A stretch of DNA of 64,000 bases from Alphaproteobacteria bacterium (GTDB lineage Bacteria; Pseudomonadota; Alphaproteobacteria; Ferrovibrionales; Ferrovibrionaceae). A model generated the notes under the pieces. The model did no database searches. It saw nothing but the letters and a program-made list of their open reading frames with translations, and was not told the DNA's origin. The DNA lies in NCBI GenBank assembly GCA_947473805.1, contig CANJGB010000012.1:1-64000 (forward strand), in the 5' to 3' direction. The position numbers and the translations under genes are program-made. This document shows positions 1 to 64,000 of this stretch, one piece after another (position 1 is the first letter of the stretch; the number at the start of each line of letters is the position of its first letter).

Positions 1-24
1 CCGGCGCCGGAAACCATCTTGCCG

Positions 25-73
25 CGTCCTGTCGGTCCCGCCTACGCTACGCTCCGGCGCGACCGACAGGACG
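25..73. repeat. Inverted repeat, 13-bp perfect arms
   Basis: CGTCCTGTCGGTC at 25-37 is matched exactly by its reverse complement at 61-73, with a 23-base GC-rich middle. There is no T-run after it, so it is not a clear rho-independent terminator; it may be an intergenic hairpin repeat. The rest of 74-241 holds no gene I can support. Confidence 0.6.
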
Positions 74-241
74 AATCACACGGGCTGAATCTCTCACAAC
101 CCTTGGATCACCGTTAGGGGTCAGACCAAAAGCATCTTCAGAATAAATGCCTATGACGCTCGTTCTTCTGGCCTCGCGCGCGCCGCTGGTGATAATGCCG
201 CTGTCGCTTTGAACCGGCATCAAGCCGGACACGGAGGAAAT

Positions 242-1471
242 GTGCCGAAAGAAATTGCACCGCTCAAAGGCGTGCACGTCATCGAATGCGCTTTGCTCTC
301 GCCCGACGGGGTCGCCCAGCACTTGGCCGATCTCGGCGCCGAGGTCATTAAGGTTGAGGCGCCAGGTGGCGGCGACTATGTCCGCACCCTGACCTGGCCG
401 ATCATCGATGGCGTTTCGCTGGAACACTGGCACTGGAACCGCGGCAAGCGCAGCATCGTGCTCGACCTGCGCCAGCCTGAAGGTGTCGAAGTGTTCCTCG
501 ATCTGGTGCGCGGCGCCGATGCGGTGATCGAGGGCATGCGCCACGGCGCGCTCGACCGCCGCGGCCTGACATGGGAAAAGCTGCGCGCCGTGAAGCCCAA
601 TCTCGTGCTCTGCCGCGTGTCCGGTTATGGCGGCAGCGGGCCGTACCGTGATGTGCCCAGCCACGGCCTGGCCTTCGATTCCATGTCCGGCGTCGCACCG
701 CCGGCAAATACGCCCGATGGCTTCACGATGATCCCGTCGCACACCTCCGTCGGCATCAATGCCGGGCCGCTTTATGCCGCCTTTGGCATCGTGTCGGCGC
801 TGCTGCAGGCGCGCACGACGGGGGAGGGCTGCGTCTTCGAGGTGGCCCAGGCCGATGCCGCCATCGCCTGGAACTGGCTGCGCGTCGAAGGGGAAAAGGC
901 CTACGAGAATCCGGCTGTCACCGACAATGACGGCAACAAGGGCGCTGCCCGCCGCGTGATCGGCTGGGATGATTTCGCCGCCGCCGTCCGCTACCAGTAC
1001 TACGGCACCAGCGACGGCCATGTCCTTTTCATGGCGTCGGAGCGCAAGTTCTGGAAAATCTTTTGCGATCGCGTCGGCCGGCCCGACCTGTTCGAAAAGT
1101 GGCCGGGCAAGGAGATCGGCGATCACGCGCTGGGCAATGGCGAGTTGCGGCGCGAACTGACCGCCATCTTCAAATCCCGCACCAGCGCCGACTGGCTGCG
1201 CTTCGGCATGGAGACCGAGGTGCCGATCGCGCCGGTCTACGACGCAAAGACCGTGCGGTCCGACCCCCAGGTCCAGGACCGCATCCGCTGGTGGCCGGCC
1301 GCCCGGCACGGCACCGACCTTATGCAGCCGCCGATCCGCCTGCTGGAGGGTGAACTTCCGGCACCGTCGCGCGCGCCCACGTTGGGCCAGCACACGGACG
1401 AAATTCTGCGTGACCTGGGCTATGGCGATGCCCGCATTTCCGGCCTGCGCAAGGGCGGGGTGCTGGGGTGA
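242..1471 (+). CDS. CaiB/BaiF family III CoA-transferase
   Basis: Predicted to move CoA between acyl-CoA and a free carboxylic acid in the cytoplasm. The family N-terminus is clear (PLKGVHVIECALLSPDG, then LGAEVIKVEAPGGGDYVR). The Asp that forms the acyl-anhydride intermediate in formyl-CoA transferase appears conserved in the segment EVAQADAAIAWNW (about residue 205). At 409 residues it has normal family length. I chose the GTG at 242 because GGAGG lies at 233-237 just before it; an upstream in-frame TTG at 209 has no such site. The substrate cannot be read from sequence. It stands alone before a DUF3126 gene. Confidence 0.9.
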   Translation: MPKEIAPLKGVHVIECALLSPDGVAQHLADLGAEVIKVEAPGGGDYVRTLTWPIIDGVSLEHWHWNRGKRSIVLDLRQPEGVEVFLDLVRGADAVIEGMRHGALDRRGLTWEKLRAVKPNLVLCRVSGYGGSGPYRDVPSHGLAFDSMSGVAPPANTPDGFTMIPSHTSVGINAGPLYAAFGIVSALLQARTTGEGCVFEVAQADAAIAWNWLRVEGEKAYENPAVTDNDGNKGAARRVIGWDDFAAAVRYQYYGTSDGHVLFMASERKFWKIFCDRVGRPDLFEKWPGKEIGDHALGNGELRRELTAIFKSRTSADWLRFGMETEVPIAPVYDAKTVRSDPQVQDRIRWWPAARHGTDLMQPPIRLLEGELPAPSRAPTLGQHTDEILRDLGYGDARISGLRKGGVLG

Positions 1472-1544
1472 GGGGCGGGCACGCGGTTGGGACTTGCAGA
1501 AACTGCCGAAAAGGCTAAATCGTCGGGAGTAGCCGGAGGAAACC

Positions 1545-1757
1545 ATGACCCCGATCGAAATTGGCCGCGTACAGGCCCATCTGCGCAAGGCGCTGGATAA
1601 CAACCGCATCGCCATTAAGATGCCCGCCCGCAAGGGCGGCCCGGTAGAGGTAGTGGTCGGCAACGACTTCCTCGGCGTGCTGCATCGCGACGAGGACGAG
1701 GGCGAGGTCTCCTTCGACCTCCACATCTCGATCCTCGAGGAAGACCTGCGCGAATAG
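1545..1757 (+). CDS. DUF3126 family protein
   Basis: A 70-residue cytoplasmic protein matching the small DUF3126 family as I know it: start MTPIEIGRVQAHLRKAL, a middle VEVVVGNDFLGVLHRDEDEG and an acidic C-terminal tail ILEEDLRE. Function is unknown; the family is described from Alphaproteobacteria and is useful here mainly as a taxonomic marker. CGGAGG about eight bases upstream supports the start. It is followed 7 bases later by the convergent end of an alpha/beta hydrolase gene. Confidence 0.88.
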   Translation: MTPIEIGRVQAHLRKALDNNRIAIKMPARKGGPVEVVVGNDFLGVLHRDEDEGEVSFDLHISILEEDLRE

Positions 1758-1764
1758 GCGCAGG

Positions 1765-2481
1765 TCAGCCTGCGGCCAGCAGCAGCCGGGCCAGGTCGTC
1801 CGGCGTGTCCAGCATCGGGTGATGGCCGCTCGGCAGTTCGTGAAATTGCCAACGCGGGTCTTTCCGCAGCGGCGCCGAATGCCGCTTCAACGTTTCCGAC
1901 CTGTAATTGGCTCCCAGCACATAGACCAGGCTCGGCACCTGGCGCCACGCACCGGTCAGCCGGATTGGCTCGATGAACGTCGCCAGCGGCTGAGGTGTGC
2001 ACAGGTTATCGACCAGGGCGCGGTCGGCGGCAGTGGCGATGTCGAAACTCTGTGCCGGCACCGGCTTGACCAGCCAGCCGCCACCTTCTTTTGATGCCGT
2101 CTCGAAAAACAGGTCCTTGCGCGCCGGGGCCAAGAGCTCCGCCACGGTGTCGCCGTCGTTCGGCACCAGGGCGTCGCAATAGACCAGTGACCTGAACATG
2201 TCAGGATGCCGGTCCGCCACGCCGGTGACGATCATCCCTCCATAGCTGTGTCCAACCAGCACGGCATCGGACAGCCGCTCGAAGCGCACCAATTCCGCGA
2301 TCTCGTCGATATGGCTGCTCAGGTTGATGCCGCTGTGCAGCGATGCCGCGCGATCGGCAATGCCCGAAAGCGAGGGCGCGAATACCCGGTGGCCGTCGGC
2401 GACAAGGCGGTCGGCAATCCCCCGCCACAGCCAGCCGCCGTGGAAGGCGCCGGGAATCAGCACGAACGGGCTTTTCGGCAT
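1765..2481 (-). CDS. Alpha/beta hydrolase (EstC / salicylate-esterase-like)
   Basis: A 238-residue soluble hydrolase. FVLIPGAFHGGWLW is the oxyanion-hole strand, GHSYGG is the nucleophile elbow (Ser), and ELPSGHHPMLDTP carries the C-terminal His. This is the layout of the small esterase group that includes plant methyl-salicylate esterase and bacterial EstC-like enzymes. The start MPKSPFV is preferred because GGAGGAG lies just upstream; a longer frame to 2541 has no site. It diverges from a second hydrolase across a promoter-like region with a palindrome. The substrate is unknown; an ester of a small aromatic or alicyclic acid is possible. Confidence 0.85.
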   Translation of the reverse strand: MPKSPFVLIPGAFHGGWLWRGIADRLVADGHRVFAPSLSGIADRAASLHSGINLSSHIDEIAELVRFERLSDAVLVGHSYGGMIVTGVADRHPDMFRSLVYCDALVPNDGDTVAELLAPARKDLFFETASKEGGGWLVKPVPAQSFDIATAADRALVDNLCTPQPLATFIEPIRLTGAWRQVPSLVYVLGANYRSETLKRHSAPLRKDPRWQFHELPSGHHPMLDTPDDLARLLLAAG

Positions 2482-2514
2482 GGGCGTCTCCTCCTGCCCG
2501 CATCCAGGCGCGGG

Positions 2515-2557
2515 TTGACCATCGCCGCAAGATGCTAGCATATTCAGTAGGTACCTA
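2515..2557 (+). promoter_or_regulatory. Putative promoter with palindromic operator TAGGTACCTA
   Basis: TTGACC (2515-2520), an 18-base spacer, then CATATT (2539-2544) make a plausible sigma-70 promoter. The perfect 10-bp palindrome TAGGTACCTA (2548-2557) lies at the expected transcription start, a normal repressor position. The MarR gene at 5200, four genes down the same run, is the nearest candidate regulator. If the promoter is right, the ATG at 2532 lies upstream of the transcript, which supports the GTG at 2574 as the start of the next gene. Confidence 0.5.
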
Positions 2558-2573
2558 TCTAATAGGGGGGAAC

Positions 2574-3344
2574 GTGACGGCGGAAAACACGCTGGCAGAC
2601 GGTGAGGTGGCGATCAATCTGCGCCGCGATGGCAAGGGCGCGCCGCTCCTGTTCCTGCACGGCGCGCTGGGCCAGTTTTCCTGGCCGGCCGCCTTGGCAA
2701 GTCTCGCCAGCCGGTTCGATGTCATTGCCCCCGACCTGCCGGGCTTCGGCGCTACGCCCCGGCCGGAAAGGGTGACCCGGGTCGAGGACATCGCCTATGT
2801 CATGCTCGACCTCATCGAGCGCCTGGGCGCCGGGCCGGTACATCTTGTCGGCCATTCACTCGGCGGCTGGGTGGCGCTGGAAATGGCCATCCGCTCGACC
2901 GCTTCCATCCGCAGCCTCGTTCTGGCCGATGCCGCCGGTATCCGCGTCCGCGACGTGCCGCGCGCCGACCTGTTTCGCCACGGCCCGACGGACCTCGCGA
3001 AACTCGTCTATGCCACTGGCGCGGACCAGGCCGAGTGGCTGGCGAACGCAGAGAACGCCATGGTGCACGAGGCGAACCGCTACACCCTGGCGCGCCTGTC
3101 GTGGCAGCCGCAGCTGCACAATCCGCAACTGCAGAAATGGCTGCATCGCATCCACGTGCCCACGCTGGTTGTCTGGGGCGACCAGGACCGCGTGCTGCCG
3201 CCCGCCCATGCCCATGCCCTCGCGGCCGCCATCGACGGCGCCACGGTCGCGCTCATGCCTGGCTGCGGCCACATGGCGCCCATTGAACGACCCGAAGCGT
3301 TCTCGGATATCGTCACGCGGTTCATCGACGGGGTGACGCCATGA
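2574..3344 (+). CDS. Alpha/beta fold hydrolase
   Basis: A 256-residue hydrolase of the meta-cleavage-product/haloalkane group: LLFLHGALGQFSWP (oxyanion strand), APDLPGFGATPRP, nucleophile elbow GHSLGG (Ser), PTLVVWGDQDRVLPP (acid) and MPGCGHMAPIERP (His). All catalytic elements are present. The GTG start is chosen over an ATG at 2532 because a G-run (2565-2570) precedes it and the promoter-like elements overlap the ATG. Its last four bases overlap the next gene (ATGA), so the two are translationally coupled. It probably hydrolyses a product or substrate of the adjacent monooxygenase pathway. Confidence 0.85.
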   Translation: MTAENTLADGEVAINLRRDGKGAPLLFLHGALGQFSWPAALASLASRFDVIAPDLPGFGATPRPERVTRVEDIAYVMLDLIERLGAGPVHLVGHSLGGWVALEMAIRSTASIRSLVLADAAGIRVRDVPRADLFRHGPTDLAKLVYATGADQAEWLANAENAMVHEANRYTLARLSWQPQLHNPQLQKWLHRIHVPTLVVWGDQDRVLPPAHAHALAAAIDGATVALMPGCGHMAPIERPEAFSDIVTRFIDGVTP

Positions 3345-4525
3345 ACGTGTTCATGTTCCACCTCATGCCCTATGCCGATCTCGACATGACCTATGTCGAG
3401 AAGTACTCGACCGACTGGGTCGTCCTGCCGAACACCTATTACGATCCGGCCAAGGGACACGTTCTCTACAACCGTTATCTCGACGAACTGGAGCTTGCCG
3501 CCGAACTGGGCTTTGACGGCATTTCGGTCAACGAACACCACCAGACGGCCTATGGCATGATGCCGTCGCCCATCGTGACGGCGGCAGCGCTGTCGCGCCG
3601 GACGAAGAACTGCAAGATTGCCATTCTCGGCAATGCCTTCTGCCTGCGCGACCAGCCGCTGACGCTGGCCGAAGAGCACGCGATGATCGACAACATCACC
3701 GGCGGACGGCTGATCTCCGGCATGGTGCGCGGCATCGGCGCGGAATATTACTCCATCGGCGTCAACCCGACCCTGTCGCACGCCCGCTTCCAGGAGGCGC
3801 ACGACCTTGTAATCCAGGCCTGGACCCGCCCGGGCCCGTTCAGGTTCGAGGGCGAGCACTACAATTTCGACTATGTGAACCTGTGGCCGCGGCCGTTCCA
3901 GCAGCCGCACCCGCCGATCTGGTGTCCGTCAACGGGCAGCAACGAAACCATCGAATGGGCCAGCCATCCGTCGCGCAAGTATGTCTATGTGCAGACCTAC
4001 AGCCCGCTGTCATCTGTCGAACGCTACCTGAACCTCTATCGCCAGACCGCGCGCGACGTGCACGGCTATGATGCCGCCAGCACGCAGATCGCCTGGGCCG
4101 CGCCGATCTATGTGGGCGAGACCGACGAGTCGGCACTGGAGGAAGCGGGGCCGCATATCGAAGCCTTGTTCAACAAGTTCCTGAAGCTGGAACTGGAGCT
4201 GCACTTTCCGCCCGGCTACATCTCGGCGGAATCGTGGAAGGCGATGGTGCAGCACCGGCGCAAGCCGATGGAGGGTGCCAACAATGCCCGTGCGCTGCGC
4301 GATCTCGGCGTCTTCGTCTGCGGCAGCGCCGACACCGTGCGGCGCAAACTGACCGAGGCCCATGCCCGGCTTGGCTTCCAGAATTTCCTTGGCCTGCTGC
4401 AGTTCGGCACCCTGCCGCGCGACCTGACCGACCGCAACATCCGGCGTTTTGCCGCCGAGGTCATGCCGGCGCTGAAGGAACTGGACGACCGGCAGTACCA
4501 GGGCTTCCAGCCCGTGAAGGCCTGA
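3341..4525 (+). CDS. LLM-class flavin-dependent monooxygenase
   Basis: A 394-residue luciferase-like (bacterial luciferase superfamily) protein with a TIM-barrel fold. The family segment NEHHQTAYGMMPSPI is followed by a conserved GGRLISGMVRGIGAEY loop and RFQEAHDLVIQAWT. Such enzymes oxidise substrates with reduced FMN or F420 and O2. The GTG/ATG overlap with the hydrolase upstream and the short gap to the EthD-like gene place it in one operon. Together with two hydrolases and a MarR regulator it suggests an oxidative degradation pathway. Substrate and flavin type cannot be read from sequence. Confidence 0.88.
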   Translation: MNVFMFHLMPYADLDMTYVEKYSTDWVVLPNTYYDPAKGHVLYNRYLDELELAAELGFDGISVNEHHQTAYGMMPSPIVTAAALSRRTKNCKIAILGNAFCLRDQPLTLAEEHAMIDNITGGRLISGMVRGIGAEYYSIGVNPTLSHARFQEAHDLVIQAWTRPGPFRFEGEHYNFDYVNLWPRPFQQPHPPIWCPSTGSNETIEWASHPSRKYVYVQTYSPLSSVERYLNLYRQTARDVHGYDAASTQIAWAAPIYVGETDESALEEAGPHIEALFNKFLKLELELHFPPGYISAESWKAMVQHRRKPMEGANNARALRDLGVFVCGSADTVRRKLTEAHARLGFQNFLGLLQFGTLPRDLTDRNIRRFAAEVMPALKELDDRQYQGFQPVKA

Positions 4526-4536
4526 AGGAGAAGACA

Positions 4537-5199
4537 ATGGCGGAGATGATCCTGCTGGCCCTGACCAACCCGGTTACGGGCCGCGATGCCGACTACAATG
4601 CCTGGTATGACGACATTCACCTGGCCGATGTGCTGCGTGTGCCCGGCGTTACCTGGGCGCAGCGTTTTGCCGGCGCGCCAGGGCAGGGGACGCTGCCGCT
4701 CAACTACCTGGCCATCTATGGCGTCGCCGACGACAAGGCAGTGGCTGCCGGACTCGGATCGCGGCGTGGCACGCCTTTGATGATGATGACCGACGCGCTC
4801 GATGGCGACATCACCAAGACGGTCATGGCGCGCGCGCAGGGCGAGCGCGTGACACCCGGCGCACCGTCGCCGCCGCCCAACGGGTTCGACCGCTATGTCG
4901 CGGTGGTCAACGGCGTTCCCGCCGGCGATGCCGCGTTCGACGCCCATCTCGACGGCATCGTCCTGCCGGCCCTGGCCGGCATTCCGGGCGTGGCGGCGGC
5001 GCGGTCATGGGCGCTGGCCCCGCACCAGACCAAGGCGACCGTCACCGACAAGCGCGTCATTATCTGCAAGTTGCACGACCGGCAGGCGGCGCGCCCTGGC
5101 CTCGACAAGGCAATGGCCGACCTCACGGCAAAATTCCACCGCACCCTCGACTTCGCCACCATCTATTCGCCGCGCGGCCCCCGCCATCAGGCGGCCTAG
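4537..5199 (+). CDS. EthD-like dimeric alpha/beta-barrel protein
   Basis: A 220-residue protein that looks like two ferredoxin-like (dimeric alpha/beta-barrel) units. The first carries the typical YNAWYDDIHLADVL and VPGVTWAQRF segments; the second begins about residue 110 (DRYVAVVNGVPAGD) and has AHLDGIVLPALAGIPG. Relatives are often accessory or small-molecule-binding proteins in degradation operons; no catalytic role is proven. AAGGAG at 4525-4530 supports the start, and the gene follows the monooxygenase by 11 bases. It ends directly against the MarR start codon. Confidence 0.75.
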   Translation: MAEMILLALTNPVTGRDADYNAWYDDIHLADVLRVPGVTWAQRFAGAPGQGTLPLNYLAIYGVADDKAVAAGLGSRRGTPLMMMTDALDGDITKTVMARAQGERVTPGAPSPPPNGFDRYVAVVNGVPAGDAAFDAHLDGIVLPALAGIPGVAAARSWALAPHQTKATVTDKRVIICKLHDRQAARPGLDKAMADLTAKFHRTLDFATIYSPRGPRHQAA

Positions 5200-5658
5200 A
5201 TGGCGACAGTGCGTACGCGTAAAAGCGAATTTGCCGTTGCGACCGAGACCATCGGCTTCCTGGTCTGGAGTGCGGCGCGGTCCTACAGCCGCCACTTCGC
5301 GGCGCGCATCGCCCGCCACGGCATTACACTCGGCGTCTGGCCTGTCCTGCGCGCGCTGGCCGAAACGCCGGGCCTGACCCAACGCGATCTGTCGCTGCAG
5401 ACTGGCATGAAGGGACCGACGATCGTCGATCTCGTCGTGCAGCTCGAGGAAAAGAAGCTGGTTCGCCGCGTCCGCAACACCGAGGATCGGCGCAAGGCCA
5501 GTCTGTTCCTGACCGAGCGCGGGCAATCTGTCTTTGCCGCCGCGCTGCCCGACATCGCGGCGGTGCACAAACTGGCGGTCGCCGGCATGTCGCGGCGCGA
5601 CCAGGACCTGCTCCGCACCCTGTTGCAGCGCGTGCATACGAATATCCGCGGCGCGTAG
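5200..5658 (+). CDS. MarR family transcriptional regulator
   Basis: A 152-residue winged-helix regulator. GLTQRDLSLQTGMKGPTIVDLVVQLEEKKLV is split between the two recognition helices, followed by the wing RRVRNTEDRRKASLFLTERG. The start codon sits immediately after the preceding TAG, so it is co-transcribed with the hydrolase, monooxygenase and EthD-like genes and is the obvious local regulator. MarR dimers bind short palindromes, which fits TAGGTACCTA at 2548-2557. The effector is probably a pathway substrate (inference). Confidence 0.9.
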   Translation: MATVRTRKSEFAVATETIGFLVWSAARSYSRHFAARIARHGITLGVWPVLRALAETPGLTQRDLSLQTGMKGPTIVDLVVQLEEKKLVRRVRNTEDRRKASLFLTERGQSVFAAALPDIAAVHKLAVAGMSRRDQDLLRTLLQRVHTNIRGA

Positions 5659-5722
5659 TTCGGGGCTTTGGGCGCGCACCGGGTCGTGCGATTGTCAGTA
5701 AAAGCCGAGGGAGGAAGCCGGC

Positions 5723-6142
5723 GTGAACGATTTGCTGCCATTGAAGCCGCTGCCCGAACCGAATGACCTGACCCGCCCGTTCTGGGAGGCCTGCCGTCGT
5801 CACGAACTGCGCATCCAGCGCTGTTTGTCCTGCGGCCGCTTGATCCACTACCCGAAGATCATTTGTCCCTATGACCACGGCACCGAATTCGACTGGGTGC
5901 GGGTCAGCGGGCGCGGCACGGTCTACTCCTTTGTCGGCGCGTATCGTGCCTTCCACCCGGGCTTCCAGCCCGACCTGCCCTACACCATCGCCATCGTCGA
6001 ACTGGAGGAGGGGCCCCACATGATGACAAATGTCATGCTGCCTCCCGCCGAGGTCGAGATCGGCATGAAGGTCGAGGTCGCCTTCGAGGACATCAACGAG
6101 CAGATTTCCCTGCCGAAGTTTCGCCCCGCGGGTGCGCCATGA
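5723..6142 (+). CDS. DUF35 OB-fold protein with zinc ribbon
   Basis: A 139-residue protein with a rubredoxin-like zinc-ribbon start (CLSCGRLIHYPKIICPYDHG, three Cys plus His) and a C-terminal OB fold (GRGTVYSFVGAY, IAIVELEEGPHMMTNV, VEVAFEDINE). DUF35 proteins pair with thiolase-fold enzymes and can shape their active site, as in the steroid aldolase Ltp2-ChsH2 and the archaeal thiolase/HMG-CoA synthase complex. The next gene, overlapping by ATGA, is a thiolase-fold protein, so the pair very likely forms a complex. Start is GTG with GGGAGGAAG upstream. Confidence 0.88.
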   Translation: MNDLLPLKPLPEPNDLTRPFWEACRRHELRIQRCLSCGRLIHYPKIICPYDHGTEFDWVRVSGRGTVYSFVGAYRAFHPGFQPDLPYTIAIVELEEGPHMMTNVMLPPAEVEIGMKVEVAFEDINEQISLPKFRPAGAP

Positions 6143-7302
6143 AGGGCAAGGCGATCATCTCCGGCATCGGCGAAACCGAGTACAGCCGCAATTCCGGCCT
6201 GTCCGACAAGGCGCTGCAGTTGCAGGCCATCCAGCGCGCCATCGCCGACGCCGGCCTGAAGCCGCAGGACATCGACGGCTTCATCCCCAGCGCCGTGGCG
6301 CCCAACCTCTACTATGAGGACCTGGTCGAGAATTTCGGCATCCCGGACCTGAAATACACCGCGACGCTGCACTACGGCGGCGCCAGCGGCACCGGCGGCC
6401 TGCACAGCGCCACCATGGCGGTGGCCAGTGGCGTGGCCCGCCATGTCGTCGTCATGGCGGGCCGCAACGGCGTCACCGGCAGCGGCAACATCTCGCGCAA
6501 CCTCGCCGTGACGCCGCCCAAGGCGATCCTCGACCAGGCCTCGCGGCAGTTCGAGGCGCCCTTCGGCGCGCTGGTGCCGATGCAGTTCTACGGCCTCATC
6601 GCGCGCCGGCACATGCACATGTACGGCACGACCAGCCGGCAATTGGGCGCCGTCGCGGTCACCATGCGCAGCCACGCCATGCTGAATCCAAAGGCGCTGA
6701 TGAAAAAGCCGATTACTCTTGACGACCACCAGAATTCGAAGCTGCTGGCCGATCCGTTTCGCCTGCTCGATTGCTGCATCGAGTCCGACGGCGCCGCCGC
6801 TTATGTAGTGAGCGCCGCCGATGTCGCACGTGATCTGCCAAAAAAGGCGGTGCACGTACTCGGCATCGCCGAGGGTCATCCGCCGTCGCCCTATTCCATC
6901 GCGACGCGCAACGACTTGATGGTTACCGGCGCGACGCAGGCCGGCCCGCGCGCGTTCAAGATGGCCGGCCTGAAGGCACAGGAACTGCGCGCCGCGTTCC
7001 TCTACGACCCGTTCACCTTCATGGTTATCTTCCAGCTCGAGGTTCTGGGCATCATCCCGTGGGGCGAGGCCGCGGCCTTCGTAGAAAGCGGCGGCATCGG
7101 TCTCAAGGGCAAGCTGCCGGTCAACACTCATGGCGGCCTGCACTCCCAGGCCCATTCCATGTCGGGCATCAACCATCTGTGCGAGGCGGTGAAGCAGTTG
7201 CGCGGCGAGGCGGGCCCGGCACAGCTGGCTCAGGCCGCACCGTGCATTGTCACCGGCTTTGGCGATTTCGGCGATTCCGCGGTCGCGCTGCTGGGCACCT
7301 GA
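6139..7302 (+). CDS. Thiolase-fold protein lacking the nucleophilic Cys (SCP2/Ltp2-like)
   Basis: A 387-residue member of the lipid-transfer/SCP-x thiolase group. Where thiolases have their acyl-accepting Cys this protein reads ATLHYGGASGTGGL (about residues 75-88), with Gly in its place. A C-terminal His region is present (NTHGGLHSQAHSMSG). Thiolytic activity is therefore doubtful; in the steroid-degrading Ltp2 family, which also lacks the Cys and needs a DUF35 partner, the reaction is a retro-aldol cleavage of a CoA ester. The overlapping DUF35 gene upstream fits that model. Substrate unknown. A CCCGCC/GGGCGGG hairpin (7365-7385) follows without a T-run. Confidence 0.85.
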   Translation: MKGKAIISGIGETEYSRNSGLSDKALQLQAIQRAIADAGLKPQDIDGFIPSAVAPNLYYEDLVENFGIPDLKYTATLHYGGASGTGGLHSATMAVASGVARHVVVMAGRNGVTGSGNISRNLAVTPPKAILDQASRQFEAPFGALVPMQFYGLIARRHMHMYGTTSRQLGAVAVTMRSHAMLNPKALMKKPITLDDHQNSKLLADPFRLLDCCIESDGAAAYVVSAADVARDLPKKAVHVLGIAEGHPPSPYSIATRNDLMVTGATQAGPRAFKMAGLKAQELRAAFLYDPFTFMVIFQLEVLGIIPWGEAAAFVESGGIGLKGKLPVNTHGGLHSQAHSMSGINHLCEAVKQLRGEAGPAQLAQAAPCIVTGFGDFGDSAVALLGT

Positions 7303-7386
7303 TGCCCGCGCCCTCGCTGTTCCTGCGCATCGGCTTCGGCGGGTCAGGCGCCGTCGGGATCGTCCCCGCCCCGCGCAAGGGCGGGA

Positions 7387-8874
7387 CTAGAACGCGTACG
7401 TCATGATGATCTGGCCCAGCCAGATGGTGCGATCGTTCGCATCGGTCGCGCCCAGCGCCTGCTTCTGGCCGTTGCCAGGCCGGCCCATGGCCAGCGTGGG
7501 CGCCAGCGCGACGCCCGGCACGGGCGTCGTCCAGGTCGCATAGAGGTCGACCTCGTCCATCAGGTGCTTCGATGTCGCGCCGGCTTGCGTCGGCTTGTCG
7601 AAGTCGTGGCGGAAATAGGCCAGCCCTACTTTCAACACCTCGTTCAGCGGCTCGACTTCGAAACCGACATAGTGGCTGTTCAGGTTAGTGTTCGCGCCCA
7701 CGTACTGGCTGTAGATCTGTCCCTGCGTCCAGGTCGTCCCGCCACGCGGGCCGGCATCCGAATACAGCGGGTCCCACGAACGATCCACCGTGTCGGTGCC
7801 GTTGCTGTCGCCACTGAAGTGCGCGTAGCGCCAGGTGACCATCGGCTTCCACGGCAGGGCCGAGAATGTGTATTGCGGCTGCACGTACCAGGCACCGGCG
7901 CGCACCGTGCCGCCGTTCGATCCAGCGGTGTTGCGCTGGCGCGCCCACTCGCCGTACAGCGCCAGGTCTTCCAGGCCGGGAATGAAGCTGCCGCCGGCCC
8001 GCAGGCTATAGGACTGCAGCCCATCGCGATTGGCCGTAGCTACACCGCCGCCCTGGCTGCCAGTGAACGAAAAGTCGTGGTCGGCGTCATAGACCTTGAT
8101 GTAGGTCACGCCGACCGACCATTTCCGTTTGGCATAGTCGAACCGTCCCTCGTCGTTTTCCGACGACTGGAACCATTCGACATTCGCGCCGTACATTTTG
8201 GTCGCCGGATTGTCGGCGGCACGCATGCGCTTCTGATCGACGCCGGATTCGAGATGGAACAGGTCGGCGCGCACCGGTTCGGTATTGAGCTTGAGGATTG
8301 CCGTCCGTTCGAACGTGTTGCGTGGGCCCAGGTAATAGGCGGCGCGCCCACCTCCATCCAGCGTACCGTTGGTCAGCAGGAAGCCGTCGCCGACGGTGAA
8401 TTCCTGGTTTCCGACGGAAATATCCAGCGCGTTCGGCGCGACGACGTCACCGAACAGAAGGCCCGAGCGCCAGCCGACATACAGGTCGTTAAGCGCCAGA
8501 TATTCCGGCTGGTCCGATGTGGTCGAGGTCGCGCCAGCCTCGCCTGCGCCACGCGTCGCAGTCGCGACGACCGAGGCCTTGCCATAGGCTTCGCCGGCGT
8601 TGGTGTCCTGCCATTCGAAGCCGACCGTCGGCTTGACGAAGCCCTCCATCCACTGCCGCCCGCCCGCCCGTTCGCGGCTGCGGCTTGTCGTGCCGATGCC
8701 GTGCTGGGCGTTCTGTACCGACTGGAAACTGGTGGCGGTATCGACAGTGAAGGTGAAGTCGACCGGGCCCAGGCTGAACGGCAGGCCGCGCTCTTCATCG
8801 GCATGGGCAGGAAGGGCGACAAGCAGGACAAGTCCGGCGATTTTGGCGCGGTAACGCGGCACGACTTCCCTCAT
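7387..8874 (-). CDS. Outer-membrane porin, alginate-export (AlgE-like) type
   Basis: A 495-residue beta-barrel protein. It has a signal peptide (KIAGLVLLVALPAHA, cleavage before DEERG), alternating amphipathic strands throughout (for example TWRYAHFSGDSNG, HYVGFEVEPLNEVLKVGLAYFRHDF) and a C-terminal aromatic residue (GQIIMTYAF) typical of BAM-assembled proteins. The strand pattern and length match the alginate-export-like barrel family; the real solute is unknown. The ATG at 8874 is listed, but the GTG five codons on (8862) has a better AGGGAA site and still leaves a full signal peptide. It diverges from a secreted protein over a Fur-box-like element. Confidence 0.8.
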   Translation of the reverse strand: MREVVPRYRAKIAGLVLLVALPAHADEERGLPFSLGPVDFTFTVDTATSFQSVQNAQHGIGTTSRSRERAGGRQWMEGFVKPTVGFEWQDTNAGEAYGKASVVATATRGAGEAGATSTTSDQPEYLALNDLYVGWRSGLLFGDVVAPNALDISVGNQEFTVGDGFLLTNGTLDGGGRAAYYLGPRNTFERTAILKLNTEPVRADLFHLESGVDQKRMRAADNPATKMYGANVEWFQSSENDEGRFDYAKRKWSVGVTYIKVYDADHDFSFTGSQGGGVATANRDGLQSYSLRAGGSFIPGLEDLALYGEWARQRNTAGSNGGTVRAGAWYVQPQYTFSALPWKPMVTWRYAHFSGDSNGTDTVDRSWDPLYSDAGPRGGTTWTQGQIYSQYVGANTNLNSHYVGFEVEPLNEVLKVGLAYFRHDFDKPTQAGATSKHLMDEVDLYATWTTPVPGVALAPTLAMGRPGNGQKQALGATDANDRTIWLGQIIMTYAF

Positions 8875-8888
8875 CTTGTCAGGATTTA

Positions 8889-8913
8889 ATTGCGATCTAT
8901 TCTCATAAGCAAT
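8889..8913. promoter_or_regulatory. Possible Fur-box-like inverted repeat
   Basis: ATTGC (8889-8893) and GCAAT (8909-8913) flank 15 bases. On the minus strand the centre reads TTATGAGAATAGATCGC, sharing the ATGAGAAT core common in Fur boxes. It lies between the divergent porin and secreted-protein genes, where it could control both. The match is partial, so this is a suggestion. Confidence 0.35.
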
Positions 8914-8967
8914 AAGGTCTCGCGCGTCCTTGACTCCGAAACGAGCCGCAACCCGCGAGGAAAGCCC

Positions 8968-9582
8968 ATGCTTCGCCGTACCTTAATCCAGTTCAGCGCG
9001 CTGGCCTTTGCTTTTGCCGCGCCGGCGTGGGCCCAGTCGGGCCAGGGCACGGCGTCGGGCGGCGTCAGCAGCCAGGACTGTTCCAGCATGCACACCACCC
9101 TTCAGCAGGGTGACAATGCGCAGACCGTCGGCAACGGGTCGGCCAAATCCGGCGGCGGCTTTGCGGACGGTTACACCGACAATGACCAGTTGCGGTCCGC
9201 CACCTCGGGCACGGGGCAGTATGTGGAGAATGGTGTTCCGCTCCTCGGCGTCAGCGGGGGTGGCGGCAACGGCAGTTACGACTTCACCCTTTCGATAAAT
9301 TTTGGCGCGCGAGCGATCAGCGGCGCGTTCAACAACACTAATGTTTTCAGTGGGCTGAATGCAGTGCTCAGTGCTGGCCTGCCGGTGTCTCAGGGATATG
9401 CCAGCAATACCGGCCCGGTCTTCGTTACCAACACGATCCCGTGCATCATCGGCGGGTCTTGCACCGGCTCGGTCGCGCTGTTCAACAGCGGAGGCAAGCT
9501 GGCCAGCGAGGCCTCCCACAGCCTCAGCGTAACCAACGGCGGCGCCCCCTCGGTCGGTGGTAGCGTGGCCCAGAAGCAGTAG
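8968..9582 (+). CDS. Unrecognised secreted protein
   Basis: A 204-residue protein I do not recognise. It has a clear signal peptide (LRRTLIQFSALAFAFAAPAWA, cleavage before QSGQG). The mature part is rich in Gly, Ser, Asn and Thr, with three Cys (DCSS, PCII, SCTG) and a middle strand-like section YDFTLSINFGARAISGAFNN, and it ends in a low-complexity VGGSVAQKQ tail. The composition suggests an extracytoplasmic beta-rich protein. The start is chosen for the GCGAGG site upstream and the intact signal sequence. It diverges from the porin gene and may share its control. No function is proposed. Confidence 0.75.
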   Translation: MLRRTLIQFSALAFAFAAPAWAQSGQGTASGGVSSQDCSSMHTTLQQGDNAQTVGNGSAKSGGGFADGYTDNDQLRSATSGTGQYVENGVPLLGVSGGGGNGSYDFTLSINFGARAISGAFNNTNVFSGLNAVLSAGLPVSQGYASNTGPVFVTNTIPCIIGGSCTGSVALFNSGGKLASEASHSLSVTNGGAPSVGGSVAQKQ

Positions 9583-9631
9583 CTAGTTCAGCGCGCCGCT
9601 GGGTCCTCGCTCCGCCTGCTTAGGCACGGTG

Positions 9632-10612
9632 CTACGAATACAGGCCCAGCAGTCGCGCCCGCTGTCTCAGCAGGCCGATGACGATGTCCGCCGCGGGTGT
9701 CGGCACATTGGCGGCCCGGGCAAAGTCCTGAACGGCGACCAGTTGGCCATCCAGTTCCATCGGCCGCCCGGCCTCGAGGTCCTGCAGCATCGAGGCGCGA
9801 TGCGGTCCTGCCTGTGCCGTCTGGGTCAGCCGTTCCTCGACGTCGAGGTCCAGTTTCACGCCATAGGCAGCGGCGACCGCCATGCACTCGGCGAACAGCT
9901 GGCGATAAATCGGAACCAGATCCGGACTGGTCGAGAACTGCTCCGCCGTCGATCCCGTCAGGCTCGACAGCGGCGAGCCCGCGAAGTTTCCCACCAGCTT
10001 CAGCCATACCTCGCGCCTGATGTCAGTCGAGACCGGCGCCTCGATACCGGCCTGGCTCATGACCTCGGCTATGGCTTTGAGGCGCGGCGAGATGCTGTTG
10101 TCCGTTTCGCCCAGGGCATAGCGGTTCACGGCGGTGAGGTTGTGGACCAGGCCCGGCTCCGGCACAGCGTTGGCCGAGAGCACGACGCACCCGATGGTGC
10201 GGTCGACGCCGACCTTGTCCCACAGCACGCCGCCGGGATCGAGCCGCGCCAGCCGCCGGTCGCGCGCCGGTCCTGTGTGATGGTGGAAGTACCACCACGG
10301 AATACCGTTGATCGCATAGACGACAGGCGTGTCCGCGCGCAGCAGGGGCTGAATGGAATTCGCGATGGCCGGCAGACCATGTGCCTTCACCGCGGCGATT
10401 ACCACGTCCTGCGGCCCGAGATCGGGAGGATTGTCAGACGCCGCGACCTTCACGGTGAACTCGCCCGCCGGCCCCTTGAAGCGCAGGCCGCCCGTACGGA
10501 TGGCGTCAAGGTGCCTCCCACGCACGACGACCGATACGTCTGCACCCGCTCGCGCCAGCCGTGCCGCCAGATGCCCGCCGATCGCCCCGGCGCCATAGAC
10601 GCAGATCTTCAT
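9632..10612 (-). CDS. Ketopantoate reductase family protein (ApbA/PanE-like)
   Basis: A 326-residue NADPH-dependent 2-oxoacid reductase-like protein. MKICVYGAGAIGGHLAARL is the Rossmann GxGxxG motif, followed by the family's KAHGLPAIANSIQPLL (Lys of the NADPH/substrate site region) and a C-terminal all-alpha domain with VWLKLVGNFAGSPLSSL (Lys and Asn of the active site) and LDVEERL. Ketopantoate to pantoate is one possible reaction, but this family has many paralogues acting on other 2-oxoacids, and no pantothenate genes are nearby. The GTP-free longer frame to 10633 is rejected because the Rossmann motif begins at MKICV. Confidence 0.85.
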   Translation of the reverse strand: MKICVYGAGAIGGHLAARLARAGADVSVVVRGRHLDAIRTGGLRFKGPAGEFTVKVAASDNPPDLGPQDVVIAAVKAHGLPAIANSIQPLLRADTPVVYAINGIPWWYFHHHTGPARDRRLARLDPGGVLWDKVGVDRTIGCVVLSANAVPEPGLVHNLTAVNRYALGETDNSISPRLKAIAEVMSQAGIEAPVSTDIRREVWLKLVGNFAGSPLSSLTGSTAEQFSTSPDLVPIYRQLFAECMAVAAAYGVKLDLDVEERLTQTAQAGPHRASMLQDLEAGRPMELDGQLVAVQDFARAANVPTPAADIVIGLLRQRARLLGLYS

Positions 10613-10630
10613 GGCGTTTCCTGTCAGCCC

Positions 10631-10662
10631 CAAAAAGACATGGCCCGGATAACCCGGGCCAT
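10631..10662 (-). terminator. Rho-independent terminator (minus strand)
   Basis: ATGGCCCGG and CCGGGCCAT form a strong stem around a 5-base loop; read on the minus strand it is followed by TCTTTTT. It is placed to end the acid phosphatase transcript (gene 10720-11565). Confidence 0.7.
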
Positions 10663-10676
10663 GCGCAAGCCTATTT

Positions 10677-10706
10677 CGTCATGGCCGTGTTGTCACGACC
10701 ATGACG
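10677..10706. repeat. Inverted repeat (hairpin)
   Basis: CGTCATGG (10677-10684) and CCATGACG (10699-10706), with CGTG/CACG pairing inside, give a near-perfect stem-loop. It stands next to the terminator below the acid phosphatase gene and may stabilise the 3' end of that transcript. Confidence 0.6.
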
Positions 10707-10719
10707 CTAGAGGAAAATC

Positions 10720-11565
10720 TTACTTGCCGTTCCAGGGCTTCAGCGTCGCGCGCTTCGCCTTGCGCCGGTCATCTTCCGACATCTTGAAGTCGTGCTTGAA
10801 CGGCGCGGATTCGAACGATCCGTATTGCGGATTGGCGATCATGATCCAGTCCTTGCCGAAGTGCCACTTGTTGGCCTCGTACGACGCCATCCGCTGTTCC
10901 TCGGTGCCGCGATAGTCGTCGGTGAAGTCGCCGTAATTGTCGCCGAGCAGCAGCAGGACGCGGTAATCCTTCGCGATATAGGCGCGGCGCGTGCTCTTGG
11001 CCGACGTCCAGTCGGGCTTCTCGCGCGACGTCAGAACCGTGTCGATGACCGGATCGACCGGAAAGCCGAGTGCGGCCATGTTCTTGCGCGTACCCGGTTC
11101 TTCTTCCGCGGTGCGGTTGGTGACGTAGAAAATCTTCACGCCCTTGGACTCGGCGTATTTCAGGAATTCGACCGCGCCGGGGATCGCCAGCGACGTGCCG
11201 GAATTGACGAAGGCGGTCCAGCTCTTCGGGTCGAACTCGTTGTTGCCCACTGCCTGCCATGCCTGGTAGGGCGAATTGTCCATCAGGGTTTCATCCACGT
11301 CGGCGATGATCGCCGGCGGCAGGTTGTGATAGGCGTTGGTCTGCTCCACCGGAGCCGCAGTCCAGCCGGTGTCGTGCAGCGCTTCGTCCAGGCGCAGCTT
11401 CGCCAGCGTGAAGGCCGTCAGGGCGTTGCCCTTGAACTCGACCGACTTCTGCGTCCACAGCACGGCATTCAGCATGTCGTTCTGCGGCGCCGGCTGGGCC
11501 AGGGCCGGGGCGGCGAGACAGGCGGATAGCGCAAAGGCGGCAAGCAGGCTGTGCTGGTATCGCAT
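10720..11565 (-). CDS. Class C acid phosphatase, lipoprotein e(P4) / 5'-nucleotidase family
   Basis: A 281-residue exported HAD-fold phosphatase. The signal region LAAFALSACLAAPALAQP contains a possible lipobox (LSAC), so it is either an outer-membrane lipoprotein like e(P4) or cleaved after ALA. The four HAD motifs are visible: IIADVDETLMDN (nucleophile Asp), FYVTNRTAEEE, a Lys in KPDWTSAKSTRR, and LLLGDNYGDFTDDY. Relatives dephosphorylate nucleotides and other phosphomonoesters in the periplasm. That fits the nucleoside import operon next door: nucleotides would be stripped to nucleosides for uptake (inference). The start MRYQHS gives the full signal peptide. Confidence 0.9.
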   Translation of the reverse strand: MRYQHSLLAAFALSACLAAPALAQPAPQNDMLNAVLWTQKSVEFKGNALTAFTLAKLRLDEALHDTGWTAAPVEQTNAYHNLPPAIIADVDETLMDNSPYQAWQAVGNNEFDPKSWTAFVNSGTSLAIPGAVEFLKYAESKGVKIFYVTNRTAEEEPGTRKNMAALGFPVDPVIDTVLTSREKPDWTSAKSTRRAYIAKDYRVLLLLGDNYGDFTDDYRGTEEQRMASYEANKWHFGKDWIMIANPQYGSFESAPFKHDFKMSEDDRRKAKRATLKPWNGK

Positions 11566-11606
11566 GGTGTGTCCCCGTTGATGCGCCGGAAGGGCGTCAT
11601 AAAACT

Positions 11607-11637
11607 GAAAAAAATGGTACGGGCGGCTTCGCCCGCT
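11607..11637 (-). terminator. Probable terminator of the deo operon (minus strand)
   Basis: CGGGCG (11620-11625), a GCTT loop and CGCCCG (11630-11635) form a short stem. On the minus strand a T-run (complement of the A-run 11608-11614) follows after about five bases. It lies just past the deoB stop. Confidence 0.5.
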
Positions 11638-11672
11638 TGTCTACGGAAAACCGGGTAAAGGGAATTTCTGCC

Positions 11673-12845
11673 TCAGGTCGCCGCGTCTATAAACGATTGC
11701 CCCAGCGGCAGCGGCGGAATGGCCAGGTGGGTGGCCAGGCTCTGCCCGATATCCATGAAGCCGTCGCGCCGGCCGGGCGGGGTGCGCGGCGCGGCGGGGC
11801 CGAAAGCGATGACCGGCACGTTTTCGCGGGTATGGTCGCTGCCCGGCCAGGTGGGGTCGCAGCCATGGTCGGCGCTGAGAATCGCCAGGTCGCCCGGGCG
11901 CAGCAGTGCCTCCAGTTCGGGCAGGCGCGCATCGAAGGCTTCCAGGGCCGCTGCATAGCCGGCTATGCCGCGCCGGTGGCCATACAGCGTGTCGAAATCG
12001 ACGAAATTGGTGAAGACCAGCGCGCCGTCTGGCGCGGTGCGCGCCGCTTCAAGCGTGGCATCGAACAGGGCCGCATTGCCATCGGCCTTTACGATGCGGC
12101 CGGTGCCCTGGTGGGCGAAGATGTCGCCGACCTTGCCGATGGAAATCACCCCGCGTCCCGCGCGGGCGAGATGGTCGAGCAGCGTCGGCTCTGGTGGCGG
12201 CGTGGCCAGATCGCGCCGGTTGCCGGTGCGGCGGAAACTGCCCGGCGCGCCGACAAACGGCCGCGCGATCACCCGGCCAATGACATAGGAATCGACCAGC
12301 TCGCGCGCGATGTCGCACAGGTCGTACAGCCGCTGCAGGCCAAAACTTTCTTCGTGCGCCGCAATCTGGAACACACTGTCGGCGGAGGTATAAACAATCG
12401 GCTTCCCGGTCGCGACGTGTTCGGCGCCCAGTTCGTCGATGATCGTGGTGCCCGAAGCGTGGCAATTGCCCAACAGGCCGGGCAGCCGGCCACGCTCGAT
12501 CAGCGCGTCGGTCAGTTCGCGCGGGAAGCTCGGAAAATCAGGTGGGAAATAGCCCCACTCGGTCAGCACCGGCACGCCGGTCATCTCCCAATGGCCGCTC
12601 GGCGTGTCCTTGCCGCGACTATGTTCGATGGCATAGCCCCAGGCGCCCGTCGCATCGCCAACCGGCTGACCGGTACTTGCGCGCCAGGCGGCCAGCAGGC
12701 CCAGCCGCTCCAGGTTCGGCAGGTGCGGATGTGCTGATGCGATGATGTGGCCCAGCGTATCGCTGCCGGTATCGCCAAAGCGCGCGGCGTCCGGCGCGCC
12801 GCCGATCCCCAGCGAGTCCGTGACCAGCAGGAAGGCGCGGCTCAT
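11673..12845 (-). CDS. deoB: Phosphopentomutase
   Basis: A 390-residue metal-dependent mutase of the alkaline-phosphatase superfamily that converts (deoxy)ribose-1-phosphate to the 5-phosphate. Seen: [12 protein letters not shown] near the N-terminus (first metal Asp), [10 protein letters not shown], the metal site [10 protein letters not shown] and the C-terminal [19 protein letters not shown] (Asp-His and the nucleophile region). Length is close to E. coli DeoB (407). Its ATG overlaps the deoA stop by four bases. It is the last gene of the operon and links the phosphorylases to DeoC. Confidence 0.95.
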
Positions 12846-14167
12846 CGTGTTGGCCCGATGCGCTCAAGAACCGGCGGTGGCGCTGGCGATTGGGTATCCG
12901 CGATCTCGATGGCCGTCAGCAGTTCAGCACGGGCGCGCTCCGCGCCTTCTGTCGTGCGCGCATGAACGATCGCAACCGGCTCGCGGGTATCGACCAGATC
13001 GCCAATGACTTTCATCGCATCCAGACCCACCGCACCGTCGATGCGGTCCTCCGGCCGGCTGCGCCCGCCGCCAAGGCCCATGACGACAAGGCCGATGGCG
13101 CGGCAATCCATGCGTGCGATATGCCCGGCGCGTTGCGGGAAAACCGGCAGCGTGACCGGCGCGCGCTCCAGATAGACATCCGTCTTCTCCAGCAGGTCGG
13201 CCGGTCCGCCCAAAGCCGCCACCATGCGGCCGAACCGCTCCGCCGCCGCGCCTGACGCCACCGCACGCTCGACCGCCGCACGGGCTGTCCCGTCGTCTGC
13301 GGCCAGGCCGCCCAGTACCAGCAGCTCGGCGCTCAACGCGGTCGCCACCTCACGCAGGCGGGGTTCGGGCATCTCCCCTTTGAGATAGGACACGGCCTCG
13401 CGGACTTCCAGGGCATTGCCGGCGGTACGGCCCAGCACCTGGTCCATGTCGGTCAGCAGCGCCGAACAGCTCAAGCCCCCGTCATTCGCGACGGTCGCGA
13501 TGCTGCGCGCCAGGTCGCGGGCATCGTCGACCTTTGCCATGAAGGCGCCCGATCCAAACTTCACGTCCATGACCAGCGCGTCCAGTCCGGCGGCCAGCTT
13601 CTTCGACAGGATCGACGCGGTGATCAGCGCAATGCTTTCCACCGTCGCGGTCGTGTCGCGCACCGCATACAGGCGGCGATCGGCGGGCGCCAGGTCGGGC
13701 GTCTGCCCGATGATCGCGCAGCCCGCCTGCGCGACGGCCCGACCGAAGCGCGTAATGTCCGGCGCCACGTCATAGCCGGGAATGGTCTGCATCTTGTCCA
13801 GCGTGCCGCCGGTATGGCCCAGGCCGCGGCCCGAGATCATCGGCACGAATCCGCCGCAGGCCGCAATGATCGGCGCGATCATCAGGCTGGTCTTGTCGCC
13901 AACGCCGCCGGTGGAATGCTTGTCCAGCACCGGCCCCTTGAAGCCATGGCCGGACCAGTCGATCACCCGGCCCGACCTTGCCATGGCCTGGGTCAGGCGC
14001 ACGCGCTCCGGCATTGTCATGCCGCGAAAGAACACCGCCATGGCAAAGGCCGCAACCTGCCCGTCGGTCATCGTGCCGTCGGTAATGCCGCGCACGACGA
14101 AATCGATCTCGTCCGGCGTCAGCTCCGCGCCGTCGCGTTTGTGGCGGATGACTTCCTGCGGAAACAT
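12842..14167 (-). CDS. deoA: Thymidine phosphorylase
   Basis: A 441-residue enzyme, the same length as E. coli DeoA, that splits thymidine (and other pyrimidine deoxynucleosides) with phosphate into base and deoxyribose-1-phosphate. The phosphate-binding signature [14 protein letters not shown] is intact, with the alpha-domain start [20 protein letters not shown] and the [16 protein letters not shown] segment. The start is ATG at 14167, which shares one base with the deoC stop (TGATG); a longer frame adds unrelated residues from the deoC region. It is coupled to deoC upstream and deoB downstream. Confidence 0.96.
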
Positions 14168-14916
14168 CAATAGGCCGACTTGCCCGCGCCGGTCGGCCCG
14201 CCCAGATGCCCCAGCAGATCGTCGAGCAGTCCCGACGCGCCGATGCGGAAATGCGCCGCTGTCGCCCAACCGGCGCCCAATATGCCTTCCGCCAGCGCCA
14301 CATAGCCTTGCGCCTGTTCCAGCGTGCGCACGCCGCCGGCCGCCTTGAACGCGCCGCCGCCATGGTTACGGATCGTCTCCAGCATGATCTTCGCGGCCTC
14401 CGGCGTTGCGGCAGGCTGCCTTTTCCCCGTCGAGGTTTTGATGAAATCCGCGCCGGCCTCCAGCGCCAGCCGGCTGGCCGCGGCGATCTGGTCCGGCGTC
14501 AGCGTGCCGGTCTCGAGGATCACCTTCAGCGTCTTGCCGTTGCACGCGGCGCGACAGGCGGCGACCAGCGCACGCGCCACGTCAACGTTGCCAGCGGCGA
14601 AGGCGGCATAGGGCAGCACGGTGTCGATCTCGTCGGCGCCGGCTGCCACATACGTGCGGGCTTCCTCGGCCGCCGCTGTCACATCGGTGCCGCCGTGCGG
14701 AAAGTTCACCACCGTCGCAACCTTGATGCCCGTGCCGTCCAACGCGCTTTTGCATTGCGCGACAAAACGGCCATAGACACAGACGGCGGCCACATTGCCG
14801 AACGGCGTCGCCGCCTTGGCGCACAACGCCGCGATCTTCGCCTCGGTGTCATTTTCTTCCAAGCTGGTCAGGTCCAGCAAGCCGATAATGCGCTTCGCCG
14901 CCGCCGCTTCATCCAC
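14167..14916 (-). CDS. deoC: Deoxyribose-phosphate aldolase
   Basis: A 249-residue class I aldolase that cleaves 2-deoxyribose-5-phosphate into acetaldehyde and glyceraldehyde-3-phosphate. The Schiff-base Lys is in DFIKTSTGK, the second catalytic Lys in LKVILETGTL, and the phosphate-binding loop in FKAAGGVRTLEQA. The start is GTG at 14916, overlapping the end of the purine nucleoside phosphorylase gene by eight bases. It feeds nucleoside sugars into glycolysis; no acetaldehyde dehydrogenase is adjacent. Confidence 0.95.
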   Translation of the reverse strand: MDEAAAAKRIIGLLDLTSLEENDTEAKIAALCAKAATPFGNVAAVCVYGRFVAQCKSALDGTGIKVATVVNFPHGGTDVTAAAEEARTYVAAGADEIDTVLPYAAFAAGNVDVARALVAACRAACNGKTLKVILETGTLTPDQIAAASRLALEAGADFIKTSTGKRQPAATPEAAKIMLETIRNHGGGAFKAAGGVRTLEQAQGYVALAEGILGAGWATAAHFRIGASGLLDDLLGHLGGPTGAGKSAY

Positions 14917-15730
14917 GGGCGTAGTCCTCCAGGAAGGCGGTAATCAGCCGGCCGGCATCGCCGGCGGCAGAGGTGGCCGCCGCCAGCGTCTGCTCATGGC
15001 CATGCGCGCCGCCCAGGCCGGCGGCGAGATTGGTCACCACCGACATGGCGGCGACGCGCAGGCCGCAATGGCGCGCGACGATCACTTCCGGCACCGTCGA
15101 CATGCCGACCGCGTCGGCGCCCAGTCGCGCAAAGGCGCGAATCTCCGCCGGCGTTTCGAAGCTTGGCCCCAGGCAGCCGAGATAGACGCCTTCCTTCAGG
15201 CCGATGCCGAGGCGCTTGGCCGCATCGCGCAGCACATCCTGGAAGGCCGCGTCATAGGCGCCCTCCATCGAGGGGAACTGATCGCCATAGGCCGGGTCAT
15301 TCGGCCCGGCCAGCGGGTTTCCCGGCAGCAGGTTGATATGATCCGTCACCATCATCAGCGTGCCGGGCGGCAGGTCGAGGCGCAGGCCGCCGGCCGCATT
15401 GGTGAAGAACGCCGCCGCGCAGCCGAGCCGCTTCAGTAGCCGCACGAAAATCTTGATGTCGGAATAGGGTCGCCCCTCGTACAGGTGCACGCGCCCTTGC
15501 ATCACCGCGACCGGCACGCCGCCCAACGTGCCCAGCACCAGCCGGCCCGCATGCCCCACCACGCCGCTGACCGGAAAGCCCGACAGGTCGCCATAGGGGA
15601 TGACCGTCGCATCTGTGACAAGGTCGGCAATGCCGCCCAGGCCCGAACCCAGGACGATGCCGACGCGTGGCGTGAAGCCGGGCTTGCGGGCGCGGGCGGC
15701 CGTCGCGGCCTGAAGGGCGATGTCACTCAT
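14909..15730 (-). CDS. Purine-nucleoside phosphorylase (trimeric type)
   Basis: A 273-residue enzyme that splits purine nucleosides with phosphate. Motifs of the trimeric PNP/MTAP family are clear: VGIVLGSGLGGIAD (phosphate site), VMQGRVHLYEG, FFTNAAGGLRLDLPPG (base site) and AVGMSTVPEVIVARH. The conserved Asn of the purine site is in MSVVTNLAAGL, which favours 6-oxopurine nucleosides such as guanosine and inosine. The start MSDIALQ lies on the ATGA overlap with cdd; a longer frame would run through cdd. Such genes are called punA, deoD or xapA in different species, so I give no symbol. Confidence 0.94.
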   Translation of the reverse strand: MSDIALQAATAARARKPGFTPRVGIVLGSGLGGIADLVTDATVIPYGDLSGFPVSGVVGHAGRLVLGTLGGVPVAVMQGRVHLYEGRPYSDIKIFVRLLKRLGCAAAFFTNAAGGLRLDLPPGTLMMVTDHINLLPGNPLAGPNDPAYGDQFPSMEGAYDAAFQDVLRDAAKRLGIGLKEGVYLGCLGPSFETPAEIRAFARLGADAVGMSTVPEVIVARHCGLRVAAMSVVTNLAAGLGGAHGHEQTLAAATSAAGDAGRLITAFLEDYARG

Positions 15731-16122
15731 AGACTGTGCGGCCCGAACGAGAGCGGCAGAAGTTCGCCGAGTGTCATGGTCTTGCGCAGCCCCTCCGGTC
15801 CGCACAGATGCACCGGCGTATCCGGCGGCGCGAACTCGCTTAAGCGTTGGCGACAACCGCCGCACGGCGTGCAGAGCGCGGCACCTTCCGCCACGACAAG
15901 AACCTCCGTGATGCGCCGCCCGCCCGCCGCCGCCATGGCACCAATGGCGGTGGCCTCGGCACACTGGCTTTGCGGATAGGCCGCGTTCTCCACGTTGCAG
16001 CCCGCGTGTAGCCTGCCGTCTTCGGAGCGGATGCAAGCGCCAACGCGGAAACGCGAATAGGGCGCGTAGGCATTCACCATGGCGGCGCGGGCCGAACTCA
16101 GCATGTCGTCAACGTTGCTCAT
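15727..16122 (-). CDS. cdd: Cytidine deaminase
   Basis: A 131-residue homotetramer-type enzyme converting (deoxy)cytidine to (deoxy)uridine. The zinc and catalytic motif is split in the usual way: SQCAEATAI (Cys ligand and proton-shuttling Glu) and PCGGCRQRL (two Cys ligands). YAPYSRFRVGA and CNVENAAYP form the substrate site. Both ends overlap neighbours by ATGA (permease upstream, phosphorylase downstream). It makes imported cytidine available to the phosphorylases. Confidence 0.96.
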   Translation of the reverse strand: MSNVDDMLSSARAAMVNAYAPYSRFRVGACIRSEDGRLHAGCNVENAAYPQSQCAEATAIGAMAAAGGRRITEVLVVAEGAALCTPCGGCRQRLSEFAPPDTPVHLCGPEGLRKTMTLGELLPLSFGPHSL

Positions 16123-17093
16123 CGTTCCTTCGCATAGGGCACGCCGATCGCCTTCGGCGCGATGGCGCGCCCGACAAATCCGGCCAGCAGCAGGACGGTC
16201 AGAACATAGGGCAGGGCCTGGATGAACTGAACCGGGATCACGCCGACAATCGGCAGTGCCTTGCCTTGCAGGCGCGACTGGATGGCGTCGGCAAAGGCGA
16301 ACAGGATGCAGGCCAGCAGGGTCGGCACCGGCCGCCACTTGCCGAAAATCAACGCCGCCAGTGCCAGGTATCCCTTGCCGGCCGACATGTCGCGCACAAA
16401 GCCTGCATTGTGCGCGATGGACAGGTACGCCCCCGACAGACCGCACATCACGCCGCCCAGCACCAGCGCGCGGTAGCGCGTCAGGCTGACCGAAATGCCC
16501 GCCGTGTCGACCGCGCCCGGAGTCTCGCCCACCGCGCGTAGGCGCAGGCCGAACCGCGTGCGGTACAGCAGCCAGGCGGTCAGCGGCACCACCGCCGCGG
16601 TGACATAGACCAGGATGTTCTGCCCGCTGATGATCCCGGCATAGATCGGGCCGAGGACTGGGACGTTCTGCACCTGGGCCGCGAACGGCAGGTCGATGGG
16701 GGCGAAGCGCGCGCTGCCCTCCAGTTGCGGCGTCTGGCCACCGCGTCCGAACCACGCATTGCCGACGACGACTGTCAGGCCCGCCAGCACGATATTCAGT
16801 GCCATGCCCGACACAACCTGGTTGCCGCGATGGGTGATGCAGGCAAAGCCGTGCAGCAGCGACAGCAGGACCGATACGGCAATCGCCGCACCCAGCCCCG
16901 CCAGCGCCGATCCGCTGGTGGCGGCAATAGCAGCGGCGGCAAAGGCGGCCGCGAGCATCTTGCCTTCCAGCCCGATGTCGATCACGCCCGACCGCTCGGC
17001 GAACATGCCGCCCAGTGCCGCCAGCACTAGCGGCGCCGCGACCCTCACGGTCGAATCCGCCAGCACGATAAGGATCAGGAACGACTCATTCAT
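16119..17093 (-). CDS. ABC transporter permease, nucleoside (BmpC/NupQ-like)
   Basis: A 324-residue polytopic inner-membrane protein of the branched/simple-sugar permease family. About eight to nine hydrophobic segments are seen. The family loop FAERSGVIDIGLEGKMLAA near residue 35 and the EAA-like loop LRAVGETPGAVDTAGISV near residue 190 are conserved. It pairs with the permease encoded just upstream; the two share a four-base ATGA overlap. Context (BMP binding protein, cdd, deo genes) makes nucleosides the likely substrate. Confidence 0.92.
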   Translation of the reverse strand: MNESFLILIVLADSTVRVAAPLVLAALGGMFAERSGVIDIGLEGKMLAAAFAAAAIAATSGSALAGLGAAIAVSVLLSLLHGFACITHRGNQVVSGMALNIVLAGLTVVVGNAWFGRGGQTPQLEGSARFAPIDLPFAAQVQNVPVLGPIYAGIISGQNILVYVTAAVVPLTAWLLYRTRFGLRLRAVGETPGAVDTAGISVSLTRYRALVLGGVMCGLSGAYLSIAHNAGFVRDMSAGKGYLALAALIFGKWRPVPTLLACILFAFADAIQSRLQGKALPIVGVIPVQFIQALPYVLTVLLLAGFVGRAIAPKAIGVPYAKER

Positions 17094-18205
17094 GGCGTCG
17101 CCTTGGCGCGCGCCCCGCGCAGCAGGTTTTCCAGCGGGGTGCGAAACACGTTTTCCAGCGCGCCGCACATCAGGATGATCAGGCCCTGGATCACCACCAC
17201 CATCTCGCGCGTCAGCGTCGGAATCTCGAAATTGAGTTCCGAACCGCCCTGGTACAGCGCCCCGAACAGCAAGGCGGCCAGGCAGATGCCGATGGGGTGG
17301 TTGCGCCCCATCAGCGCCACCGCGATGCCGACGAATCCCGCCCCTCCGGTGAAGTTCAGCAGCAGACGGTGGTGCACGCCCATCACCTCGTTCAGCGCGA
17401 CGAAGCCCGACAGCGCGCCAGAGATCGACATGGCCAGGATGATCGTTGCCGCGCGCGGCACGCCGGCATAGACCGCCGCCTCCTCGTTGAAGCCCAGCAC
17501 CCGCAGGCGATAGCCCCAGCGCGTGTGCCACACGAACACCCAGAACGCGGCGGCGCAGATCAGCGCCCACAGGAACGAGATGTTCAGCGGCGACGGATCG
17601 ATGTGCACGCCAATCGCGCCCAGCCAGTCGTTGATCCGCGGCAGCCACGCGTTCGGTTCGAACTCGCGCGTCTCCGGCGATTGTTGCCCCGGCTGGATCA
17701 TCACGTTGACCAGCAGGTAGGTCATCAAGGCCGCGGCGATGAAGTTGAACATGATCGTGGTGATGACGATGTGGCTGCCGCGCTTCGCCTGCAGCCACGC
17801 CGGAATGTACGCCCAGCCGGCGCCGAACGCGGCGGAGGCCAGGATGGCGAGCGGAACCACCACGACCGCCGGCAGGCCGCCGAAGGCGAGGCCAACCAGG
17901 CCGACGCCCAATCCGCCGATATAGGCCTGGCCCTCGCTGCCGATGTTGAAGATGCCGCCATGGAACGCGATGGCGACCGCCAGCCCGGTGAAGATGAAGC
18001 TGGTCGCATAGTACAGCGTGTAGCCCAACGCCTCGCTGGTGCCGAACGCGCCGCTGACCAGCAGGGACGTCGCCTTGAACGGATCGGCGCCCAGCAGCCA
18101 GACTAGGATGCCGGTCACGACCAGTGCCGCCGCGAGGTTCAGCAGCGGCAGCAGGATTTCCAGCGGCCACCAGGTGGTGCCGGGGCGTGCCGCGCCAGTA
18201 CTCAC
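17090..18205 (-). CDS. ABC transporter permease, nucleoside (BmpB/NupP-like)
   Basis: A 371-residue inner-membrane permease with an N-terminal TM hairpin and a large periplasmic insert (about residues 165-210, rich in Pro, Asn and Trp), as in NupP/YufP-type subunits. FHGGIFNIGSEGQAYIGG is the family motif and LRVLGFNEEAAVYAGV the cytoplasmic coupling loop. GTG start, overlapping the ATPase stop (GTGA). It forms the translocation channel with the next gene product. Confidence 0.92.
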   Translation of the reverse strand: MSTGAARPGTTWWPLEILLPLLNLAAALVVTGILVWLLGADPFKATSLLVSGAFGTSEALGYTLYYATSFIFTGLAVAIAFHGGIFNIGSEGQAYIGGLGVGLVGLAFGGLPAVVVVPLAILASAAFGAGWAYIPAWLQAKRGSHIVITTIMFNFIAAALMTYLLVNVMIQPGQQSPETREFEPNAWLPRINDWLGAIGVHIDPSPLNISFLWALICAAAFWVFVWHTRWGYRLRVLGFNEEAAVYAGVPRAATIILAMSISGALSGFVALNEVMGVHHRLLLNFTGGAGFVGIAVALMGRNHPIGICLAALLFGALYQGGSELNFEIPTLTREMVVVIQGLIILMCGALENVFRTPLENLLRGARAKATP

Positions 18206-19755
18206 GCCGCCGCCCGCGTCAGGCCGGCCATCATCAGGCCCAGTTCGTTCTCGGTCGCATCGGCCTGCGCCAGTTCGCCGACAATGCGGCCGTCGAACAT
18301 GACCAGGATGCGATCCGACAGAGCCATCACCTCGTCCAGTTCGACCGACACAAGCAAGATGCCCTTGCCGGCGTCGCGCAATTCCACCAGCCGCTTGTGG
18401 ATGAACTCGATGGCGCCGATATCCACGCCGCGCGTCGGCTGGCCGATCAGCAGCAGATCGGGGTCCTGCGCCACTTCGCGCGCGACGACGATCTTCTGCT
18501 GGTTGCCGCCCGAGAATGACGAGGTCGGCAGCTTCTCGTCCAGGGGGCGCACGTCATATTCTTCCATGTTGCGGCGGCTGTCGGCGTTCACCGCGTCATA
18601 GTCCAGCAGGACCGGCCCGTTGTACGAGCGGTCGTCGTGATAACCCAGGATCGTGCTCTCGTTGGCGCCGAACGCGCCGACCAGGCCCATGCGCTGGCGA
18701 TCTTCCGGCACGTGGCCCAGGCCCAGGTGCCGCATGCCCTTGGGCGTCCGCAGGCGCGGGCGATCGGTGATGTCCTCGCCCTTCCACATGATGCGCCCGC
18801 CGGATATCGGGCGGATGCCGGCCAACGCCTCCAGCAATTCCGACTGGCCGTTGCCCGCCACGCCGGCAATGCCGACGATCTCGCCGCGCCGCACCTTCAG
18901 GTCGATGCCGTGCAGGCGCTCGTGCCCCATGCCATCGGCGACGCACAGGCCCGAGACCTCCAGCACCACGTCGCCGGCCTGTTTCGGATTCTTGTCGATC
19001 CGCAGAATGACTTTGCGGCCGACCATCATCTCGGCCAGGCCTTCCGCGCTGGTGTCCTTTGTGGCGACCTGGCCCACCACCTGGCCCTGGCGCACCACCG
19101 TCACCGCGTCGGTGACGTCGAGGATTTCGCGCAGCTTGTGCGTGATCAGGATGATCGTCTTCCCCTCGGCCTTCAGGGCGCGAAGGATGCGGAACAGGTG
19201 GTCGGCCTCCTGCGGTGTCAGCACGCCGGTCGGCTCGTCCAGGATCAGGATGTCGGCGCCGCGGAACAGCGCCTTCAATATCTCCACCCGCTGGCGGTGG
19301 CCGACCGACAGGTCGCCCGCTATGGCGTCGGGATCCACTTCCAGGTGGTAGTCGCGCGCCAGTTGCGCCAGCTTGTCGCGCGCGCTTTGCAGCGTGGCGC
19401 GCAGGATGAAGCCGGCCTCCGCGCCCAGCACGACGTTCTCGAGCACCGTGAAGGTATCGACCAGCATGAAGTGCTGGTGCACCATGCCAATGCCCGCATT
19501 CAGCGCGTCCTGCGGCGAACGGAACTGCACCGGCTTGCCGTGGATCGCAATGCTGCCAGCATCGGGCCGGTGGTACCCGTAGAGAATGCCCACCAGGGTG
19601 GACTTGCCGGCGCCGTTCTCGCCCACAATGCCGTGGATCGTGCCGCGCTCGACGGCAAAGCTGATGCCGCGATTTGCGTGCACCGCGCCGAACCACTTGT
19701 CGATCCCTGCCAGCTCGACCGCCGGCCGTGCGGATTCCGCGTCGCGGTCCGACAA
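18202..19755 (-). CDS. ABC transporter ATP-binding protein, nucleoside (NupO-like, two ABC domains)
   Basis: A 517-residue tandem ATPase. The N-domain has Walker A GENGAGKST, signature LSVGHRQRVEI and Walker B ILILDEPTGVL. The C-domain is the usual degenerate type for this family, with GVAGNGQSE at Walker A and FSGGNQQKIVVARE. It energises the two permeases below it. The only reasonable start is a TTG at 19755; the ribosome-binding site is weak, and the gene begins 24 bases after the binding-protein stop, so expression may be low compared with the binding protein. Confidence 0.93.
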   Translation of the reverse strand: MSDRDAESARPAVELAGIDKWFGAVHANRGISFAVERGTIHGIVGENGAGKSTLVGILYGYHRPDAGSIAIHGKPVQFRSPQDALNAGIGMVHQHFMLVDTFTVLENVVLGAEAGFILRATLQSARDKLAQLARDYHLEVDPDAIAGDLSVGHRQRVEILKALFRGADILILDEPTGVLTPQEADHLFRILRALKAEGKTIILITHKLREILDVTDAVTVVRQGQVVGQVATKDTSAEGLAEMMVGRKVILRIDKNPKQAGDVVLEVSGLCVADGMGHERLHGIDLKVRRGEIVGIAGVAGNGQSELLEALAGIRPISGGRIMWKGEDITDRPRLRTPKGMRHLGLGHVPEDRQRMGLVGAFGANESTILGYHDDRSYNGPVLLDYDAVNADSRRNMEEYDVRPLDEKLPTSSFSGGNQQKIVVAREVAQDPDLLLIGQPTRGVDIGAIEFIHKRLVELRDAGKGILLVSVELDEVMALSDRILVMFDGRIVGELAQADATENELGLMMAGLTRAAA

Positions 19756-19779
19756 GTTACGGGCCGCCTGCCGGCTGCG

Positions 19780-20763
19780 TTACTTCGCAGTGTAGTCGGT
19801 GACCTTCAGCGTGCCGGCGATGATGTTGCGCCGGGCGGCGCCGATACGTTCTTCCATGGCCGGGGTGATCAGCTTGCGATTGTCGGCGTCCAGCGCCATG
19901 GCGACGCCGTCTTCAGCCAGGCCTAGATTGGCGACGCCCGACTTCCAGGTGCCGGCCTTCGCCGCCATGAACGCGCCGTACACCGCCAGGTCCACGCGCT
20001 TGACCATCGAGGTCAGCATTGTGCCCGGATGCAGGTGGTTCTGGTTGCTGTCCACGCCAATGGCCAGCTTGCCCTTGTCCTTGGCCGCCTGCAGCACGCC
20101 GATGCCGGTGGCGCCGGCTGCGGCATAGACCACGTCCGCGCCGCGGTCGAACTGGCTGCGCGCCAGTTCGCTGCCGCGCGTCGGGTCGTTCCACGCCGCG
20201 GGGGTCGAGCCGGTCATGTTGGCGAAAATCTCGACCTTGGGGTCGACGTACTTCGCGCCTTCCTCGTAGCCCAGCTGGAACTTGCGGATCAGCGGAATGT
20301 CCATGCCGCCGACGAAGCCGATTTTGCCGGTCTTGCTGGCCATGGCCGCCGCCATGCCGACCAGGAACGAGCCCTCATGTTCCTTGAACAGGATCGACTG
20401 CACGTTGGGCTTCACGACGACGCCGTCGATCAGGGTGAACTTCACGTTGGGGAATTCGGCGGCGACCTTCTCCATGCCGGCCGCCTGCGAGAAGCCGACG
20501 CCGACGACGATGGTGGCGCCGCGCCGCGCCATGTTGCGGATCGCCTGCTCGCGCTGGGTCTCGTTGGTGACCTCAAACTCGCGATAGGCGACGCCGGTCT
20601 CTTTCTTGAAGCGCTCGGCGCCGTTGAACGCGGCCTCGTTGAACGATTTGTCGTACTTGCCGCCCATGTCGAAGACGACGGCGGGGGCGAATTCCTGCGC
20701 CGCGAGGGGCTGGATGCCGGCCAGGAGTGCGACGGAAACCAGTGCCGTTAGGATCGACTTCAT
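19780..20763 (-). CDS. BMP family substrate-binding protein (nucleoside ABC transporter)
   Basis: A 327-residue periplasmic protein of the PnrA/Bmp basic-membrane-protein family. Signal peptide [22 protein letters not shown]. The mature start is the family-typical [27 protein letters not shown] (split: [10 protein letters not shown] carries ligand contacts), followed by [47 protein letters not shown] and GVDSNQNHL. It captures nucleosides and delivers them to the permeases below. First gene of a nine-gene minus-strand operon, with its promoter somewhere in 20764-20866, shared with divergent upp. Confidence 0.93.
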
Positions 20764-20866
20764 GGAATCAGTTCCTCTGCCTGTTGTCCCTTGCGGATGC
20801 TGTAGATTAGCGCCGCCCCGGCGGTTAAACATAGGGGAATCTCCCGTTTTCAGGTCCGGTAGCGCC

Positions 20867-21499
20867 ATGAACCCGAACGTCACCGTCGTCAGCCACCCGC
20901 TGGTGCAGGACAAGCTGAGCCGGATGCGGCGCAAGGACACGCCGACGCCGGAATTCCGCCGCCTGCTGCGCGAGATCAGCCTGCTGCTGGCGTATGAGGT
21001 GACACGCGACCTGCCGCTCACAACGCAGCGGATCGAAACGCCGCTCACCGCCATGGACGCGCCGGTCCTGGCGGGGCCGAAGCTCTGCTTCGTGTCCATC
21101 CTCCGCGCCGGCAACGGCATCCTCGATGGCATGCTCGACCTCATGCCCAACGTGCCGGTCGGCCATGTCGGCCTGTACCGCGACCCGAAAACGCTCGAGG
21201 CCGTGGAATATTATTTCAAGCTGCCGGTCGATGCCGCCCAGCGCCTCGTCATCGTGACCGATCCCATGCTGGCGACCGGCCATTCCGCCGCCGCCGCGGT
21301 GACCCGTATCAAGAATGCCGGCGTGACGCGCTTGCTCTACGTGTCGCTGCTCTCGGCACCCGAAGGCATCAAGGCCTTCGGCGAAGCCCATCCCGACGTG
21401 CCGGTCTTCACCGCCGCCATCGACAGCCATCTGAACGACCATGGCTATATCGTGCCGGGCCTCGGCGACGCTGGCGACCGCATCTACGGCACGAAATAG
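20867..21499 (+). CDS. upp: Uracil phosphoribosyltransferase
   Basis: A 210-residue type I PRTase making UMP from uracil and PRPP. The PRPP loop is [17 protein letters not shown], the C-terminal uracil-binding segment is [19 protein letters not shown], and [13 protein letters not shown] is the family's PPi loop. Start ATG at 20867. It is divergent from the nucleoside import operon and completes it, salvaging uracil released by cytidine deaminase and pyrimidine phosphorylase. Confidence 0.96.
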
Positions 21500-22999
21500 C
21501 TATTTCAGCTGCGGCATCGCGAAGTCGGCCCCGGCGCGGATGCCCGTCGGCCAGCGCGACGTCACCGTCTTGATCTTGGTGTAGAAGCGCACGCCGTCGG
21601 TGCCGTGCTGGTTGTTGTCGCCGAACGCCGACTGTTTCCAGCCGCCAAAGCTGTGGAACGCCAGCGGCACCGGAATGGGCACGTTGATGCCCACCATGCC
21701 GACCTCGACCCGCGCCGCGAAATCGCGCGCCGCATCGCCGTCGCGGGTAAAGATGGCGACCCCGTTGCCGAACTCATGCTCGGTCGGCAGGCGCACCGCC
21801 TCCTCGAAATCCTTCGCCCGCACCACCGACAGGACCGGGCCGAAAATCTCTTCCTTGTAGATCGTCATGTCGGGCGTCACCCGGTCGAACAGGCAGCCAC
21901 CCATGAAATAGCCCTTTTCGTAGCCCTGCAGTTTCAGGCCGCGTCCGTCCACCGCCAGCTGCGCGCCAGCCGCCACGCCGGCATCCACATAGGCCTTCAC
22001 CCTGGCCATATGCTGCGCGGTGACCAGCGGGCCCATCTGGCTGTCCGGCGCGGTCGAGGGGCCGATCTTCAGCGCCCGCACCCGTGGCGCCAGCTTGGCG
22101 ACCAATGCATCAGCCACCTTGTCGCCCACTGGCACCGCGACCGAAACCGCCATGCAGCGCTCGCCCGCCGAGCCATAGCCGGCGCCCATCAGCGCATCTA
22201 CCGCCTGGTCCAGGTCGGCATCAGGCATCACGATCATGTGGTTTTTCGCGCCGCCCATGGCCTGGACGCGCTTTCCGTTGGCCGCGCCGGTCGCATAGAC
22301 GTAGCGCGCAATGGGCGTCGAGCCGACGAAGCTGATGGCCTGTACCCGCGGGTCGTTCAGGATCGCATCCACTGCCTCCTTGTCGCCGTTGATGACGTTC
22401 AGCACGCCCGGCGGCGCGCCGGCCTCCAGCATCAGCTCCGCCAGGCGCAACGGGCAGGACGGGTCTTTCTCGGATGGTTTGAGGAGGAAAGTGTTGCCGC
22501 AGGCAATGGCCACCGCGAACATCCACATCGGCACCATGGCCGGGAAGTTGAACGGCGTAATGCCGGCCACCACGCCCAGTGGCTGGCGCATGGAGTACAG
22601 GTCGATGCCGGCGGCGACGCCCGCGGAATACTCGCCCTTCAGCAGGTGCGGGATGCCACAGGCGAATTCCACCACTTCCAATCCGCGCTGGATCGATCCC
22701 TTGGCGTCGGAAACGACCTTGCCATGCTCCTCGGCGATCAAGAGCGCCAGTTCGTCCATGTGCTTTTCGATCAGTTCCTTGAACCGGAACATGACCCGGG
22801 CGCGCGCCTGCGGGCTGGTCGCGGCCCAGCCGGGAAAGGCGGCGGCGCAGTCGGTCACTGCGTCGGCCGTTTCCCCCGATGTGGCAAAAGCAACTTGGCC
22901 CGTGATTTCCCCCAGGGAGGGGTTGTATATGTCGCCCAGGCGTCCGTTGCCGCCGGCCACCGGCCGGCCATGAATGAAGTGTCCGAGGGTCTTCGCCAT
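21500..22999 (-). CDS. mmsA: CoA-acylating methylmalonate-semialdehyde dehydrogenase
   Basis: A 499-residue ALDH-superfamily enzyme that converts methylmalonate or malonate semialdehyde to propionyl- or acetyl-CoA with NAD and CoA. The nucleophile is Cys282 in [12 protein letters not shown]. The region that carries the general-base Glu in ordinary ALDHs reads AMGGAKNH, as expected for the CoA-dependent MmsA group. [12 protein letters not shown] and [10 protein letters not shown] match the family. The start [14 protein letters not shown] is well conserved; the frame continues upstream without a start context. It is divergent from an acyl-CoA dehydrogenase, hinting at valine or beta-alanine/inositol catabolism. 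Confidence 0.93.
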
Positions 23000-23047
23000 G
23001 ACGTTCTCCAGGTTCTCCGCGCCGCATAGTGCAGAAAAGTCCATGCC

Positions 23048-24205
23048 ATGACCAGCGCGGCCGACATCGAGGCGATCAGGGATTCCGTCCGCAGGCTCTG
23101 CAACGGCTTTCCCGGCGAATACTGGCGCAAGCACGATCGCGACCGGACCTATCCGGCCGAGTTCGTTACCGCCCTGACCGAGGCCGGCTACCTTGCCGCC
23201 CTGATCCCCGAGGAATTCGGCGGCGCCGGCATGCCGATGATCGCGGCCGCCGCGATCATGGAGGAGATTCAGCACGCCGGCTGCAACGGCGCGGCCTGCC
23301 ACGCGCAGATGTACACCATGGGCACCGTGCTGCGGCACGGCTCGCCCGCGCAGAAGCAGAAGTATCTCCCCGAGATCGCCGCCGGCACGTTGCGCCTGCA
23401 GGCCTTCGGCGTCAGCGAGCCGACCAGCGGCACCGACACCACGTCGCTCAAGACCTTCGCGAAGAAGGAAGGCGACCACTACATCGTCAATGGCCAGAAG
23501 ATCTGGACCAGCCGCGCCGAATATTCCGACCTGATGCTGCTGCTCGCCCGCACCACGCCGCGCGACCAGGCGGCGAAGAAGACCGAGGGCATCTCGGTGT
23601 TCCTGGTCGACATGCGCAAGGTTGTGGGCAACGGCCTCACCATCCGCCCGATCCGCACCATGATGAACCACTCGACCACCGAGGTGTTCTTCGACGATAT
23701 GAAGATTCCCGCCGACAGCCTGGTTGGCGAAGAGGGCAAGGGCTTCCGCTACATCCTGTCGGGCATGAATGCCGAGCGCATCCTGATCGCCTCGGAATGT
23801 ATCGGCGACGCGCGCTGGTTTATCGACAAGGCGGTCGCCTATGCCAAGGACCGCAAGGTCTTCAACCGTCCCATCGGCCAGAACCAGGGCGTGCAGTTCC
23901 CCATCGCCAAGGCCTATGCCGCGACCGAGGCTGCCGCCTTGATGGTGCGCCGCGCCGCCGAACTGTACGACAGCGGCGCCGATTGCGGCGCCGAGGCCAA
24001 CATGGCCAAGATGCTGGCGGCCGAGGCGTCGTGGATGGCGGCCGACATGTGCGTGCAGACCCATGGCGGCTTCGGCTTCGCCGAGGAGTTCGACGTCGAG
24101 CGCAAGTTCCGCGAGGCGCGGCTCTACCAGGTGGCGCCGATCTCGACCAACCTGATCCTGTCCTATCTGGCGGAGCACGTGCTCGGCCTGCCGCGCTCGT
24201 ACTGA
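23048..24205 (+). CDS. Acyl-CoA dehydrogenase
   Basis: A 385-residue flavoenzyme with the usual N-terminal helices, beta middle domain ([32 protein letters not shown]) and C-terminal helical bundle ([21 protein letters not shown]). The usual C-terminal catalytic Glu position reads [10 protein letters not shown], with no Glu. A Glu is present at the alternative isovaleryl-CoA/LCAD-type position ([10 protein letters not shown]), so it is probably active on branched or long acyl chains. It starts a four-gene run with CoA-transferase, hydratase-like and TPP genes, divergent from mmsA. Confidence 0.92.
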
Positions 24206-24212
24206 CCGCCCG

Positions 24213-25322
24213 ATGGGCGCGCTCGACGGCCTGCTGGTCGCGACCTTCGAACAGGCGGTGGCAGCGCCGTTGTGCACGCTGCGCCTGGCCGATGGCGGCG
24301 CACGGGTCATCAAGATCGAGCGCGCCGAGGGCGATCCCGCCCGCCACTACGACGATGCGGTCGCCGGCACCTCGGCCTATTTCGCCTGGCTGAACCGCGG
24401 CAAGGAAAGCGTGGTGCTGGATGTGAAGACCGGCGCCGATCGTGCCACGCTGGACAACATCCTCGCCCGCGCCGACATCTTCGTGCAGAACTTCGCGCCC
24501 GGCGCCGCCGCGCGCCTGGGGCTGGATGCCAAGGCGCTGATTGCGAAATATCCACGCCTGATCGCTGTCGATATCGCCGGCTACGGGTCCGACACCACCT
24601 ATGCCGACATGCGCGCCTACGACATGCTGGTCCAGGCCGAGAGCGGCATCTGCGCCGTGACCGGCACGCCCGATACCCCTGTGAAGGTCGGGGTCTCCAT
24701 CGCCGATATCGGCACCGGCATGAATGCTCACGCGGCGATCCTTGAGGCGCTGCTGGAGCGCGCCCAGACCGGCCGTGGCAAGGCCATCGAGATGGCGATG
24801 TTCGATTCCATGGCCGAATGGATGACGGTGCCGCTGCTGCACTACATGCAGGCCGGCAAGGTCACGCCGCGCGTCGGCCTGTCGCACGCGGTGATCCAGC
24901 CCTACAGCCTGTACGACTGCGCCGATGGCCAGGTGGTCATCGCGATCCAGAACCAGGCGGAATGGCGCCGCTTCTGCGATGGCGTGCTGGAAAAACCGGC
25001 GCTCGCCGACGACGTGCGCTTCGTCACCAACCCGCTGCGGCTGAAGAACCGCGCTGCCCTCGATGTCGAAATCTTCGCCGTGCTGGGCAAATTGAATCGC
25101 GACGCCGCCGTTGCGCGGCTGGAACGCGCGACCGTTGCCTGGGGCCGCGTCTCCACGGTGCAGGACGTGGCGCAGCATCCCGGCCTGCGCCTGGTCACGG
25201 TCGATGTGCCGGGCGGTACTTTTCAATGCATGGCGCCGCCGCTTCAGCCTAATCTGCCCCGCCGGTCGGTGCCGGCACTGGGTCAACACAGCGCGGCGAT
25301 CCGCGCCGAGTTCGCGGGCTAG
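24213..25322 (+). CDS. CaiB/BaiF family III CoA-transferase
   Basis: A 369-residue family III CoA-transferase. [19 protein letters not shown] and [18 protein letters not shown] form the N-terminal Rossmann-like part, and [16 protein letters not shown] carries the catalytic Asp. It starts 7 bases after the dehydrogenase stop. With the mesaconyl-C4-CoA-hydratase-like gene next to it, the pair resembles the mesaconyl-CoA transferase/hydratase pair of the 3-hydroxypropionate bicycle, but substrate assignment is inference. Confidence 0.9.
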
Positions 25323-25333
25323 GGCGGGAAACC

Positions 25334-26182
25334 ATGGCGGAGCAAAACGGGCCCATTGCGGCCTGGCTGGGCCGGACCGAGACGGCCACGGACATGCTCA
25401 CCGACGGCGTGATCGCCGGCCTGCGCGCCACACTGGATTATGCCGAACCGGCTACACCGGGTTCGCCCGCGCCGCAGGGCGCTCACTGGCTGCTGGCGCC
25501 GCCGCGTGTCGCCGCCAGCGTCCTGGGCGAGGACGGCCATCCGGCCAAGGGTGGCTTCCTGCCGCCGGTTGATCTGCCACGCCGCATGTGGGCCGGCAGC
25601 AAGGTTCAGTTTCTCGCACCCCTGCCCATCGGCGCTGTCGTGCAGCGCAGCTCCGAGATCGCCTCCATCGAGAGCAAGAGTGGCACGACCGGCTCGCTCG
25701 TTTTCGTCGAAGTGCAGCACGAAACCTCTGCTGCGGGTGTTGTCGCGGTCAGCGAACGACAGACCATCGTTTATCGCGAGGCAAATGCCGCCGCGCCGGC
25801 AAAGCCCGCGCCACCGCCCAAACCGGAGCCGGAAAAGAAATGGGACTGGCGCCGTGAACTCACGCCGGACGCGGTCATGCTGTTCCGCTATTCGGCGCTG
25901 ACCTTCAACGGCCACCGCATCCACTACGACTTCCCCTATGCGACGCAGGTCGAGGGCTATGCCGGCCTCGTCGTGCACGGGCCGTTGCTTGCGACCCTGT
26001 TGCTCGATCTCTGCGCCCGCGAACTGGGGCCGAACAAGTTGCGCGCCTTTTCCTTTCGGGGCAAAAGTCCTGTCACGGCGGGCAGGCCGCTTACCCTTGT
26101 CGGGCGCGTCGAGGGCGAGCGTATCGAACTGGCTGCACTGGTCGACAATCGTATCGCCACCGAGGCGGACGCTAGAATCTAG
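25334..26182 (+). CDS. FAS1-like/MaoC dehydratase (mesaconyl-C4-CoA hydratase-like)
   Basis: A 282-residue double hot-dog protein of the Htd2/Meh group. The N-half (WLLAPPRVAASVLGEDGHP, PRRMWAGSKVQFLAPL) is the FAS1-like dehydratase domain. A Pro/Lys-rich linker (about residues 155-170) leads to the catalytic hot-dog with FRYSALTFNGHRIHYD, whose Asn and His are the conserved active-site residues, and GLVVHGPLLATLL. Members hydrate enoyl-CoAs such as mesaconyl-C4-CoA. GGGCGGGAAACC upstream supports the start. Probably acts on the product of the dehydrogenase/CoA-transferase pair. Confidence 0.85.
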   Translation: MAEQNGPIAAWLGRTETATDMLTDGVIAGLRATLDYAEPATPGSPAPQGAHWLLAPPRVAASVLGEDGHPAKGGFLPPVDLPRRMWAGSKVQFLAPLPIGAVVQRSSEIASIESKSGTTGSLVFVEVQHETSAAGVVAVSERQTIVYREANAAAPAKPAPPPKPEPEKKWDWRRELTPDAVMLFRYSALTFNGHRIHYDFPYATQVEGYAGLVVHGPLLATLLLDLCARELGPNKLRAFSFRGKSPVTAGRPLTLVGRVEGERIELAALVDNRIATEADARI

Positions 26183-26185
26183 AAA

Positions 26186-27916
26186 ATGGATGGAAACGCC
26201 ATGACGTTTGTTGAAAAGGACATCTTCGTTACCCAGGCCATTTGCCAGGTGCTTGAACAGGCCGGCGTTGACCTGGTCCTGGGCATGCCGGGCGGCGACA
26301 TCATGCGCGTGTTCGACGCGCTGTACGATTACCAGGACACCATTCGCACGCTGCTGGTGCGCGAGGAATCGCTCGCCGCCATCATGGCCGAGGTCTATGG
26401 CCGTACGACAGGCCGTCCCGCCGTCGTCATGGCGCAGGGCGCCTGGGTGCTGGCCAATGCCGGCATGGGTACGCTCGAGGCGCTGACCGGCGGCTCGCCC
26501 ATGGTCATCCTGACCGACCTCAGCGACAAGATCCCCTATTCGCACCACAGCCCGACCCAGACCGGCACCGGCCATTACGGCAATTGGGATGCGCTGCAGA
26601 CCTTCCGCGGCTTCATGAAGGAAGTCATGGTCGCCTACGATCCGGCGCAGGCCGTGCAGATGACGCAGCTCGCCATCAAGCACGCCGTGTCTGGCTGTCC
26701 CGGCCCGGTCGGCGTGGTCTATTTCGGCGGCGCGCTGAAGGGCAAGGTCGGCCCGTCGTCCAAGCTCAACCTGTACAAGACGTCCGGCTATCTGTTCAGC
26801 GACCAGCGCAGCGCCGATCCGATGGCGACCGCGCAGGCGGCGCAGGTCCTCGCCAATGCGAAAAAGCCGGTCATCATCTCCGGCGGCGGCGTGCGCGTCG
26901 GCCAGGCCTCGCGCGCGCTGACCGCTTTGGCCGAAACGCTGTCGGCCCCGGTTGTTACCACGTCGGGCGGCAAGGGCTCGTTCAACGAAAGCCATCCGCT
27001 GGCCGGCGGCGCGTTCAACGAATACGGTCTCGATGCGGCGGCCAAGCTGCTGGGTGAGTCAGACGTGGTTCTCGCCGTTGGGACGCGCCTGGCGCCCGGC
27101 GACACCATCCGTCAGCATCCCGGCCTGATCGATCCGAAGCGCCAGACGCTGATCCAGATCGACATCGAGCCCCGCCACGTCGGCTGGAGCTTCCCGGTCG
27201 AGCACGGCCTGATCGGCGACGCGGTCTCCGTGCTGCGCGACCTCGGCGAACGCCTCGCCGGCCACAAGCCGCCGGCCGGTGTCGACGGCGTGGCCCGCGT
27301 CAAGGCAGCGGCGGAGTCCGAGGGCTTCTTCGACGTTAAGGAATCCGTATCCGACGAAATGCCGATCCTGCCGCAGCGCCTGATCCGCGATCTGCGCCAG
27401 GCGCTGCCCGACGACGCCATCGTCGCCTGCGATGCCGGCGAAAACCGCATCTTCATGCTGCATCACTACCGCACCAAGGCGGTCGGCGGCTTCGTGCAGC
27501 CCAGTTCGACCGGCGGCATGGGCTATGCCATTCCCTCGGCTTTGGGCCTCAAACTGGCTTTCCCCGACCGCGCCGCCGTGGCGATTTGTGGCGATGGCGG
27601 TTTCGCCATGACGATGAACGGCCTAATGTCGTCGCTGGAACTCAACCTGCCCATCGTCGTGCTGGTGCTGAACAACGGCATGCTGGGCTGGGTGCAGCAC
27701 GTGCAGGGCAACCGCCAGATCGCCAGTTCCCTCGGCGACTACAACTACGCCGCGATCGCCAAGGCGATGGGCTGCGAGGCGGTGACACTGGAAAAGCCCG
27801 CCGACATCGTGCCGACGATCAAGAAGGCCGTGGCATCCGGCAAGACGACAGTGATCGACGTCATCATCTCGCGCACGGAATCGTGGGAAAAGGTCCGCTG
27901 CAAGCTGGGGCTCTGA
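26186..27916 (+). CDS. Thiamine pyrophosphate-dependent enzyme (acetolactate-synthase/benzoylformate-decarboxylase-like)
   Basis: A 576-residue three-domain TPP enzyme. The N-terminal Pyr domain carries the cofactor-activating Glu in LLVREESLAAIMAEVYGR. The middle domain has KKPVIISGGGVRVG, and the C-terminal PP domain has the Mg/TPP motif GDGGFAMTMNGLMSS ending in LNNGML. Its reaction (decarboxylation, carboligation or oxalyl-CoA-type lyase) cannot be read directly. It follows the hydratase-like gene by 3 bases. The ATG at 26201, with GGAAA upstream, is a reasonable alternative start. Downstream is a hairpin repeat. Confidence 0.88.
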   Translation: MDGNAMTFVEKDIFVTQAICQVLEQAGVDLVLGMPGGDIMRVFDALYDYQDTIRTLLVREESLAAIMAEVYGRTTGRPAVVMAQGAWVLANAGMGTLEALTGGSPMVILTDLSDKIPYSHHSPTQTGTGHYGNWDALQTFRGFMKEVMVAYDPAQAVQMTQLAIKHAVSGCPGPVGVVYFGGALKGKVGPSSKLNLYKTSGYLFSDQRSADPMATAQAAQVLANAKKPVIISGGGVRVGQASRALTALAETLSAPVVTTSGGKGSFNESHPLAGGAFNEYGLDAAAKLLGESDVVLAVGTRLAPGDTIRQHPGLIDPKRQTLIQIDIEPRHVGWSFPVEHGLIGDAVSVLRDLGERLAGHKPPAGVDGVARVKAAAESEGFFDVKESVSDEMPILPQRLIRDLRQALPDDAIVACDAGENRIFMLHHYRTKAVGGFVQPSSTGGMGYAIPSALGLKLAFPDRAAVAICGDGGFAMTMNGLMSSLELNLPIVVLVLNNGMLGWVQHVQGNRQIASSLGDYNYAAIAKAMGCEAVTLEKPADIVPTIKKAVASGKTTVIDVIISRTESWEKVRCKLGL

Positions 27917-27920
27917 GGGT

Positions 27921-28014
27921 CCGCCGCACGCTTCGACAAGCTCAGCATGAGGCTATCTGGGAATTTGAGTAACCCTCATCCTGAGCCCGTCGAAGGGTCA
28001 GGGTGGTGCGGCGG
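27921..28014. repeat. Paired inverted intergenic repeat, copy 1
   Basis: Two units of about 29 bases in opposite orientation: CACGCTTCGACAAGCTCAG…TGAGG (27926-27952) and CCTCATCCTGAGCCC…CGAAGGGT (27974-27999). Outer arms CCGCCGCA and TGCGGCGG also pair, giving a large cruciform-like hairpin between two convergent genes. Confidence 0.85.
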
Positions 28015-28022
28015 CCTGTCCG

Positions 28023-29423
28023 CTACGGCGTTGCCGTCGTGCCGTCCCAGCCGCCGCCGAGCGCCTCGAACAGCGTGACCAGCGCGTTGTAGCGGGCGAG
28101 GTCGGCCTGGACCAGGCCGTCATTGGCCTGGAACACGGTCCGTTGTGCATCCAGCAGCGTGACGAAATCGACCGAGCCCGCGCGCAGCTGCACTTCTACA
28201 ATGCGATAGGCCTCGCGCGCCTGGTCATAGGCTTCGCGCGCATAGCCGTACTGGCTGGTCGAGGTGGTGGTCGAACTCAGCGCGTTCTCGGTGTCGCGGA
28301 ACGCGGCCAGGATCGCGCTGCGATAGGTCAGCTCCAGTTCCTGGTAGCGCGCTGCCGACAGGTCTTCCTGCGCCTGCAACCGGCCGCCCTCAAAGATCGG
28401 CGCGGCCAGCGAGGCGCCAAAACCCACGAACAACCCGCCCGGGCCGAACAGGCCGCTCAACGCGGCACTTTGCCCGCCGCCTTGCAGCGACAGGTCGATG
28501 CTGGGGAAGCGCGCGGCCCGCGCCGCCGCGACATCGAACTTGCCCGCGCGCAGGCCCGCCTCGGCGCTGCGCAGGTCAGGGCGGCGCAGCAGCAGTTCCG
28601 ACGGCAGGCCGGCGGCCACCTGCGGCAATTGCAGATCGCCCAGACTGTTGCCCTGCACCATGAAGCCTTCCGGGTTGCGGCCCAGCAGCACCGCCAGCGC
28701 GTTGATCGTCTCGGTCTCGGCCTGTTGCAACGCGACGACGGCGGCGCGCTGGCTGGCCACGGTGCTGCGCTGCTGCGCAACTTCCAGGTCCGAACCCGCG
28801 CCAAGGCTCAGCCGCGCCTGCACCACCGACAGAACCTCCTCCGCGATCCGCAGCGTGTCTTCCGCCAGGCGGATGCGGTCGCGCAGCGACAGGACCAGGA
28901 AGTACGTGCTGGCCACGTCGCTGTGCAGGGTGATCGCCACCGTCTCGCGGTCGAACTGGCTGGACTGCAGCCGCGCTGCCGAGGCTTCCGCGTTCGACTT
29001 GTTGCCGCCGAACAGATCCAGCTGGTACGACGCGTTCAGCGATGCCTGGTATGTGTTCGACACCGCGCGGCTGGTCGCGCCTGTTGTACTGGTGCGGCCG
29101 GTGAAGTTGCGATTGGCGCCGGCGCCGGCGCTGATACTGGGCAGCAGGGCGGCGCCCGCCACGCGCACCTGCGCCTCGGCCTGGCGGATGCGCGACAGGG
29201 CAGCCGCCAGGTCGTAATTGCCGGTCGTCGCCGCCGCGACAAACGAATCCAGCTCGGCACTGCCAAAGCCTTCCCACCACGTGCGGTCGGGCCAGACGTT
29301 GGCGCCGTCGGTCTGCTGCACCCAGGCGGGCGGCGTTACGATCTCCGGCTTCTCGAAGAACGGTCCGAGGCTGCACGACGACAGGAAGGTCGCGGCAGCG
29401 AGGGCGGCGAGGGCGCGCTTCAT
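28023..29423 (-). CDS. RND/MacB-type efflux outer-membrane lipoprotein (NodT family)
   Basis: A 466-residue TolC-like outer-membrane factor. The signal ends in a lipobox (FLSSCSLG), so the mature Cys is lipidated. Two structural repeats of long helices are seen (AALSRIRQAEAQVRVAGAAL; LRSAEAGLRAGKFDVAAARA), with YQLDLFGG and FLLLRRPDL-like LLRRPDLRSAE typical of NodT proteins. It forms the exit duct for the MacA/MacB pair encoded just upstream (11-base gap). Confidence 0.92.
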   Translation of the reverse strand: MKRALAALAAATFLSSCSLGPFFEKPEIVTPPAWVQQTDGANVWPDRTWWEGFGSAELDSFVAAATTGNYDLAAALSRIRQAEAQVRVAGAALLPSISAGAGANRNFTGRTSTTGATSRAVSNTYQASLNASYQLDLFGGNKSNAEASAARLQSSQFDRETVAITLHSDVASTYFLVLSLRDRIRLAEDTLRIAEEVLSVVQARLSLGAGSDLEVAQQRSTVASQRAAVVALQQAETETINALAVLLGRNPEGFMVQGNSLGDLQLPQVAAGLPSELLLRRPDLRSAEAGLRAGKFDVAAARAARFPSIDLSLQGGGQSAALSGLFGPGGLFVGFGASLAAPIFEGGRLQAQEDLSAARYQELELTYRSAILAAFRDTENALSSTTTSTSQYGYAREAYDQAREAYRIVEVQLRAGSVDFVTLLDAQRTVFQANDGLVQADLARYNALVTLFEALGGGWDGTTATP

Positions 29424-29434
29424 TGGGCTATCGA

Positions 29435-31443
<2,009 letters not shown>

Positions 31444-31447
<4 letters not shown>

Positions 31448-32604
31448 AGGCGCGGCGCTCCGCCGCCCAGCCCGCCCGGCGGACGATTGCCACCCGCGCC
31501 CGGCGTGCGCGCGCCATCGAGTACGATTTCGTCTCCGACCTTCAGGCCGGTGCGGATTTCGGCGGTGACGCGGTTGTTGGCGCCGATCTCGATGGGGCGG
31601 TCGACCGGCGTTCCGTTCTCCATCACCCGCACGGTGTAGCGGCCGCCGCGGCCGGGCATCGGCCGCATGACCGACATCGGCGCAATCGGCACGTTCTCGG
31701 CGTGCGAGACGACGAAGAATACCTGTGCGCTCATCTGCGGCAGCAGGTCCAGGTCCGGATTGTCCACGTCGAACAGCGCACTGTAGAGCACGACGTTGTT
31801 GACCACTTCCGGCGTCGGCAAAATCTGGCGCAGCGCGCCGGTGCGCCGGCGGTCCGGCTGGCCCAGCGTCGTGAAATAGGCCTGCATGCCAATCTTCAGC
31901 TTCGACACGTCGGCTTCCGACACCTGCGTCTTCACCGTCATGGTGGCAAGATCGGCGATGCGCAGCACCAGCGGCGCCGACTGGTTGGCGTTCAGGGTCT
32001 GGCCCTGGCGGGCGATCACATCCACCACCGTGCCGTCCATCGGCGCATAGATGGTGGTGTAACCCAGGTTCGCCTGGTCGGCCTTCAGGGTGGATTCGAC
32101 CTGCTTGGTCTGCGCTTCCAGCGCGGCGATCTGGGCGGCAATGGTCTTGGTCGCGGCCTCGGCGGTGTCATAGGCCTCGCGGCTGGTTGCGCGTTCCTTC
32201 AGCAGACCCTTCTGCCGTTCGAACTGGCTGGCCGACAGAACCTGGGTCGCCTTGCGCTCGGCGATCTGCGCGCGCAGCGATTGCAGCTGTGCCTCGTCGG
32301 CGCCGACGCGGGCCTCGTACACTGTGGGGTCGATCTGGGCCAGCAACTGGCCCTGCTTGACCTTGTCGCCGAAATTGACCGCGATCTTCTTCAACTGGCC
32401 CGACACCTGGGTGCCGACGTCCACGTAGTTCAGCGGCTGCAGCGTGCCGACCGCCGGGACGGTGTCCTCGACCGAGCCATTCACCACCGTATAGGTGCGG
32501 ACCTGCGGCTGGGCCGCGGCGCGTCCCGACCAATACCACCAGCCGCCACCAGCGGCGGCAGCGACGACGGCGACCAGCGCCAAGATGACCGGAAATTTCT
32601 TCAT
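31444..32604 (-). CDS. macA: Periplasmic adaptor protein, MacA-like (HlyD/RND family)
   Basis: A 386-residue membrane-fusion protein. A single N-terminal anchor ([22 protein letters not shown]) is followed by split lipoyl half-motifs ([36 protein letters not shown]), a coiled-coil hairpin (about 105-185, [16 protein letters not shown]) and beta-barrel/MP domains. The C-terminus is Gly/Pro-rich. The start MKKFPV is chosen because AAGGA lies at proper distance; earlier in-frame codons encode an unrelated basic leader. It is the first gene of the three-gene export operon and joins MacB to the outer-membrane factor. Confidence 0.92.
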
Positions 32605-32805
32605 CATGTCCTTCGGCAGCTTACACGCGTGGCGGCGCGGCTTCCTGCGCTCGTAGCGGCTGCGCGACTGCTCCTGATAACCCCCCCACGGGATTGATAA
32701 GTTCACGGCCTAAGCCCCGGGCAGGTCACAGGAAAAAATGCACAGACCGGATGCCACGGGTGGATGATCACGGTATAAGCGAAATAACCGACAACGGGGA
32801 GCGGC

Positions 32806-33594
32806 ATGGCGGCGGCAGGCAGGACACGGGCGACGGGCGGCGCGACGACCGGCGAAAACGGACCGGTGAAGAAGAGCAAGACCGCGATCCTGCTGGCGCG
32901 CGACATCGTGCGCGCCATCTACGAGAACAAGCTGAAGCCCGGCGACCGCTACTTCTCCGAGGAGGAGGCGTTGCGCCGCCACGGCGTTGCCCGCAACACG
33001 CTGCGCGAGGCGCTGCGCTATCTCGAATTCCAGGGCGCGCTGGAAATCCGCCCGGGTCCCGGCGGTGGTGCCGTCGTGGCGCAGCCGGACTGGACGCACC
33101 TGGCCTCCACCCTGGCCCTGCTGCTGCAATTCGCCAATGCGCCTTTGCGTTCGGTGTTCGAGGCGCGGGTGGCCATCGATCCCGGCATGGCCGAACTGGC
33201 CGCCCGCAATGCCGGCGCCGACGATCTTGCCCGCCTCGACGACGCGCTGGCGCAGGTCGAGGCGAACCTCGGCGACTACCGCAAGTTCCACCAGGCCTAT
33301 ATGCGCTTCTGGGACCATCTCGCCGCCAGCACCGGCAACGCGATCTTGGCCCTGCTGACGCCGTCGATGCGGCGCATCATCCACAGCGCCGTGTTCGTGC
33401 CGACCGAGCCGTCGCGCGCCGACCTCTTGGTCCGCCTGCGCCGCATCCGCGACGCCGTCGCCCGCCACGACGAACCCGGTGCGCGCCTCGCCACCAGCGA
33501 GTTTGATTCCGACCTGCTTGCCCGCCTGACCAAGGCCTATCCCCGCCAGCTCGAAGGCGTGGTCGCCTGGTCGGACGTCGACCTGAATCCGTAA
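32806..33594 (+). CDS. GntR family regulator, FCD (FadR) subfamily
   Basis: A 262-residue regulator. The N-terminal winged helix spans about residues 25-95 (LKPGDRYFSEEEALRRHG, VARNTLREALRYLEFQGAL, then the wing IRPGPGGGAVV). The C-terminal all-helical FCD domain has the metal-ligand pattern (RVAIDPGMAELAA, FHQAYMRFWDHLAA). A Gly/Thr-rich leader precedes the HTH. FCD regulators sense organic acids, acyl-CoAs or amino acids. Candidate targets are the flanking macAB and UGSC units; no operator is obvious. The 201 bases to macA hold no other gene; TATAAG at 32774 is a weak -10 candidate. Confidence 0.9.
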   Translation: MAAAGRTRATGGATTGENGPVKKSKTAILLARDIVRAIYENKLKPGDRYFSEEEALRRHGVARNTLREALRYLEFQGALEIRPGPGGGAVVAQPDWTHLASTLALLLQFANAPLRSVFEARVAIDPGMAELAARNAGADDLARLDDALAQVEANLGDYRKFHQAYMRFWDHLAASTGNAILALLTPSMRRIIHSAVFVPTEPSRADLLVRLRRIRDAVARHDEPGARLATSEFDSDLLARLTKAYPRQLEGVVAWSDVDLNP

Positions 33595-33604
33595 GGTTTC
33601 GGCT

Positions 33605-33690
33605 CGCCTCACGCTTCGACAAGCTCGGCATGAGGCAATCGGGAAATCGAAAACGTCCCGTTCGCCTCATCCTGAGCCCGTCTAAGGGCG
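33605..33690. repeat. Paired inverted intergenic repeat, copy 2
   Basis: Unit one, CCTCACGCTTCGACAAGCTC…TGAGG (33607-33635), and the inverted unit CCTCATCCTGAGCCCG (from 33665), whose right end is decayed. It lies in a tandem gap, directly downstream of the GntR gene. Confidence 0.8.
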
Positions 33691-33733
33691 CGGCGCCTCC
33701 TGGGCGTCGCCGCGCCATGACCGCTTTTGACCC

Positions 33734-33772
33734 TTGACCGCCAATCACTGATACTTGTATAACTAATTATCA
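33734..33772 (+). promoter_or_regulatory. Putative promoter with AT-rich dyad (operator) for the NifU-like/UGSC operon
   Basis: TTGACC (33734-33739), 18 bases, then TATAAC (33758-33763) is the best sigma-70 promoter candidate seen in the window; a second TTGACC is at 33727. The -10 lies inside an imperfect dyad with ends TGATA (33749) and TATCA (to 33772), in a striking AT-rich island in GC-rich DNA. A GGCGGG/CCCGCC hairpin follows in the leader near 33779-33797. Confidence 0.55.
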
Positions 33773-33852
33773 GGGTCTGGCGGGTCACGCCCCGCCATGG
33801 CAATTTTACGCCCGAATTTGGCGCCCCAGCGGCCCCACCAAGGGAGTGGAAA

Positions 33853-34092
33853 ATGTCCGTAGCCGAGAATCTCGTGCAGCAGTTCCAGCGGATGGTGAAT
33901 TTCGACGGCGGCAAGCTGACCTTGCTGGGCGTCGAGGGGAACCTCATCCGCATCGCCTACAAGTCGGGCACCGATCCGACCTGCGAAGACGGTGTCTGCG
34001 TCCTGCCGCATCTCGAACTGCAGGCGCTGATGAGCGAGACGCTCGCCCGCCGCGATCCCAATCTTCAGGTCCGCGTCGAACCCGTGAACTGA
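33853..34092 (+). CDS. Small NifU C-terminal-like protein with CX4C motif
   Basis: A 79-residue protein whose pattern follows the NifU C-terminal scaffold domain: FDGGKLTLLGVEGNLIRIAY, then a Cys pair, then LELQALMSETLARRDPNLQVRVEPV. The usual CxxC Fe-S pair is replaced by CEDGVC (CX4C, about residues 44-49). Whether it carries an Fe-S cluster is open. GGGAG before the ATG supports the start. It is the first gene after a strong promoter-like element and is followed 42 bases later by the UGSC-family gene, suggesting joint work on thiol or Fe-S chemistry (inference). Confidence 0.7.
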   Translation: MSVAENLVQQFQRMVNFDGGKLTLLGVEGNLIRIAYKSGTDPTCEDGVCVLPHLELQALMSETLARRDPNLQVRVEPVN

Positions 34093-34134
34093 GCCTCAAG
34101 GCTCACAAAAGAATTTTCCTTGGGAGGAAAAACA

Positions 34135-35871
34135 ATGGACAGGACACCGACCGATCTTGCCGTCCGGCTGACCATTATCAATCCGGTCGCCGAGCCAGAT
34201 TCCCATGCCAATGGCTCCGAGCGGTTCCCGCCGGCCAAGCGGCCGAAGAGCCTCGATAACAAGACCGTCGCCCTGTACTGGAACGGCAAGCAGAACGGCC
34301 CCGACGCCCTGGTCCGCACCAAGGAAAACCTGGCCAGGCAGTACAAGGGCATCAAGTTCATCGACATCATCGGCGAGAAGGGCGGTACCAACCGCTATCT
34401 CTCTGAAGAGCAGCTCGACATGCTGAAGGAAAAGGCCGACGCGGTGGTCTGCACCTCCGCCGATTGCGGCTCGTGCACCTCGTGGCTGATCCGCGACCTG
34501 TGCGAGCTCGAACGCCGCGGCGTTCCCGCCATCGGCTACACCGCCGCCATTTTCGATGACGACGCGCATTTCAGCTGCACCGTGTTCGGCGTGCCCGAGG
34601 CGGTGCCGGTGATCGTGCCGGAATGCTTCTCGAACAAGACCGCCGCCGAAATCCACAAGATGGTCGATGACGCCTGGGACAAGGTGATCGACGGCCTGAC
34701 CAAGGACCGCAAGGTCAAGGACGAGCTGCCCAGCTTCGAGGGCATGGTGCTGGAAAAGGCGCCGGAACTGCATTTCGAGGGCGCCGACCTGATGGACGCG
34801 TTCGAGGGCATGCAGCGCCAGTTCATCAAGAACTTCTGGTCCGACGGACTGCCGCTGATCCCGCCGACCAAGAAGAAGGTCGACGCGATGATCGCGGCAA
34901 GCGGCCATGACGGCGACCATGTTGTCGGCAAGTTCGCGCCCGGCATGGGCGTGGGCACGGTGCGCAAGATCGCCGCCAATGCGGTCATGGCCGGCTGCCG
35001 GCCCGACCACATGCCGATCATCATGGCGATGATGGAGTGCATTCTCGAGCCGTCGATCGGCCTGCGCACCTGGGCGATGTCCACCGGTCCGCAATTCCCC
35101 ATCGTCATGGTGTCGGGCGCCTATGCCGAGAAGATCGGCATGAACAACGGCATCTGCGCGCTGGGGCCGGGCTCGATTTCCGAGGTGAACATCGTCATCG
35201 GCCGCGCGCTGCGCCTGATCATGATGAATGTCGGCCTGTCCTATCCGGGCATCACCGACATGGACACCATCGGCACCCCGAACAAGTTCTCGTGCGTCGT
35301 CGCCGAAAACGAGAAGCGCAACCCGTGGGATTCATGGCGCGTGCAGCAGGGCTTCAAGCCCCACGACACCACCGTCACCGTCAACGTGCCCTACGGCATG
35401 ACCGAATTGTTCGACTTCCAGAACTCCGATCCGGAACTGCTGATCGAGGGCTGGGCCACGCTGTCCAGCAACGCGGTCGGCTCGCCCGCCCAGGCGGTCT
35501 GGCTGGTCAAGACCAACGCACCGCTGTCGGAAGGCTATCCGTTCCATGGCGCCTTCTCGAACCTGTTGCTGATGGCGCCGGACCATGCGTCGGTGTTCTC
35601 GAAGGCCGGCTGGTCGATCGACGACATCAAGCAGGCGATCCACCGCAAGACGCGCATCGAGTTCCGCAAGGCGATGATCAACAAGTCGTACGACGGCTTC
35701 AAGACCGCGCACCCGGAACTGCAGTGGCTGCTGGACCAGCCCGAGACGATGGTCTCGGTCAGCCCCAGCGCCGACTGCTACGAGTTCTTCGTGGTCGGCG
35801 CCTCGGCCGGCCGCAGCCAGTACTGCTTCGGCGGCACCAACTCGGTGACCAAGGCGGTCAAGCTGCCATAA
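34135..35871 (+). CDS. UGSC-family protein (cysteine form of a selenoprotein family) with conserved C-terminal domain
   Basis: A 578-residue two-domain cytoplasmic protein with no signal peptide. The N-domain (about 1-190) is UGSC-like: a Rossmann-type core and the redox motif CTSADCGSCTSW, with Cys111 where relatives may carry selenocysteine (codon TGC here, not TGA). The C-domain (about 225-578) has DGLPLIPPTKKKVDAM, VRKIAANAVMAGCRPDH and GPGSISEVNIVIGRALRL, a conserved block of unknown function. I recall the UGSC motif from selenoproteome surveys; the reaction is unknown. ATG at 34135 follows GGGAGG. A clear terminator ends the unit. Confidence 0.75.
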   Translation: MDRTPTDLAVRLTIINPVAEPDSHANGSERFPPAKRPKSLDNKTVALYWNGKQNGPDALVRTKENLARQYKGIKFIDIIGEKGGTNRYLSEEQLDMLKEKADAVVCTSADCGSCTSWLIRDLCELERRGVPAIGYTAAIFDDDAHFSCTVFGVPEAVPVIVPECFSNKTAAEIHKMVDDAWDKVIDGLTKDRKVKDELPSFEGMVLEKAPELHFEGADLMDAFEGMQRQFIKNFWSDGLPLIPPTKKKVDAMIAASGHDGDHVVGKFAPGMGVGTVRKIAANAVMAGCRPDHMPIIMAMMECILEPSIGLRTWAMSTGPQFPIVMVSGAYAEKIGMNNGICALGPGSISEVNIVIGRALRLIMMNVGLSYPGITDMDTIGTPNKFSCVVAENEKRNPWDSWRVQQGFKPHDTTVTVNVPYGMTELFDFQNSDPELLIEGWATLSSNAVGSPAQAVWLVKTNAPLSEGYPFHGAFSNLLLMAPDHASVFSKAGWSIDDIKQAIHRKTRIEFRKAMINKSYDGFKTAHPELQWLLDQPETMVSVSPSADCYEFFVVGASAGRSQYCFGGTNSVTKAVKLP

Positions 35872-35900
35872 CCGCATTCCGGCTTGCCGGTTTCGGAAAA

Positions 35901-35927
35901 GCCCCTGCGCAAGCAGGGGCCTTTTTC
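35901..35927 (+). terminator. Rho-independent terminator
   Basis: GCCCCTGC, loop GCAA, GCAGGGGC, then CTTTTT: a textbook terminator 30 bases past the UGSC gene. It separates that operon from the binding-protein genes. The rest of 35928-36110 holds no gene or clear promoter. Confidence 0.92.
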
Positions 35928-36110
35928 GTGCGACTGATGCCGAAATCAGATTGGTCGGCCCTCAAAAAGGCATTCGACGGCCTTCCCGTCCGGGGGGACA
36001 CTTGCCGCAAGCGTCTGCCAGGGCGCGCGGGAGGAGCTTCGATCGGCCGGCGTACGCTCGGCCCGTCTTCCATTCCGCTTCCCGGCCGGCGCCAACCACG
36101 GAGGAAAGCC

Positions 36111-37307
36111 ATGAAGAAAATCGCAAGTCTTGCGGCCGCCGCCGCGCTGCTGGCCGGCACCGCATTGGCGCAGCCGAACGCGCCGGTGAAGATCGGCGTG
36201 CTGACCGATCTCACCAGTGTATTTGCCGCCTTCGACGGCCCCGGCTCGGTCGAGGCCGGCCGTCTCGCGGTCGAGGATGTCGGCAACGTGCTGGGGCGGC
36301 CGGTCGAACTGATCGCCGCCGACCACCAGAACAAGCCCGACGTGGCGCTGACCCTTGCGCGCAAGTGGTTCGACTCCGATGGCGTCGATGCCATTTTCGA
36401 CGTTGCCAATTCGTCCATCGCGCTGGCCGTCAACACGCTGGCCGGCGAGAAGAAGAAGATCGTCATCTTTACCGCGCCGACCAATGACGGCATGACCGAA
36501 CAGGCCTGCAACGGCTATGGCTTCGCCTGGGTCTACGACGCCTATTCGCTGTTCCGTCCGTCAATCCTGTACCAGGCGAAGAACGGCGGCGACACCTGGT
36601 TCACCCTGGTGCCCGACTATGCCTCCGGCGTGATCATGGAAAACGTGGTGAGCGAGGTCCTGCCCGCGGTCGGCGGCAAGATCGTCGGCTCGGTGCGTGC
36701 CCCGCTCGGCGGCGCCGACTTCTCGTCCTACATCCTCCAGGCCCAGGCCTCGAAGGCGAAGGTCATTTTCGTCGGTCAGAACGGCCCCGACCTGATCAAC
36801 CTGCTGAAGCAGATGCGCGAGTTCGGCGTTGCCGAAAAGGGCCAGCGCATCGTCCTGAACGGCATCCACGACACCGACATCCGCGCCATCGGCCAGGACG
36901 TGCTGCAGGACATCTCGGTCGCCACGCCGTGGTACTGGGACATGGACGACCAGACCCGTGCCTTCGCCAAGCGGTTCATGCCGCGCGTCAACACCTCGCC
37001 GGGCTGGATTCATGCCGGCACGTATTCTGCGGTGCTGAACTACCTCAAGGCGGTCAACGCCGCCGGGTCGAAGGATTCCGACAAGGTGCGCGAGGCGCTG
37101 TTCAAGTTGAAGATCGACGACATGTTCGCGCGCAATGCGACCCTGCGCCCGAACGGCCGGCTGATCCACGATTTCTACCAGATCCGGGTCAAGAAGCCGT
37201 CCGAGTCGAAATATCCGTGGGATTACCAGCAGGTAGTGGCAACCATCGCGGCCAATGACGCCTTCCGCCCGTTGTCCGACACCAAGTGCCCGCTGGTGAA
37301 GAAATAA
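36111..37307 (+). CDS. ABC transporter substrate-binding protein, Liv/HAAT type (paralogue A)
   Basis: A 398-residue periplasmic binding protein (PBP type I, leucine-binding-like). Signal peptide MKKIASLAAAAALLAGTALA, then APVKIGVLTDLTSVFAAFDG and, further in, ADHQNKPDVALTLARKW. GGAGGAAAGCC precedes the ATG. It is closely similar to the gene that follows (for example WIHAGTYSAVLNYLKAV and DDMFARNATLRPNGRLIHD), so the pair is a tandem duplication. No permease or ATPase lies nearby. Ligands in this family range from amino acids to aromatic and organic acids. Confidence 0.92.
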   Translation: MKKIASLAAAAALLAGTALAQPNAPVKIGVLTDLTSVFAAFDGPGSVEAGRLAVEDVGNVLGRPVELIAADHQNKPDVALTLARKWFDSDGVDAIFDVANSSIALAVNTLAGEKKKIVIFTAPTNDGMTEQACNGYGFAWVYDAYSLFRPSILYQAKNGGDTWFTLVPDYASGVIMENVVSEVLPAVGGKIVGSVRAPLGGADFSSYILQAQASKAKVIFVGQNGPDLINLLKQMREFGVAEKGQRIVLNGIHDTDIRAIGQDVLQDISVATPWYWDMDDQTRAFAKRFMPRVNTSPGWIHAGTYSAVLNYLKAVNAAGSKDSDKVREALFKLKIDDMFARNATLRPNGRLIHDFYQIRVKKPSESKYPWDYQQVVATIAANDAFRPLSDTKCPLVKK

Positions 37308-37316
37308 GGCGGGAAG

Positions 37317-37346
37317 GGCCGGCGGCTGGGGCCGCCGGCCGTCTTG
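37317..37346 (+). terminator. Terminator-like hairpin
   Basis: GGCCGGCGGC and GCCGCCGGCC around TGGG form a 10-bp perfect stem right after the first binding-protein gene. Only a short GTCTTG follows, so it may slow decay or attenuate rather than end transcription. Confidence 0.5.
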
Positions 37347-37466
37347 CCGTGCCCGGATTGCAGTCAATTCCGGGGTAGCATCACCAACAGGCGCTGTCCT
37401 ATGATGCGCTCCGGTTCCCCCCGCCCAACAAGGAGGCGGCGAAGGGTGACCCTAGGGAGGTTAATG

Positions 37467-38672
37467 ATGAAAACGGTTTTTGGCGCGCTCGCGGGCGCGC
37501 TGATGCTCAGCGGCGCCGCCATGGCGCAGACAGCGTCGGCCCCGGTCAAGATGGGCCTGCTCAGCGATCTCAGCAGCTCCTTCGTCGCCTTCGACGGCCC
37601 CGGCTCGGTCGAGGCGCTTCGCATGGCGATTGAGGATTTCGGCGGCTCGGCCCTGGGCAAGCCGGTCGAGCTCATCTCCGCCGACCACCAGAACAAGGCT
37701 GACGTTGCGGCGGCGCTGGCCCGCGAATGGTTCGACAGCCGCGGCGTCGACTCCATTTTTGACGTCGCCAATTCCTCCATCGCGCTCGCGATCAACACGC
37801 TCGCGCTCGAGAAGAAGAAGCTCGTCCTCTTCACCGCGCCGATCAACGACGGCATGACCGAGGCCCAGTGCAACGGCTACGGCTTCGGCTGGGTGTACGA
37901 CACCTATTCGCAGGTCCGTCCGGCGGTGAACTACACCATCAAGTCGAAGGGCATCGACACCTGGTTCACCATGGTGCCCGACTACGCCGCCGGCCACCTG
38001 ATGGGCGACATCGCCATCGAGACCATCAAGCAGAATGGCGGTCAGGTTCTGGGCAGCGTGCGCGCGCCGTTCAACGCGCCCGACTTCTCGTCCTTCATCC
38101 TGCAGGCGCAGGGCTCGAAGGCGAAGGGCCTGTTCACGGCGATGAACGGTCCCGACCTGATCAACCTGATGAAGCAGCTGGATGAGTTCGGCGTGCGCAA
38201 GACCATGGTGGTCACGCTGAACGGCATCCACGACAGCGACATCAAGGCGATCGGCGCCGACAAGTTCAAGGACATCGTCGTCTCGACGCCCTGGTACTGG
38301 GACCTGAACGACGAGACCCGCGCCTTCGCCAAGCGGTTCGAGGCCAAGATCGGCGGCAAGCCGGGCTGGATCCATGCCGGCACCTACTCCGCCGGCCTGA
38401 CCTACCTGAAGGCCGTCAAGGAAGCCGGCACGAAGGACACCGACAAGGTCCGCGAGGCGCTGTTCAAGATCAAGATCGACGACATGTTCGCCAAGAACGC
38501 CACCCTGCGTCCGAACGGCCGCCTGGTGCACGATCACTACCGCGTCCGCCTGAAGGGTGCTGCGGAAGCGAAGTATCCGTGGGACTTCGAAGAGGTCCAG
38601 GCTGTCATCCCGGCATCGGAAGCCTATCGTCCGCTGTCGGCGACTGCCTGCCCGCTGGTGAAGAAGTCCTGA
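37467..38672 (+). CDS. ABC transporter substrate-binding protein, Liv/HAAT type (paralogue B)
   Basis: A 401-residue periplasmic binding protein and near-duplicate of the previous gene. Signal peptide KTVFGALAGALMLSGAAMA, then APVKMGLLSDLSSSFVAFDG. The ligand-domain segments ADHQNKADVAAALAREW and DDMFAKNATLRPNGRLVHD match paralogue A almost word for word, and both end in CPLVKK. GGGAGG at 37455-37460 favours the second ATG (37467) of ATGATG. A strong terminator follows. Divergence at scattered surface positions suggests two related ligands. Confidence 0.92.
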   Translation: MKTVFGALAGALMLSGAAMAQTASAPVKMGLLSDLSSSFVAFDGPGSVEALRMAIEDFGGSALGKPVELISADHQNKADVAAALAREWFDSRGVDSIFDVANSSIALAINTLALEKKKLVLFTAPINDGMTEAQCNGYGFGWVYDTYSQVRPAVNYTIKSKGIDTWFTMVPDYAAGHLMGDIAIETIKQNGGQVLGSVRAPFNAPDFSSFILQAQGSKAKGLFTAMNGPDLINLMKQLDEFGVRKTMVVTLNGIHDSDIKAIGADKFKDIVVSTPWYWDLNDETRAFAKRFEAKIGGKPGWIHAGTYSAGLTYLKAVKEAGTKDTDKVREALFKIKIDDMFAKNATLRPNGRLVHDHYRVRLKGAAEAKYPWDFEEVQAVIPASEAYRPLSATACPLVKKS

Positions 38673-38691
38673 ACCATCGCGCATGACTAGG

Positions 38692-38722
38692 AGAAGGGCC
38701 GCATCGTGCGGCCCTTCTTTTT
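38692..38722 (+). terminator. Rho-independent terminator
   Basis: AGAAGGGCCGCA, loop TCG, TGCGGCCCTTCT, then TTTT: a perfect 12-bp stem ending the binding-protein transcript and insulating the serine hydrolase gene. Confidence 0.93.
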
Positions 38723-38754
38723 GCCGCCAGCTTTTTTGATCGCGGGAGGAACCC

Positions 38755-39948
38755 ATGGGCTCGGGCATGTCGAAACGGGGTCTTGAACGTCTGGACCGGG
38801 CCATGACCGGCTTCGTCGAGCGCGGCGACAGCGCCGGCGTGGTGACGCTGGTCCACCGCCGCGGCGAGGAGGCGCATTTCGCCACCGCCGGCTGGCGCGA
38901 CCGCGACGCCAAGGTGCCGATGACTCGCGACACCATTTTCCGCATCGCCTCGATGAGCAAGCCGGTCGCCAGCGTCGCCGTGCTTATGCTGCTCGAGGAG
39001 GGCAGGCTGCGCCTCGGCGATGCGGTCGAGCGCTGGCTGCCCGAACTGGCCAACCGCAAGGTAATGCGCGACGTCGGTGGCGCGCTGGACGACGTGCTGC
39101 CGTCGCCGCGCTCGATCACCGTCGCCGACCTGCTGACCCACCAGTCTGGCCTCGGCTACGATTTCACCGTCATCGGGCCGCTGGTCGGCGCGATCCAGAA
39201 ATCCATCGGTGGTGGGCCGTTCCCGGCGCTGACGCCCGACGAGTTCATGAAGCGGCTCGGCGAACTGCCGCTGTTTTTCGCCCCCGGGTCGCGCTGGAAC
39301 TACGGCGTCTCGACCGACGTGCTGGGCGTGCTGGTGGCGCGCGTTTCGGGTCAGTCGTTCCCCGCCTTCCTGCAGGATCGCCTCTTCGGCCCGCTCGGCA
39401 TGACCGACAGCGGCTTCCACGTCCCCGCCGACAAGATCGGCCGTCTTGCCGTGTCTTATTGGTGGGATGCCAAGCAGAGCAAGCTGGTGGTCCAGGAGCA
39501 GCCCGTCGGTGGCCGCTATGCCACCGCACCCGCGTTCCCCTCCGGCGGTGCCGGCATGGTATCCACGGTCGACGACTATCTGCGCTTTGCGCTGATGCTG
39601 CTGGGCAACGGCAAGACCGGCAGGGACCGCCTGCTGTCACGCAAGACGGTCGAACTGATGACCAGCAATGCCGTGCCGCGCGCCGTGCGCAACCTGCCAG
39701 CCGTGTGGCGCGACCTGCTCACCGGCCGCGGCTTCGGCCTCGGTGTGTCGGTGGTCGACGACATGGGCGCGCAGGACACGCTGGGCTCGGTCGGCAAATA
39801 CGGCTGGCCCGGCGCCTACAGCACCGACTGGTTCAACGACCCGGCCGAACAGATGGTCGGCATCATGATGACCCAGATGTATTTCGACGAGAAACGCGAG
39901 ATCCGCCCGACCTTCGAAAACCTGGTCTACCAGGCCATCGACGACTAG
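38755..39948 (+). CDS. Serine hydrolase, beta-lactamase/esterase class C family
   Basis: A 397-residue protein with the class C beta-lactamase fold. The nucleophile and base are in SMSKPVA (SxxK), the second motif is YGVS (YxN-type) in SRWNYGVSTDVLG, and PFPSGGAGMVSTVDDYLRF is a family hallmark. No signal peptide, so it is probably a cytoplasmic esterase (EstB/LovD-like) rather than a drug-inactivating lactamase. GGGAGGAACCC precedes the ATG. It converges on the epimerase gene with a 4-base gap. Confidence 0.88.
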   Translation: MGSGMSKRGLERLDRAMTGFVERGDSAGVVTLVHRRGEEAHFATAGWRDRDAKVPMTRDTIFRIASMSKPVASVAVLMLLEEGRLRLGDAVERWLPELANRKVMRDVGGALDDVLPSPRSITVADLLTHQSGLGYDFTVIGPLVGAIQKSIGGGPFPALTPDEFMKRLGELPLFFAPGSRWNYGVSTDVLGVLVARVSGQSFPAFLQDRLFGPLGMTDSGFHVPADKIGRLAVSYWWDAKQSKLVVQEQPVGGRYATAPAFPSGGAGMVSTVDDYLRFALMLLGNGKTGRDRLLSRKTVELMTSNAVPRAVRNLPAVWRDLLTGRGFGLGVSVVDDMGAQDTLGSVGKYGWPGAYSTDWFNDPAEQMVGIMMTQMYFDEKREIRPTFENLVYQAIDD

Positions 39949-39952
39949 GCCG

Positions 39953-40804
39953 CTACCGCTCCGGCACCAGCTTCGCAATCGCGGCGAAGGCGCGCTTCGC
40001 CGCGTCCAGCGGTGGCAGGCGGCCCAGGTCCTCGTTGAACACCTCGACCGAGACGTTCAGGCCGGGATTGGCCGGCAGGACGATGCCCAGTATCTCGGAC
40101 AGCGGAAACTCGCCGTCGCCCGGCAGCGACCGCCCGCTCATCGACGCCTGAACGGGGCGCACGTCCTTCGCCGCCCGGTCGCTCACCTGCAGCGCGGCGA
40201 TGCTGCCCGGCGGCAGGGCGCACAGTTCGTCCAGTCTGCCGCCCGAACGCACGAAGTGCCACGTATCGAGCAGAATGCCGACATTGTCGCTGCCGGCGCG
40301 CGCGATGAGCTGGCGCGTGAACGCCAGGTCGGGAATGCCGGAACTCGGCATGAACTCCACCGCGATATCGACGCCATGTTCGCGCGCGCGCCCGCCCATG
40401 CCGCCAATCGCCTCGGCCAGCGCATCCAGCGATGTCTCGCGGCCCTGCCAGTGCACGGCGTTCACGGTCTCGGCCCGCAACGCCTCCGCCGCGCGGAAGC
40501 AGTCGTCCTCGCCGTGCTGGAAGAACGAGCGGTGGTCCGGCGCCACTTCCTCGACCGTCGGCACCGCCGGCAGGCCGGTGATCAGCGGGTCGATCACCGT
40601 TACCCGCACGCCATTGTCGTCCAGCCGCCGCCGCAGCTCGCGGTCGGTCATGCCTGATTCGATGGCGGCGAAATACATTGCCGGCCTGGTCGCGATGGCG
40701 CCGAATCCCGCCTTGCCCGCGACTTCGATCAGTTCCGGCAGGGTCGCCTTGGTAACGGTGCCCCAGCACAGGCCGAGGTCGGCACGTGTCCTGGTTTTCT
40801 TCAC
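39953..40804 (-). CDS. Sugar phosphate isomerase/epimerase family protein (AP_endonuc_2 TIM barrel)
   Basis: A 283-residue TIM-barrel protein of the xylose-isomerase-like group. Metal ligands are suggested in VEFMPSSGIPDL (Glu), GILLDTWHFVRSG (Asp and His), ALQVSDRAAKDV and NVSVEVFNEDLG (Glu). The start is a GTG that overlaps the aldo/keto reductase stop (GTGA), so the two are coupled and follow the FAD enzyme in one operon. Substrate unknown: a polyol, keto-sugar or cyclic catabolic intermediate is possible. Confidence 0.82.
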   Translation of the reverse strand: MKKTRTRADLGLCWGTVTKATLPELIEVAGKAGFGAIATRPAMYFAAIESGMTDRELRRRLDDNGVRVTVIDPLITGLPAVPTVEEVAPDHRSFFQHGEDDCFRAAEALRAETVNAVHWQGRETSLDALAEAIGGMGGRAREHGVDIAVEFMPSSGIPDLAFTRQLIARAGSDNVGILLDTWHFVRSGGRLDELCALPPGSIAALQVSDRAAKDVRPVQASMSGRSLPGDGEFPLSEILGIVLPANPGLNVSVEVFNEDLGRLPPLDAAKRAFAAIAKLVPER

Positions 40805-41739
40805 TTGGTCAGCTTGTCGATCTCGGCCAGGTCGGCAGCGCTCAGCGCCCATCCCGCCGACTTTGCATTCTGCTCCAGCTGTTCCGGCGAGGTTGCGCCC
40901 GCGATGATGCTGGCCACGGTCGGCTGCGCCGCCAGCCACGAGAACGCCAGTTCGATCAGGCTGTGTCCTTGCGCCTTGCAGAACGCCTCCAGGCCATCGA
41001 CCTTGTTCCAGTTCGCCTCCGAGAGGTGCCAGTTGGCGAAATAGGCGTTCTCGGTCAGGCGCGCGCCCTTGGGCATGGCGTTGCGCTTGTACTTGCCGGT
41101 CAACAGGCCGCTGGCCAGCGGGAAGTACGGCACCAGACCCATGCCGCGTGCCGCAATGGCGGGGATCAGGTCGGCCTCCGGCTTGCGGTGCACCAGGCTG
41201 TATTCGTCCTGGCTGGCGACGAAGGCGTTGAGGTTCAGGTGCTTCGACGTCCAGTGCGCATCCGCCACCTGCCAGCCGGGAAAATTCGAACAGGCGATGT
41301 AGCGGACCTTGCCCTGGTGGACCAGGTCGTCCAGCGCGCGCAGGCTTTCCTCGATGGGGGTCGTGGGGTCGGTGGCGTGCATGTAGTACAGGTCGATGTA
41401 ATCGGTCTTCAGCCGCTTCAGGCTGGCCTCGGCCGACGCCATGATATGCCGGCGCGAACCGCCGATCAGCAGGCCGGCATCGTCCATCACCATGCCGCAC
41501 TTGGTGGCGACCACGGCTTCGTGTCGCCGTTCGCCCAGCACTTCGCCGAGGATGCGTTCCGACGTGCCGCGGCCGTAGATGTCGGCGGTGTCGAAGAAGT
41601 TGATGCCCAGGTCGAACGCCTTGTGCACCACCTTGCGCGACATGTCCTGGTCGATGGCGCGGCCGAAATTGTTGCAGCCCAGCCCGACCAGCGAGACCTT
41701 CAGGCCCGAACTGCCCAGTTTGCGTCTCTGCATGGTCAT
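40801..41739 (-). CDS. Aldo/keto reductase
   Basis: A 312-residue NADPH-dependent oxidoreductase of the AKR TIM-barrel family. The catalytic tetrad is seen as FFDTADIYG (Asp, Tyr), VVATKCG (Lys) and YYMHATDP (His). The cofactor end reads SIIAGATSPEQLEQNA. Coupled by ATGA to the FAD-dependent gene upstream and by GTGA to the epimerase downstream. Probably acts on a carbonyl formed in the same pathway; the substrate is not deducible. Confidence 0.9.
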   Translation of the reverse strand: MTMQRRKLGSSGLKVSLVGLGCNNFGRAIDQDMSRKVVHKAFDLGINFFDTADIYGRGTSERILGEVLGERRHEAVVATKCGMVMDDAGLLIGGSRRHIMASAEASLKRLKTDYIDLYYMHATDPTTPIEESLRALDDLVHQGKVRYIACSNFPGWQVADAHWTSKHLNLNAFVASQDEYSLVHRKPEADLIPAIAARGMGLVPYFPLASGLLTGKYKRNAMPKGARLTENAYFANWHLSEANWNKVDGLEAFCKAQGHSLIELAFSWLAAQPTVASIIAGATSPEQLEQNAKSAGWALSAADLAEIDKLTK

Positions 41740-43427
41740 GCTCCGTCGTAGGTGGGTTTCAGGCCGGCCATGTGGCGCGCCGCCGTGAACCCGAACGTCA
41801 TCGCCGGGCCCAGCGAGCAGCCGGCGCCGGGGAACGTGCCCGAGAACGGCGAGTGCATATCAAGGCCGCAGGCGTACAGGCCCTGGATCGGCTTGTCGTT
41901 GGCATCCAGCGCCTGCGCATTGCCGTTGGTCTTCAGGCCGCACAGCGTGCCGGTGCTGCCGGGCCAGATGGCGACGGCATAGAACGGCCCGTCCTTGATC
42001 GCACCCAGGTTGGGGTGCGGCTTGTGGAACGGATCGCCGGTGTTGCGGTCGTACAGGCTCTCGCCGCGGCCGAACTCGGGGTCCTTGCCGGTCTCGGCAT
42101 AGCGGTTCATGTTCGCGACCGTCGCTTCCAGGCCCGCCGGATCGACCTCGATCTGTTCCGCCAGTTCGCGGATCGTCGCGCCGCGCTTAAGGTATCCCGC
42201 GCCCAGATACGGACCCAGCGGCCGCATCCATGCCGGACCCGGCCGCACCAGGCCCAGGCCGTTCTTGCGCAGGAACGTGTGGTCGACGATCAGCCAGGCC
42301 GGCACCGCGCCGGCGGCTGTCTGGAAATGGTAGAAATCGTTGTACGGCGCGGCCTCGTTGGCGAACCTCTTGCCGTCCTTGCCCACCATGACCGAGCCGG
42401 CTTTCGACCGCTCGTTCATCAGCAGCAGGAACTTCTGCTTCCAGCCATCGGGATGGTTCATCACCGTCACCTGGTAGCCCAGCGCGTTCTGCCATGTGTC
42501 GGTGCCCAGCACCGCGCCGACATTCAGCGCCATCTGCAGCCCTTCGCCCTTGTTGGCGTCGATCACCATGGTCTGGTGGTCGTCGGGATATTCCAGCAAC
42601 TCGCGGCGCATCTTGTCGTTGTGGATGAACCCGCCGGTCGCCATGACCACGCCCTTGCGCACGCCGACGGTGACTTCCTTGCCGTCGCGCTCGACCACCA
42701 CGCCGGTGACCCGGTCGCCGTCGCGCACCAGCCGCTTGGCGCCGCTTTCGGTCCACATCTCGATGCCGCTGTCATAGGCCGATTTCAGCAGCGATCCCGC
42801 CAGCGCATTGCCGAACGTCAGCTTGGTGCCGCGCGGATAGCCGGCCAAACGGTCGCCGGCATAGGTCGCCAGTATTTTCAGTGCATGCTTGAACCCCGGC
42901 AGCGACTTGGTGGCGTTCAGCAGCAGGCGCAGGTCGCCGCGGTCGATCATGACGCCGCCGAACGCCATCACTTCCTTCAGCGGCCCACGCAGCGTGGTGA
43001 ACTTCTTGCCCAGCTTGCGGCCGTCGTAGTTGGTCGGGTTGAAGGCGCGGCCGTCTTTCGTCGCGCCTTCCAGCTCGGGGAAGTAGTCCGGCTCGCCCGC
43101 CGGCTCGAATGTCGTCTCGGTATTGGCCTGCACCCAGTCCAGCATGACCGGCGCGTTGTCGACGAACGCCTCGATCACCTCGCGGCGGAAGCGGTTGCCG
43201 GTGACCTTGCCGATATAGGTCAGCACCTGCTCGCGGCTGTCGGGAATGCCTGCTTTCCGCATGTACGAATTGTTCGGCACCCAGATCATGCCGCCCGAGC
43301 GCGCGGTGGTTCCCCCCAGCAGGTCGGTCTTCTCGACCACCAGCACATCCAGACCGGCCTTCTTCGCGGTAAGGGCCGCCGTCAGCGCACCCGCGCCAGA
43401 GCCGACGACCACGACGTCCTTCTGCAT
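41736..43427 (-). CDS. FAD-dependent oxidoreductase, 3-ketosteroid-dehydrogenase/fumarate-reductase family
   Basis: A 563-residue flavoprotein. The dinucleotide motif VVVGSGAGALTAALTAKKAG opens the protein and EKTDLLGGTTARSGG follows it. The C-terminal FAD segment LYACGLDMHSPFSGTFPGAG is typical of KstD-like enzymes. Active-site Tyr candidates are in GALGYQVTVM and TYAGDRL. It may desaturate a steroid, cyclic ketone or similar ring (inference); KstD proper has about 510-570 residues. The start MQKDVVVV is the only sensible one. It is the first gene of a three-gene operon divergent from an acyl-CoA dehydrogenase. Confidence 0.88.
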   Translation of the reverse strand: MQKDVVVVGSGAGALTAALTAKKAGLDVLVVEKTDLLGGTTARSGGMIWVPNNSYMRKAGIPDSREQVLTYIGKVTGNRFRREVIEAFVDNAPVMLDWVQANTETTFEPAGEPDYFPELEGATKDGRAFNPTNYDGRKLGKKFTTLRGPLKEVMAFGGVMIDRGDLRLLLNATKSLPGFKHALKILATYAGDRLAGYPRGTKLTFGNALAGSLLKSAYDSGIEMWTESGAKRLVRDGDRVTGVVVERDGKEVTVGVRKGVVMATGGFIHNDKMRRELLEYPDDHQTMVIDANKGEGLQMALNVGAVLGTDTWQNALGYQVTVMNHPDGWKQKFLLLMNERSKAGSVMVGKDGKRFANEAAPYNDFYHFQTAAGAVPAWLIVDHTFLRKNGLGLVRPGPAWMRPLGPYLGAGYLKRGATIRELAEQIEVDPAGLEATVANMNRYAETGKDPEFGRGESLYDRNTGDPFHKPHPNLGAIKDGPFYAVAIWPGSTGTLCGLKTNGNAQALDANDKPIQGLYACGLDMHSPFSGTFPGAGCSLGPAMTFGFTAARHMAGLKPTYDGA

Positions 43428-43538
43428 TTCCACCCCTGAAAACCGGCCCATTCGGGCACGTTCGATAGGGCCGCAATCGTAGGGGCAGGGGGCCGGTCCG
43501 GGCCATTGTTTTTTCCCCGTTTTGCGCCGAAACCGCAA

Positions 43539-43566
43539 TTGACCGTACCGGGCATTTCTGTAGTGT
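43539..43566 (+). promoter_or_regulatory. Weak promoter candidate
   Basis: TTGACC (43539-43544), 16 bases, then TAGTGT (43561-43566) preceded by TG. It is in the divergent gap before the acyl-CoA dehydrogenase gene. The -10 fits poorly. Confidence 0.3.
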
Positions 43567-43612
43567 CCCGCGGTCAGTCCCCGGGAGGGGCGCAGCCAAG
43601 GATTCGCAGAAA

Positions 43613-44629
43613 ATGGTCGATCTTCTCGAGACTCCCGAACAGGAACAGATCGTCGGCGCCGTCGGCGAATTCCTGCGTCGCAAGCTCCCGCTCGACCGTC
43701 TGCGTTCGAACTCCAAGCGCCCCGCGACCGGCGATGTGGCCGAATGGGCTGAAATGGCCGAACTCGGCTGGTTCGGCCTGGGCCTGCCCGAGGCGCGCGG
43801 CGGCGTCGGCTATTCCATTACCGAGGAAATGCTCGTGTTCCGCCAGCTGGGCCGCCACGTGGCGACGCCGGCCGTGCTGGCCGGCGTGCTGGGCGCGCGG
43901 ATCGCCGCGGCGGCTGGCAAGACCGACCTCGCGGCTTCGATCCTTTCCGGCGAGGTTCGCCCCGCTCTGGCCAATCCGATTGCGCCGGGCGAGATCGGCG
44001 CCAATGTCAGTGGCCAGTACCACCTGATCGAGGACTACGACGCGCCGCTGCTGGTCACCTGGAACGAGAAGGGCGCCGCCTTGGTCGAGCGCTCGGCCAT
44101 CACATCGGCCAAGACCCTGCCGCCGCTCGACGACCGCATCACCCTGCAGGTGGTGACGCTCAAGGGTGCGGCCGTGGCCTTCACGACCGAGCCGGTGTAC
44201 CGCCAGGCCAGCGTGCTGATCGCCGCGATGCTGACCGGCGTGGCCGAGGCCGCGCGCGACGCCGCCGTCGAATACGCCAAGATCCGTGAACAGTTCGGCC
44301 AGAAGATCGGCGCCTTCCAGGCGATCAAGCACCGCTGCTCCGACATGGCCGTGAAGGCCGAGGCGTCGCTGTCGCAGACCGTCTTCGCCGCCATTTCCGA
44401 GGCCGGCGACAAGGGCGACGCGGCCTTCCAGTCGGCGGCGGCCAAGATCACCGCGTCGGACGCGGCGATCTTCAACTCGGTCAATGCCATCCAGATCCAT
44501 GGCGGCATCGGCTTCACCTCGGATTGCGAGGCGCACCGCTTTCTGAAGCGCGCGCACGTCCTGGCGCGCCTGGGCGGCACCGTGCGGCAGCAGAAGGCGC
44601 TGCTGCTGGAAGAACCCGCCGCGGCCTGA
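43613..44629 (+). CDS. Short acyl-CoA dehydrogenase-like protein
   Basis: A 338-residue ACAD-fold protein, shorter than the usual 380. The C-terminal bundle is intact (AAVEYAKIREQFGQKIGAFQAIKHR split at GQKIGAFQ; IQIHGGIGFTSDCEAHRFLKRA). The middle domain lacks the TEP..GSD flavin motif and the NGxK strand that normally follow, reading instead SGQYHLIEDYDAPLL. The C-terminal Glu region ends at GGTVRQQKALL. Such shortened subunits act as partners in heteromeric steroid-type ACADs; no full-length partner is adjacent. It is followed by an SDR four bases on. Confidence 0.85.
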   Translation: MVDLLETPEQEQIVGAVGEFLRRKLPLDRLRSNSKRPATGDVAEWAEMAELGWFGLGLPEARGGVGYSITEEMLVFRQLGRHVATPAVLAGVLGARIAAAAGKTDLAASILSGEVRPALANPIAPGEIGANVSGQYHLIEDYDAPLLVTWNEKGAALVERSAITSAKTLPPLDDRITLQVVTLKGAAVAFTTEPVYRQASVLIAAMLTGVAEAARDAAVEYAKIREQFGQKIGAFQAIKHRCSDMAVKAEASLSQTVFAAISEAGDKGDAAFQSAAAKITASDAAIFNSVNAIQIHGGIGFTSDCEAHRFLKRAHVLARLGGTVRQQKALLLEEPAAA

Positions 44630-44632
44630 TCG

Positions 44633-45445
44633 ATGGAACTGGGGCTCGGCGGCAAGACCGCCCTCGTCACCGGCGGCAGCGTCGGCATCGGCAAGGGAAT
44701 TTCACTTCGGCTGGCGGCGGAGGGCTGCAACGTCGTCGTAATGGCGCGCAGCCGCGCGGCGATTGACGAGACGGTGAAGGAAATCGAGGCGGCCGGTGGT
44801 TCGGCCCTCGGCATCTCCGCCGACGTGACCAAGCCCGACGAGATCGACCGCACCGTGGCGGAAGCCGTGGCGAAGTTCGGTGGCCTCGACATCCTGGTCA
44901 ACAATACCGGCGGCAACGGGCGCGAGCCCAACAATGCCAAGTTCGAGGACCTCGACGACGGCAAGTGGGCGCGCGTGGCCGACATCAACCTGATGGCGAC
45001 CGTGCGCTGCTGCCGCGCCGCCATTCCGCACATGCAGAAGGCCGGTTGGGGCCGGGTGGTGAACATCTCGTCCGCCGCCGGCGCGCAGCCCGAGGCCGTG
45101 TTCGCCCATTACAACGCCATGAAGGCGGCGGTGAACAACCTGACCAAGACGCTGTCGCGCGCCTACGGTCCCGACGGCATCACGGTGAATGCGGTGGCGC
45201 CCGGCCTGATCTGGTCGCCCGGCTTCGCCCAGCAGCTTGAGGCTGGCGCCAAGCAGCGCGGCCTCAGCATCGAGGACGCCGAGAAGCAGTTCATCCGCAA
45301 GGTAAAACCCAACAACGTCGTCGGCCGTACCGGCCGCGTCGAGGAGGTCGGCGCGCTGGTCGCCTTCTTGTGCTCGAACTTCGCCGGCTTCATCACCGGC
45401 TCGATCTACCGCATCGACGGCGGGTCAGTCGCGCACGTGCCGTAA
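44633..45445 (+). CDS. SDR family oxidoreductase
   Basis: A 270-residue classical short-chain dehydrogenase. Cofactor motif TGGSVGIGKG (TGxxxGxG), NNTGGNG, catalytic Ser in NISSAAGAQP and YNAMK (Tyr, Lys). The C-terminus FCSNFAGFITGSIYRIDGG is standard. GSVG..., together with ARSRAAI after strand 2, favours NADP. The start follows the dehydrogenase TGA by 3 bases. Likely a beta-hydroxyacyl-CoA or cyclic alcohol dehydrogenase in the same pathway. Confidence 0.92.
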   Translation: MELGLGGKTALVTGGSVGIGKGISLRLAAEGCNVVVMARSRAAIDETVKEIEAAGGSALGISADVTKPDEIDRTVAEAVAKFGGLDILVNNTGGNGREPNNAKFEDLDDGKWARVADINLMATVRCCRAAIPHMQKAGWGRVVNISSAAGAQPEAVFAHYNAMKAAVNNLTKTLSRAYGPDGITVNAVAPGLIWSPGFAQQLEAGAKQRGLSIEDAEKQFIRKVKPNNVVGRTGRVEEVGALVAFLCSNFAGFITGSIYRIDGGSVAHVP

Positions 45446-45467
45446 GGCGCGACAGATTTCTAAGTCT

Positions 45468-45547
45468 GCCTCATCCTGAGCCCGTCGAAGGGTGAGGCGG
45501 CCGAACAGCCGGCGCCGCCCTCACGCTTCGACGTGCTCAGCATGAGG
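45468..45547. repeat. Paired inverted intergenic repeat, copy 3
   Basis: CCTCATCCTGAGCCC…CGAAGGGTGAGG (45469-45497) and the inverted CCTCACGCTTCGACGTGCTC…TGAGG (45519-45547), between the convergent SDR and enoyl-CoA hydratase genes. Here the right unit has GTG in place of CAA. Confidence 0.85.
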
Positions 45548-45570
45548 AATGAGGGAAGGGCGAGTAGCCC

Positions 45571-46353
45571 CTACTCCCCCTTGAACGCCGGCTTGCGCTT
45601 GTTGAGGAAAGCGTCCACGCCCTCGGCGAAGTCGGCGGAGCCGAAGGCAATCGCTTGCGCATGCGCCTCGATGTTGAAATAGGCCTTCGGCGTCGCGCCA
45701 TTGCCCTGGTTGACCAGTGACTTGATCAGGCCCAGCGAAATCGTCGGTCCGCGCGCCAGTTTCTCGGCCAGGTCAATCGCCTGGTCCAGCAGTTCGGCGG
45801 CCGGCAGCACGCGGCTGACCATGCCCATGGCCAGCGCCTCGGCGGCAGTGACCTTGCGGTTGGTCAGCAGCACGTCCTTGGCGCGCACCGCGCCAATGGC
45901 GCGCGGCAGGGTCAGGCCCAGGCCGAAATCGGCCACCGCGCCCACCATGGTGAAGCCCGACTGGAAATAGGCATCCTCGGCGGCCAGGATGATGTCGCCG
46001 CACATGGCGACGCCGAAGCCCGCGCCAACCGCTGCGCCGTTGACGGCGGTGATCACCGGCTTCTCGCCGTTCAGCAACGGCTCCAGCCAGATGTGGCTGC
46101 GCGCCATGCGCGCGCGGCTGACACCGGGGCGGGCCGTGGGCTCGAAGCTGCGGATGTCGCCGCCGGCCGAGAAGGCCTTGCCGGTGCCGGTGATGATGAG
46201 ACAGCGCGCGCTGGTGTCGCTGAAGAACGCTGGCACGTGTGCTTCCAGGCCGGCCTTGATGGCCGGGCTCAGCGCGTTCATGCTTTCCGGCTGGGCCAGG
46301 CGCAAGATCGTTACCGCGCCGCGCTTTTCCACCGTCACCGCGTCCGTGCTCAT
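45571..46353 (-). CDS. Enoyl-CoA hydratase/isomerase family protein
   Basis: A 260-residue crotonase-fold protein. The oxyanion-hole segments are FSAGGDIRSF and NGAAVGAGFGVAMCGDIILA. The usual second Glu region (P-D-G-G-in hydratases) reads VGAVADFGLGLTLPRAIG, as in isomerase-like PaaG/PaaB-type proteins, so either double-bond isomerisation or hydration is possible. Start ATG at 46353. It converges with the SDR gene across the hairpin repeat. Confidence 0.9.
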   Translation of the reverse strand: MSTDAVTVEKRGAVTILRLAQPESMNALSPAIKAGLEAHVPAFFSDTSARCLIITGTGKAFSAGGDIRSFEPTARPGVSRARMARSHIWLEPLLNGEKPVITAVNGAAVGAGFGVAMCGDIILAAEDAYFQSGFTMVGAVADFGLGLTLPRAIGAVRAKDVLLTNRKVTAAEALAMGMVSRVLPAAELLDQAIDLAEKLARGPTISLGLIKSLVNQGNGATPKAYFNIEAHAQAIAFGSADFAEGVDAFLNKRKPAFKGE

Positions 46354-46369
46354 TCTTCCTCCCGGTCAT

Positions 46370-46401
46370 AAAAAAGGGGCGGAAGCTCGCGCCTCCGCCC
46401 C
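46370..46401 (-). terminator. Rho-independent terminator (minus strand)
   Basis: GGGGCGGA (46376-46383) and TCCGCCCC (46394-46401) pair around a 10-base loop; on the minus strand six T follow. It ends the thiolase/HMGCS-like transcript and lies upstream of the enoyl-CoA hydratase gene. Confidence 0.88.
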
Positions 46402-46420
46402 GGTATCTTAGTGCGAAAGA

Positions 46421-47623
46421 TCAGTCGCCGTAACGGCCGACAATGGCCACCGCCGAGACGTTCTGGTTCGGCATGCCGCCCAGGTTGTGCGTCAGGCCGA
46501 GGCGCGGGTTCTTGAGCTGGCGCTCGCCCGCACGGCCCTGCAGCTGCAGGTACATCTCGTAGATCATGCGCAGGCCCGACGCGCCGATCGGGTGGCCGAA
46601 GCACTTCAGGCCGCCGTCGATCTGGCAGGGGACCTGCCCGTCGGCGTCGTAGAAGCCGTCCATGACGTCCTTCATCGCGCCGCCCTCGGGGCTCACGAAC
46701 AGGTCTTCCATGGTCACCAGCTCGGTGATCGAGAAGCAGTCATGCACGTCGAACATGCTCAGTTCCTCGCGCGGCTTGCTGATGCCGGCTTCGTCATAGG
46801 CCCGCTTGGCGGCGACGCGCGTGGTGTGGAAGTAGCTGCCGTCCCAGCCCGAGCCCTGCAGCTCCCAGCCGTTCGACACGGCAAGCTGCAGCGCCTTGAC
46901 GCTGACGATGTCGTGCTTGCCCATCGACTTGGCGATTTCCGGCGTGGTGACGATGGCGCAGGCCGCGCCGTCCGAGACGCCGCAGCAATCGTACAGGCCC
47001 AGCGGCTCGGCAATCATCGGCGCGTTCAGCACCGTCGCCTCGTCGATGACCTTGCGCAGGTGTGCCTTCGGGTTCTTGGCGCCGTTGGCGTGGCTCTTGA
47101 CCGAAACGTGCGCGATGGCGCGCTTCAGGTCGTCGCGCTGCACACCGTGCTTGGCGCGATAGGCCGAGGCGATCTGGGCGAAGAAGCCCGGCGCCGTGCC
47201 GCTGTTGGCCATCATGTCATAGGCCAGGCCGCGCGAGCGCACCGGCAGGCCGCCGTAACCCGTGTCCTTCAGCTTCTCGACGCCCAGCGCCAGCGCGATG
47301 TCGCAGGCGCCGCTGGCGACCGCATAGACCGCGCCGCGGAACGCTTCCGTGCCGCTGGCGCAGTAGTTTTCGACCTTCGTCACCGGGATGGTCGGCAGAC
47401 GCAGCGCCATCGACAGCGGAATGGCCGACGGGCCGATGTTCATCGCCTCGAAGGCGACCGACAGCCACGCCGCCTGAAGCTGCGAGGGGTCGATGCCCGC
47501 ATCGGTGATCGCCTCGCGATAGGCCTCGACCATGAGGTCGGACGCTTCCGCGTCATAGCGCTCGCCGAACTTGCTGCAACCCATGCCGAGGATTGCGACG
47601 CGGTCCTTGATACCTGTGGCCAT
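46421..47623 (-). CDS. Thiolase family protein (archaeal-type acetyl-CoA acetyltransferase-like)
   Basis: A 400-residue thiolase. The nucleophile is in VENYCASGTEAFRGA (Cys about 89). KCFGHPIGASG carries the active-site His. The last conserved segment reads LTHNLGGMPN, as in archaeal-type thiolases, with no CxGGGxG Cys. Such enzymes work with DUF35 proteins. The next gene upstream on the strand encodes an HMG-CoA-synthase-like/DUF35 fusion, 12 bases away, so the pair may form one complex. The substrate is an acyl-CoA. Confidence 0.9.
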   Translation of the reverse strand: MATGIKDRVAILGMGCSKFGERYDAEASDLMVEAYREAITDAGIDPSQLQAAWLSVAFEAMNIGPSAIPLSMALRLPTIPVTKVENYCASGTEAFRGAVYAVASGACDIALALGVEKLKDTGYGGLPVRSRGLAYDMMANSGTAPGFFAQIASAYRAKHGVQRDDLKRAIAHVSVKSHANGAKNPKAHLRKVIDEATVLNAPMIAEPLGLYDCCGVSDGAACAIVTTPEIAKSMGKHDIVSVKALQLAVSNGWELQGSGWDGSYFHTTRVAAKRAYDEAGISKPREELSMFDVHDCFSITELVTMEDLFVSPEGGAMKDVMDGFYDADGQVPCQIDGGLKCFGHPIGASGLRMIYEMYLQLQGRAGERQLKNPRLGLTHNLGGMPNQNVSAVAIVGRYGD

Positions 47624-47635
47624 GATCGATCCTCC

Positions 47636-49087
47636 TTAAGCCGGGCCGACGGCGGGCGCCGCCTTCCAGAAGTACTTGGTAAAGCCGCGCCGTTCGTCAA
47701 CCGCGCGGATGCGGAACACCATCTTCATCGCCGCACCGACCTCGGCATCCTTCGGCGACATGTCGGTGAAGTCGACGGTGATGCGGCCGCCTTCGGCGAA
47801 CAGCACGGTGCCGAAGTACAGCGGCGGGTCTGGCGAGAAGGCCAGGCTGTCCGCCGTGTAGGTCATGATCTTCGCCGGCAGGTCGGCCATCGGATAGTCT
47901 TCCTGCGTGTTGTACGCGTGGTCGTTCGGGTTCACCGAGAACGGCGTCTTCGGGAACTGGATCGTGCCGGTCTTGGTGCAGCGGCCGCCGACCAGGCCCA
48001 TGACCGACTTGCGGTTGCGGTACAGCACGCTCATCGCGGTCTGCTGCTCGGCCTCGGCGCGGATGCCCTTTTCCAGCGGCAGGTTGCCGGTCCAGAACAG
48101 GAACTTGGTGTACTGCTTTTCTTCGACACGGTTCTTCAGGCAGCCGGCAATGCCAATGCGCGGCGCCAGCTTGGTGACGGCCGGCGTCACTTCCAGCGCC
48201 AGCACATCAACGCCCTGGCCGAAACCGACCACGACGATCTTGTCGCCGGGCTTGGCCACCTGCAGCACGTCGGCCAGCATGACCAGCGGGTGGGCCGAGG
48301 CGGCCTCGCCCATGACCAGCGCCAGGTTGTCGCGCACGGCTTCCGCCGGGATGCCGGCGCCCTTGGCGGTGGCTTCCGCCGCGCCCTTGAACGGAGTCGG
48401 CATGATGAAGTGGGTCACGTCCGCCGGCTTGAACGGGAAGGTGGCAAAGCCCGCCTTCAGCGCCTTCGGGACCAGCTTGCCGTAGCCCTCTTCGCGGATC
48501 CAGCGGCTCTCCCACGTGTAGTCGTATTCCTCGCCGGCGCCGCGATAATGATCGACGAAGTCGATCGACAGCGAGTAGCTGCCCTTCAGCACCGCAATCG
48601 GGTCCTTGTCGCCGACCACGAAGGCCGCGGCGGCATCGCCGTTCTGCAGCTCGGCTTCGCTGCCCGGCTTGGTCTTGCGGTGTTCGCTGCCGGCCACCAG
48701 GACGGGGCCGTTGGCGGCGGCGGCAAAGGCCTGGATCAGGGCCGAGGTGCCGGCCCGCTGGCTCGACGTCACGTCGAACGCCGCCAGCGATTCCTCCAGG
48801 TTCAGCGCTTCCTTCACGATCACGCTGTTCTGGCGGTCGACGAAGGGCAGGCTTGTCGAGGCCAGGATCACCGTCTTCACGCTGCTGCGGTCCAGGCCGG
48901 TCAGGCAGTCGCGGGCGGCTTCCACCGCCATGGTGACCGCGTCCTCGTCCCAGTTGCAGATGGCGCGCTCGCCCTTGGAATGGGCGCGCAGGCCGGGCGC
49001 GAACCATGAATGGGCCTGGACGACGACCGCGCGCTGAAGGCGCAGGCGCGGGACATAGCCGCCGAAAGAGGTGATGCCGACGGTCAT
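47636..49087 (-). CDS. HMG-CoA synthase-like protein fused to DUF35 OB-fold, catalytic Cys replaced by Gln
   Basis: A 483-residue fusion. Residues 1-320 follow the HMG-CoA synthase/KAS III fold (ITSFGGYVPRLRLQR, NWDEDAVTMAVEAARDCL, GPVLVAGSEHRKTKPGSEAE). Where archaeal HMGCS has FACKAGTAAL this one reads SSQRAGTSAL, so the nucleophilic Cys is Gln110 (codon CAG). Residues 370-480 are a DUF35-like OB fold (MGLVGGRCTKTGTIQFP; LYFGTVLFAEGGRITVDF) with only one zinc-ribbon Cys. It probably serves as a non-condensing or decarboxylating partner of the thiolase in the following gene. Divergent from an LCAD-like gene. Confidence 0.85.
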   Translation of the reverse strand: MTVGITSFGGYVPRLRLQRAVVVQAHSWFAPGLRAHSKGERAICNWDEDAVTMAVEAARDCLTGLDRSSVKTVILASTSLPFVDRQNSVIVKEALNLEESLAAFDVTSSQRAGTSALIQAFAAAANGPVLVAGSEHRKTKPGSEAELQNGDAAAAFVVGDKDPIAVLKGSYSLSIDFVDHYRGAGEEYDYTWESRWIREEGYGKLVPKALKAGFATFPFKPADVTHFIMPTPFKGAAEATAKGAGIPAEAVRDNLALVMGEAASAHPLVMLADVLQVAKPGDKIVVVGFGQGVDVLALEVTPAVTKLAPRIGIAGCLKNRVEEKQYTKFLFWTGNLPLEKGIRAEAEQQTAMSVLYRNRKSVMGLVGGRCTKTGTIQFPKTPFSVNPNDHAYNTQEDYPMADLPAKIMTYTADSLAFSPDPPLYFGTVLFAEGGRITVDFTDMSPKDAEVGAAMKMVFRIRAVDERRGFTKYFWKAAPAVGPA

Positions 49088-49225
49088 GCCGAACGCTCCT
49101 TAAAACCGGATTTCATGTGGTCCTCCCGGGACCGGGGTCCCGCCCAAGGCGTAGCGTGGCGCGGGCCAAACCTCAAGGTGGGCGCACTTTAGGGACGGGG
49201 CATGGCCGGGTCAACTTTCAAAACT

Positions 49226-49261
49226 AAATTCCGCTAGGCGGAATTTGACGCCTGTTATAGT
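49226..49261 (+). promoter_or_regulatory. Perfect 21-bp palindrome overlapping a -35 region, with -10 TATAGT
   Basis: AAATTCCGC (49226-49234), TAG, GCGGAATTT (49238-49246): a perfect inverted repeat. A -10-like TATAGT is at 49256-49261, which places the -35 inside the palindrome. It lies 40 bases before the LCAD-like gene and in the divergent gap to the HMGCS-like gene, so a repressor (TetR-like by shape) could control one or both. Confidence 0.65.
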
Positions 49262-49300
49262 CTCCCGGCGCCTTGACGCCGAACCGGAGGAAAAACAGCC

Positions 49301-50434
49301 ATGGCCCACTCCATCTATCAGGAAGAACACGAGATCTATCGCCGCAGCGTGCGCGCGTTCCTGGAGAAGGAAGTGGCCCCCTACCACGCGCAGTGGGAGA
49401 AGGACGGCGTCGTCAGCCGCGACCTCTGGCTCAAGGCGGGTGCCGCCGGCCTGCTCTGCCCGTCGATCCCCGCTGAATATGGCGGCGGCGGCGGCGACTT
49501 CCTGATGTGCTCGATCATGACCGAGGAACTGGCCCGCAAGGTCTATAGCGGCCCGGGCTTCCGCCTCCATTCCGACATCGCCGCCGTCTACATCCTCCAT
49601 TGCGGCACCGAGGAGCAGAAGCAGAAGTGGCTGCCGCGCATGGCCACCGGCGAAACCATCCTCGCGCTGGCGATGACCGAGCCGGGCGCCGGCTCCGACC
49701 TGCAGGGCATCCGCACCACCGCGATCCGCCAGGGCGACGAGTTCGTCATCAACGGCCAGAAGACCTTCATCAGCAACGGCCAGCAGGCCGACCTCATCAT
49801 CCTCGCCTGCAAGACCGACCCGCGCGAAGGCGCCAAGGGCATGAGCCTGGTCCTGGTCGAGACCGACCGCGCCGGCTTCCGCCGTGGCCGCAACCTCGAG
49901 AAGATGGGCAACAAGGCGCAGGACACGTCCGAACTGTTCTTCGACGATGTGCGCGTGCCGGTTTCGAACCTGCTGGGGCAGGAAGGCAAGGGCTTCTCGT
50001 ACCTGATGAAGGAACTGCCGCAGGAGCGCCTGCTGGCCGGCGTCAACGCCGTGGCCACCATGGAAGCGGCGCTGGAATGGACCATCGAGCATACGCGTGA
50101 CCGCAAGGCGTTCGGCAAGACGCTGGCCGACCTGCAGACCATCCGCTTCAAGCTGGCCGAGATGAAGACCGAAGTCACCGTCGCCCGCGTCTTCCTCGAC
50201 GAATGCACCGTGCGCCACTCGAAGGGCGAACTCGACATCTCGACGGCCGCAATGTGCAAGTGGTGGCTGACCGATCTCGAGGCCCGCGTGCTCGATTCCT
50301 GTCTGCAGATGTTCGGCGGCTACGGCTTCATGTGGGAATACCCCATCTGCCGCGCCTATGCCGACGCCCGCGTCCACCGCATCTACGCCGGCTCGAACGA
50401 AATCATGAAGGAACTGGTGGCGCGCTCGCTGTAA
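49301..50434 (+). CDS. Acyl-CoA dehydrogenase, long-chain (LCAD) type
   Basis: A 377-residue flavoenzyme very like mitochondrial LCAD: MTEPGAGSDLQGIRTTA (flavin motif), NGQKTFISNGQQAD, KELPQERLLAGV (alternative catalytic Glu position), HTRDRKAFGKTLADLQT, and the close LCAD C-terminus YGFMWEYPICRAYADARV, RIYAGSNEIMKEL. The usual MCAD-type Glu position is Ala, which fits LCAD chemistry. GGAGGAAAAACAGCC precedes the ATG. A perfect palindrome lies in its promoter region. It likely degrades long or branched acyl-CoAs. Confidence 0.94.
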   Translation: MAHSIYQEEHEIYRRSVRAFLEKEVAPYHAQWEKDGVVSRDLWLKAGAAGLLCPSIPAEYGGGGGDFLMCSIMTEELARKVYSGPGFRLHSDIAAVYILHCGTEEQKQKWLPRMATGETILALAMTEPGAGSDLQGIRTTAIRQGDEFVINGQKTFISNGQQADLIILACKTDPREGAKGMSLVLVETDRAGFRRGRNLEKMGNKAQDTSELFFDDVRVPVSNLLGQEGKGFSYLMKELPQERLLAGVNAVATMEAALEWTIEHTRDRKAFGKTLADLQTIRFKLAEMKTEVTVARVFLDECTVRHSKGELDISTAAMCKWWLTDLEARVLDSCLQMFGGYGFMWEYPICRAYADARVHRIYAGSNEIMKELVARSL

Positions 50435-50445
50435 CGCCAGCGCTA

Positions 50446-50553
50446 CGCCTCACCCTTCGACAAGCTCAGGATGAGGGCGACTGAAACGCCCTCATCCTCC
50501 AGCTTCATCCAAATCGAATAGCCTCATGCTGAGCCCGTCGAAGCGTGAGGCGG
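50446..50553. repeat. Paired inverted intergenic repeat, copy 4
   Basis: CGCCTCACCCTTCGACAAGC…TGAGG (50446-50475) and CCTCATGCTGAGCCC…CGAAGCGTGAGG (50522-50550), with a 46-base spacer that itself repeats CCTCATCC. It lies between convergent genes. Confidence 0.82.
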
Positions 50554-50563
50554 TCCAAAGACC

Positions 50564-50797
50564 TTACCGCCCCGCGTCGTTCGCGGAATCGTCCTGGCCC
50601 GAGCGGTTGCTGTAGAACACCAGCGCCATCAGGCCGACGCCCAGCGCCGCCGTCAGCGTCGTGCCCAGGACCAGCGCCAGGATCGAGTGGAAGCCGAAGT
50701 CCAGTCCCTCAAGCCCGCCAAAGATCCACAGCAGCAGATAGACCAGCGCCAGCAGCGCCAGGCTGGTGATGACGAAAGTCAGGATCCAGCGTTTCAT
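50564..50797 (-). CDS. Small two-helix membrane protein
   Basis: A 77-residue protein of unknown function. Two hydrophobic stretches are separated by a short loop: WILTFVITSLALLALVYLLLW (about 4-25, split here by position) and SILALVLGTTLTAALGVGLM (about 38-60). The C-terminus NRSGQDDSANDAGR is hydrophilic. The MKRW start is chosen over an ATG three codons upstream since AGGGG then falls at a normal distance. No family recognised. Confidence 0.6.
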   Translation of the reverse strand: MKRWILTFVITSLALLALVYLLLWIFGGLEGLDFGFHSILALVLGTTLTAALGVGLMALVFYSNRSGQDDSANDAGR

Positions 50798-50821
50798 GCC
50801 CCTCATATGGGGCGGTCGGGT

Positions 50822-51685
50822 CTAGCTGTCCACCTCGGCCCAGCCGTTGTTCAGCACCACCACGTTCCGCTCGACCGCGGTGGAGCGGAACGAGACCTTG
50901 CCGTTGCTGGCGTTCCAGATTTCCGTGCGGATCGTGTCGCCCGGATAGACCGGCGACGAGAAACGGCAGTGCAGGCTCTTGACCCGCTCGGGCCGATAAC
51001 CCGCCGCCACCTTCAGCAGCGCGTGCCCCGCGACGCCGAACGTGCACAACCCGTGCAGGATCGGCGCGGGAAAACCCGCCGCCTTGGCCACGGCCGGGTC
51101 CGCATGCAGCGGGTTGTAGTCACCCGACAGGCGGTAGATGAGCGCCGCCTGTGGCAGGGTCGGCAAATCGACCACGTGGTCCGCCGGGCTTTCCGGCATG
51201 ACATGCGCCGCCGGAATCGGCCCGGACGGCCCGCCGAAACTGTCGTCTCCACGCAGCATGTTGCTCCAGCGCACCTTGCACAGCATGTCGCCGGTCGCGT
51301 CGTCGATCACGTCGCGCGCGTTGTACAACAGGCTGCCCTTGCCGGGGCCGCGGTCGATCAGGCCGGCCACGCGCTGCTTGCCGATCACCCGGCCCTCGAC
51401 CGGCAGCGGCTTAAGCAGGTCGATGCTCTGGTCCGCGTGCACCACCTTCTGCCAGTTGATGCCGGTGGACGGATCCTTCACCCAGAAGCCGCGATAGGCC
51501 AGCACCGCCGCCATGGAGGGCAAAGCGCGCAGGCCTTCCTCGTACACGAACGGCAATTGCGCCGCGTCGGTCGGCGGCACGCCGAGGCCGACGCCCAGCG
51601 CGTACAGCATGGTGTCGCGCTGTGTGAAATCGTGGACGAAGTCGTCGAACTTCCAGTTGGTCAGCTTTTGATAGTCGATGGCCAT
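50822..51685 (-). CDS. MaoC-like (R)-enoyl-CoA hydratase 2
   Basis: A 287-residue double hot-dog hydratase like the peroxisomal multifunctional-enzyme type 2 hydratase. The catalytic overhang is YRLSGDYNPLHADPAVA, with the hydratase 2 motif Asp and His, followed by GFPAPILHGLCTFG. The N-half (FTQRDTMLYALGVGLGV) is the degenerate domain. The start MAIDYQKL, after GGAGACCCC, is better than ATG codons further upstream. It is divergent from an SDR; the pair could hydrate and oxidise the same (R)-hydroxyacyl-CoA. Confidence 0.9.
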   Translation of the reverse strand: MAIDYQKLTNWKFDDFVHDFTQRDTMLYALGVGLGVPPTDAAQLPFVYEEGLRALPSMAAVLAYRGFWVKDPSTGINWQKVVHADQSIDLLKPLPVEGRVIGKQRVAGLIDRGPGKGSLLYNARDVIDDATGDMLCKVRWSNMLRGDDSFGGPSGPIPAAHVMPESPADHVVDLPTLPQAALIYRLSGDYNPLHADPAVAKAAGFPAPILHGLCTFGVAGHALLKVAAGYRPERVKSLHCRFSSPVYPGDTIRTEIWNASNGKVSFRSTAVERNVVVLNNGWAEVDS

Positions 51686-51778
51686 GTCGGGGTCTCCTGG
51701 GACCGCCCGAGGTCTCATGTCCCGCGCTTTGCTGTCAAGCGTTGACCGGCGCGAGGCGCGCTGTCACAGTCCCGCCCC

Positions 51779-52534
51779 ATGTCACTGCCCGGACTCAAAG
51801 ACAAGACTGCCATCGTCACCGGCGCCGCCGGCGGCATTGGCGCCGCCATGGTGCGCCGCCTGGTCGCGGAGGGCGCCAAGGTCGTCGCCGTCGATTTACA
51901 GCAGGCTGGAATCGACGCCCTGGTGGCCAGCCTGCCGAAGGGCAGCGTTATCGCCGTGACGGCGGATGTGTCCGACGAGGCCAGCACCCAGAACTACGTC
52001 GATACCGCCGTGAAGCACTTTGGCGGCGTTCATCTGTTCGCCAACAATGCCGGCATCATTGGTGAGCGTGCGCCGCTGTCGGAAATGTCGATCCCGTGGT
52101 TCGACAAGGTCATGGCCGTCAACACCCGCGGCGTGTTCCTCGGCCTGCGCGCGGTGATGCGCCAGATGATCAAGCAGGGCACCGGCGGCTCCATCGTCAA
52201 CACCGCGTCCATCGGGGGCATCGCTCCCGCGCGCGCCCGCTCGGCCTCGTACGCCGCGTCGAAGGCGGCGGTGGTCGGCCTGTCCTGCACGGCGGCGCTG
52301 GAAAACGGCAAGCACGGCATCCGCGTGAACGCGATCTGCCCCGGCGGCGTCGATACCGACATGGCCTCGCCCGATGCCCGCGCCGGGAAAAGCGCGGTGT
52401 TCGCGACCTATCCCATTCCGCGCGTCGCCACGACCGACGAGATCGCCAATTTCACCGCCTACCTGCTGAGCGACGAGGCGAGTTTCCAGACCGGCGGCGT
52501 CTACCCTATCGACGGCGGCGCGCTGCTCGTCTGA
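51779..52534 (+). CDS. SDR family oxidoreductase
   Basis: A 251-residue classical SDR: TGAAGGIGAA (cofactor), VDLQQAG after strand 2 (Asp favours NAD), NNAGIIGE, catalytic Ser in NTASIGGIAP and YAASK. The C-terminus SFQTGGVYPIDGG is regular. It leads a forward run with the amidohydrolase (12-base gap) and aldo/keto reductase. Substrate unknown. Confidence 0.92.
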   Translation: MSLPGLKDKTAIVTGAAGGIGAAMVRRLVAEGAKVVAVDLQQAGIDALVASLPKGSVIAVTADVSDEASTQNYVDTAVKHFGGVHLFANNAGIIGERAPLSEMSIPWFDKVMAVNTRGVFLGLRAVMRQMIKQGTGGSIVNTASIGGIAPARARSASYAASKAAVVGLSCTAALENGKHGIRVNAICPGGVDTDMASPDARAGKSAVFATYPIPRVATTDEIANFTAYLLSDEASFQTGGVYPIDGGALLV

Positions 52535-52546
52535 GCGGAGGAAACA

Positions 52547-53590
52547 ATGGCAGTGGAGCCGGCGGCACCGATAACGGTGAAGCACTATCCCATCCGGCCC
52601 GACTGGCTCGACCGCAACATCGAGCCGATCCTCGAGCCCGACCTGCCGATCATCGACACCCACCACCATCTGTGGGACCGGCCCGACATCAAGTACCTGC
52701 TGCCCGACATGGTCGCCGACATCGCGACCGGCCACAACGTCAAGGCGACGGTCTATCTCGAAGCCAATGCCATGTACCGCGCCGACGGGCCGCAACATAT
52801 GCGCCCGGTGGGCGAGACCGAGTTCGTCAACGGCGTCGCCGCCATGAGCGCCAGCGGCAATTACGGCCCGGCCCGCATCTGCGCCGGCATTGTCGGTTTC
52901 GCCGACCTCATGCTGGGCGCGGCGGCCGAGGAAGTTTTGCTGGCCCATATCGCCGCCGGCAACGGCCGCTTCCGCGGCGTGCGCGGCCAGGCCCACTGGG
53001 ACCCCAGCGGCCTGTCGGTCGGCACCCGCCGGCCCATCCAGGGCATGATGCTGGACAAGAAGTTCCGCGAAGGTTTCGCGAAGCTCGCGCCGCTCGGCCT
53101 CACCTACGACGCGTGGCAGTTCCATCCGCAACTGCCGGAACTGGCCGATCTCGCGCGCGCCTTCCCCGACACGACGATCATCGTGAACCATGTCGGCGCG
53201 CCGCTCGCCATTGGCCCCTATGCCGGCAAGCGGGCCGAGGTGTTCGCGAAATGGAAGCCGGCGATCCAGGACCTGGGCCGCTGCCCGAACGTGGTGATGA
53301 AGCTGGGCGGCCTCGGTACCGCCATGGCCGGCTTCGACCTGTACACGTTGCCCGAACCGCCGACATCGCAGGACCTCGTCAAGCTCTGGGGTCCCTATAT
53401 CGAAACCTGTATCGAGGCTTTCGGCGCCGACCGCTGCATGTTCGAAAGCAACTTCCCGCCCGACAAGCAGTCCTGCTCCTATCCGGTGCTGTGGAATTCG
53501 TACAAGCGGATGGTCGCCGGCGCCTCGGCGGACGAGAAGAAAGCCATGTTCTCCGGTACCGCCGCCCGCGTCTATCGCATCGAGGTCTGA
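52547..53590 (+). CDS. Amidohydrolase family protein (TIM-barrel, Amidohydro_2)
   Basis: A 347-residue metal-dependent hydrolase or decarboxylase. IIDTHHHLWDRPD gives the first metal His pair, TIIVNHVGAPL a further His, and MFESNFPPDKQS the C-terminal Asp region. Family members include lactonases such as those for 2-pyrone-4,6-dicarboxylate and L-rhamnono-lactone. The GGAGGAAACA site precedes the ATG. It follows the SDR, so a lactone made by that enzyme is a fair guess (inference). Confidence 0.87.
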   Translation: MAVEPAAPITVKHYPIRPDWLDRNIEPILEPDLPIIDTHHHLWDRPDIKYLLPDMVADIATGHNVKATVYLEANAMYRADGPQHMRPVGETEFVNGVAAMSASGNYGPARICAGIVGFADLMLGAAAEEVLLAHIAAGNGRFRGVRGQAHWDPSGLSVGTRRPIQGMMLDKKFREGFAKLAPLGLTYDAWQFHPQLPELADLARAFPDTTIIVNHVGAPLAIGPYAGKRAEVFAKWKPAIQDLGRCPNVVMKLGGLGTAMAGFDLYTLPEPPTSQDLVKLWGPYIETCIEAFGADRCMFESNFPPDKQSCSYPVLWNSYKRMVAGASADEKKAMFSGTAARVYRIEV

Positions 53591-53592
53591 CA

Positions 53593-54624
53593 ATGGAAAT
53601 TCGCACCCTCGGCCGCTCCGGCCTGCGCGTGCCGGCCTTTGGCTTCGGCGCCATGACGTTCGGCGGCGAGGGCCGCTTCTCGCGCATCGGCACGACCGGT
53701 GTCGAAGAGGCGCGGCGCATCGTCGGCCTCTGCCTCGACGCCGGCGTCGATTTCTTCGACACCGCGGATGTCTATTCGTTCGGCAAGTCCGAGGAAATCC
53801 TCGGCCAGGCGTTGGGCGCGAAGCGCAAGGACGCCATCGTCGCCACCAAGGCGTTCCTGGCCATGGGCAGCGGCGACAACAACAAGGGCGCGTCGCGCCG
53901 GCATCTTGTCGCCGCCTGCGACGCCAGCCTGAAACGCCTCGGCACGGACTGGGTCGACCTGTACCAGTTGCACCATTACGACGGTCTGACCCCGCTTGAG
54001 GAAACCGTCGCCGCGCTCGACACGCTCGTCCGCGCCGGCAAGGTCCGCTATGTCGGTTGCTCGAACTATGCCGGCTGGCAGTTGATGAAGGCGCTGGCCG
54101 TGGCCGACAGGCAGGGCGCCAGCCGCTACATTTCGCAGCAGATCTACTATTCGCTGCTGGCGCGCGAGGCCGAGAATGAACTGGTCCCGCTGGGTCTTGA
54201 GGAAGGCGTCGGCATTCTCATCTGGGGCCCCCTCGCCTGGGGTCTGCTGTCCGGCAAGTTCCGCCGCGGCCAGCCGCTGCCCGAGGGTGCGCGTGGCGGC
54301 GCCGGGGGCCCGAACAAGCCGGATATGGAACATCTCCATGCCATCGTCGATGTCGCCGCCGGGATCGCGGCGTCACGCAATGCCTCGGTGGCGCAGGTGG
54401 CGCTGAACTGGCTGGCCGCGAAGCCCGGCGTAACGACCGTGCTGATCGGCGCCCGCGACGAGGCGCAGCTCACCGACAACCTCGCCGCCACGAAATGGCA
54501 GCTCAACGCGGAAGAAACCGCGCGTCTCGACACCGTCAGCCGCCCGTTGCGCCCCTATCCGTACTGGGTGCAGAAAACCTATTGCAGCGACCGCAACCCC
54601 TACGCCCGCGGCCTCGACGCGTAA
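53593..54624 (+). CDS. Aldo/keto reductase
   Basis: A 343-residue AKR with FFDTADVYSFGKSEEIL (Asp, Tyr), IVATKAF (Lys) and YQLHHYDG (His). The cofactor-binding end is TTVLIGARDEAQLTDNL. The ATG is 2 bases past the amidohydrolase stop. It converges with a pentapeptide-repeat gene. It resembles the YajO/AKR11-like oxidoreductases; substrate not known. Confidence 0.91.
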   Translation: MEIRTLGRSGLRVPAFGFGAMTFGGEGRFSRIGTTGVEEARRIVGLCLDAGVDFFDTADVYSFGKSEEILGQALGAKRKDAIVATKAFLAMGSGDNNKGASRRHLVAACDASLKRLGTDWVDLYQLHHYDGLTPLEETVAALDTLVRAGKVRYVGCSNYAGWQLMKALAVADRQGASRYISQQIYYSLLAREAENELVPLGLEEGVGILIWGPLAWGLLSGKFRRGQPLPEGARGGAGGPNKPDMEHLHAIVDVAAGIAASRNASVAQVALNWLAAKPGVTTVLIGARDEAQLTDNLAATKWQLNAEETARLDTVSRPLRPYPYWVQKTYCSDRNPYARGLDA

Positions 54625-54627
54625 ACG

Positions 54628-55818
54628 TTACTTCCGTACGCGGTCCATCGTCGCGCCGGCCAGGTCCAGGCCCGCGAGGTCGGCGCCCACCATGGCCGCG
54701 CCGGTGAAGTTGGCGCCGGCGATACTGGCGCCGCCCAGCTTGGCGTTCAGGAAATTGGCCGGCCATTTGCGCCCGCTCGGCTTCTTGTCCGGGCCCAGCA
54801 GGTCGGCCTCCGAGAAGTCGGCGCGGTCCAGCTTCGCCGAAATCAGCACCGCGTCGCGCAGGACGCCGCCGGTGACGACCGCCTCGGTCAGGTCCGCGCC
54901 GGTCATCTCGGCGCCGGTGAAATCGCACAGGATGAAGCGTCCCCCGGCCATGCAGACGCCGGCCATCTTCGCGCCCTTGAAGGTCGCCGCGCTGAGGTCG
55001 AGCCCCGACAGGTCCACGTCGCTCATGTCGCGGGTCGAGAAATCCGCCTGCTGCCCGTGCTTGCCGCCGGTCGACGTCCACAGGCAGTGGCGCGCCACCA
55101 TGCGGCGTATATCCGGCATCAGTTGCGGCGCGTCCGGGATGTTGGCCCCCTTCATGCCGCGCACCTTCTCGGTGGTGGCGCCGGTGAAGTCGGCCATGGA
55201 TATGTCGGCGGCGTCGAGAATGGCGCCGGTAAGGTCGACGTCGCGCAGGATCGCGCTGTTCAGGTCGGCGCCGGTCAGGTCGACCCCGCGCAAATTGGCG
55301 CCGGTCAGGTCGACGCCGCGCAGGTTGGCGCCGGCCAGGAGCGCACCCTTGAAGGCCGCGCCCGCGCCGCGCGCGTGGCTGACCTTGGCGTTGGTCAGGT
55401 CGGCCCCGTTGGCGCTGCCGTTCATATTCGTGCGTTTGACTTCCTTGGCGGCGACACTCTCATCGCGCTGGCGTCCGTCGATCAGCACGCCGCCCTTGAA
55501 GTTCGCTCCGGTGAAATCGACTTCCGCCAGGATCGACGAGCGGAACGTCGCGCCGCGCAGGTCGGCTTTCATCAGCTTCGCGCCGGTCAGGTTGGCGTGG
55601 TCCAGGTTCGCCGTGAACAGGTCGGTCTCGCTGAGGTTCGCACCGCTCAGGTCGGTGTACGAAAAGTCAGCACCAGGGAAGTGGGCGCCGCTCAGGTTGG
55701 CGCCGGACAGGTTCATCCCGGAGAAGTTTACATAGGGCAGGCTGGCGCGCTTGCCGCCGCGCAGCGCTTTCAGCCATTTGCTGTGCGCCTGCAATGTTTC
55801 GAATATTTCCTGCGACAT
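54628..55818 (-). CDS. Pentapeptide repeat protein
   Basis: A 396-residue protein built largely of A(N/D)LxG-type pentapeptides, which fold as a right-handed quadrilateral beta-helix. Two repeat blocks (about 25-220 and 265-390) are split by a conserved non-repeat linker MVARHCLWTSTGGKHGQQADF, also seen in other alphaproteobacterial pentapeptide proteins. The N-terminus FETLQAHSKWLKALRGGKR is helical. No signal peptide. Function unknown; some pentapeptide proteins mimic DNA. It is alone on its strand. Confidence 0.88.
   Translation of the reverse strand: MSQEIFETLQAHSKWLKALRGGKRASLPYVNFSGMNLSGANLSGAHFPGADFSYTDLSGANLSETDLFTANLDHANLTGAKLMKADLRGATFRSSILAEVDFTGANFKGGVLIDGRQRDESVAAKEVKRTNMNGSANGADLTNAKVSHARGAGAAFKGALLAGANLRGVDLTGANLRGVDLTGADLNSAILRDVDLTGAILDAADISMADFTGATTEKVRGMKGANIPDAPQLMPDIRRMVARHCLWTSTGGKHGQQADFSTRDMSDVDLSGLDLSAATFKGAKMAGVCMAGGRFILCDFTGAEMTGADLTEAVVTGGVLRDAVLISAKLDRADFSEADLLGPDKKPSGRKWPANFLNAKLGGASIAGANFTGAAMVGADLAGLDLAGATMDRVRK
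55265..55324. repeat. 30-bp tandem duplication inside the pentapeptide gene
   Basis: Two adjacent 30-base units sharing GGCGCCGGTCAGGTCGAC differ at four positions and encode GANLRGVDLT repeated. A recent duplication of two pentapeptides. Confidence 0.85.
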
Positions 55819-55890
55819 GCTTCCCCTCGCACTCTCGCGAGAGGAACATTTGAAGCAGGTTTGGTTAAGGTTTCCTTAGCGGCGGGAGAT

Positions 55891-57036
55891 TCAGGCCCGC
55901 CGTTCCAGCGGTTTTTCGCCAATTTCCGCCGCAAAGGCGTCCAGCGCCTTGACGTGCGATTCCGGCAGGGCGACGACGCCGGCCTGTTCCCGCTCGCGCC
56001 GCAGGCGCTGCGACTTCTCGCCGGGGTACAGGATTTCGGCCACGCCCTTGCGCCGCGGCGCGCCCTTCACGCCGTTGATGAATTCGTCGACCTTCGCCTT
56101 GAAGGCGGGCAGGGGCATGACGACCTCGGGGTTGATCGCGATCACCACGCTGCCGTACCGGCCGCGTTTTTTCAGGCGGTAGAACAATTCCCATGGCGGG
56201 CTGGTGTCCGACAGCACCGCCGACAACAGGCTCAGCATGAACACCATGGCATAGCCCTTGTGGCTGTCGCCCAACGCGGTCAGCGAACCGCGTGCATCGG
56301 GGCCGAGGCCGGGAAAGCTGTCCACGCTCGGAAATTCGGTGGCGTCAGTGGTCGGCTCGCCATGCTCGTCCAGCAACAGGCGAGGCGCGACCTGCTGCTT
56401 CTGCTTCGCCGCCAGGAACATGCCCGCCGCCGACGACTGGGTCATCGACATGTCCATGATGATCGGGTCGTGCTTGCCCGCCGGCACGGCAATGGCCAGC
56501 GGCTGGTTGCCCAGGAACGCGCCCGCGCCGCCGAACGGCGCCACGGTCGGGAAACTCTGGTTGAACACCACGCCGATCATGTCGGACTGCAGCGCCACCT
56601 GTGCGACCGGGGTCAGCAGCGCCGCCTGGAAGCGCACGCCGCAGAAGGCGATGCCGGTTTGCTTCGCCTTCTTCACCGCCAGTTCCATGGCGAATTTCGA
56701 GGCGATGCGGCCTGACGTGTTCGGAGGGCCGTCGATCAGCGCGAACGATGCCGTCTCGTTTGATACTTTCAGGTCCGGATTCAGGTTGTCGCGGCCATCC
56801 AGCGCCGCCTTGACCAGGTCGGGCAGGCGGCCAACGCCACGGGCATGGTCGCCCTGCACCGCCTTGTCCAGGTTGGTCGCCAGCAGGAAGGCTGCGTTCT
56901 CCGCTGAGGCGCCCGCCTTGCGGTAGCCGGCAATGCCGACGCGTTTGACCGATTCAAGCGTGACGGTGACGAACGGCTCCTCGAATTGCCACCACTGCCC
57001 CGCCGTGCGTTCCTGCAGGTTCACCTTGTCGGTCAT
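55891..57036 (-). CDS. Ldh family oxidoreductase (malate/L-lactate dehydrogenase type 2)
   Basis: A 381-residue member of the YlbC/ComC/delta1-piperideine-2-carboxylate reductase family, which uses NAD(P) without a Rossmann fold. The family's DHARGVGRLPDLVKA (with the catalytic His), MTQSSAAGMFLAAKQ and LTALGDSHKGYAMVFMLSLLSAVL are clear. An N-terminal extension of about 25 residues precedes the conserved start. Substrate: a 2-hydroxy acid or imino acid. Confidence 0.9.
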   Translation of the reverse strand: MTDKVNLQERTAGQWWQFEEPFVTVTLESVKRVGIAGYRKAGASAENAAFLLATNLDKAVQGDHARGVGRLPDLVKAALDGRDNLNPDLKVSNETASFALIDGPPNTSGRIASKFAMELAVKKAKQTGIAFCGVRFQAALLTPVAQVALQSDMIGVVFNQSFPTVAPFGGAGAFLGNQPLAIAVPAGKHDPIIMDMSMTQSSAAGMFLAAKQKQQVAPRLLLDEHGEPTTDATEFPSVDSFPGLGPDARGSLTALGDSHKGYAMVFMLSLLSAVLSDTSPPWELFYRLKKRGRYGSVVIAINPEVVMPLPAFKAKVDEFINGVKGAPRRKGVAEILYPGEKSQRLRREREQAGVVALPESHVKALDAFAAEIGEKPLERRA

Positions 57037-57065
57037 TGTTTTTCCTCCCCGCGTGCGTCTTTCGA

Positions 57066-57183
57066 CGCCTCACCCTTCGCCGCAGACGCCGCCTGGGGCG
57101 GCTGTAGAATGGTGGCTCAGGATGAGGCTACTCCCAAGCCTTTATACTAGCCTCATGCTGAGCCCGTCGAAGCGTGGGGCGGG
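57066..57183. repeat. Paired inverted intergenic repeat, copy 5, left unit interrupted
   Basis: The left unit is split: GCCTCACCCTTCG (57067-57079), then about 35 foreign bases containing the hairpin CCGCCTGGGGCGG, then GCTCAGGATGAGG (57115-57127). The right unit is CCTCATGCTGAGCCC…CGAAGCGTGGGG (57151-57179). Confidence 0.75.
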
Positions 57184-57192
57184 CCAAGAACC

Positions 57193-58341
57193 TCAATCGA
57201 ACTTGAAAATGCGCCGCGCATTGTCGCGCAGCATCTTGCGCTTCTCGTCGTCGGGCACGCCGTTCAGCCGCTCGGCATTGATCTGGCGCGAGCGCGGGAA
57301 GGTCGATTCCGTGTGCGGATAGTCCGAACCCCACATCAGGTTGTCGACGCCGATGTGATAGCGCTCCCGAATGCCCAGGGCGTCGTCCTGGAAGCTGGCA
57401 AAGCCGTTGCGGTGCCACAGGTCGGTCGGCAGGGCGCCGTCCTTGAAGCGGTAATAGTTCTTGTTGCCGTGCCGCTGGGTATAGGTGTTGTCCAGCCGGT
57501 CGAGGAAGAACGGCAGCCAGCCCAGTTCATGCTCGATCGAGCCGACGCGCAGCTTCGGATAACGGTCGAACACGCCGGCGAAGATCAGGTCGGCGATCGA
57601 CTGACGCACCGGCATGTCCATGACGGTGAAGTAGCTGGGGCGGATGGCGCGGATGTCCTCGCCATGGCCCGAGGCCGGCGCGCGGTTGCCGCCCAGGTGC
57701 ATGCACAGCGGCATATCAAGGTCCTGCGCCGCGGCCCAGAACGGCTCGTAGCGCGCGTCCGTGTACGGCTGGCCTGGCATTGCCTGGGTCGGAATCAGCG
57801 CGCAGGTCAGGCCGCGGGCGCGCACGCGCTTCAGCTCGGCAATGGCGTCGTCGATATTGTCCAGGTTGATCATCGCCGCGCCCAGCATGCGCTTCGGCGC
57901 CGCCTCGTGGAATTCCAGCAGCCAGTCGTTGAACGCGCGGCACAGTGCATTGAGCAGATTGGTGTCGGCGACGCGGTACAGCATCAGGCCCTCGGTCGGG
58001 AACAGGACCATGGCCTCGACGCCATCGCTCTCGTTGTCGAGGAGGTGGGCGTTCGGGTCATAGCCGCCCTTGCGCACCTCGTCGAAATGCGCGCCGGTGC
58101 GCAGCTCGCTGGGATTGGTGAACCGGTCGCCCGATTGCGCGCCGCCGGCAAACGACAGCGTGCGGTCGCCCTCGATGTACCACCACTCGCCATCGGCTTC
58201 CTTGCGGACGTGCGGCGCCCGGTCGCGGAAGGCCTTGTCGGTGCGCGTGGTCCACAGATCGGGGGGTTCGATCAGGTGGTTGTCGGTCGAAATCATTTTG
58301 AAGTCGATTGGCGTGACCGCCGGTGCCGCTTTGGCATCCAT
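57193..58341 (-). CDS. Amidohydrolase family protein (ACMSD-like)
   Basis: A 382-residue TIM-barrel metal enzyme of the decarboxylase-like amidohydrolase group. ISTDNHLIEPPDLW replaces the usual D-x-H metal pair with DNH. MCMHLGGNRAP carries a further His, IEHELGWLPFFLDRLD is the family's HELGW motif and MWGSDYPHTESTFP the catalytic Asp. It may decarboxylate or hydrolyse a ring-cleavage or aromatic acid. The start MDAKAAP follows GGGAGAG. Its promoter holds an operator for the TetR encoded just upstream. Confidence 0.88.
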   Translation of the reverse strand: MDAKAAPAVTPIDFKMISTDNHLIEPPDLWTTRTDKAFRDRAPHVRKEADGEWWYIEGDRTLSFAGGAQSGDRFTNPSELRTGAHFDEVRKGGYDPNAHLLDNESDGVEAMVLFPTEGLMLYRVADTNLLNALCRAFNDWLLEFHEAAPKRMLGAAMINLDNIDDAIAELKRVRARGLTCALIPTQAMPGQPYTDARYEPFWAAAQDLDMPLCMHLGGNRAPASGHGEDIRAIRPSYFTVMDMPVRQSIADLIFAGVFDRYPKLRVGSIEHELGWLPFFLDRLDNTYTQRHGNKNYYRFKDGALPTDLWHRNGFASFQDDALGIRERYHIGVDNLMWGSDYPHTESTFPRSRQINAERLNGVPDDEKRKMLRDNARRIFKFD

Positions 58342-58385
58342 GGTTTCTCTCCCTTCGAAACGGTGTCTTCCCGTTCGTTGCAGAA

Positions 58386-58415
58386 ACCCTACCAATCAAT
58401 CGGTAGGTTGGTCAA
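58386..58415 (-). promoter_or_regulatory. Promoter with 20-bp TetR-type operator between -35 and -10
   Basis: On the minus strand, TTGACC (58415-58410) and TAGGGT (58391-58386) are 18 bases apart. The spacer is almost filled by an inverted repeat with arms CCTACC (58388-58393) and GGTAGG (58402-58407) around AATCAATC, also near-symmetric. The -35 overlaps the TetR stop codon. This is a strong candidate for repression of the amidohydrolase gene by that TetR. Confidence 0.75.
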
Positions 58416-59032
58416 GGGCGCAGGGAAAATCCGTTCAGCAGCAGGTCGGTGAACGCCGGAGCTAGGCGCCGGATTTCCGCCTCGTCGATCTCGCCACGCC
58501 GGAACGGGCCCACGCATTGCCAGATCGCATCGCGGCTCAGCCGGTAGAAGATGAACGGTTCGATGTCGGCACGAAACTGTCCGGCCGCGATGCCGTCTTT
58601 CAGGATGCGCAGCCAGATCGCCTGGAAACGCCCGTGTGCCGCCTTCAGATAATCGAAACCCGGCTGCCGGCTCAGCACGGCATAGTCATTTTGGTAAATG
58701 GCGCAGGCGTCTGGCAGGCGCAGCAGGATCTCGAACGACGCCTCGATCAATCCGGTCAGGCAGGTGCGGGGGCTTTCGTCCCTGCCTAAAACTTCGGCAT
58801 AGGCGGCAAGCAACTCGTCCACCGGCTGGCTCAGGATTTCGTGCACCATCTGCTCTTTCGCGGCGAAGTGATGGTACAGGCTGGCCGACCGCAGGCCGAC
58901 GGCATCGGCAATGTCGCGGATGCTGGTGGTGGCGACGCCGCGGTCGGCAAACAGCCGCGCGGCCTCGCGCAGAATCTGCTGCCGGCGGCCGGTTTCCGGC
59001 ACCTCGGCGGCGCTGAGTGCATTTTCTGACAT
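58412..59032 (-). CDS. TetR/AcrR family transcriptional regulator
   Basis: A 206-residue regulator. The HTH is at about residues 17-60 (ILREAARLFADRGVATTSIR, DIADAVGLRSASLYHHF, FAAKEQMVHEIL) and the rest is the helical ligand domain, with CLTGLIEASFEILLRLPDAC. It probably binds the CCTACC/GGTAGG operator at 58388-58407 and controls the amidohydrolase below. It is divergent from a Liv-type binding-protein gene, which may also be in its regulon. Ligands of such TetRs are often acyl-CoAs or aromatic acids. Confidence 0.92.
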   Translation of the reverse strand: MSENALSAAEVPETGRRQQILREAARLFADRGVATTSIRDIADAVGLRSASLYHHFAAKEQMVHEILSQPVDELLAAYAEVLGRDESPRTCLTGLIEASFEILLRLPDACAIYQNDYAVLSRQPGFDYLKAAHGRFQAIWLRILKDGIAAGQFRADIEPFIFYRLSRDAIWQCVGPFRRGEIDEAEIRRLAPAFTDLLLNGFSLRP

Positions 59033-59186
59033 GACGCGAGGATATCATGGGGTCGCGCTGCACTGCGGCGCAATCCGGCTTCCACATGGCTGGATTCTTG
59101 GCCTTCCCGCAAATTCCACGGTATGGTAATGGCAGCAGCGATAATCCGCTGGCCGCATAAGTGGTCACGTCCTCGGGAGGCACAAA

Positions 59187-60410
59187 ATGACTATCAACAT
59201 CGGTAAGTCCCTGTTCGCACGCGCCATGTTGGCGGGCGTCGCCACGGCCGCGTTCGCGTCCGCCGCCATGGCCCAGGGCAACGAGTTCAAGCTGGGATCG
59301 ATCACCTCGATCACCGGCAAGTTTGCGATTATCGGCACCGCCCAGGATGTTGCCGTGAAGCTCGCCCTCAAGGAAATCAACGACGCCGGCGGCATCATGG
59401 GCCGCAAGGTGGTGCTGGTGACCGGCGACACCCAGACCGATCCGACCATCGCGTCGGCCGAGGCCAAGCGCCTCGCCTACCAGGAAAAGGTCTCCGCGAT
59501 TATCGGCCCGCTGGTGACGCAGGAAATCCTGCCGACCCTGCCGATTTTCACCGACGCCAAGCTGCCGCAGATTTCCACCACCGGTTCCTCGGCGGTGACG
59601 CCGCAGGTCGGCCCGTACCACTTCTCGTTCAACAACAGCAGCGACACCCAGGCCATCGTCATGGCCGATTTCGCCAAGAACACGCTCAAGGCGAAGAAGA
59701 TCTCGGTGCTTGCCGACAATGGCGGCCAGTCCAAGTCTGGCGTCGAATTCCTGAACGGCTACGTCAAGAAGATCGGCCTTGAGATCACCGGCGTGCAGGA
59801 ATACGCGGCCGGCGGCGAGGATATGACGCCGCAGATCCTCAGCCTGCGCCGCGCCAACGCCGACGCGATGCTGTTCTTCACCAGCGGCTACACGGACCTG
59901 GTCCACCTGCTCAAGGGCCGGAACGACTTCGGCTGGGACATCCCGGTCGTGGGCCAGTTGTCGGTCCCGACCTATGCACCGCAGGCTGCGAAACTGGTCA
60001 GCGCCGATGCTTTCCGCGGCGTGTATGGCCAGAACTACGGCGGCTTCAGCTACTGCACAAACGACGCGCCGGGCTCCGGTGGATTCGCCAAGTTCAAGGA
60101 ACGCCTGAAGGCCTTCTCGCCGGAGAGCGATGGCAAGATTCCGGCGCCGACGGCCCTGTACATGTACGACTCGGTGTACCTGATGAAGGCCGCGCTCGAG
60201 GGCATGCAGAAGGACAAGATGGCCATCGACGGTCCGAACTTCCAGCAGTGGATGTACAAGCACGCCAAGGAGGTCAACACCCTGGTCACCGCCAAGGGCC
60301 TCGCTCCGTCAACGGAAAGCCACTTCCTGTTTGGCGCCGGCGCGTACGTGATGGTCGAGCGTCCCGACCAGTCGCGTCCCGACGGCACGATGAAGCGCGT
60401 CGGCTGCTGA
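59187..60410 (+). CDS. ABC transporter substrate-binding protein, Liv/HAAT type
   Basis: A 407-residue periplasmic binding protein (PBP I). Signal peptide ends AAFASAAMA before QGNEF. Ligand regions: KLGSITSITGKFAIIGTAQ, AIIGPLVTQEILPTLPIF, ISTTGSSAVTPQ, SVLADNGGQSKSGVEF. Like the genes at 62146 and 63563 it ends in Cys (KRVGC), and a Cys is present in FSYCTNDAPG, so a disulphide is likely. Without adjacent permease or ATPase. CTCGGGAGGCACAAA precedes the ATG. Confidence 0.92.
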   Translation: MTINIGKSLFARAMLAGVATAAFASAAMAQGNEFKLGSITSITGKFAIIGTAQDVAVKLALKEINDAGGIMGRKVVLVTGDTQTDPTIASAEAKRLAYQEKVSAIIGPLVTQEILPTLPIFTDAKLPQISTTGSSAVTPQVGPYHFSFNNSSDTQAIVMADFAKNTLKAKKISVLADNGGQSKSGVEFLNGYVKKIGLEITGVQEYAAGGEDMTPQILSLRRANADAMLFFTSGYTDLVHLLKGRNDFGWDIPVVGQLSVPTYAPQAAKLVSADAFRGVYGQNYGGFSYCTNDAPGSGGFAKFKERLKAFSPESDGKIPAPTALYMYDSVYLMKAALEGMQKDKMAIDGPNFQQWMYKHAKEVNTLVTAKGLAPSTESHFLFGAGAYVMVERPDQSRPDGTMKRVGC

Positions 60411-60444
60411 TCCGCTCCGACGCGACATAGCTGACTGCAACATC

Positions 60445-60487
60445 CCCGCCGCCATGGCCTTCGCGCCGTGGCGGCGGGTTACTTTTG
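60445..60487 (+). terminator. Rho-independent terminator
   Basis: CCCGCCGCCA (60445-60454) and TGGCGGCGGG (60469-60478) form a 10-bp stem, followed by TTACTTTTG. It closes the binding-protein transcript. Confidence 0.75.
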
Positions 60488-60535
60488 TCCACGGGTTGGT
60501 TTGTCTCGATTGATTTTGTCCAGGAGGAGATGAGC

Positions 60536-61294
60536 ATGGGTACGTCGCTGCGAGGCAAGGTCGCCGTCGTCACCGGCGCGGGCAACGGCATCGGGCGCGC
60601 CTCCGCGCTGCGCCTGGCCCAGGAGGGCGCCGATGTTGGCCTGCTCGATCTCGAGAAGGATGCGGTCGAGGCCGTCGCCGCCGAAATTCGCGCGCTGGGA
60701 CGCCGCGCGCTGCCCATCAACATCGACTGCACCAATGGCGAGGCCATTGCCGGCGCCTTCACGCGCATCAAGGCGGAACTCGGCCCCGTTCACGTCCTGC
60801 TGAACAATGTCGGGCAGAGCGCGCGCGAGCGCACGTCCGAGTTCGTCGACGCCGACATGAAGGTGCTCGACTTCATTCTCGATGTGAACCTGAAGAGCTG
60901 CATCCTCTGCTCGCACCAGGTCGCCGGCGACATGAAGAAGCGCGGCGCCGGTCGCATCGTCAACATCACCTCGGAATCGGCGGTCAACGGCTCGCTGAAG
61001 ACGTGGGAATACTCCGCCGCCAAGGCCGGCGTCATCGGCTTTACCCGCTCCATCGCCCGCGAACTGGCGCCCCATGGCGTGACCGTCAACGCGGTCGGCC
61101 CGGGCTCGACCCAGACCCGCGCCATGGACCGCATGCCGCAGGACCTGATGGACAAGGTGAAGGCCGGCATTCCCATGAAGCGCATGGGCAAGCCCGAGGA
61201 CATCGCCAACGCCGTCGCCTTCTTCGCCGGCGACCAGAGCGACTACGTCACCGGCCAGACGCTGCTGGTCAACGGCGGCAACTGGATGCTCTGA
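60536..61294 (+). CDS. SDR family oxidoreductase
   Basis: A 252-residue classical SDR: VVTGAGNGIGRASALRL, LLDLEKDA (acidic residue favours NAD), NNVGQSARE, catalytic Ser in NITSESAVNGS and YSAAK. The start at 60536 is chosen because GGAGGAG (60523-60529) sits 7-8 bases before it. It shares one base (TGATG) with the following enoyl-CoA hydratase gene, so the two are coupled; together they suit hydration and oxidation of an acyl-CoA. Confidence 0.92.
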   Translation: MGTSLRGKVAVVTGAGNGIGRASALRLAQEGADVGLLDLEKDAVEAVAAEIRALGRRALPINIDCTNGEAIAGAFTRIKAELGPVHVLLNNVGQSARERTSEFVDADMKVLDFILDVNLKSCILCSHQVAGDMKKRGAGRIVNITSESAVNGSLKTWEYSAAKAGVIGFTRSIARELAPHGVTVNAVGPGSTQTRAMDRMPQDLMDKVKAGIPMKRMGKPEDIANAVAFFAGDQSDYVTGQTLLVNGGNWML

Positions 61295-62097
61295 TGGATA
61301 CGTCTTTTTACGCCGCCTACAAGCACCTGAAGTTCGCGCGGCGGGGCAAGATCCTCGTCATCACCCTCGACAATCCGCCGACCAACATGTCGCCGGACAT
61401 GCACAACGACCTGTCGCGGGTGTTTGCCGACATCAACCGCGATCCGGACACCGCCGTCGTGGTGCTGACCGGCGCGGGGAAGATCTTTTCCGCCGGCGGC
61501 AACATCAACAAGATGGCGGAGCGCGCGGAAAAGGGCCTGCACAGCGAATGGCTGGCCATGGCCGACGAGGGCAAGGAAATCCTGCTCGGCCTCTTGCGCC
61601 TGCAGAAGCCGATCATCGCCCGCGTCAACGGCCACGCCATGGGCCTCGGCGCGACGCTGGCGGTGTTCTGCGACATCTCGGTCATGGTCGATACCGCCAA
61701 GATCGCCGACACGCATGTGAAGGTCGGCCTCGTTGCGGGCGACGGCGGCTCGCTGATCTGGCCGCTCCTGATCGGCTATCCGCGCGCCAAGGAACTGCTG
61801 ATGTTCGGCGAGACCATTACCGGCGCGCAGGCCGCGCAGTACGGCCTCGTGAACTACGCGGTGCCGGCGGCGGAACTCGATGCCAAGGTCGATGACATGG
61901 CCGACAGGCTCGCGGCCGGTGCGACCAAGGCGATCAGCGGCACCAAGATGGCGATCAACATGCTGCTGCGGAACCAGCTGGAGGGTCTGATCGACACCCA
62001 TTTCGGGTTCGAGACCGCCACCTATCTCAGCGACGACCACCGCGAGGCCGCCACGGCCTTCCGCGACAAGCGCGAGCCGAAGTTCACTGGTCGGTAG
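61294..62097 (+). CDS. Enoyl-CoA hydratase/isomerase family protein
   Basis: A 267-residue crotonase-fold protein. Oxyanion segments: FSAGGNINKMAE and NGHAMGLGATLAVFCDISVM. The second region, HVKVGLVAGDGGSLIWPLLIG, keeps the GDGG typical of one crotonase subgroup. It overlaps the SDR by one base. Hydratase, isomerase or a C-C hydrolase are all possible; the substrate is unknown. Confidence 0.9.
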   Translation: MDTSFYAAYKHLKFARRGKILVITLDNPPTNMSPDMHNDLSRVFADINRDPDTAVVVLTGAGKIFSAGGNINKMAERAEKGLHSEWLAMADEGKEILLGLLRLQKPIIARVNGHAMGLGATLAVFCDISVMVDTAKIADTHVKVGLVAGDGGSLIWPLLIGYPRAKELLMFGETITGAQAAQYGLVNYAVPAAELDAKVDDMADRLAAGATKAISGTKMAINMLLRNQLEGLIDTHFGFETATYLSDDHREAATAFRDKREPKFTGR

Positions 62098-62108
62098 ACA
62101 CGTCCGGC

Positions 62109-62131
62109 ATGGCCGGGGCAAGCCCGGCCAT
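62109..62131. terminator. Bidirectional terminator-like hairpin
   Basis: ATGGCCGGG and CCCGGCCAT (62109-62131) form a stem between two convergent genes. No T-run follows on either strand, so termination is only inferred. Confidence 0.4.
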
Positions 62132-62145
62132 GACGGTACGCCGCT

Positions 62146-63342
62146 CTAGCAGTTCGCGCGGTTGAACAGGCCGTCGGCCCGCACCTTGTCGGGGCTCGAC
62201 ACGATGGCGATGGTCGGCAGGCCGATCATGAAGTGGTCCTTGTCGCTGGCCGCCAGCGTGCCAAGAATGGTGTCCAGCTTGCCGGCGTTGTTCTCAAGCC
62301 ACTTGGCCAGGGTCGGGCCATCGGTCTTGCCGCCGTTCGCCTCGACCGCCTGCTTGAAGATGTGCAGCATCGAGTACGACTGGCCAATGCCCGACGGGCC
62401 GCCCTTCTTCGCCAGGTCCGGCACCGCCGCCTCGGCGCGCTTGATGAACTTCGCGAAGTTCGAGGTGCCCAGCGCATCGGTCTTGCACGCCGAATAGCCG
62501 CCCCACGCGGTCGCCGAGATGTTGTCGAACGAGCCCGCCGGCACTTCACGCGCAATGGCCTGGCCGTAGTTCGTGATGGTCGTGTTCGAGACCACCGGCA
62601 CCTTCCAGCCCACGTCGTTCATCGTGACGATCAGCTTCTTCGAATCCTCGCGCGTCGAGCTGACGAACAGCACGACATCGACGCCGGCCCGGCGCAGGCC
62701 GAGAATCTGCGGCGTCATGTCATCGACGTTGAACGGGAATTCCTGGATCGCCGTGGCGGTCATGCCGCTGGTCTTCAGTTCGTCGTTCATCGCCTCGACC
62801 GCCGCCTTCGACAGGCCGCCATTGTCGGACAGGATGCCGATCTTCTTGTAGCCCTTGTCCTTCACCGCGTAGCGGACCATGGGAATGGCCTGGCCGGCGG
62901 CGCTGGCGCTGTCCGAGAAGTGGTACGGCGCGACCGTGGTGTTCAGCAGCGGCGAGGCCGCCGTGGTGATGAACAGGATCTTGGCTTCCGTCGTCACCAG
63001 GTTGGCGGGGATGGTCTCCTGGCTGGTCGGCGGGCCCATAATGGCGACGACCTTTTCCTGGAACACCAGGCGCTTCGCCTCGTTCGAGGCCTGGGTGCCA
63101 TCGCTGGCGGTATCGGCCCAGACCATTTCGATCTGCTTGCCGGCAATGCCGCCGGCCGCATTGATTTCGGCCTGGGCCAGCTTGTTGCCGGCCTCGTACG
63201 ACAGGCCGACCAGGGCGGCGCCGCCGGTCAGCGGAATGAGGCCGCCGATGCGCATCTTCTCCTGCGCGGACGCGGTGGCGGCGATGGTTACGGTAAAGGC
63301 GCCGGCCAAAGCCAGGGCGCGGAACGTCATCTTGTTTGTCAT
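62146..63342 (-). CDS. ABC transporter substrate-binding protein, Liv/HAAT type
   Basis: A 398-residue periplasmic protein. Signal ALALAGAFTVTIAATASA before QEKMR. Ligand regions: GGLIPLTGGAALVGLSYEA, AIMGPPTSQETIPA, FITTAASPLLNTTVAPYHF, GILSDNGGLSKAAVEAM. C-terminal Cys (NRANC), with CKTDALGTSNFAKF matching the partial gene downstream. GGAGGAAACAAAGT precedes the ATG. It shares the same layout as the gene at 59187. No permease or ATPase is in the window. Confidence 0.92.
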   Translation of the reverse strand: MTNKMTFRALALAGAFTVTIAATASAQEKMRIGGLIPLTGGAALVGLSYEAGNKLAQAEINAAGGIAGKQIEMVWADTASDGTQASNEAKRLVFQEKVVAIMGPPTSQETIPANLVTTEAKILFITTAASPLLNTTVAPYHFSDSASAAGQAIPMVRYAVKDKGYKKIGILSDNGGLSKAAVEAMNDELKTSGMTATAIQEFPFNVDDMTPQILGLRRAGVDVVLFVSSTREDSKKLIVTMNDVGWKVPVVSNTTITNYGQAIAREVPAGSFDNISATAWGGYSACKTDALGTSNFAKFIKRAEAAVPDLAKKGGPSGIGQSYSMLHIFKQAVEANGGKTDGPTLAKWLENNAGKLDTILGTLAASDKDHFMIGLPTIAIVSSPDKVRADGLFNRANC

Positions 63343-63415
63343 ACTTTGTTTCCTCCCAATCGGAACAACCGAACGTGGCATATCGGTAGCGCGTTGGCTA
63401 CTGGCTGCGGAGCCA

Positions 63416-63500
63416 CGCCTCATCCTTCGACAGGCTCAGGATAAGGGCGACTTCAATTCCCGACTGGCCTCGTGCCGGGCCCGACGAAGCGCGCGGCGGG
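63416..63500. repeat. Paired inverted intergenic repeat, copy 6 (decayed)
   Basis: GCCTCATCCTTCGACAGG…TAAGGG (63416-63447) and a decayed inverted unit starting GCCTCGTGCCGGGCCCGACG (63467). It lies between two binding-protein genes in tandem. Confidence 0.7.
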
Positions 63501-63562
63501 TCAAAAACGTTCGGGGCGCGGCAGGCACCCGGCCCACCGCGCCCCGCCGCCTTAGGCCAGTC

Positions 63563-64000
63563 CTAGCAGCCGGCGCGCTTCAGCATGCCGTCGCTGCGGA
63601 TGTCGCCCATGTTCTCGACCATGGTCAGCGAGTCCGCCAGGGCCAGGAAGTGGTTCGTCTTCGACAGGTGCGGATACGCCGCCAGCAGCTTCAGCTTGCC
63701 GGAATTGTTCTCCAGCCATTCGGTCATCTTCTTGCCATCCAGGCTGCCGGCGCCTTCTGCCGCCGCCTTCGCCGCGTACAGTTCGTCGTACATCTCGGCC
63801 ACGTTCACGATCTGCGTCGCCGGGTCCATCTTCGGCTCGAACGCCTTCAGCCGGACCAGGAACTTCGCGTAGTCCGAGGTGCCCAGCGCGTCACCCGTGC
63901 AATAGGTGAACGGCTTGATGCCGACGCCGGCCACCAGGCGCTTGATCGCGCTCGGCCCCGCCGTCTTGGCGATCACCGGGTACGAAATCGCAACGCCATT
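63563..64000 (-). CDS. ABC transporter substrate-binding protein, Liv/HAAT type (C-terminal part, cut by window end)
   Basis: Only the last 145 codons are present; the frame stays open to 64000, reading NGVAISYPVIAKTAG before the segment shown by the first Met-like codon. The C-terminal ligand domain is clear: FTYCTGDALGTSDYAKFLVRL, MTEWLENNSGKLKLLAAYPH, ending KRAGC. It is closely related to the gene at 62146 (CKTDALGTSNFAKF, LAKWLENNAGKLDTIL) and both have the same C-terminal Cys, so this is a further paralogue of the orphan set. Confidence 0.9.
   Translation of the reverse strand, partial: NGVAISYPVIAKTAGPSAIKRLVAGVGIKPFTYCTGDALGTSDYAKFLVRLKAFEPKMDPATQIVNVAEMYDELYAAKAAAEGAGSLDGKKMTEWLENNSGKLKLLAAYPHLSKTNHFLALADSLTMVENMGDIRSDGMLKRAGC

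Follow-up and report, generated by a model that had tools for sequence, protein, structure and literature searches.

The window, a stretch of 64,000 nucleotides of contig CANJGB010000012.1, carries a small gene for a protein with a predicted NifU fold directly upstream of a large gene for a UGSC plus Unknown_1 fusion protein, and the two are conserved, linked and co-evolving across bacterial lineages. The reading favoured here, tentatively and at a little less than an even chance, is that the pair forms a reductive enzyme that works through thiols, belongs to a catabolic unit under GntR control and is remotely related to GrdB; the small protein would serve in it as a dithiol relay. Conservation, linkage, co-evolution, the predicted NifU fold, a gene fusion in a relative and the thioredoxin-reductase neighbourhood of related systems are the observations that carry it, joined by a kinship to GrdB that is supported but remote. 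If it is true, an orphan enzyme family gains a testable job, with a GrdB-like nucleophilic thiol or selenol, a thioredoxin donor and a NifU-fold dithiol partner, and an Fe-S scaffold fold has been turned into a thiol relay. An earlier note had described a NifU-like/UGSC operon at 33734-35927; both reading frames were confirmed at the coordinates it gave. Its interpretation was upheld in part, and the thioredoxin-reductase neighbourhood, the UGSC::NifU fusion and the GrdB relationship are additional to it. The features of the locus are:

32806..33594, + strand: GntR/FCD-family regulator gene, start ATG 32806 or GTG 32866 (Pfam FCD 5.9e-16, GntR 7.6e-07)
33734..33773, + strand: promoter-like TTGACC(33734)-18-TATAAC(33758) together with the dyad that overlaps it, read directly from the sequence
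33748-33773: AT-rich dyad CTGATA-14-TATCAG over the -10 element, candidate operator
33853..34092, + strand: small NifU-fold protein, 79 aa, with Cys44 and Cys49, proposed dithiol relay
33982..33999, + strand: CEDGVC Cys pair of the small protein, residues 44-49, both Cys invariant in 19 homologues
34135..35871, + strand: UGSC plus Unknown_1 fusion protein, 578 aa, Cys form
34189..34701, + strand: UGSC domain, residues 19-189 (PF24696, 7.7e-30, 104.7 bits against a cut-off of 25)
34465..34476, + strand: CGSC motif, residues 111-114, Sec-xx-Cys in many relatives
34777..35868, + strand: Unknown_1 domain, residues about 215-578, named in PMC2398784 and without a Pfam or NCBIfam family
35901..35927, + strand: intrinsic terminator GCCCCTGC-GCAA-GCAGGGGC, then CTTTTT, from a scan (hairpin 35901-35920)
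36111-37307 and 37464-38672, + strand: two Peripla_BP_6 ABC substrate-binding proteins (Pfam 2.6e-96 and 8e-95)

The small gene runs from its ATG at 33853, directly preceded by AAGGGAG, to a stop at 34092, and the large gene from ATG 34135 to a stop at 35871, with GGGAGG at 34122-34127. A second promoter-like site (9/12) was found by the scan at 33727-33755, with 0.3 expected in shuffled sequence, and palindromes of the TAGTATACT type lie closely 5' of the unit in three related loci (L067, L070, L073). The only terminator found by the scan lies about 30 nt past the stop of the large gene; since terminator-like sites are frequent in shuffles (mean 2.2), it is its position alone that is telling. 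The description of the operon as self-contained is only partly right: the GntR/FCD gene, on the same strand, stops 258 bp short of the small gene, and a homologue from the same cluster stands beside the pair in 11 of 22 loci. Its product is likely the regulator of the small-large unit. Downstream of the unit, the tandem Peripla_BP_6 genes (36111-38672) lack adjacent permease genes. They would possibly serve uptake of the substrate of the large enzyme, and a third Peripla_BP_6 homologue is found near a fusion paralogue on contig C9 of the same genome.

Scanning the genome contigs of close relatives with the 79-residue protein alone gave no match, so an alignment of the large protein, built from the two fusion copies of the window's own genome, was used instead. 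It recovered 20 loci among 84,980 species genomes, with identities of 52-75%; they belong to Sphingomonadales, Actinobacteria, one Hyphomonadaceae MAG and one Dehalococcoidia MAG (Chloroflexota). A profile of the small protein placed the small gene immediately 5' of the large one in 17 of these loci, with gaps of -4 to 209 nt and a stop/start overlap of 4 nt in about eight; at an eighteenth locus (L072) it is on the opposite strand, some 445 bp downstream. It was not found at L070 and L071, the genome of L070 having one beside its second copy, L072. Pairwise distances of the small and large proteins were strongly correlated (Mantel r 0.835, a value reached by 0 of 10,000 permutations) in comparison sets that are modest and in which Sec was read as Cys. 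The two proteins co-evolve, and the claim that the two genes are a unit was borne out by this correlation and by the 18 of 20 loci. Homologues at these independent loci, together with the third-codon-position bias of differences, mark the small frame as a real gene: differences from the Hyphomonadaceae homologue number 25, 18 and 43 at codon positions 1, 2 and 3. Far from being absent from most genomes of close relatives that carry the large gene, the small one occurs in 17 of the 18 genomes that the scan recovered, and both Cys pairs are conserved, in 19 small and 21 large sequences. The idea that a small gene goes with every large one fails at greater distance, as it is absent from most distant UGSC systems. 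In a 398-genome sample of the phylum, the fusion and the small protein each occur only in the window's own genome, and four other genomes carry separate UGSC or Unknown_1 genes without a match to the small-protein profile.

The likeness of the small protein to the NifU C-terminal domain and NFU1 (PF01106) lies in its predicted fold, its sequence and the position of its Cys pair. The 79-residue protein itself (P0001) reaches only 12.6 bits against Pfam NifU, below the gathering score of 27, while nine of 19 homologues match the family (best E 2.2e-5). Its AlphaFold2 model (pLDDT 87.8) has the order alpha-beta-beta-alpha-beta, and Foldseek ranks NifU or NFU1 C-terminal domains in all of its first six places; these results bear out the label NifU-like. 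Alignment of the model with human NFU1 by VIA-align gave Z 8.2 and an rmsd of 2.9 over 71 residues, a score tied with that of the KH-type protein KhpB/EloR, so the fold alone is not unique. Searches of the sequences of solved structures returned no convincing relative for either the small or the large protein.

A role as Fe-S scaffold, as the earlier note had considered, found no support. The CxxC of NifU is absent from the window clade, where all 19 small proteins have CxxxxC, and a paralogue in the same genome has Cx6C. Perhaps the small protein is nevertheless a true NifU-type Fe-S carrier, with a cluster held by Cys44 and Cys49, possibly between two monomers, that would supply the large enzyme with a cluster or with single electrons, or repair its cluster. 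Its NifU fold and sequence kinship agree with this, as does a homologous domain fused to an Arthrobacter UGSC protein, which retains CxxC (CSDC) and barely passes Pfam NifU (27.2 over 27). Such a carrier is nonetheless unlikely, as a spacing that varies between CxxC, CxxxxC and Cx6C is unusual for two ligands of a cluster, the redox genes found in linkage are trxB and trxA rather than Fe-S assembly genes, and no obvious cluster motif is seen in the large protein. In contrast to NifU and NFU1, the small gene is also tied to UGSC and not to Fe-S assembly genes.

The assignment of the 578-residue protein to the UGSC family was secured by the PF24696 match. Against the equivalog model NF041046 (UGSC_fam) it scores 84.1 bits, below the NCBI cut-off of 125, and it represents a divergent subfamily. 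C111, G112 and C114 are invariant in 21 rows and S113 is replaced by G in one locus (L071), the one relative with Sec (UGGC) among the 20 closest loci. A TGA stands at the codon equivalent to Cys111 in L071 and in two loci of the window's own genome (L006, L007). One of the latter, on contig C5, has three genes, a Sec-form UGSC (VVGLGTUGSCTSWSVHD), Unknown_1 and a NifU-like protein with Cx6C, and it was the only UGSC locus among those searched with single sequences at which the small protein was detected. The other (C9:76000-92000, positions 1-9021) has a Sec-form UGSC gene with its TGA at 7657, followed by Unknown_1, and no more than about 7 kb away stand selA, selB and a gene for an Ndh-SelD fusion. 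With these genes so close to a Sec-form UGSC, the organism looks like a Sec user, yet it keeps two Cys-form fusion copies.

Fusions of this kind are not new in themselves. The 2008 Global Ocean Sampling survey of marine selenoproteins described a UGSC/Unknown_1 fusion (PMC2398784; PF24696, NF041046) that has, as far as the published text shows, the same two domains in one chain and the UxxC/CxxC motif, and it considered UGSC likely thioredoxin-like. A 2026 review counts the UGSC family among selenoproteins largely uncharacterised in function (PMC13188914). The window protein differs by its Cys form, its NifU-like partner gene and a predicted doubly wound fold; a small partner gene is not given in the text of the survey. 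In the literature consulted, the NifU partner, the thioredoxin partner and the link to GrdB appear to be new. The model of the 578-residue protein reaches a pLDDT of 77, a medium quality. Strands and helices alternate in its UGSC domain (residues 40-192) to make five units, and CGSC sits at the N-terminal end of the helix that follows strand three. The domain resembles doubly wound folds (Z up to 10.7), with no thioredoxin among the matches listed; the model favours a doubly wound alpha/beta fold over the thioredoxin-like fold suggested in 2008. The best VIA matches listed (Z 8-11) are a designed protein, B12-binding and receiver domains and the MCR-activation chain 8s7v_H; they were not counted as evidence of function, and Foldseek with the same model gave only generic alpha/beta matches. 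Unknown_1 had no relative in Pfam, NCBIfam or PDB sequences, and no NCBIfam family was matched by more than one of 18 Unknown_1 proteins.

In Arthrobacter sp. ERGS1:01 (L117) an operon runs trxB, trxA, Unknown_1, UGSC, and the UGSC protein (271 aa) ends in the C-terminal NifU domain with CSDC mentioned above, which is homologous to the small protein of the window (hhalign probability 94%, E 8.8e-8). Annotated trxB genes adjoin UGSC/Unknown_1 in Roseovarius (L079) and Variovorax SRS16 (L116), and TrxB-like flavoproteins with CxxC occur at eight further UGSC loci. Genes resembling thioredoxin reductase were thus present at none of the 22 loci of the window clade and, beyond it, at 11 of 34 (Fisher p 0.004, treating loci as independent); as several of the 11 are orthologous operons, they were counted as at least four independent lineages. 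Within the window clade no thioredoxin-reductase gene lies within about 8 kb of the pair. On the Roseovarius THAF8 plasmid (L079, 5932-7044), Unknown_1 ends in EDCADGVCAL, with CxDGVC as in the small protein of the window, and a second group of Unknown_1 proteins (L051-L054) ends in CxDC. A Cys-pair tail on every Unknown_1 was considered and rejected, as about six of some 40 have one. Taken together, the fusion, the trx neighbours and the Cys-pair tails suggest a need for a dithiol donor in UGSC systems, which would obtain it in different ways. A recurring Sec operon (L037, L039, L041, L047) joins genes for a TrxB-like flavoprotein and UGSC with two distinct Unknown_1 paralogues, a pattern that suggests a hetero-oligomer.

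Fusions from Sporomusa termitida (L077, 7941-9665) and a Vibrio europaeus plasmid (L120, 5758-7443) have lost the Cys pair (GDMGTS, ADMGTS) and both adjoin aconitase X and DUF126 genes, so the architecture can also serve without redox chemistry. Alternatively, the large protein could be a non-reductive Cys-nucleophile lyase, hydrolase or racemase-like catabolic enzyme, with the small protein keeping its thiols reduced or stabilising it. These Cys-less homologues would fit, and so would catabolic neighbours such as acyl-CoA dehydrogenases, CoA ligases, hydratases, LLM monooxygenases, CoA-transferases and TRAP/TTT/ABC binding proteins. The exchange of Sec for Cys at C111 and the recurrent linkage to trxB and trxA point instead to redox turnover, and make a non-reductive enzyme rather improbable, at about one chance in four.

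Kinship to selenoprotein B of the glycine/sarcosine/betaine reductases (GrdB) and to PrdB of D-proline reductase speaks for the reductive enzyme favoured here. A scan of 16 diverse UGSC proteins against 18,950 NCBIfam models showed just four families, apart from UGSC itself, with matches to more than one member, all of them GrdB-type: TIGR01917 (9 of 16, best 5.5e-4), NF040794 (6), TIGR01918 (6) and NF040795 (2). The similarity covers about 45-80 residues. The UGSC domain of the window aligns to GrdB-type model positions 326-369, and the Sec of GrdB is residue 350 of 436 (PMC3091704); at 13-15 bits against a TIGR01917 cut-off of 602, the curated threshold is not reached. By hhalign, UGSC and alphaproteobacterial PrdB-like UPxC proteins align with their motifs in register (P 1.9e-4), and in a separate run this comparison ranked first of 30. 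Since P 0.002 was reached by one control cluster, the GrdB claim could not stand on hhalign alone. Judged by sequence similarity, a distant kinship of UGSC to the catalytic part of selenoprotein B is probable but not certain, and the cut-offs do not make it a member of that family. The two share Sec/Cys-xx-C, followed by a helix and the pattern LE-x-x-G-[IV]-P, and the link to thioredoxin. They differ in that the window protein lies far under the family cut-offs, has no detected pyruvoyl partner, carries the extra Unknown_1 domain and occurs in catabolic surroundings of an aerobic type. In a less than exhaustive scan of neighbours no GrdE/PrdA-like partner was detected, and Unknown_1 members match no such model; Unknown_1 as GrdE/PrdA itself is unsupported, having no Pfam, NCBIfam or PDB relative. 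A PF07355 search of the window's own genome gave no match, and class-level PF07355 matches were rejected as UGSC, being UPxC PrdB-like selenoproteins instead.

By analogy with GrdB, a mechanism can be proposed, in which we infer catalysis, the roles of Cys111 and Cys114, the relay and the substrate class. The UGSC domain would present a nucleophilic thiolate at Cys111 (a selenolate in Sec relatives) at the helix N-terminus, and Unknown_1 would bind and orient the organic substrate. Cys111 may attack a polarised C-X bond, which would be cleaved or reduced, and Cys114 would resolve the intermediate to a CGSC disulphide, to be re-reduced ultimately by the thioredoxin system of the cell. As dedicated partner, the small protein would pass electrons through its Cys44/Cys49 dithiol, a place that TrxA or a Cys-pair tail might take in other UGSC systems. 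In glycine reductase, the electron path starts at NADPH and leads by way of thioredoxin reductase, thioredoxin and GrdA to GrdB; for proline reductase, PrdC has been proposed as the reductant of the PrdB selenide-sulphide (PMC3091704). In both chains a dithiol or thiol-selenol protein reduces the UxxC of PrdB or GrdB (PMC3091704); unlike PrdC (428 aa), the reductant here would be a NifU-fold protein. Cleavage of the C-F bond of fluoroacetate has been proposed for a GrdB-like complex (PMC10838667).

Genes near the pair in relatives include acyl-CoA dehydrogenases, CoA ligases, hydratases, SDRs, LLM monooxygenases and Baeyer-Villiger-like and Rieske oxygenases, and distant UGSC loci have CoA transferases and TRAP/TTT binding proteins nearby, several of these names having been read from sequence by eye and not by profile. 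Together with the two ABC binding proteins that follow the unit in the window, they indicate a breakdown of organic acids that are imported or CoA-linked. Such surroundings of uptake and CoA catabolism, along with GntR/FCD regulation that fits induction by a metabolite and a predicted fold that does not appear thioredoxin-like, leave little room for a thiol peroxidase or detoxification enzyme that would defend against oxidants or electrophiles rather than serve catabolism. That reading is very unlikely, even though CxxC/UxxC pairs and linkage to thioredoxin reductase would suit it and the title of a reference cited in PMC3091704 reports peroxidase activity of GrdB. Extending the favoured reading, UGSC/Unknown_1 proteins might be widespread thioredoxin-dependent selenol/thiol reductases in bacteria and archaea that live aerobically. 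They would be the aerobic equivalents of glycine and proline reductase, with a catabolic compound as substrate, and in one branch a NifU-type Fe-S domain would have been taken over as a dithiol carrier free of any cluster; this broader proposal is conceivable but more doubtful, at roughly one chance in three.

Two copies of the small-large pair occur in a MAG of Novosphingobium sp. Chol11 (L064, L065), named after a bile-salt degrader, one of them clustered with a Baeyer-Villiger-like monooxygenase, an acyl-CoA dehydrogenase and a Rieske oxygenase. Sec-form UGSC genes on two Paracoccus plasmids (L114, 4216-5085; L115, 4399-4968) are not annotated as such, and on pFER4 the UGSC gene is split at an in-frame TGA into two hypothetical proteins. 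Many alphaproteobacterial PrdB-like UPxC selenoproteins (PF07355; L094-L113) likewise have reading frames cut at an in-frame TGA.
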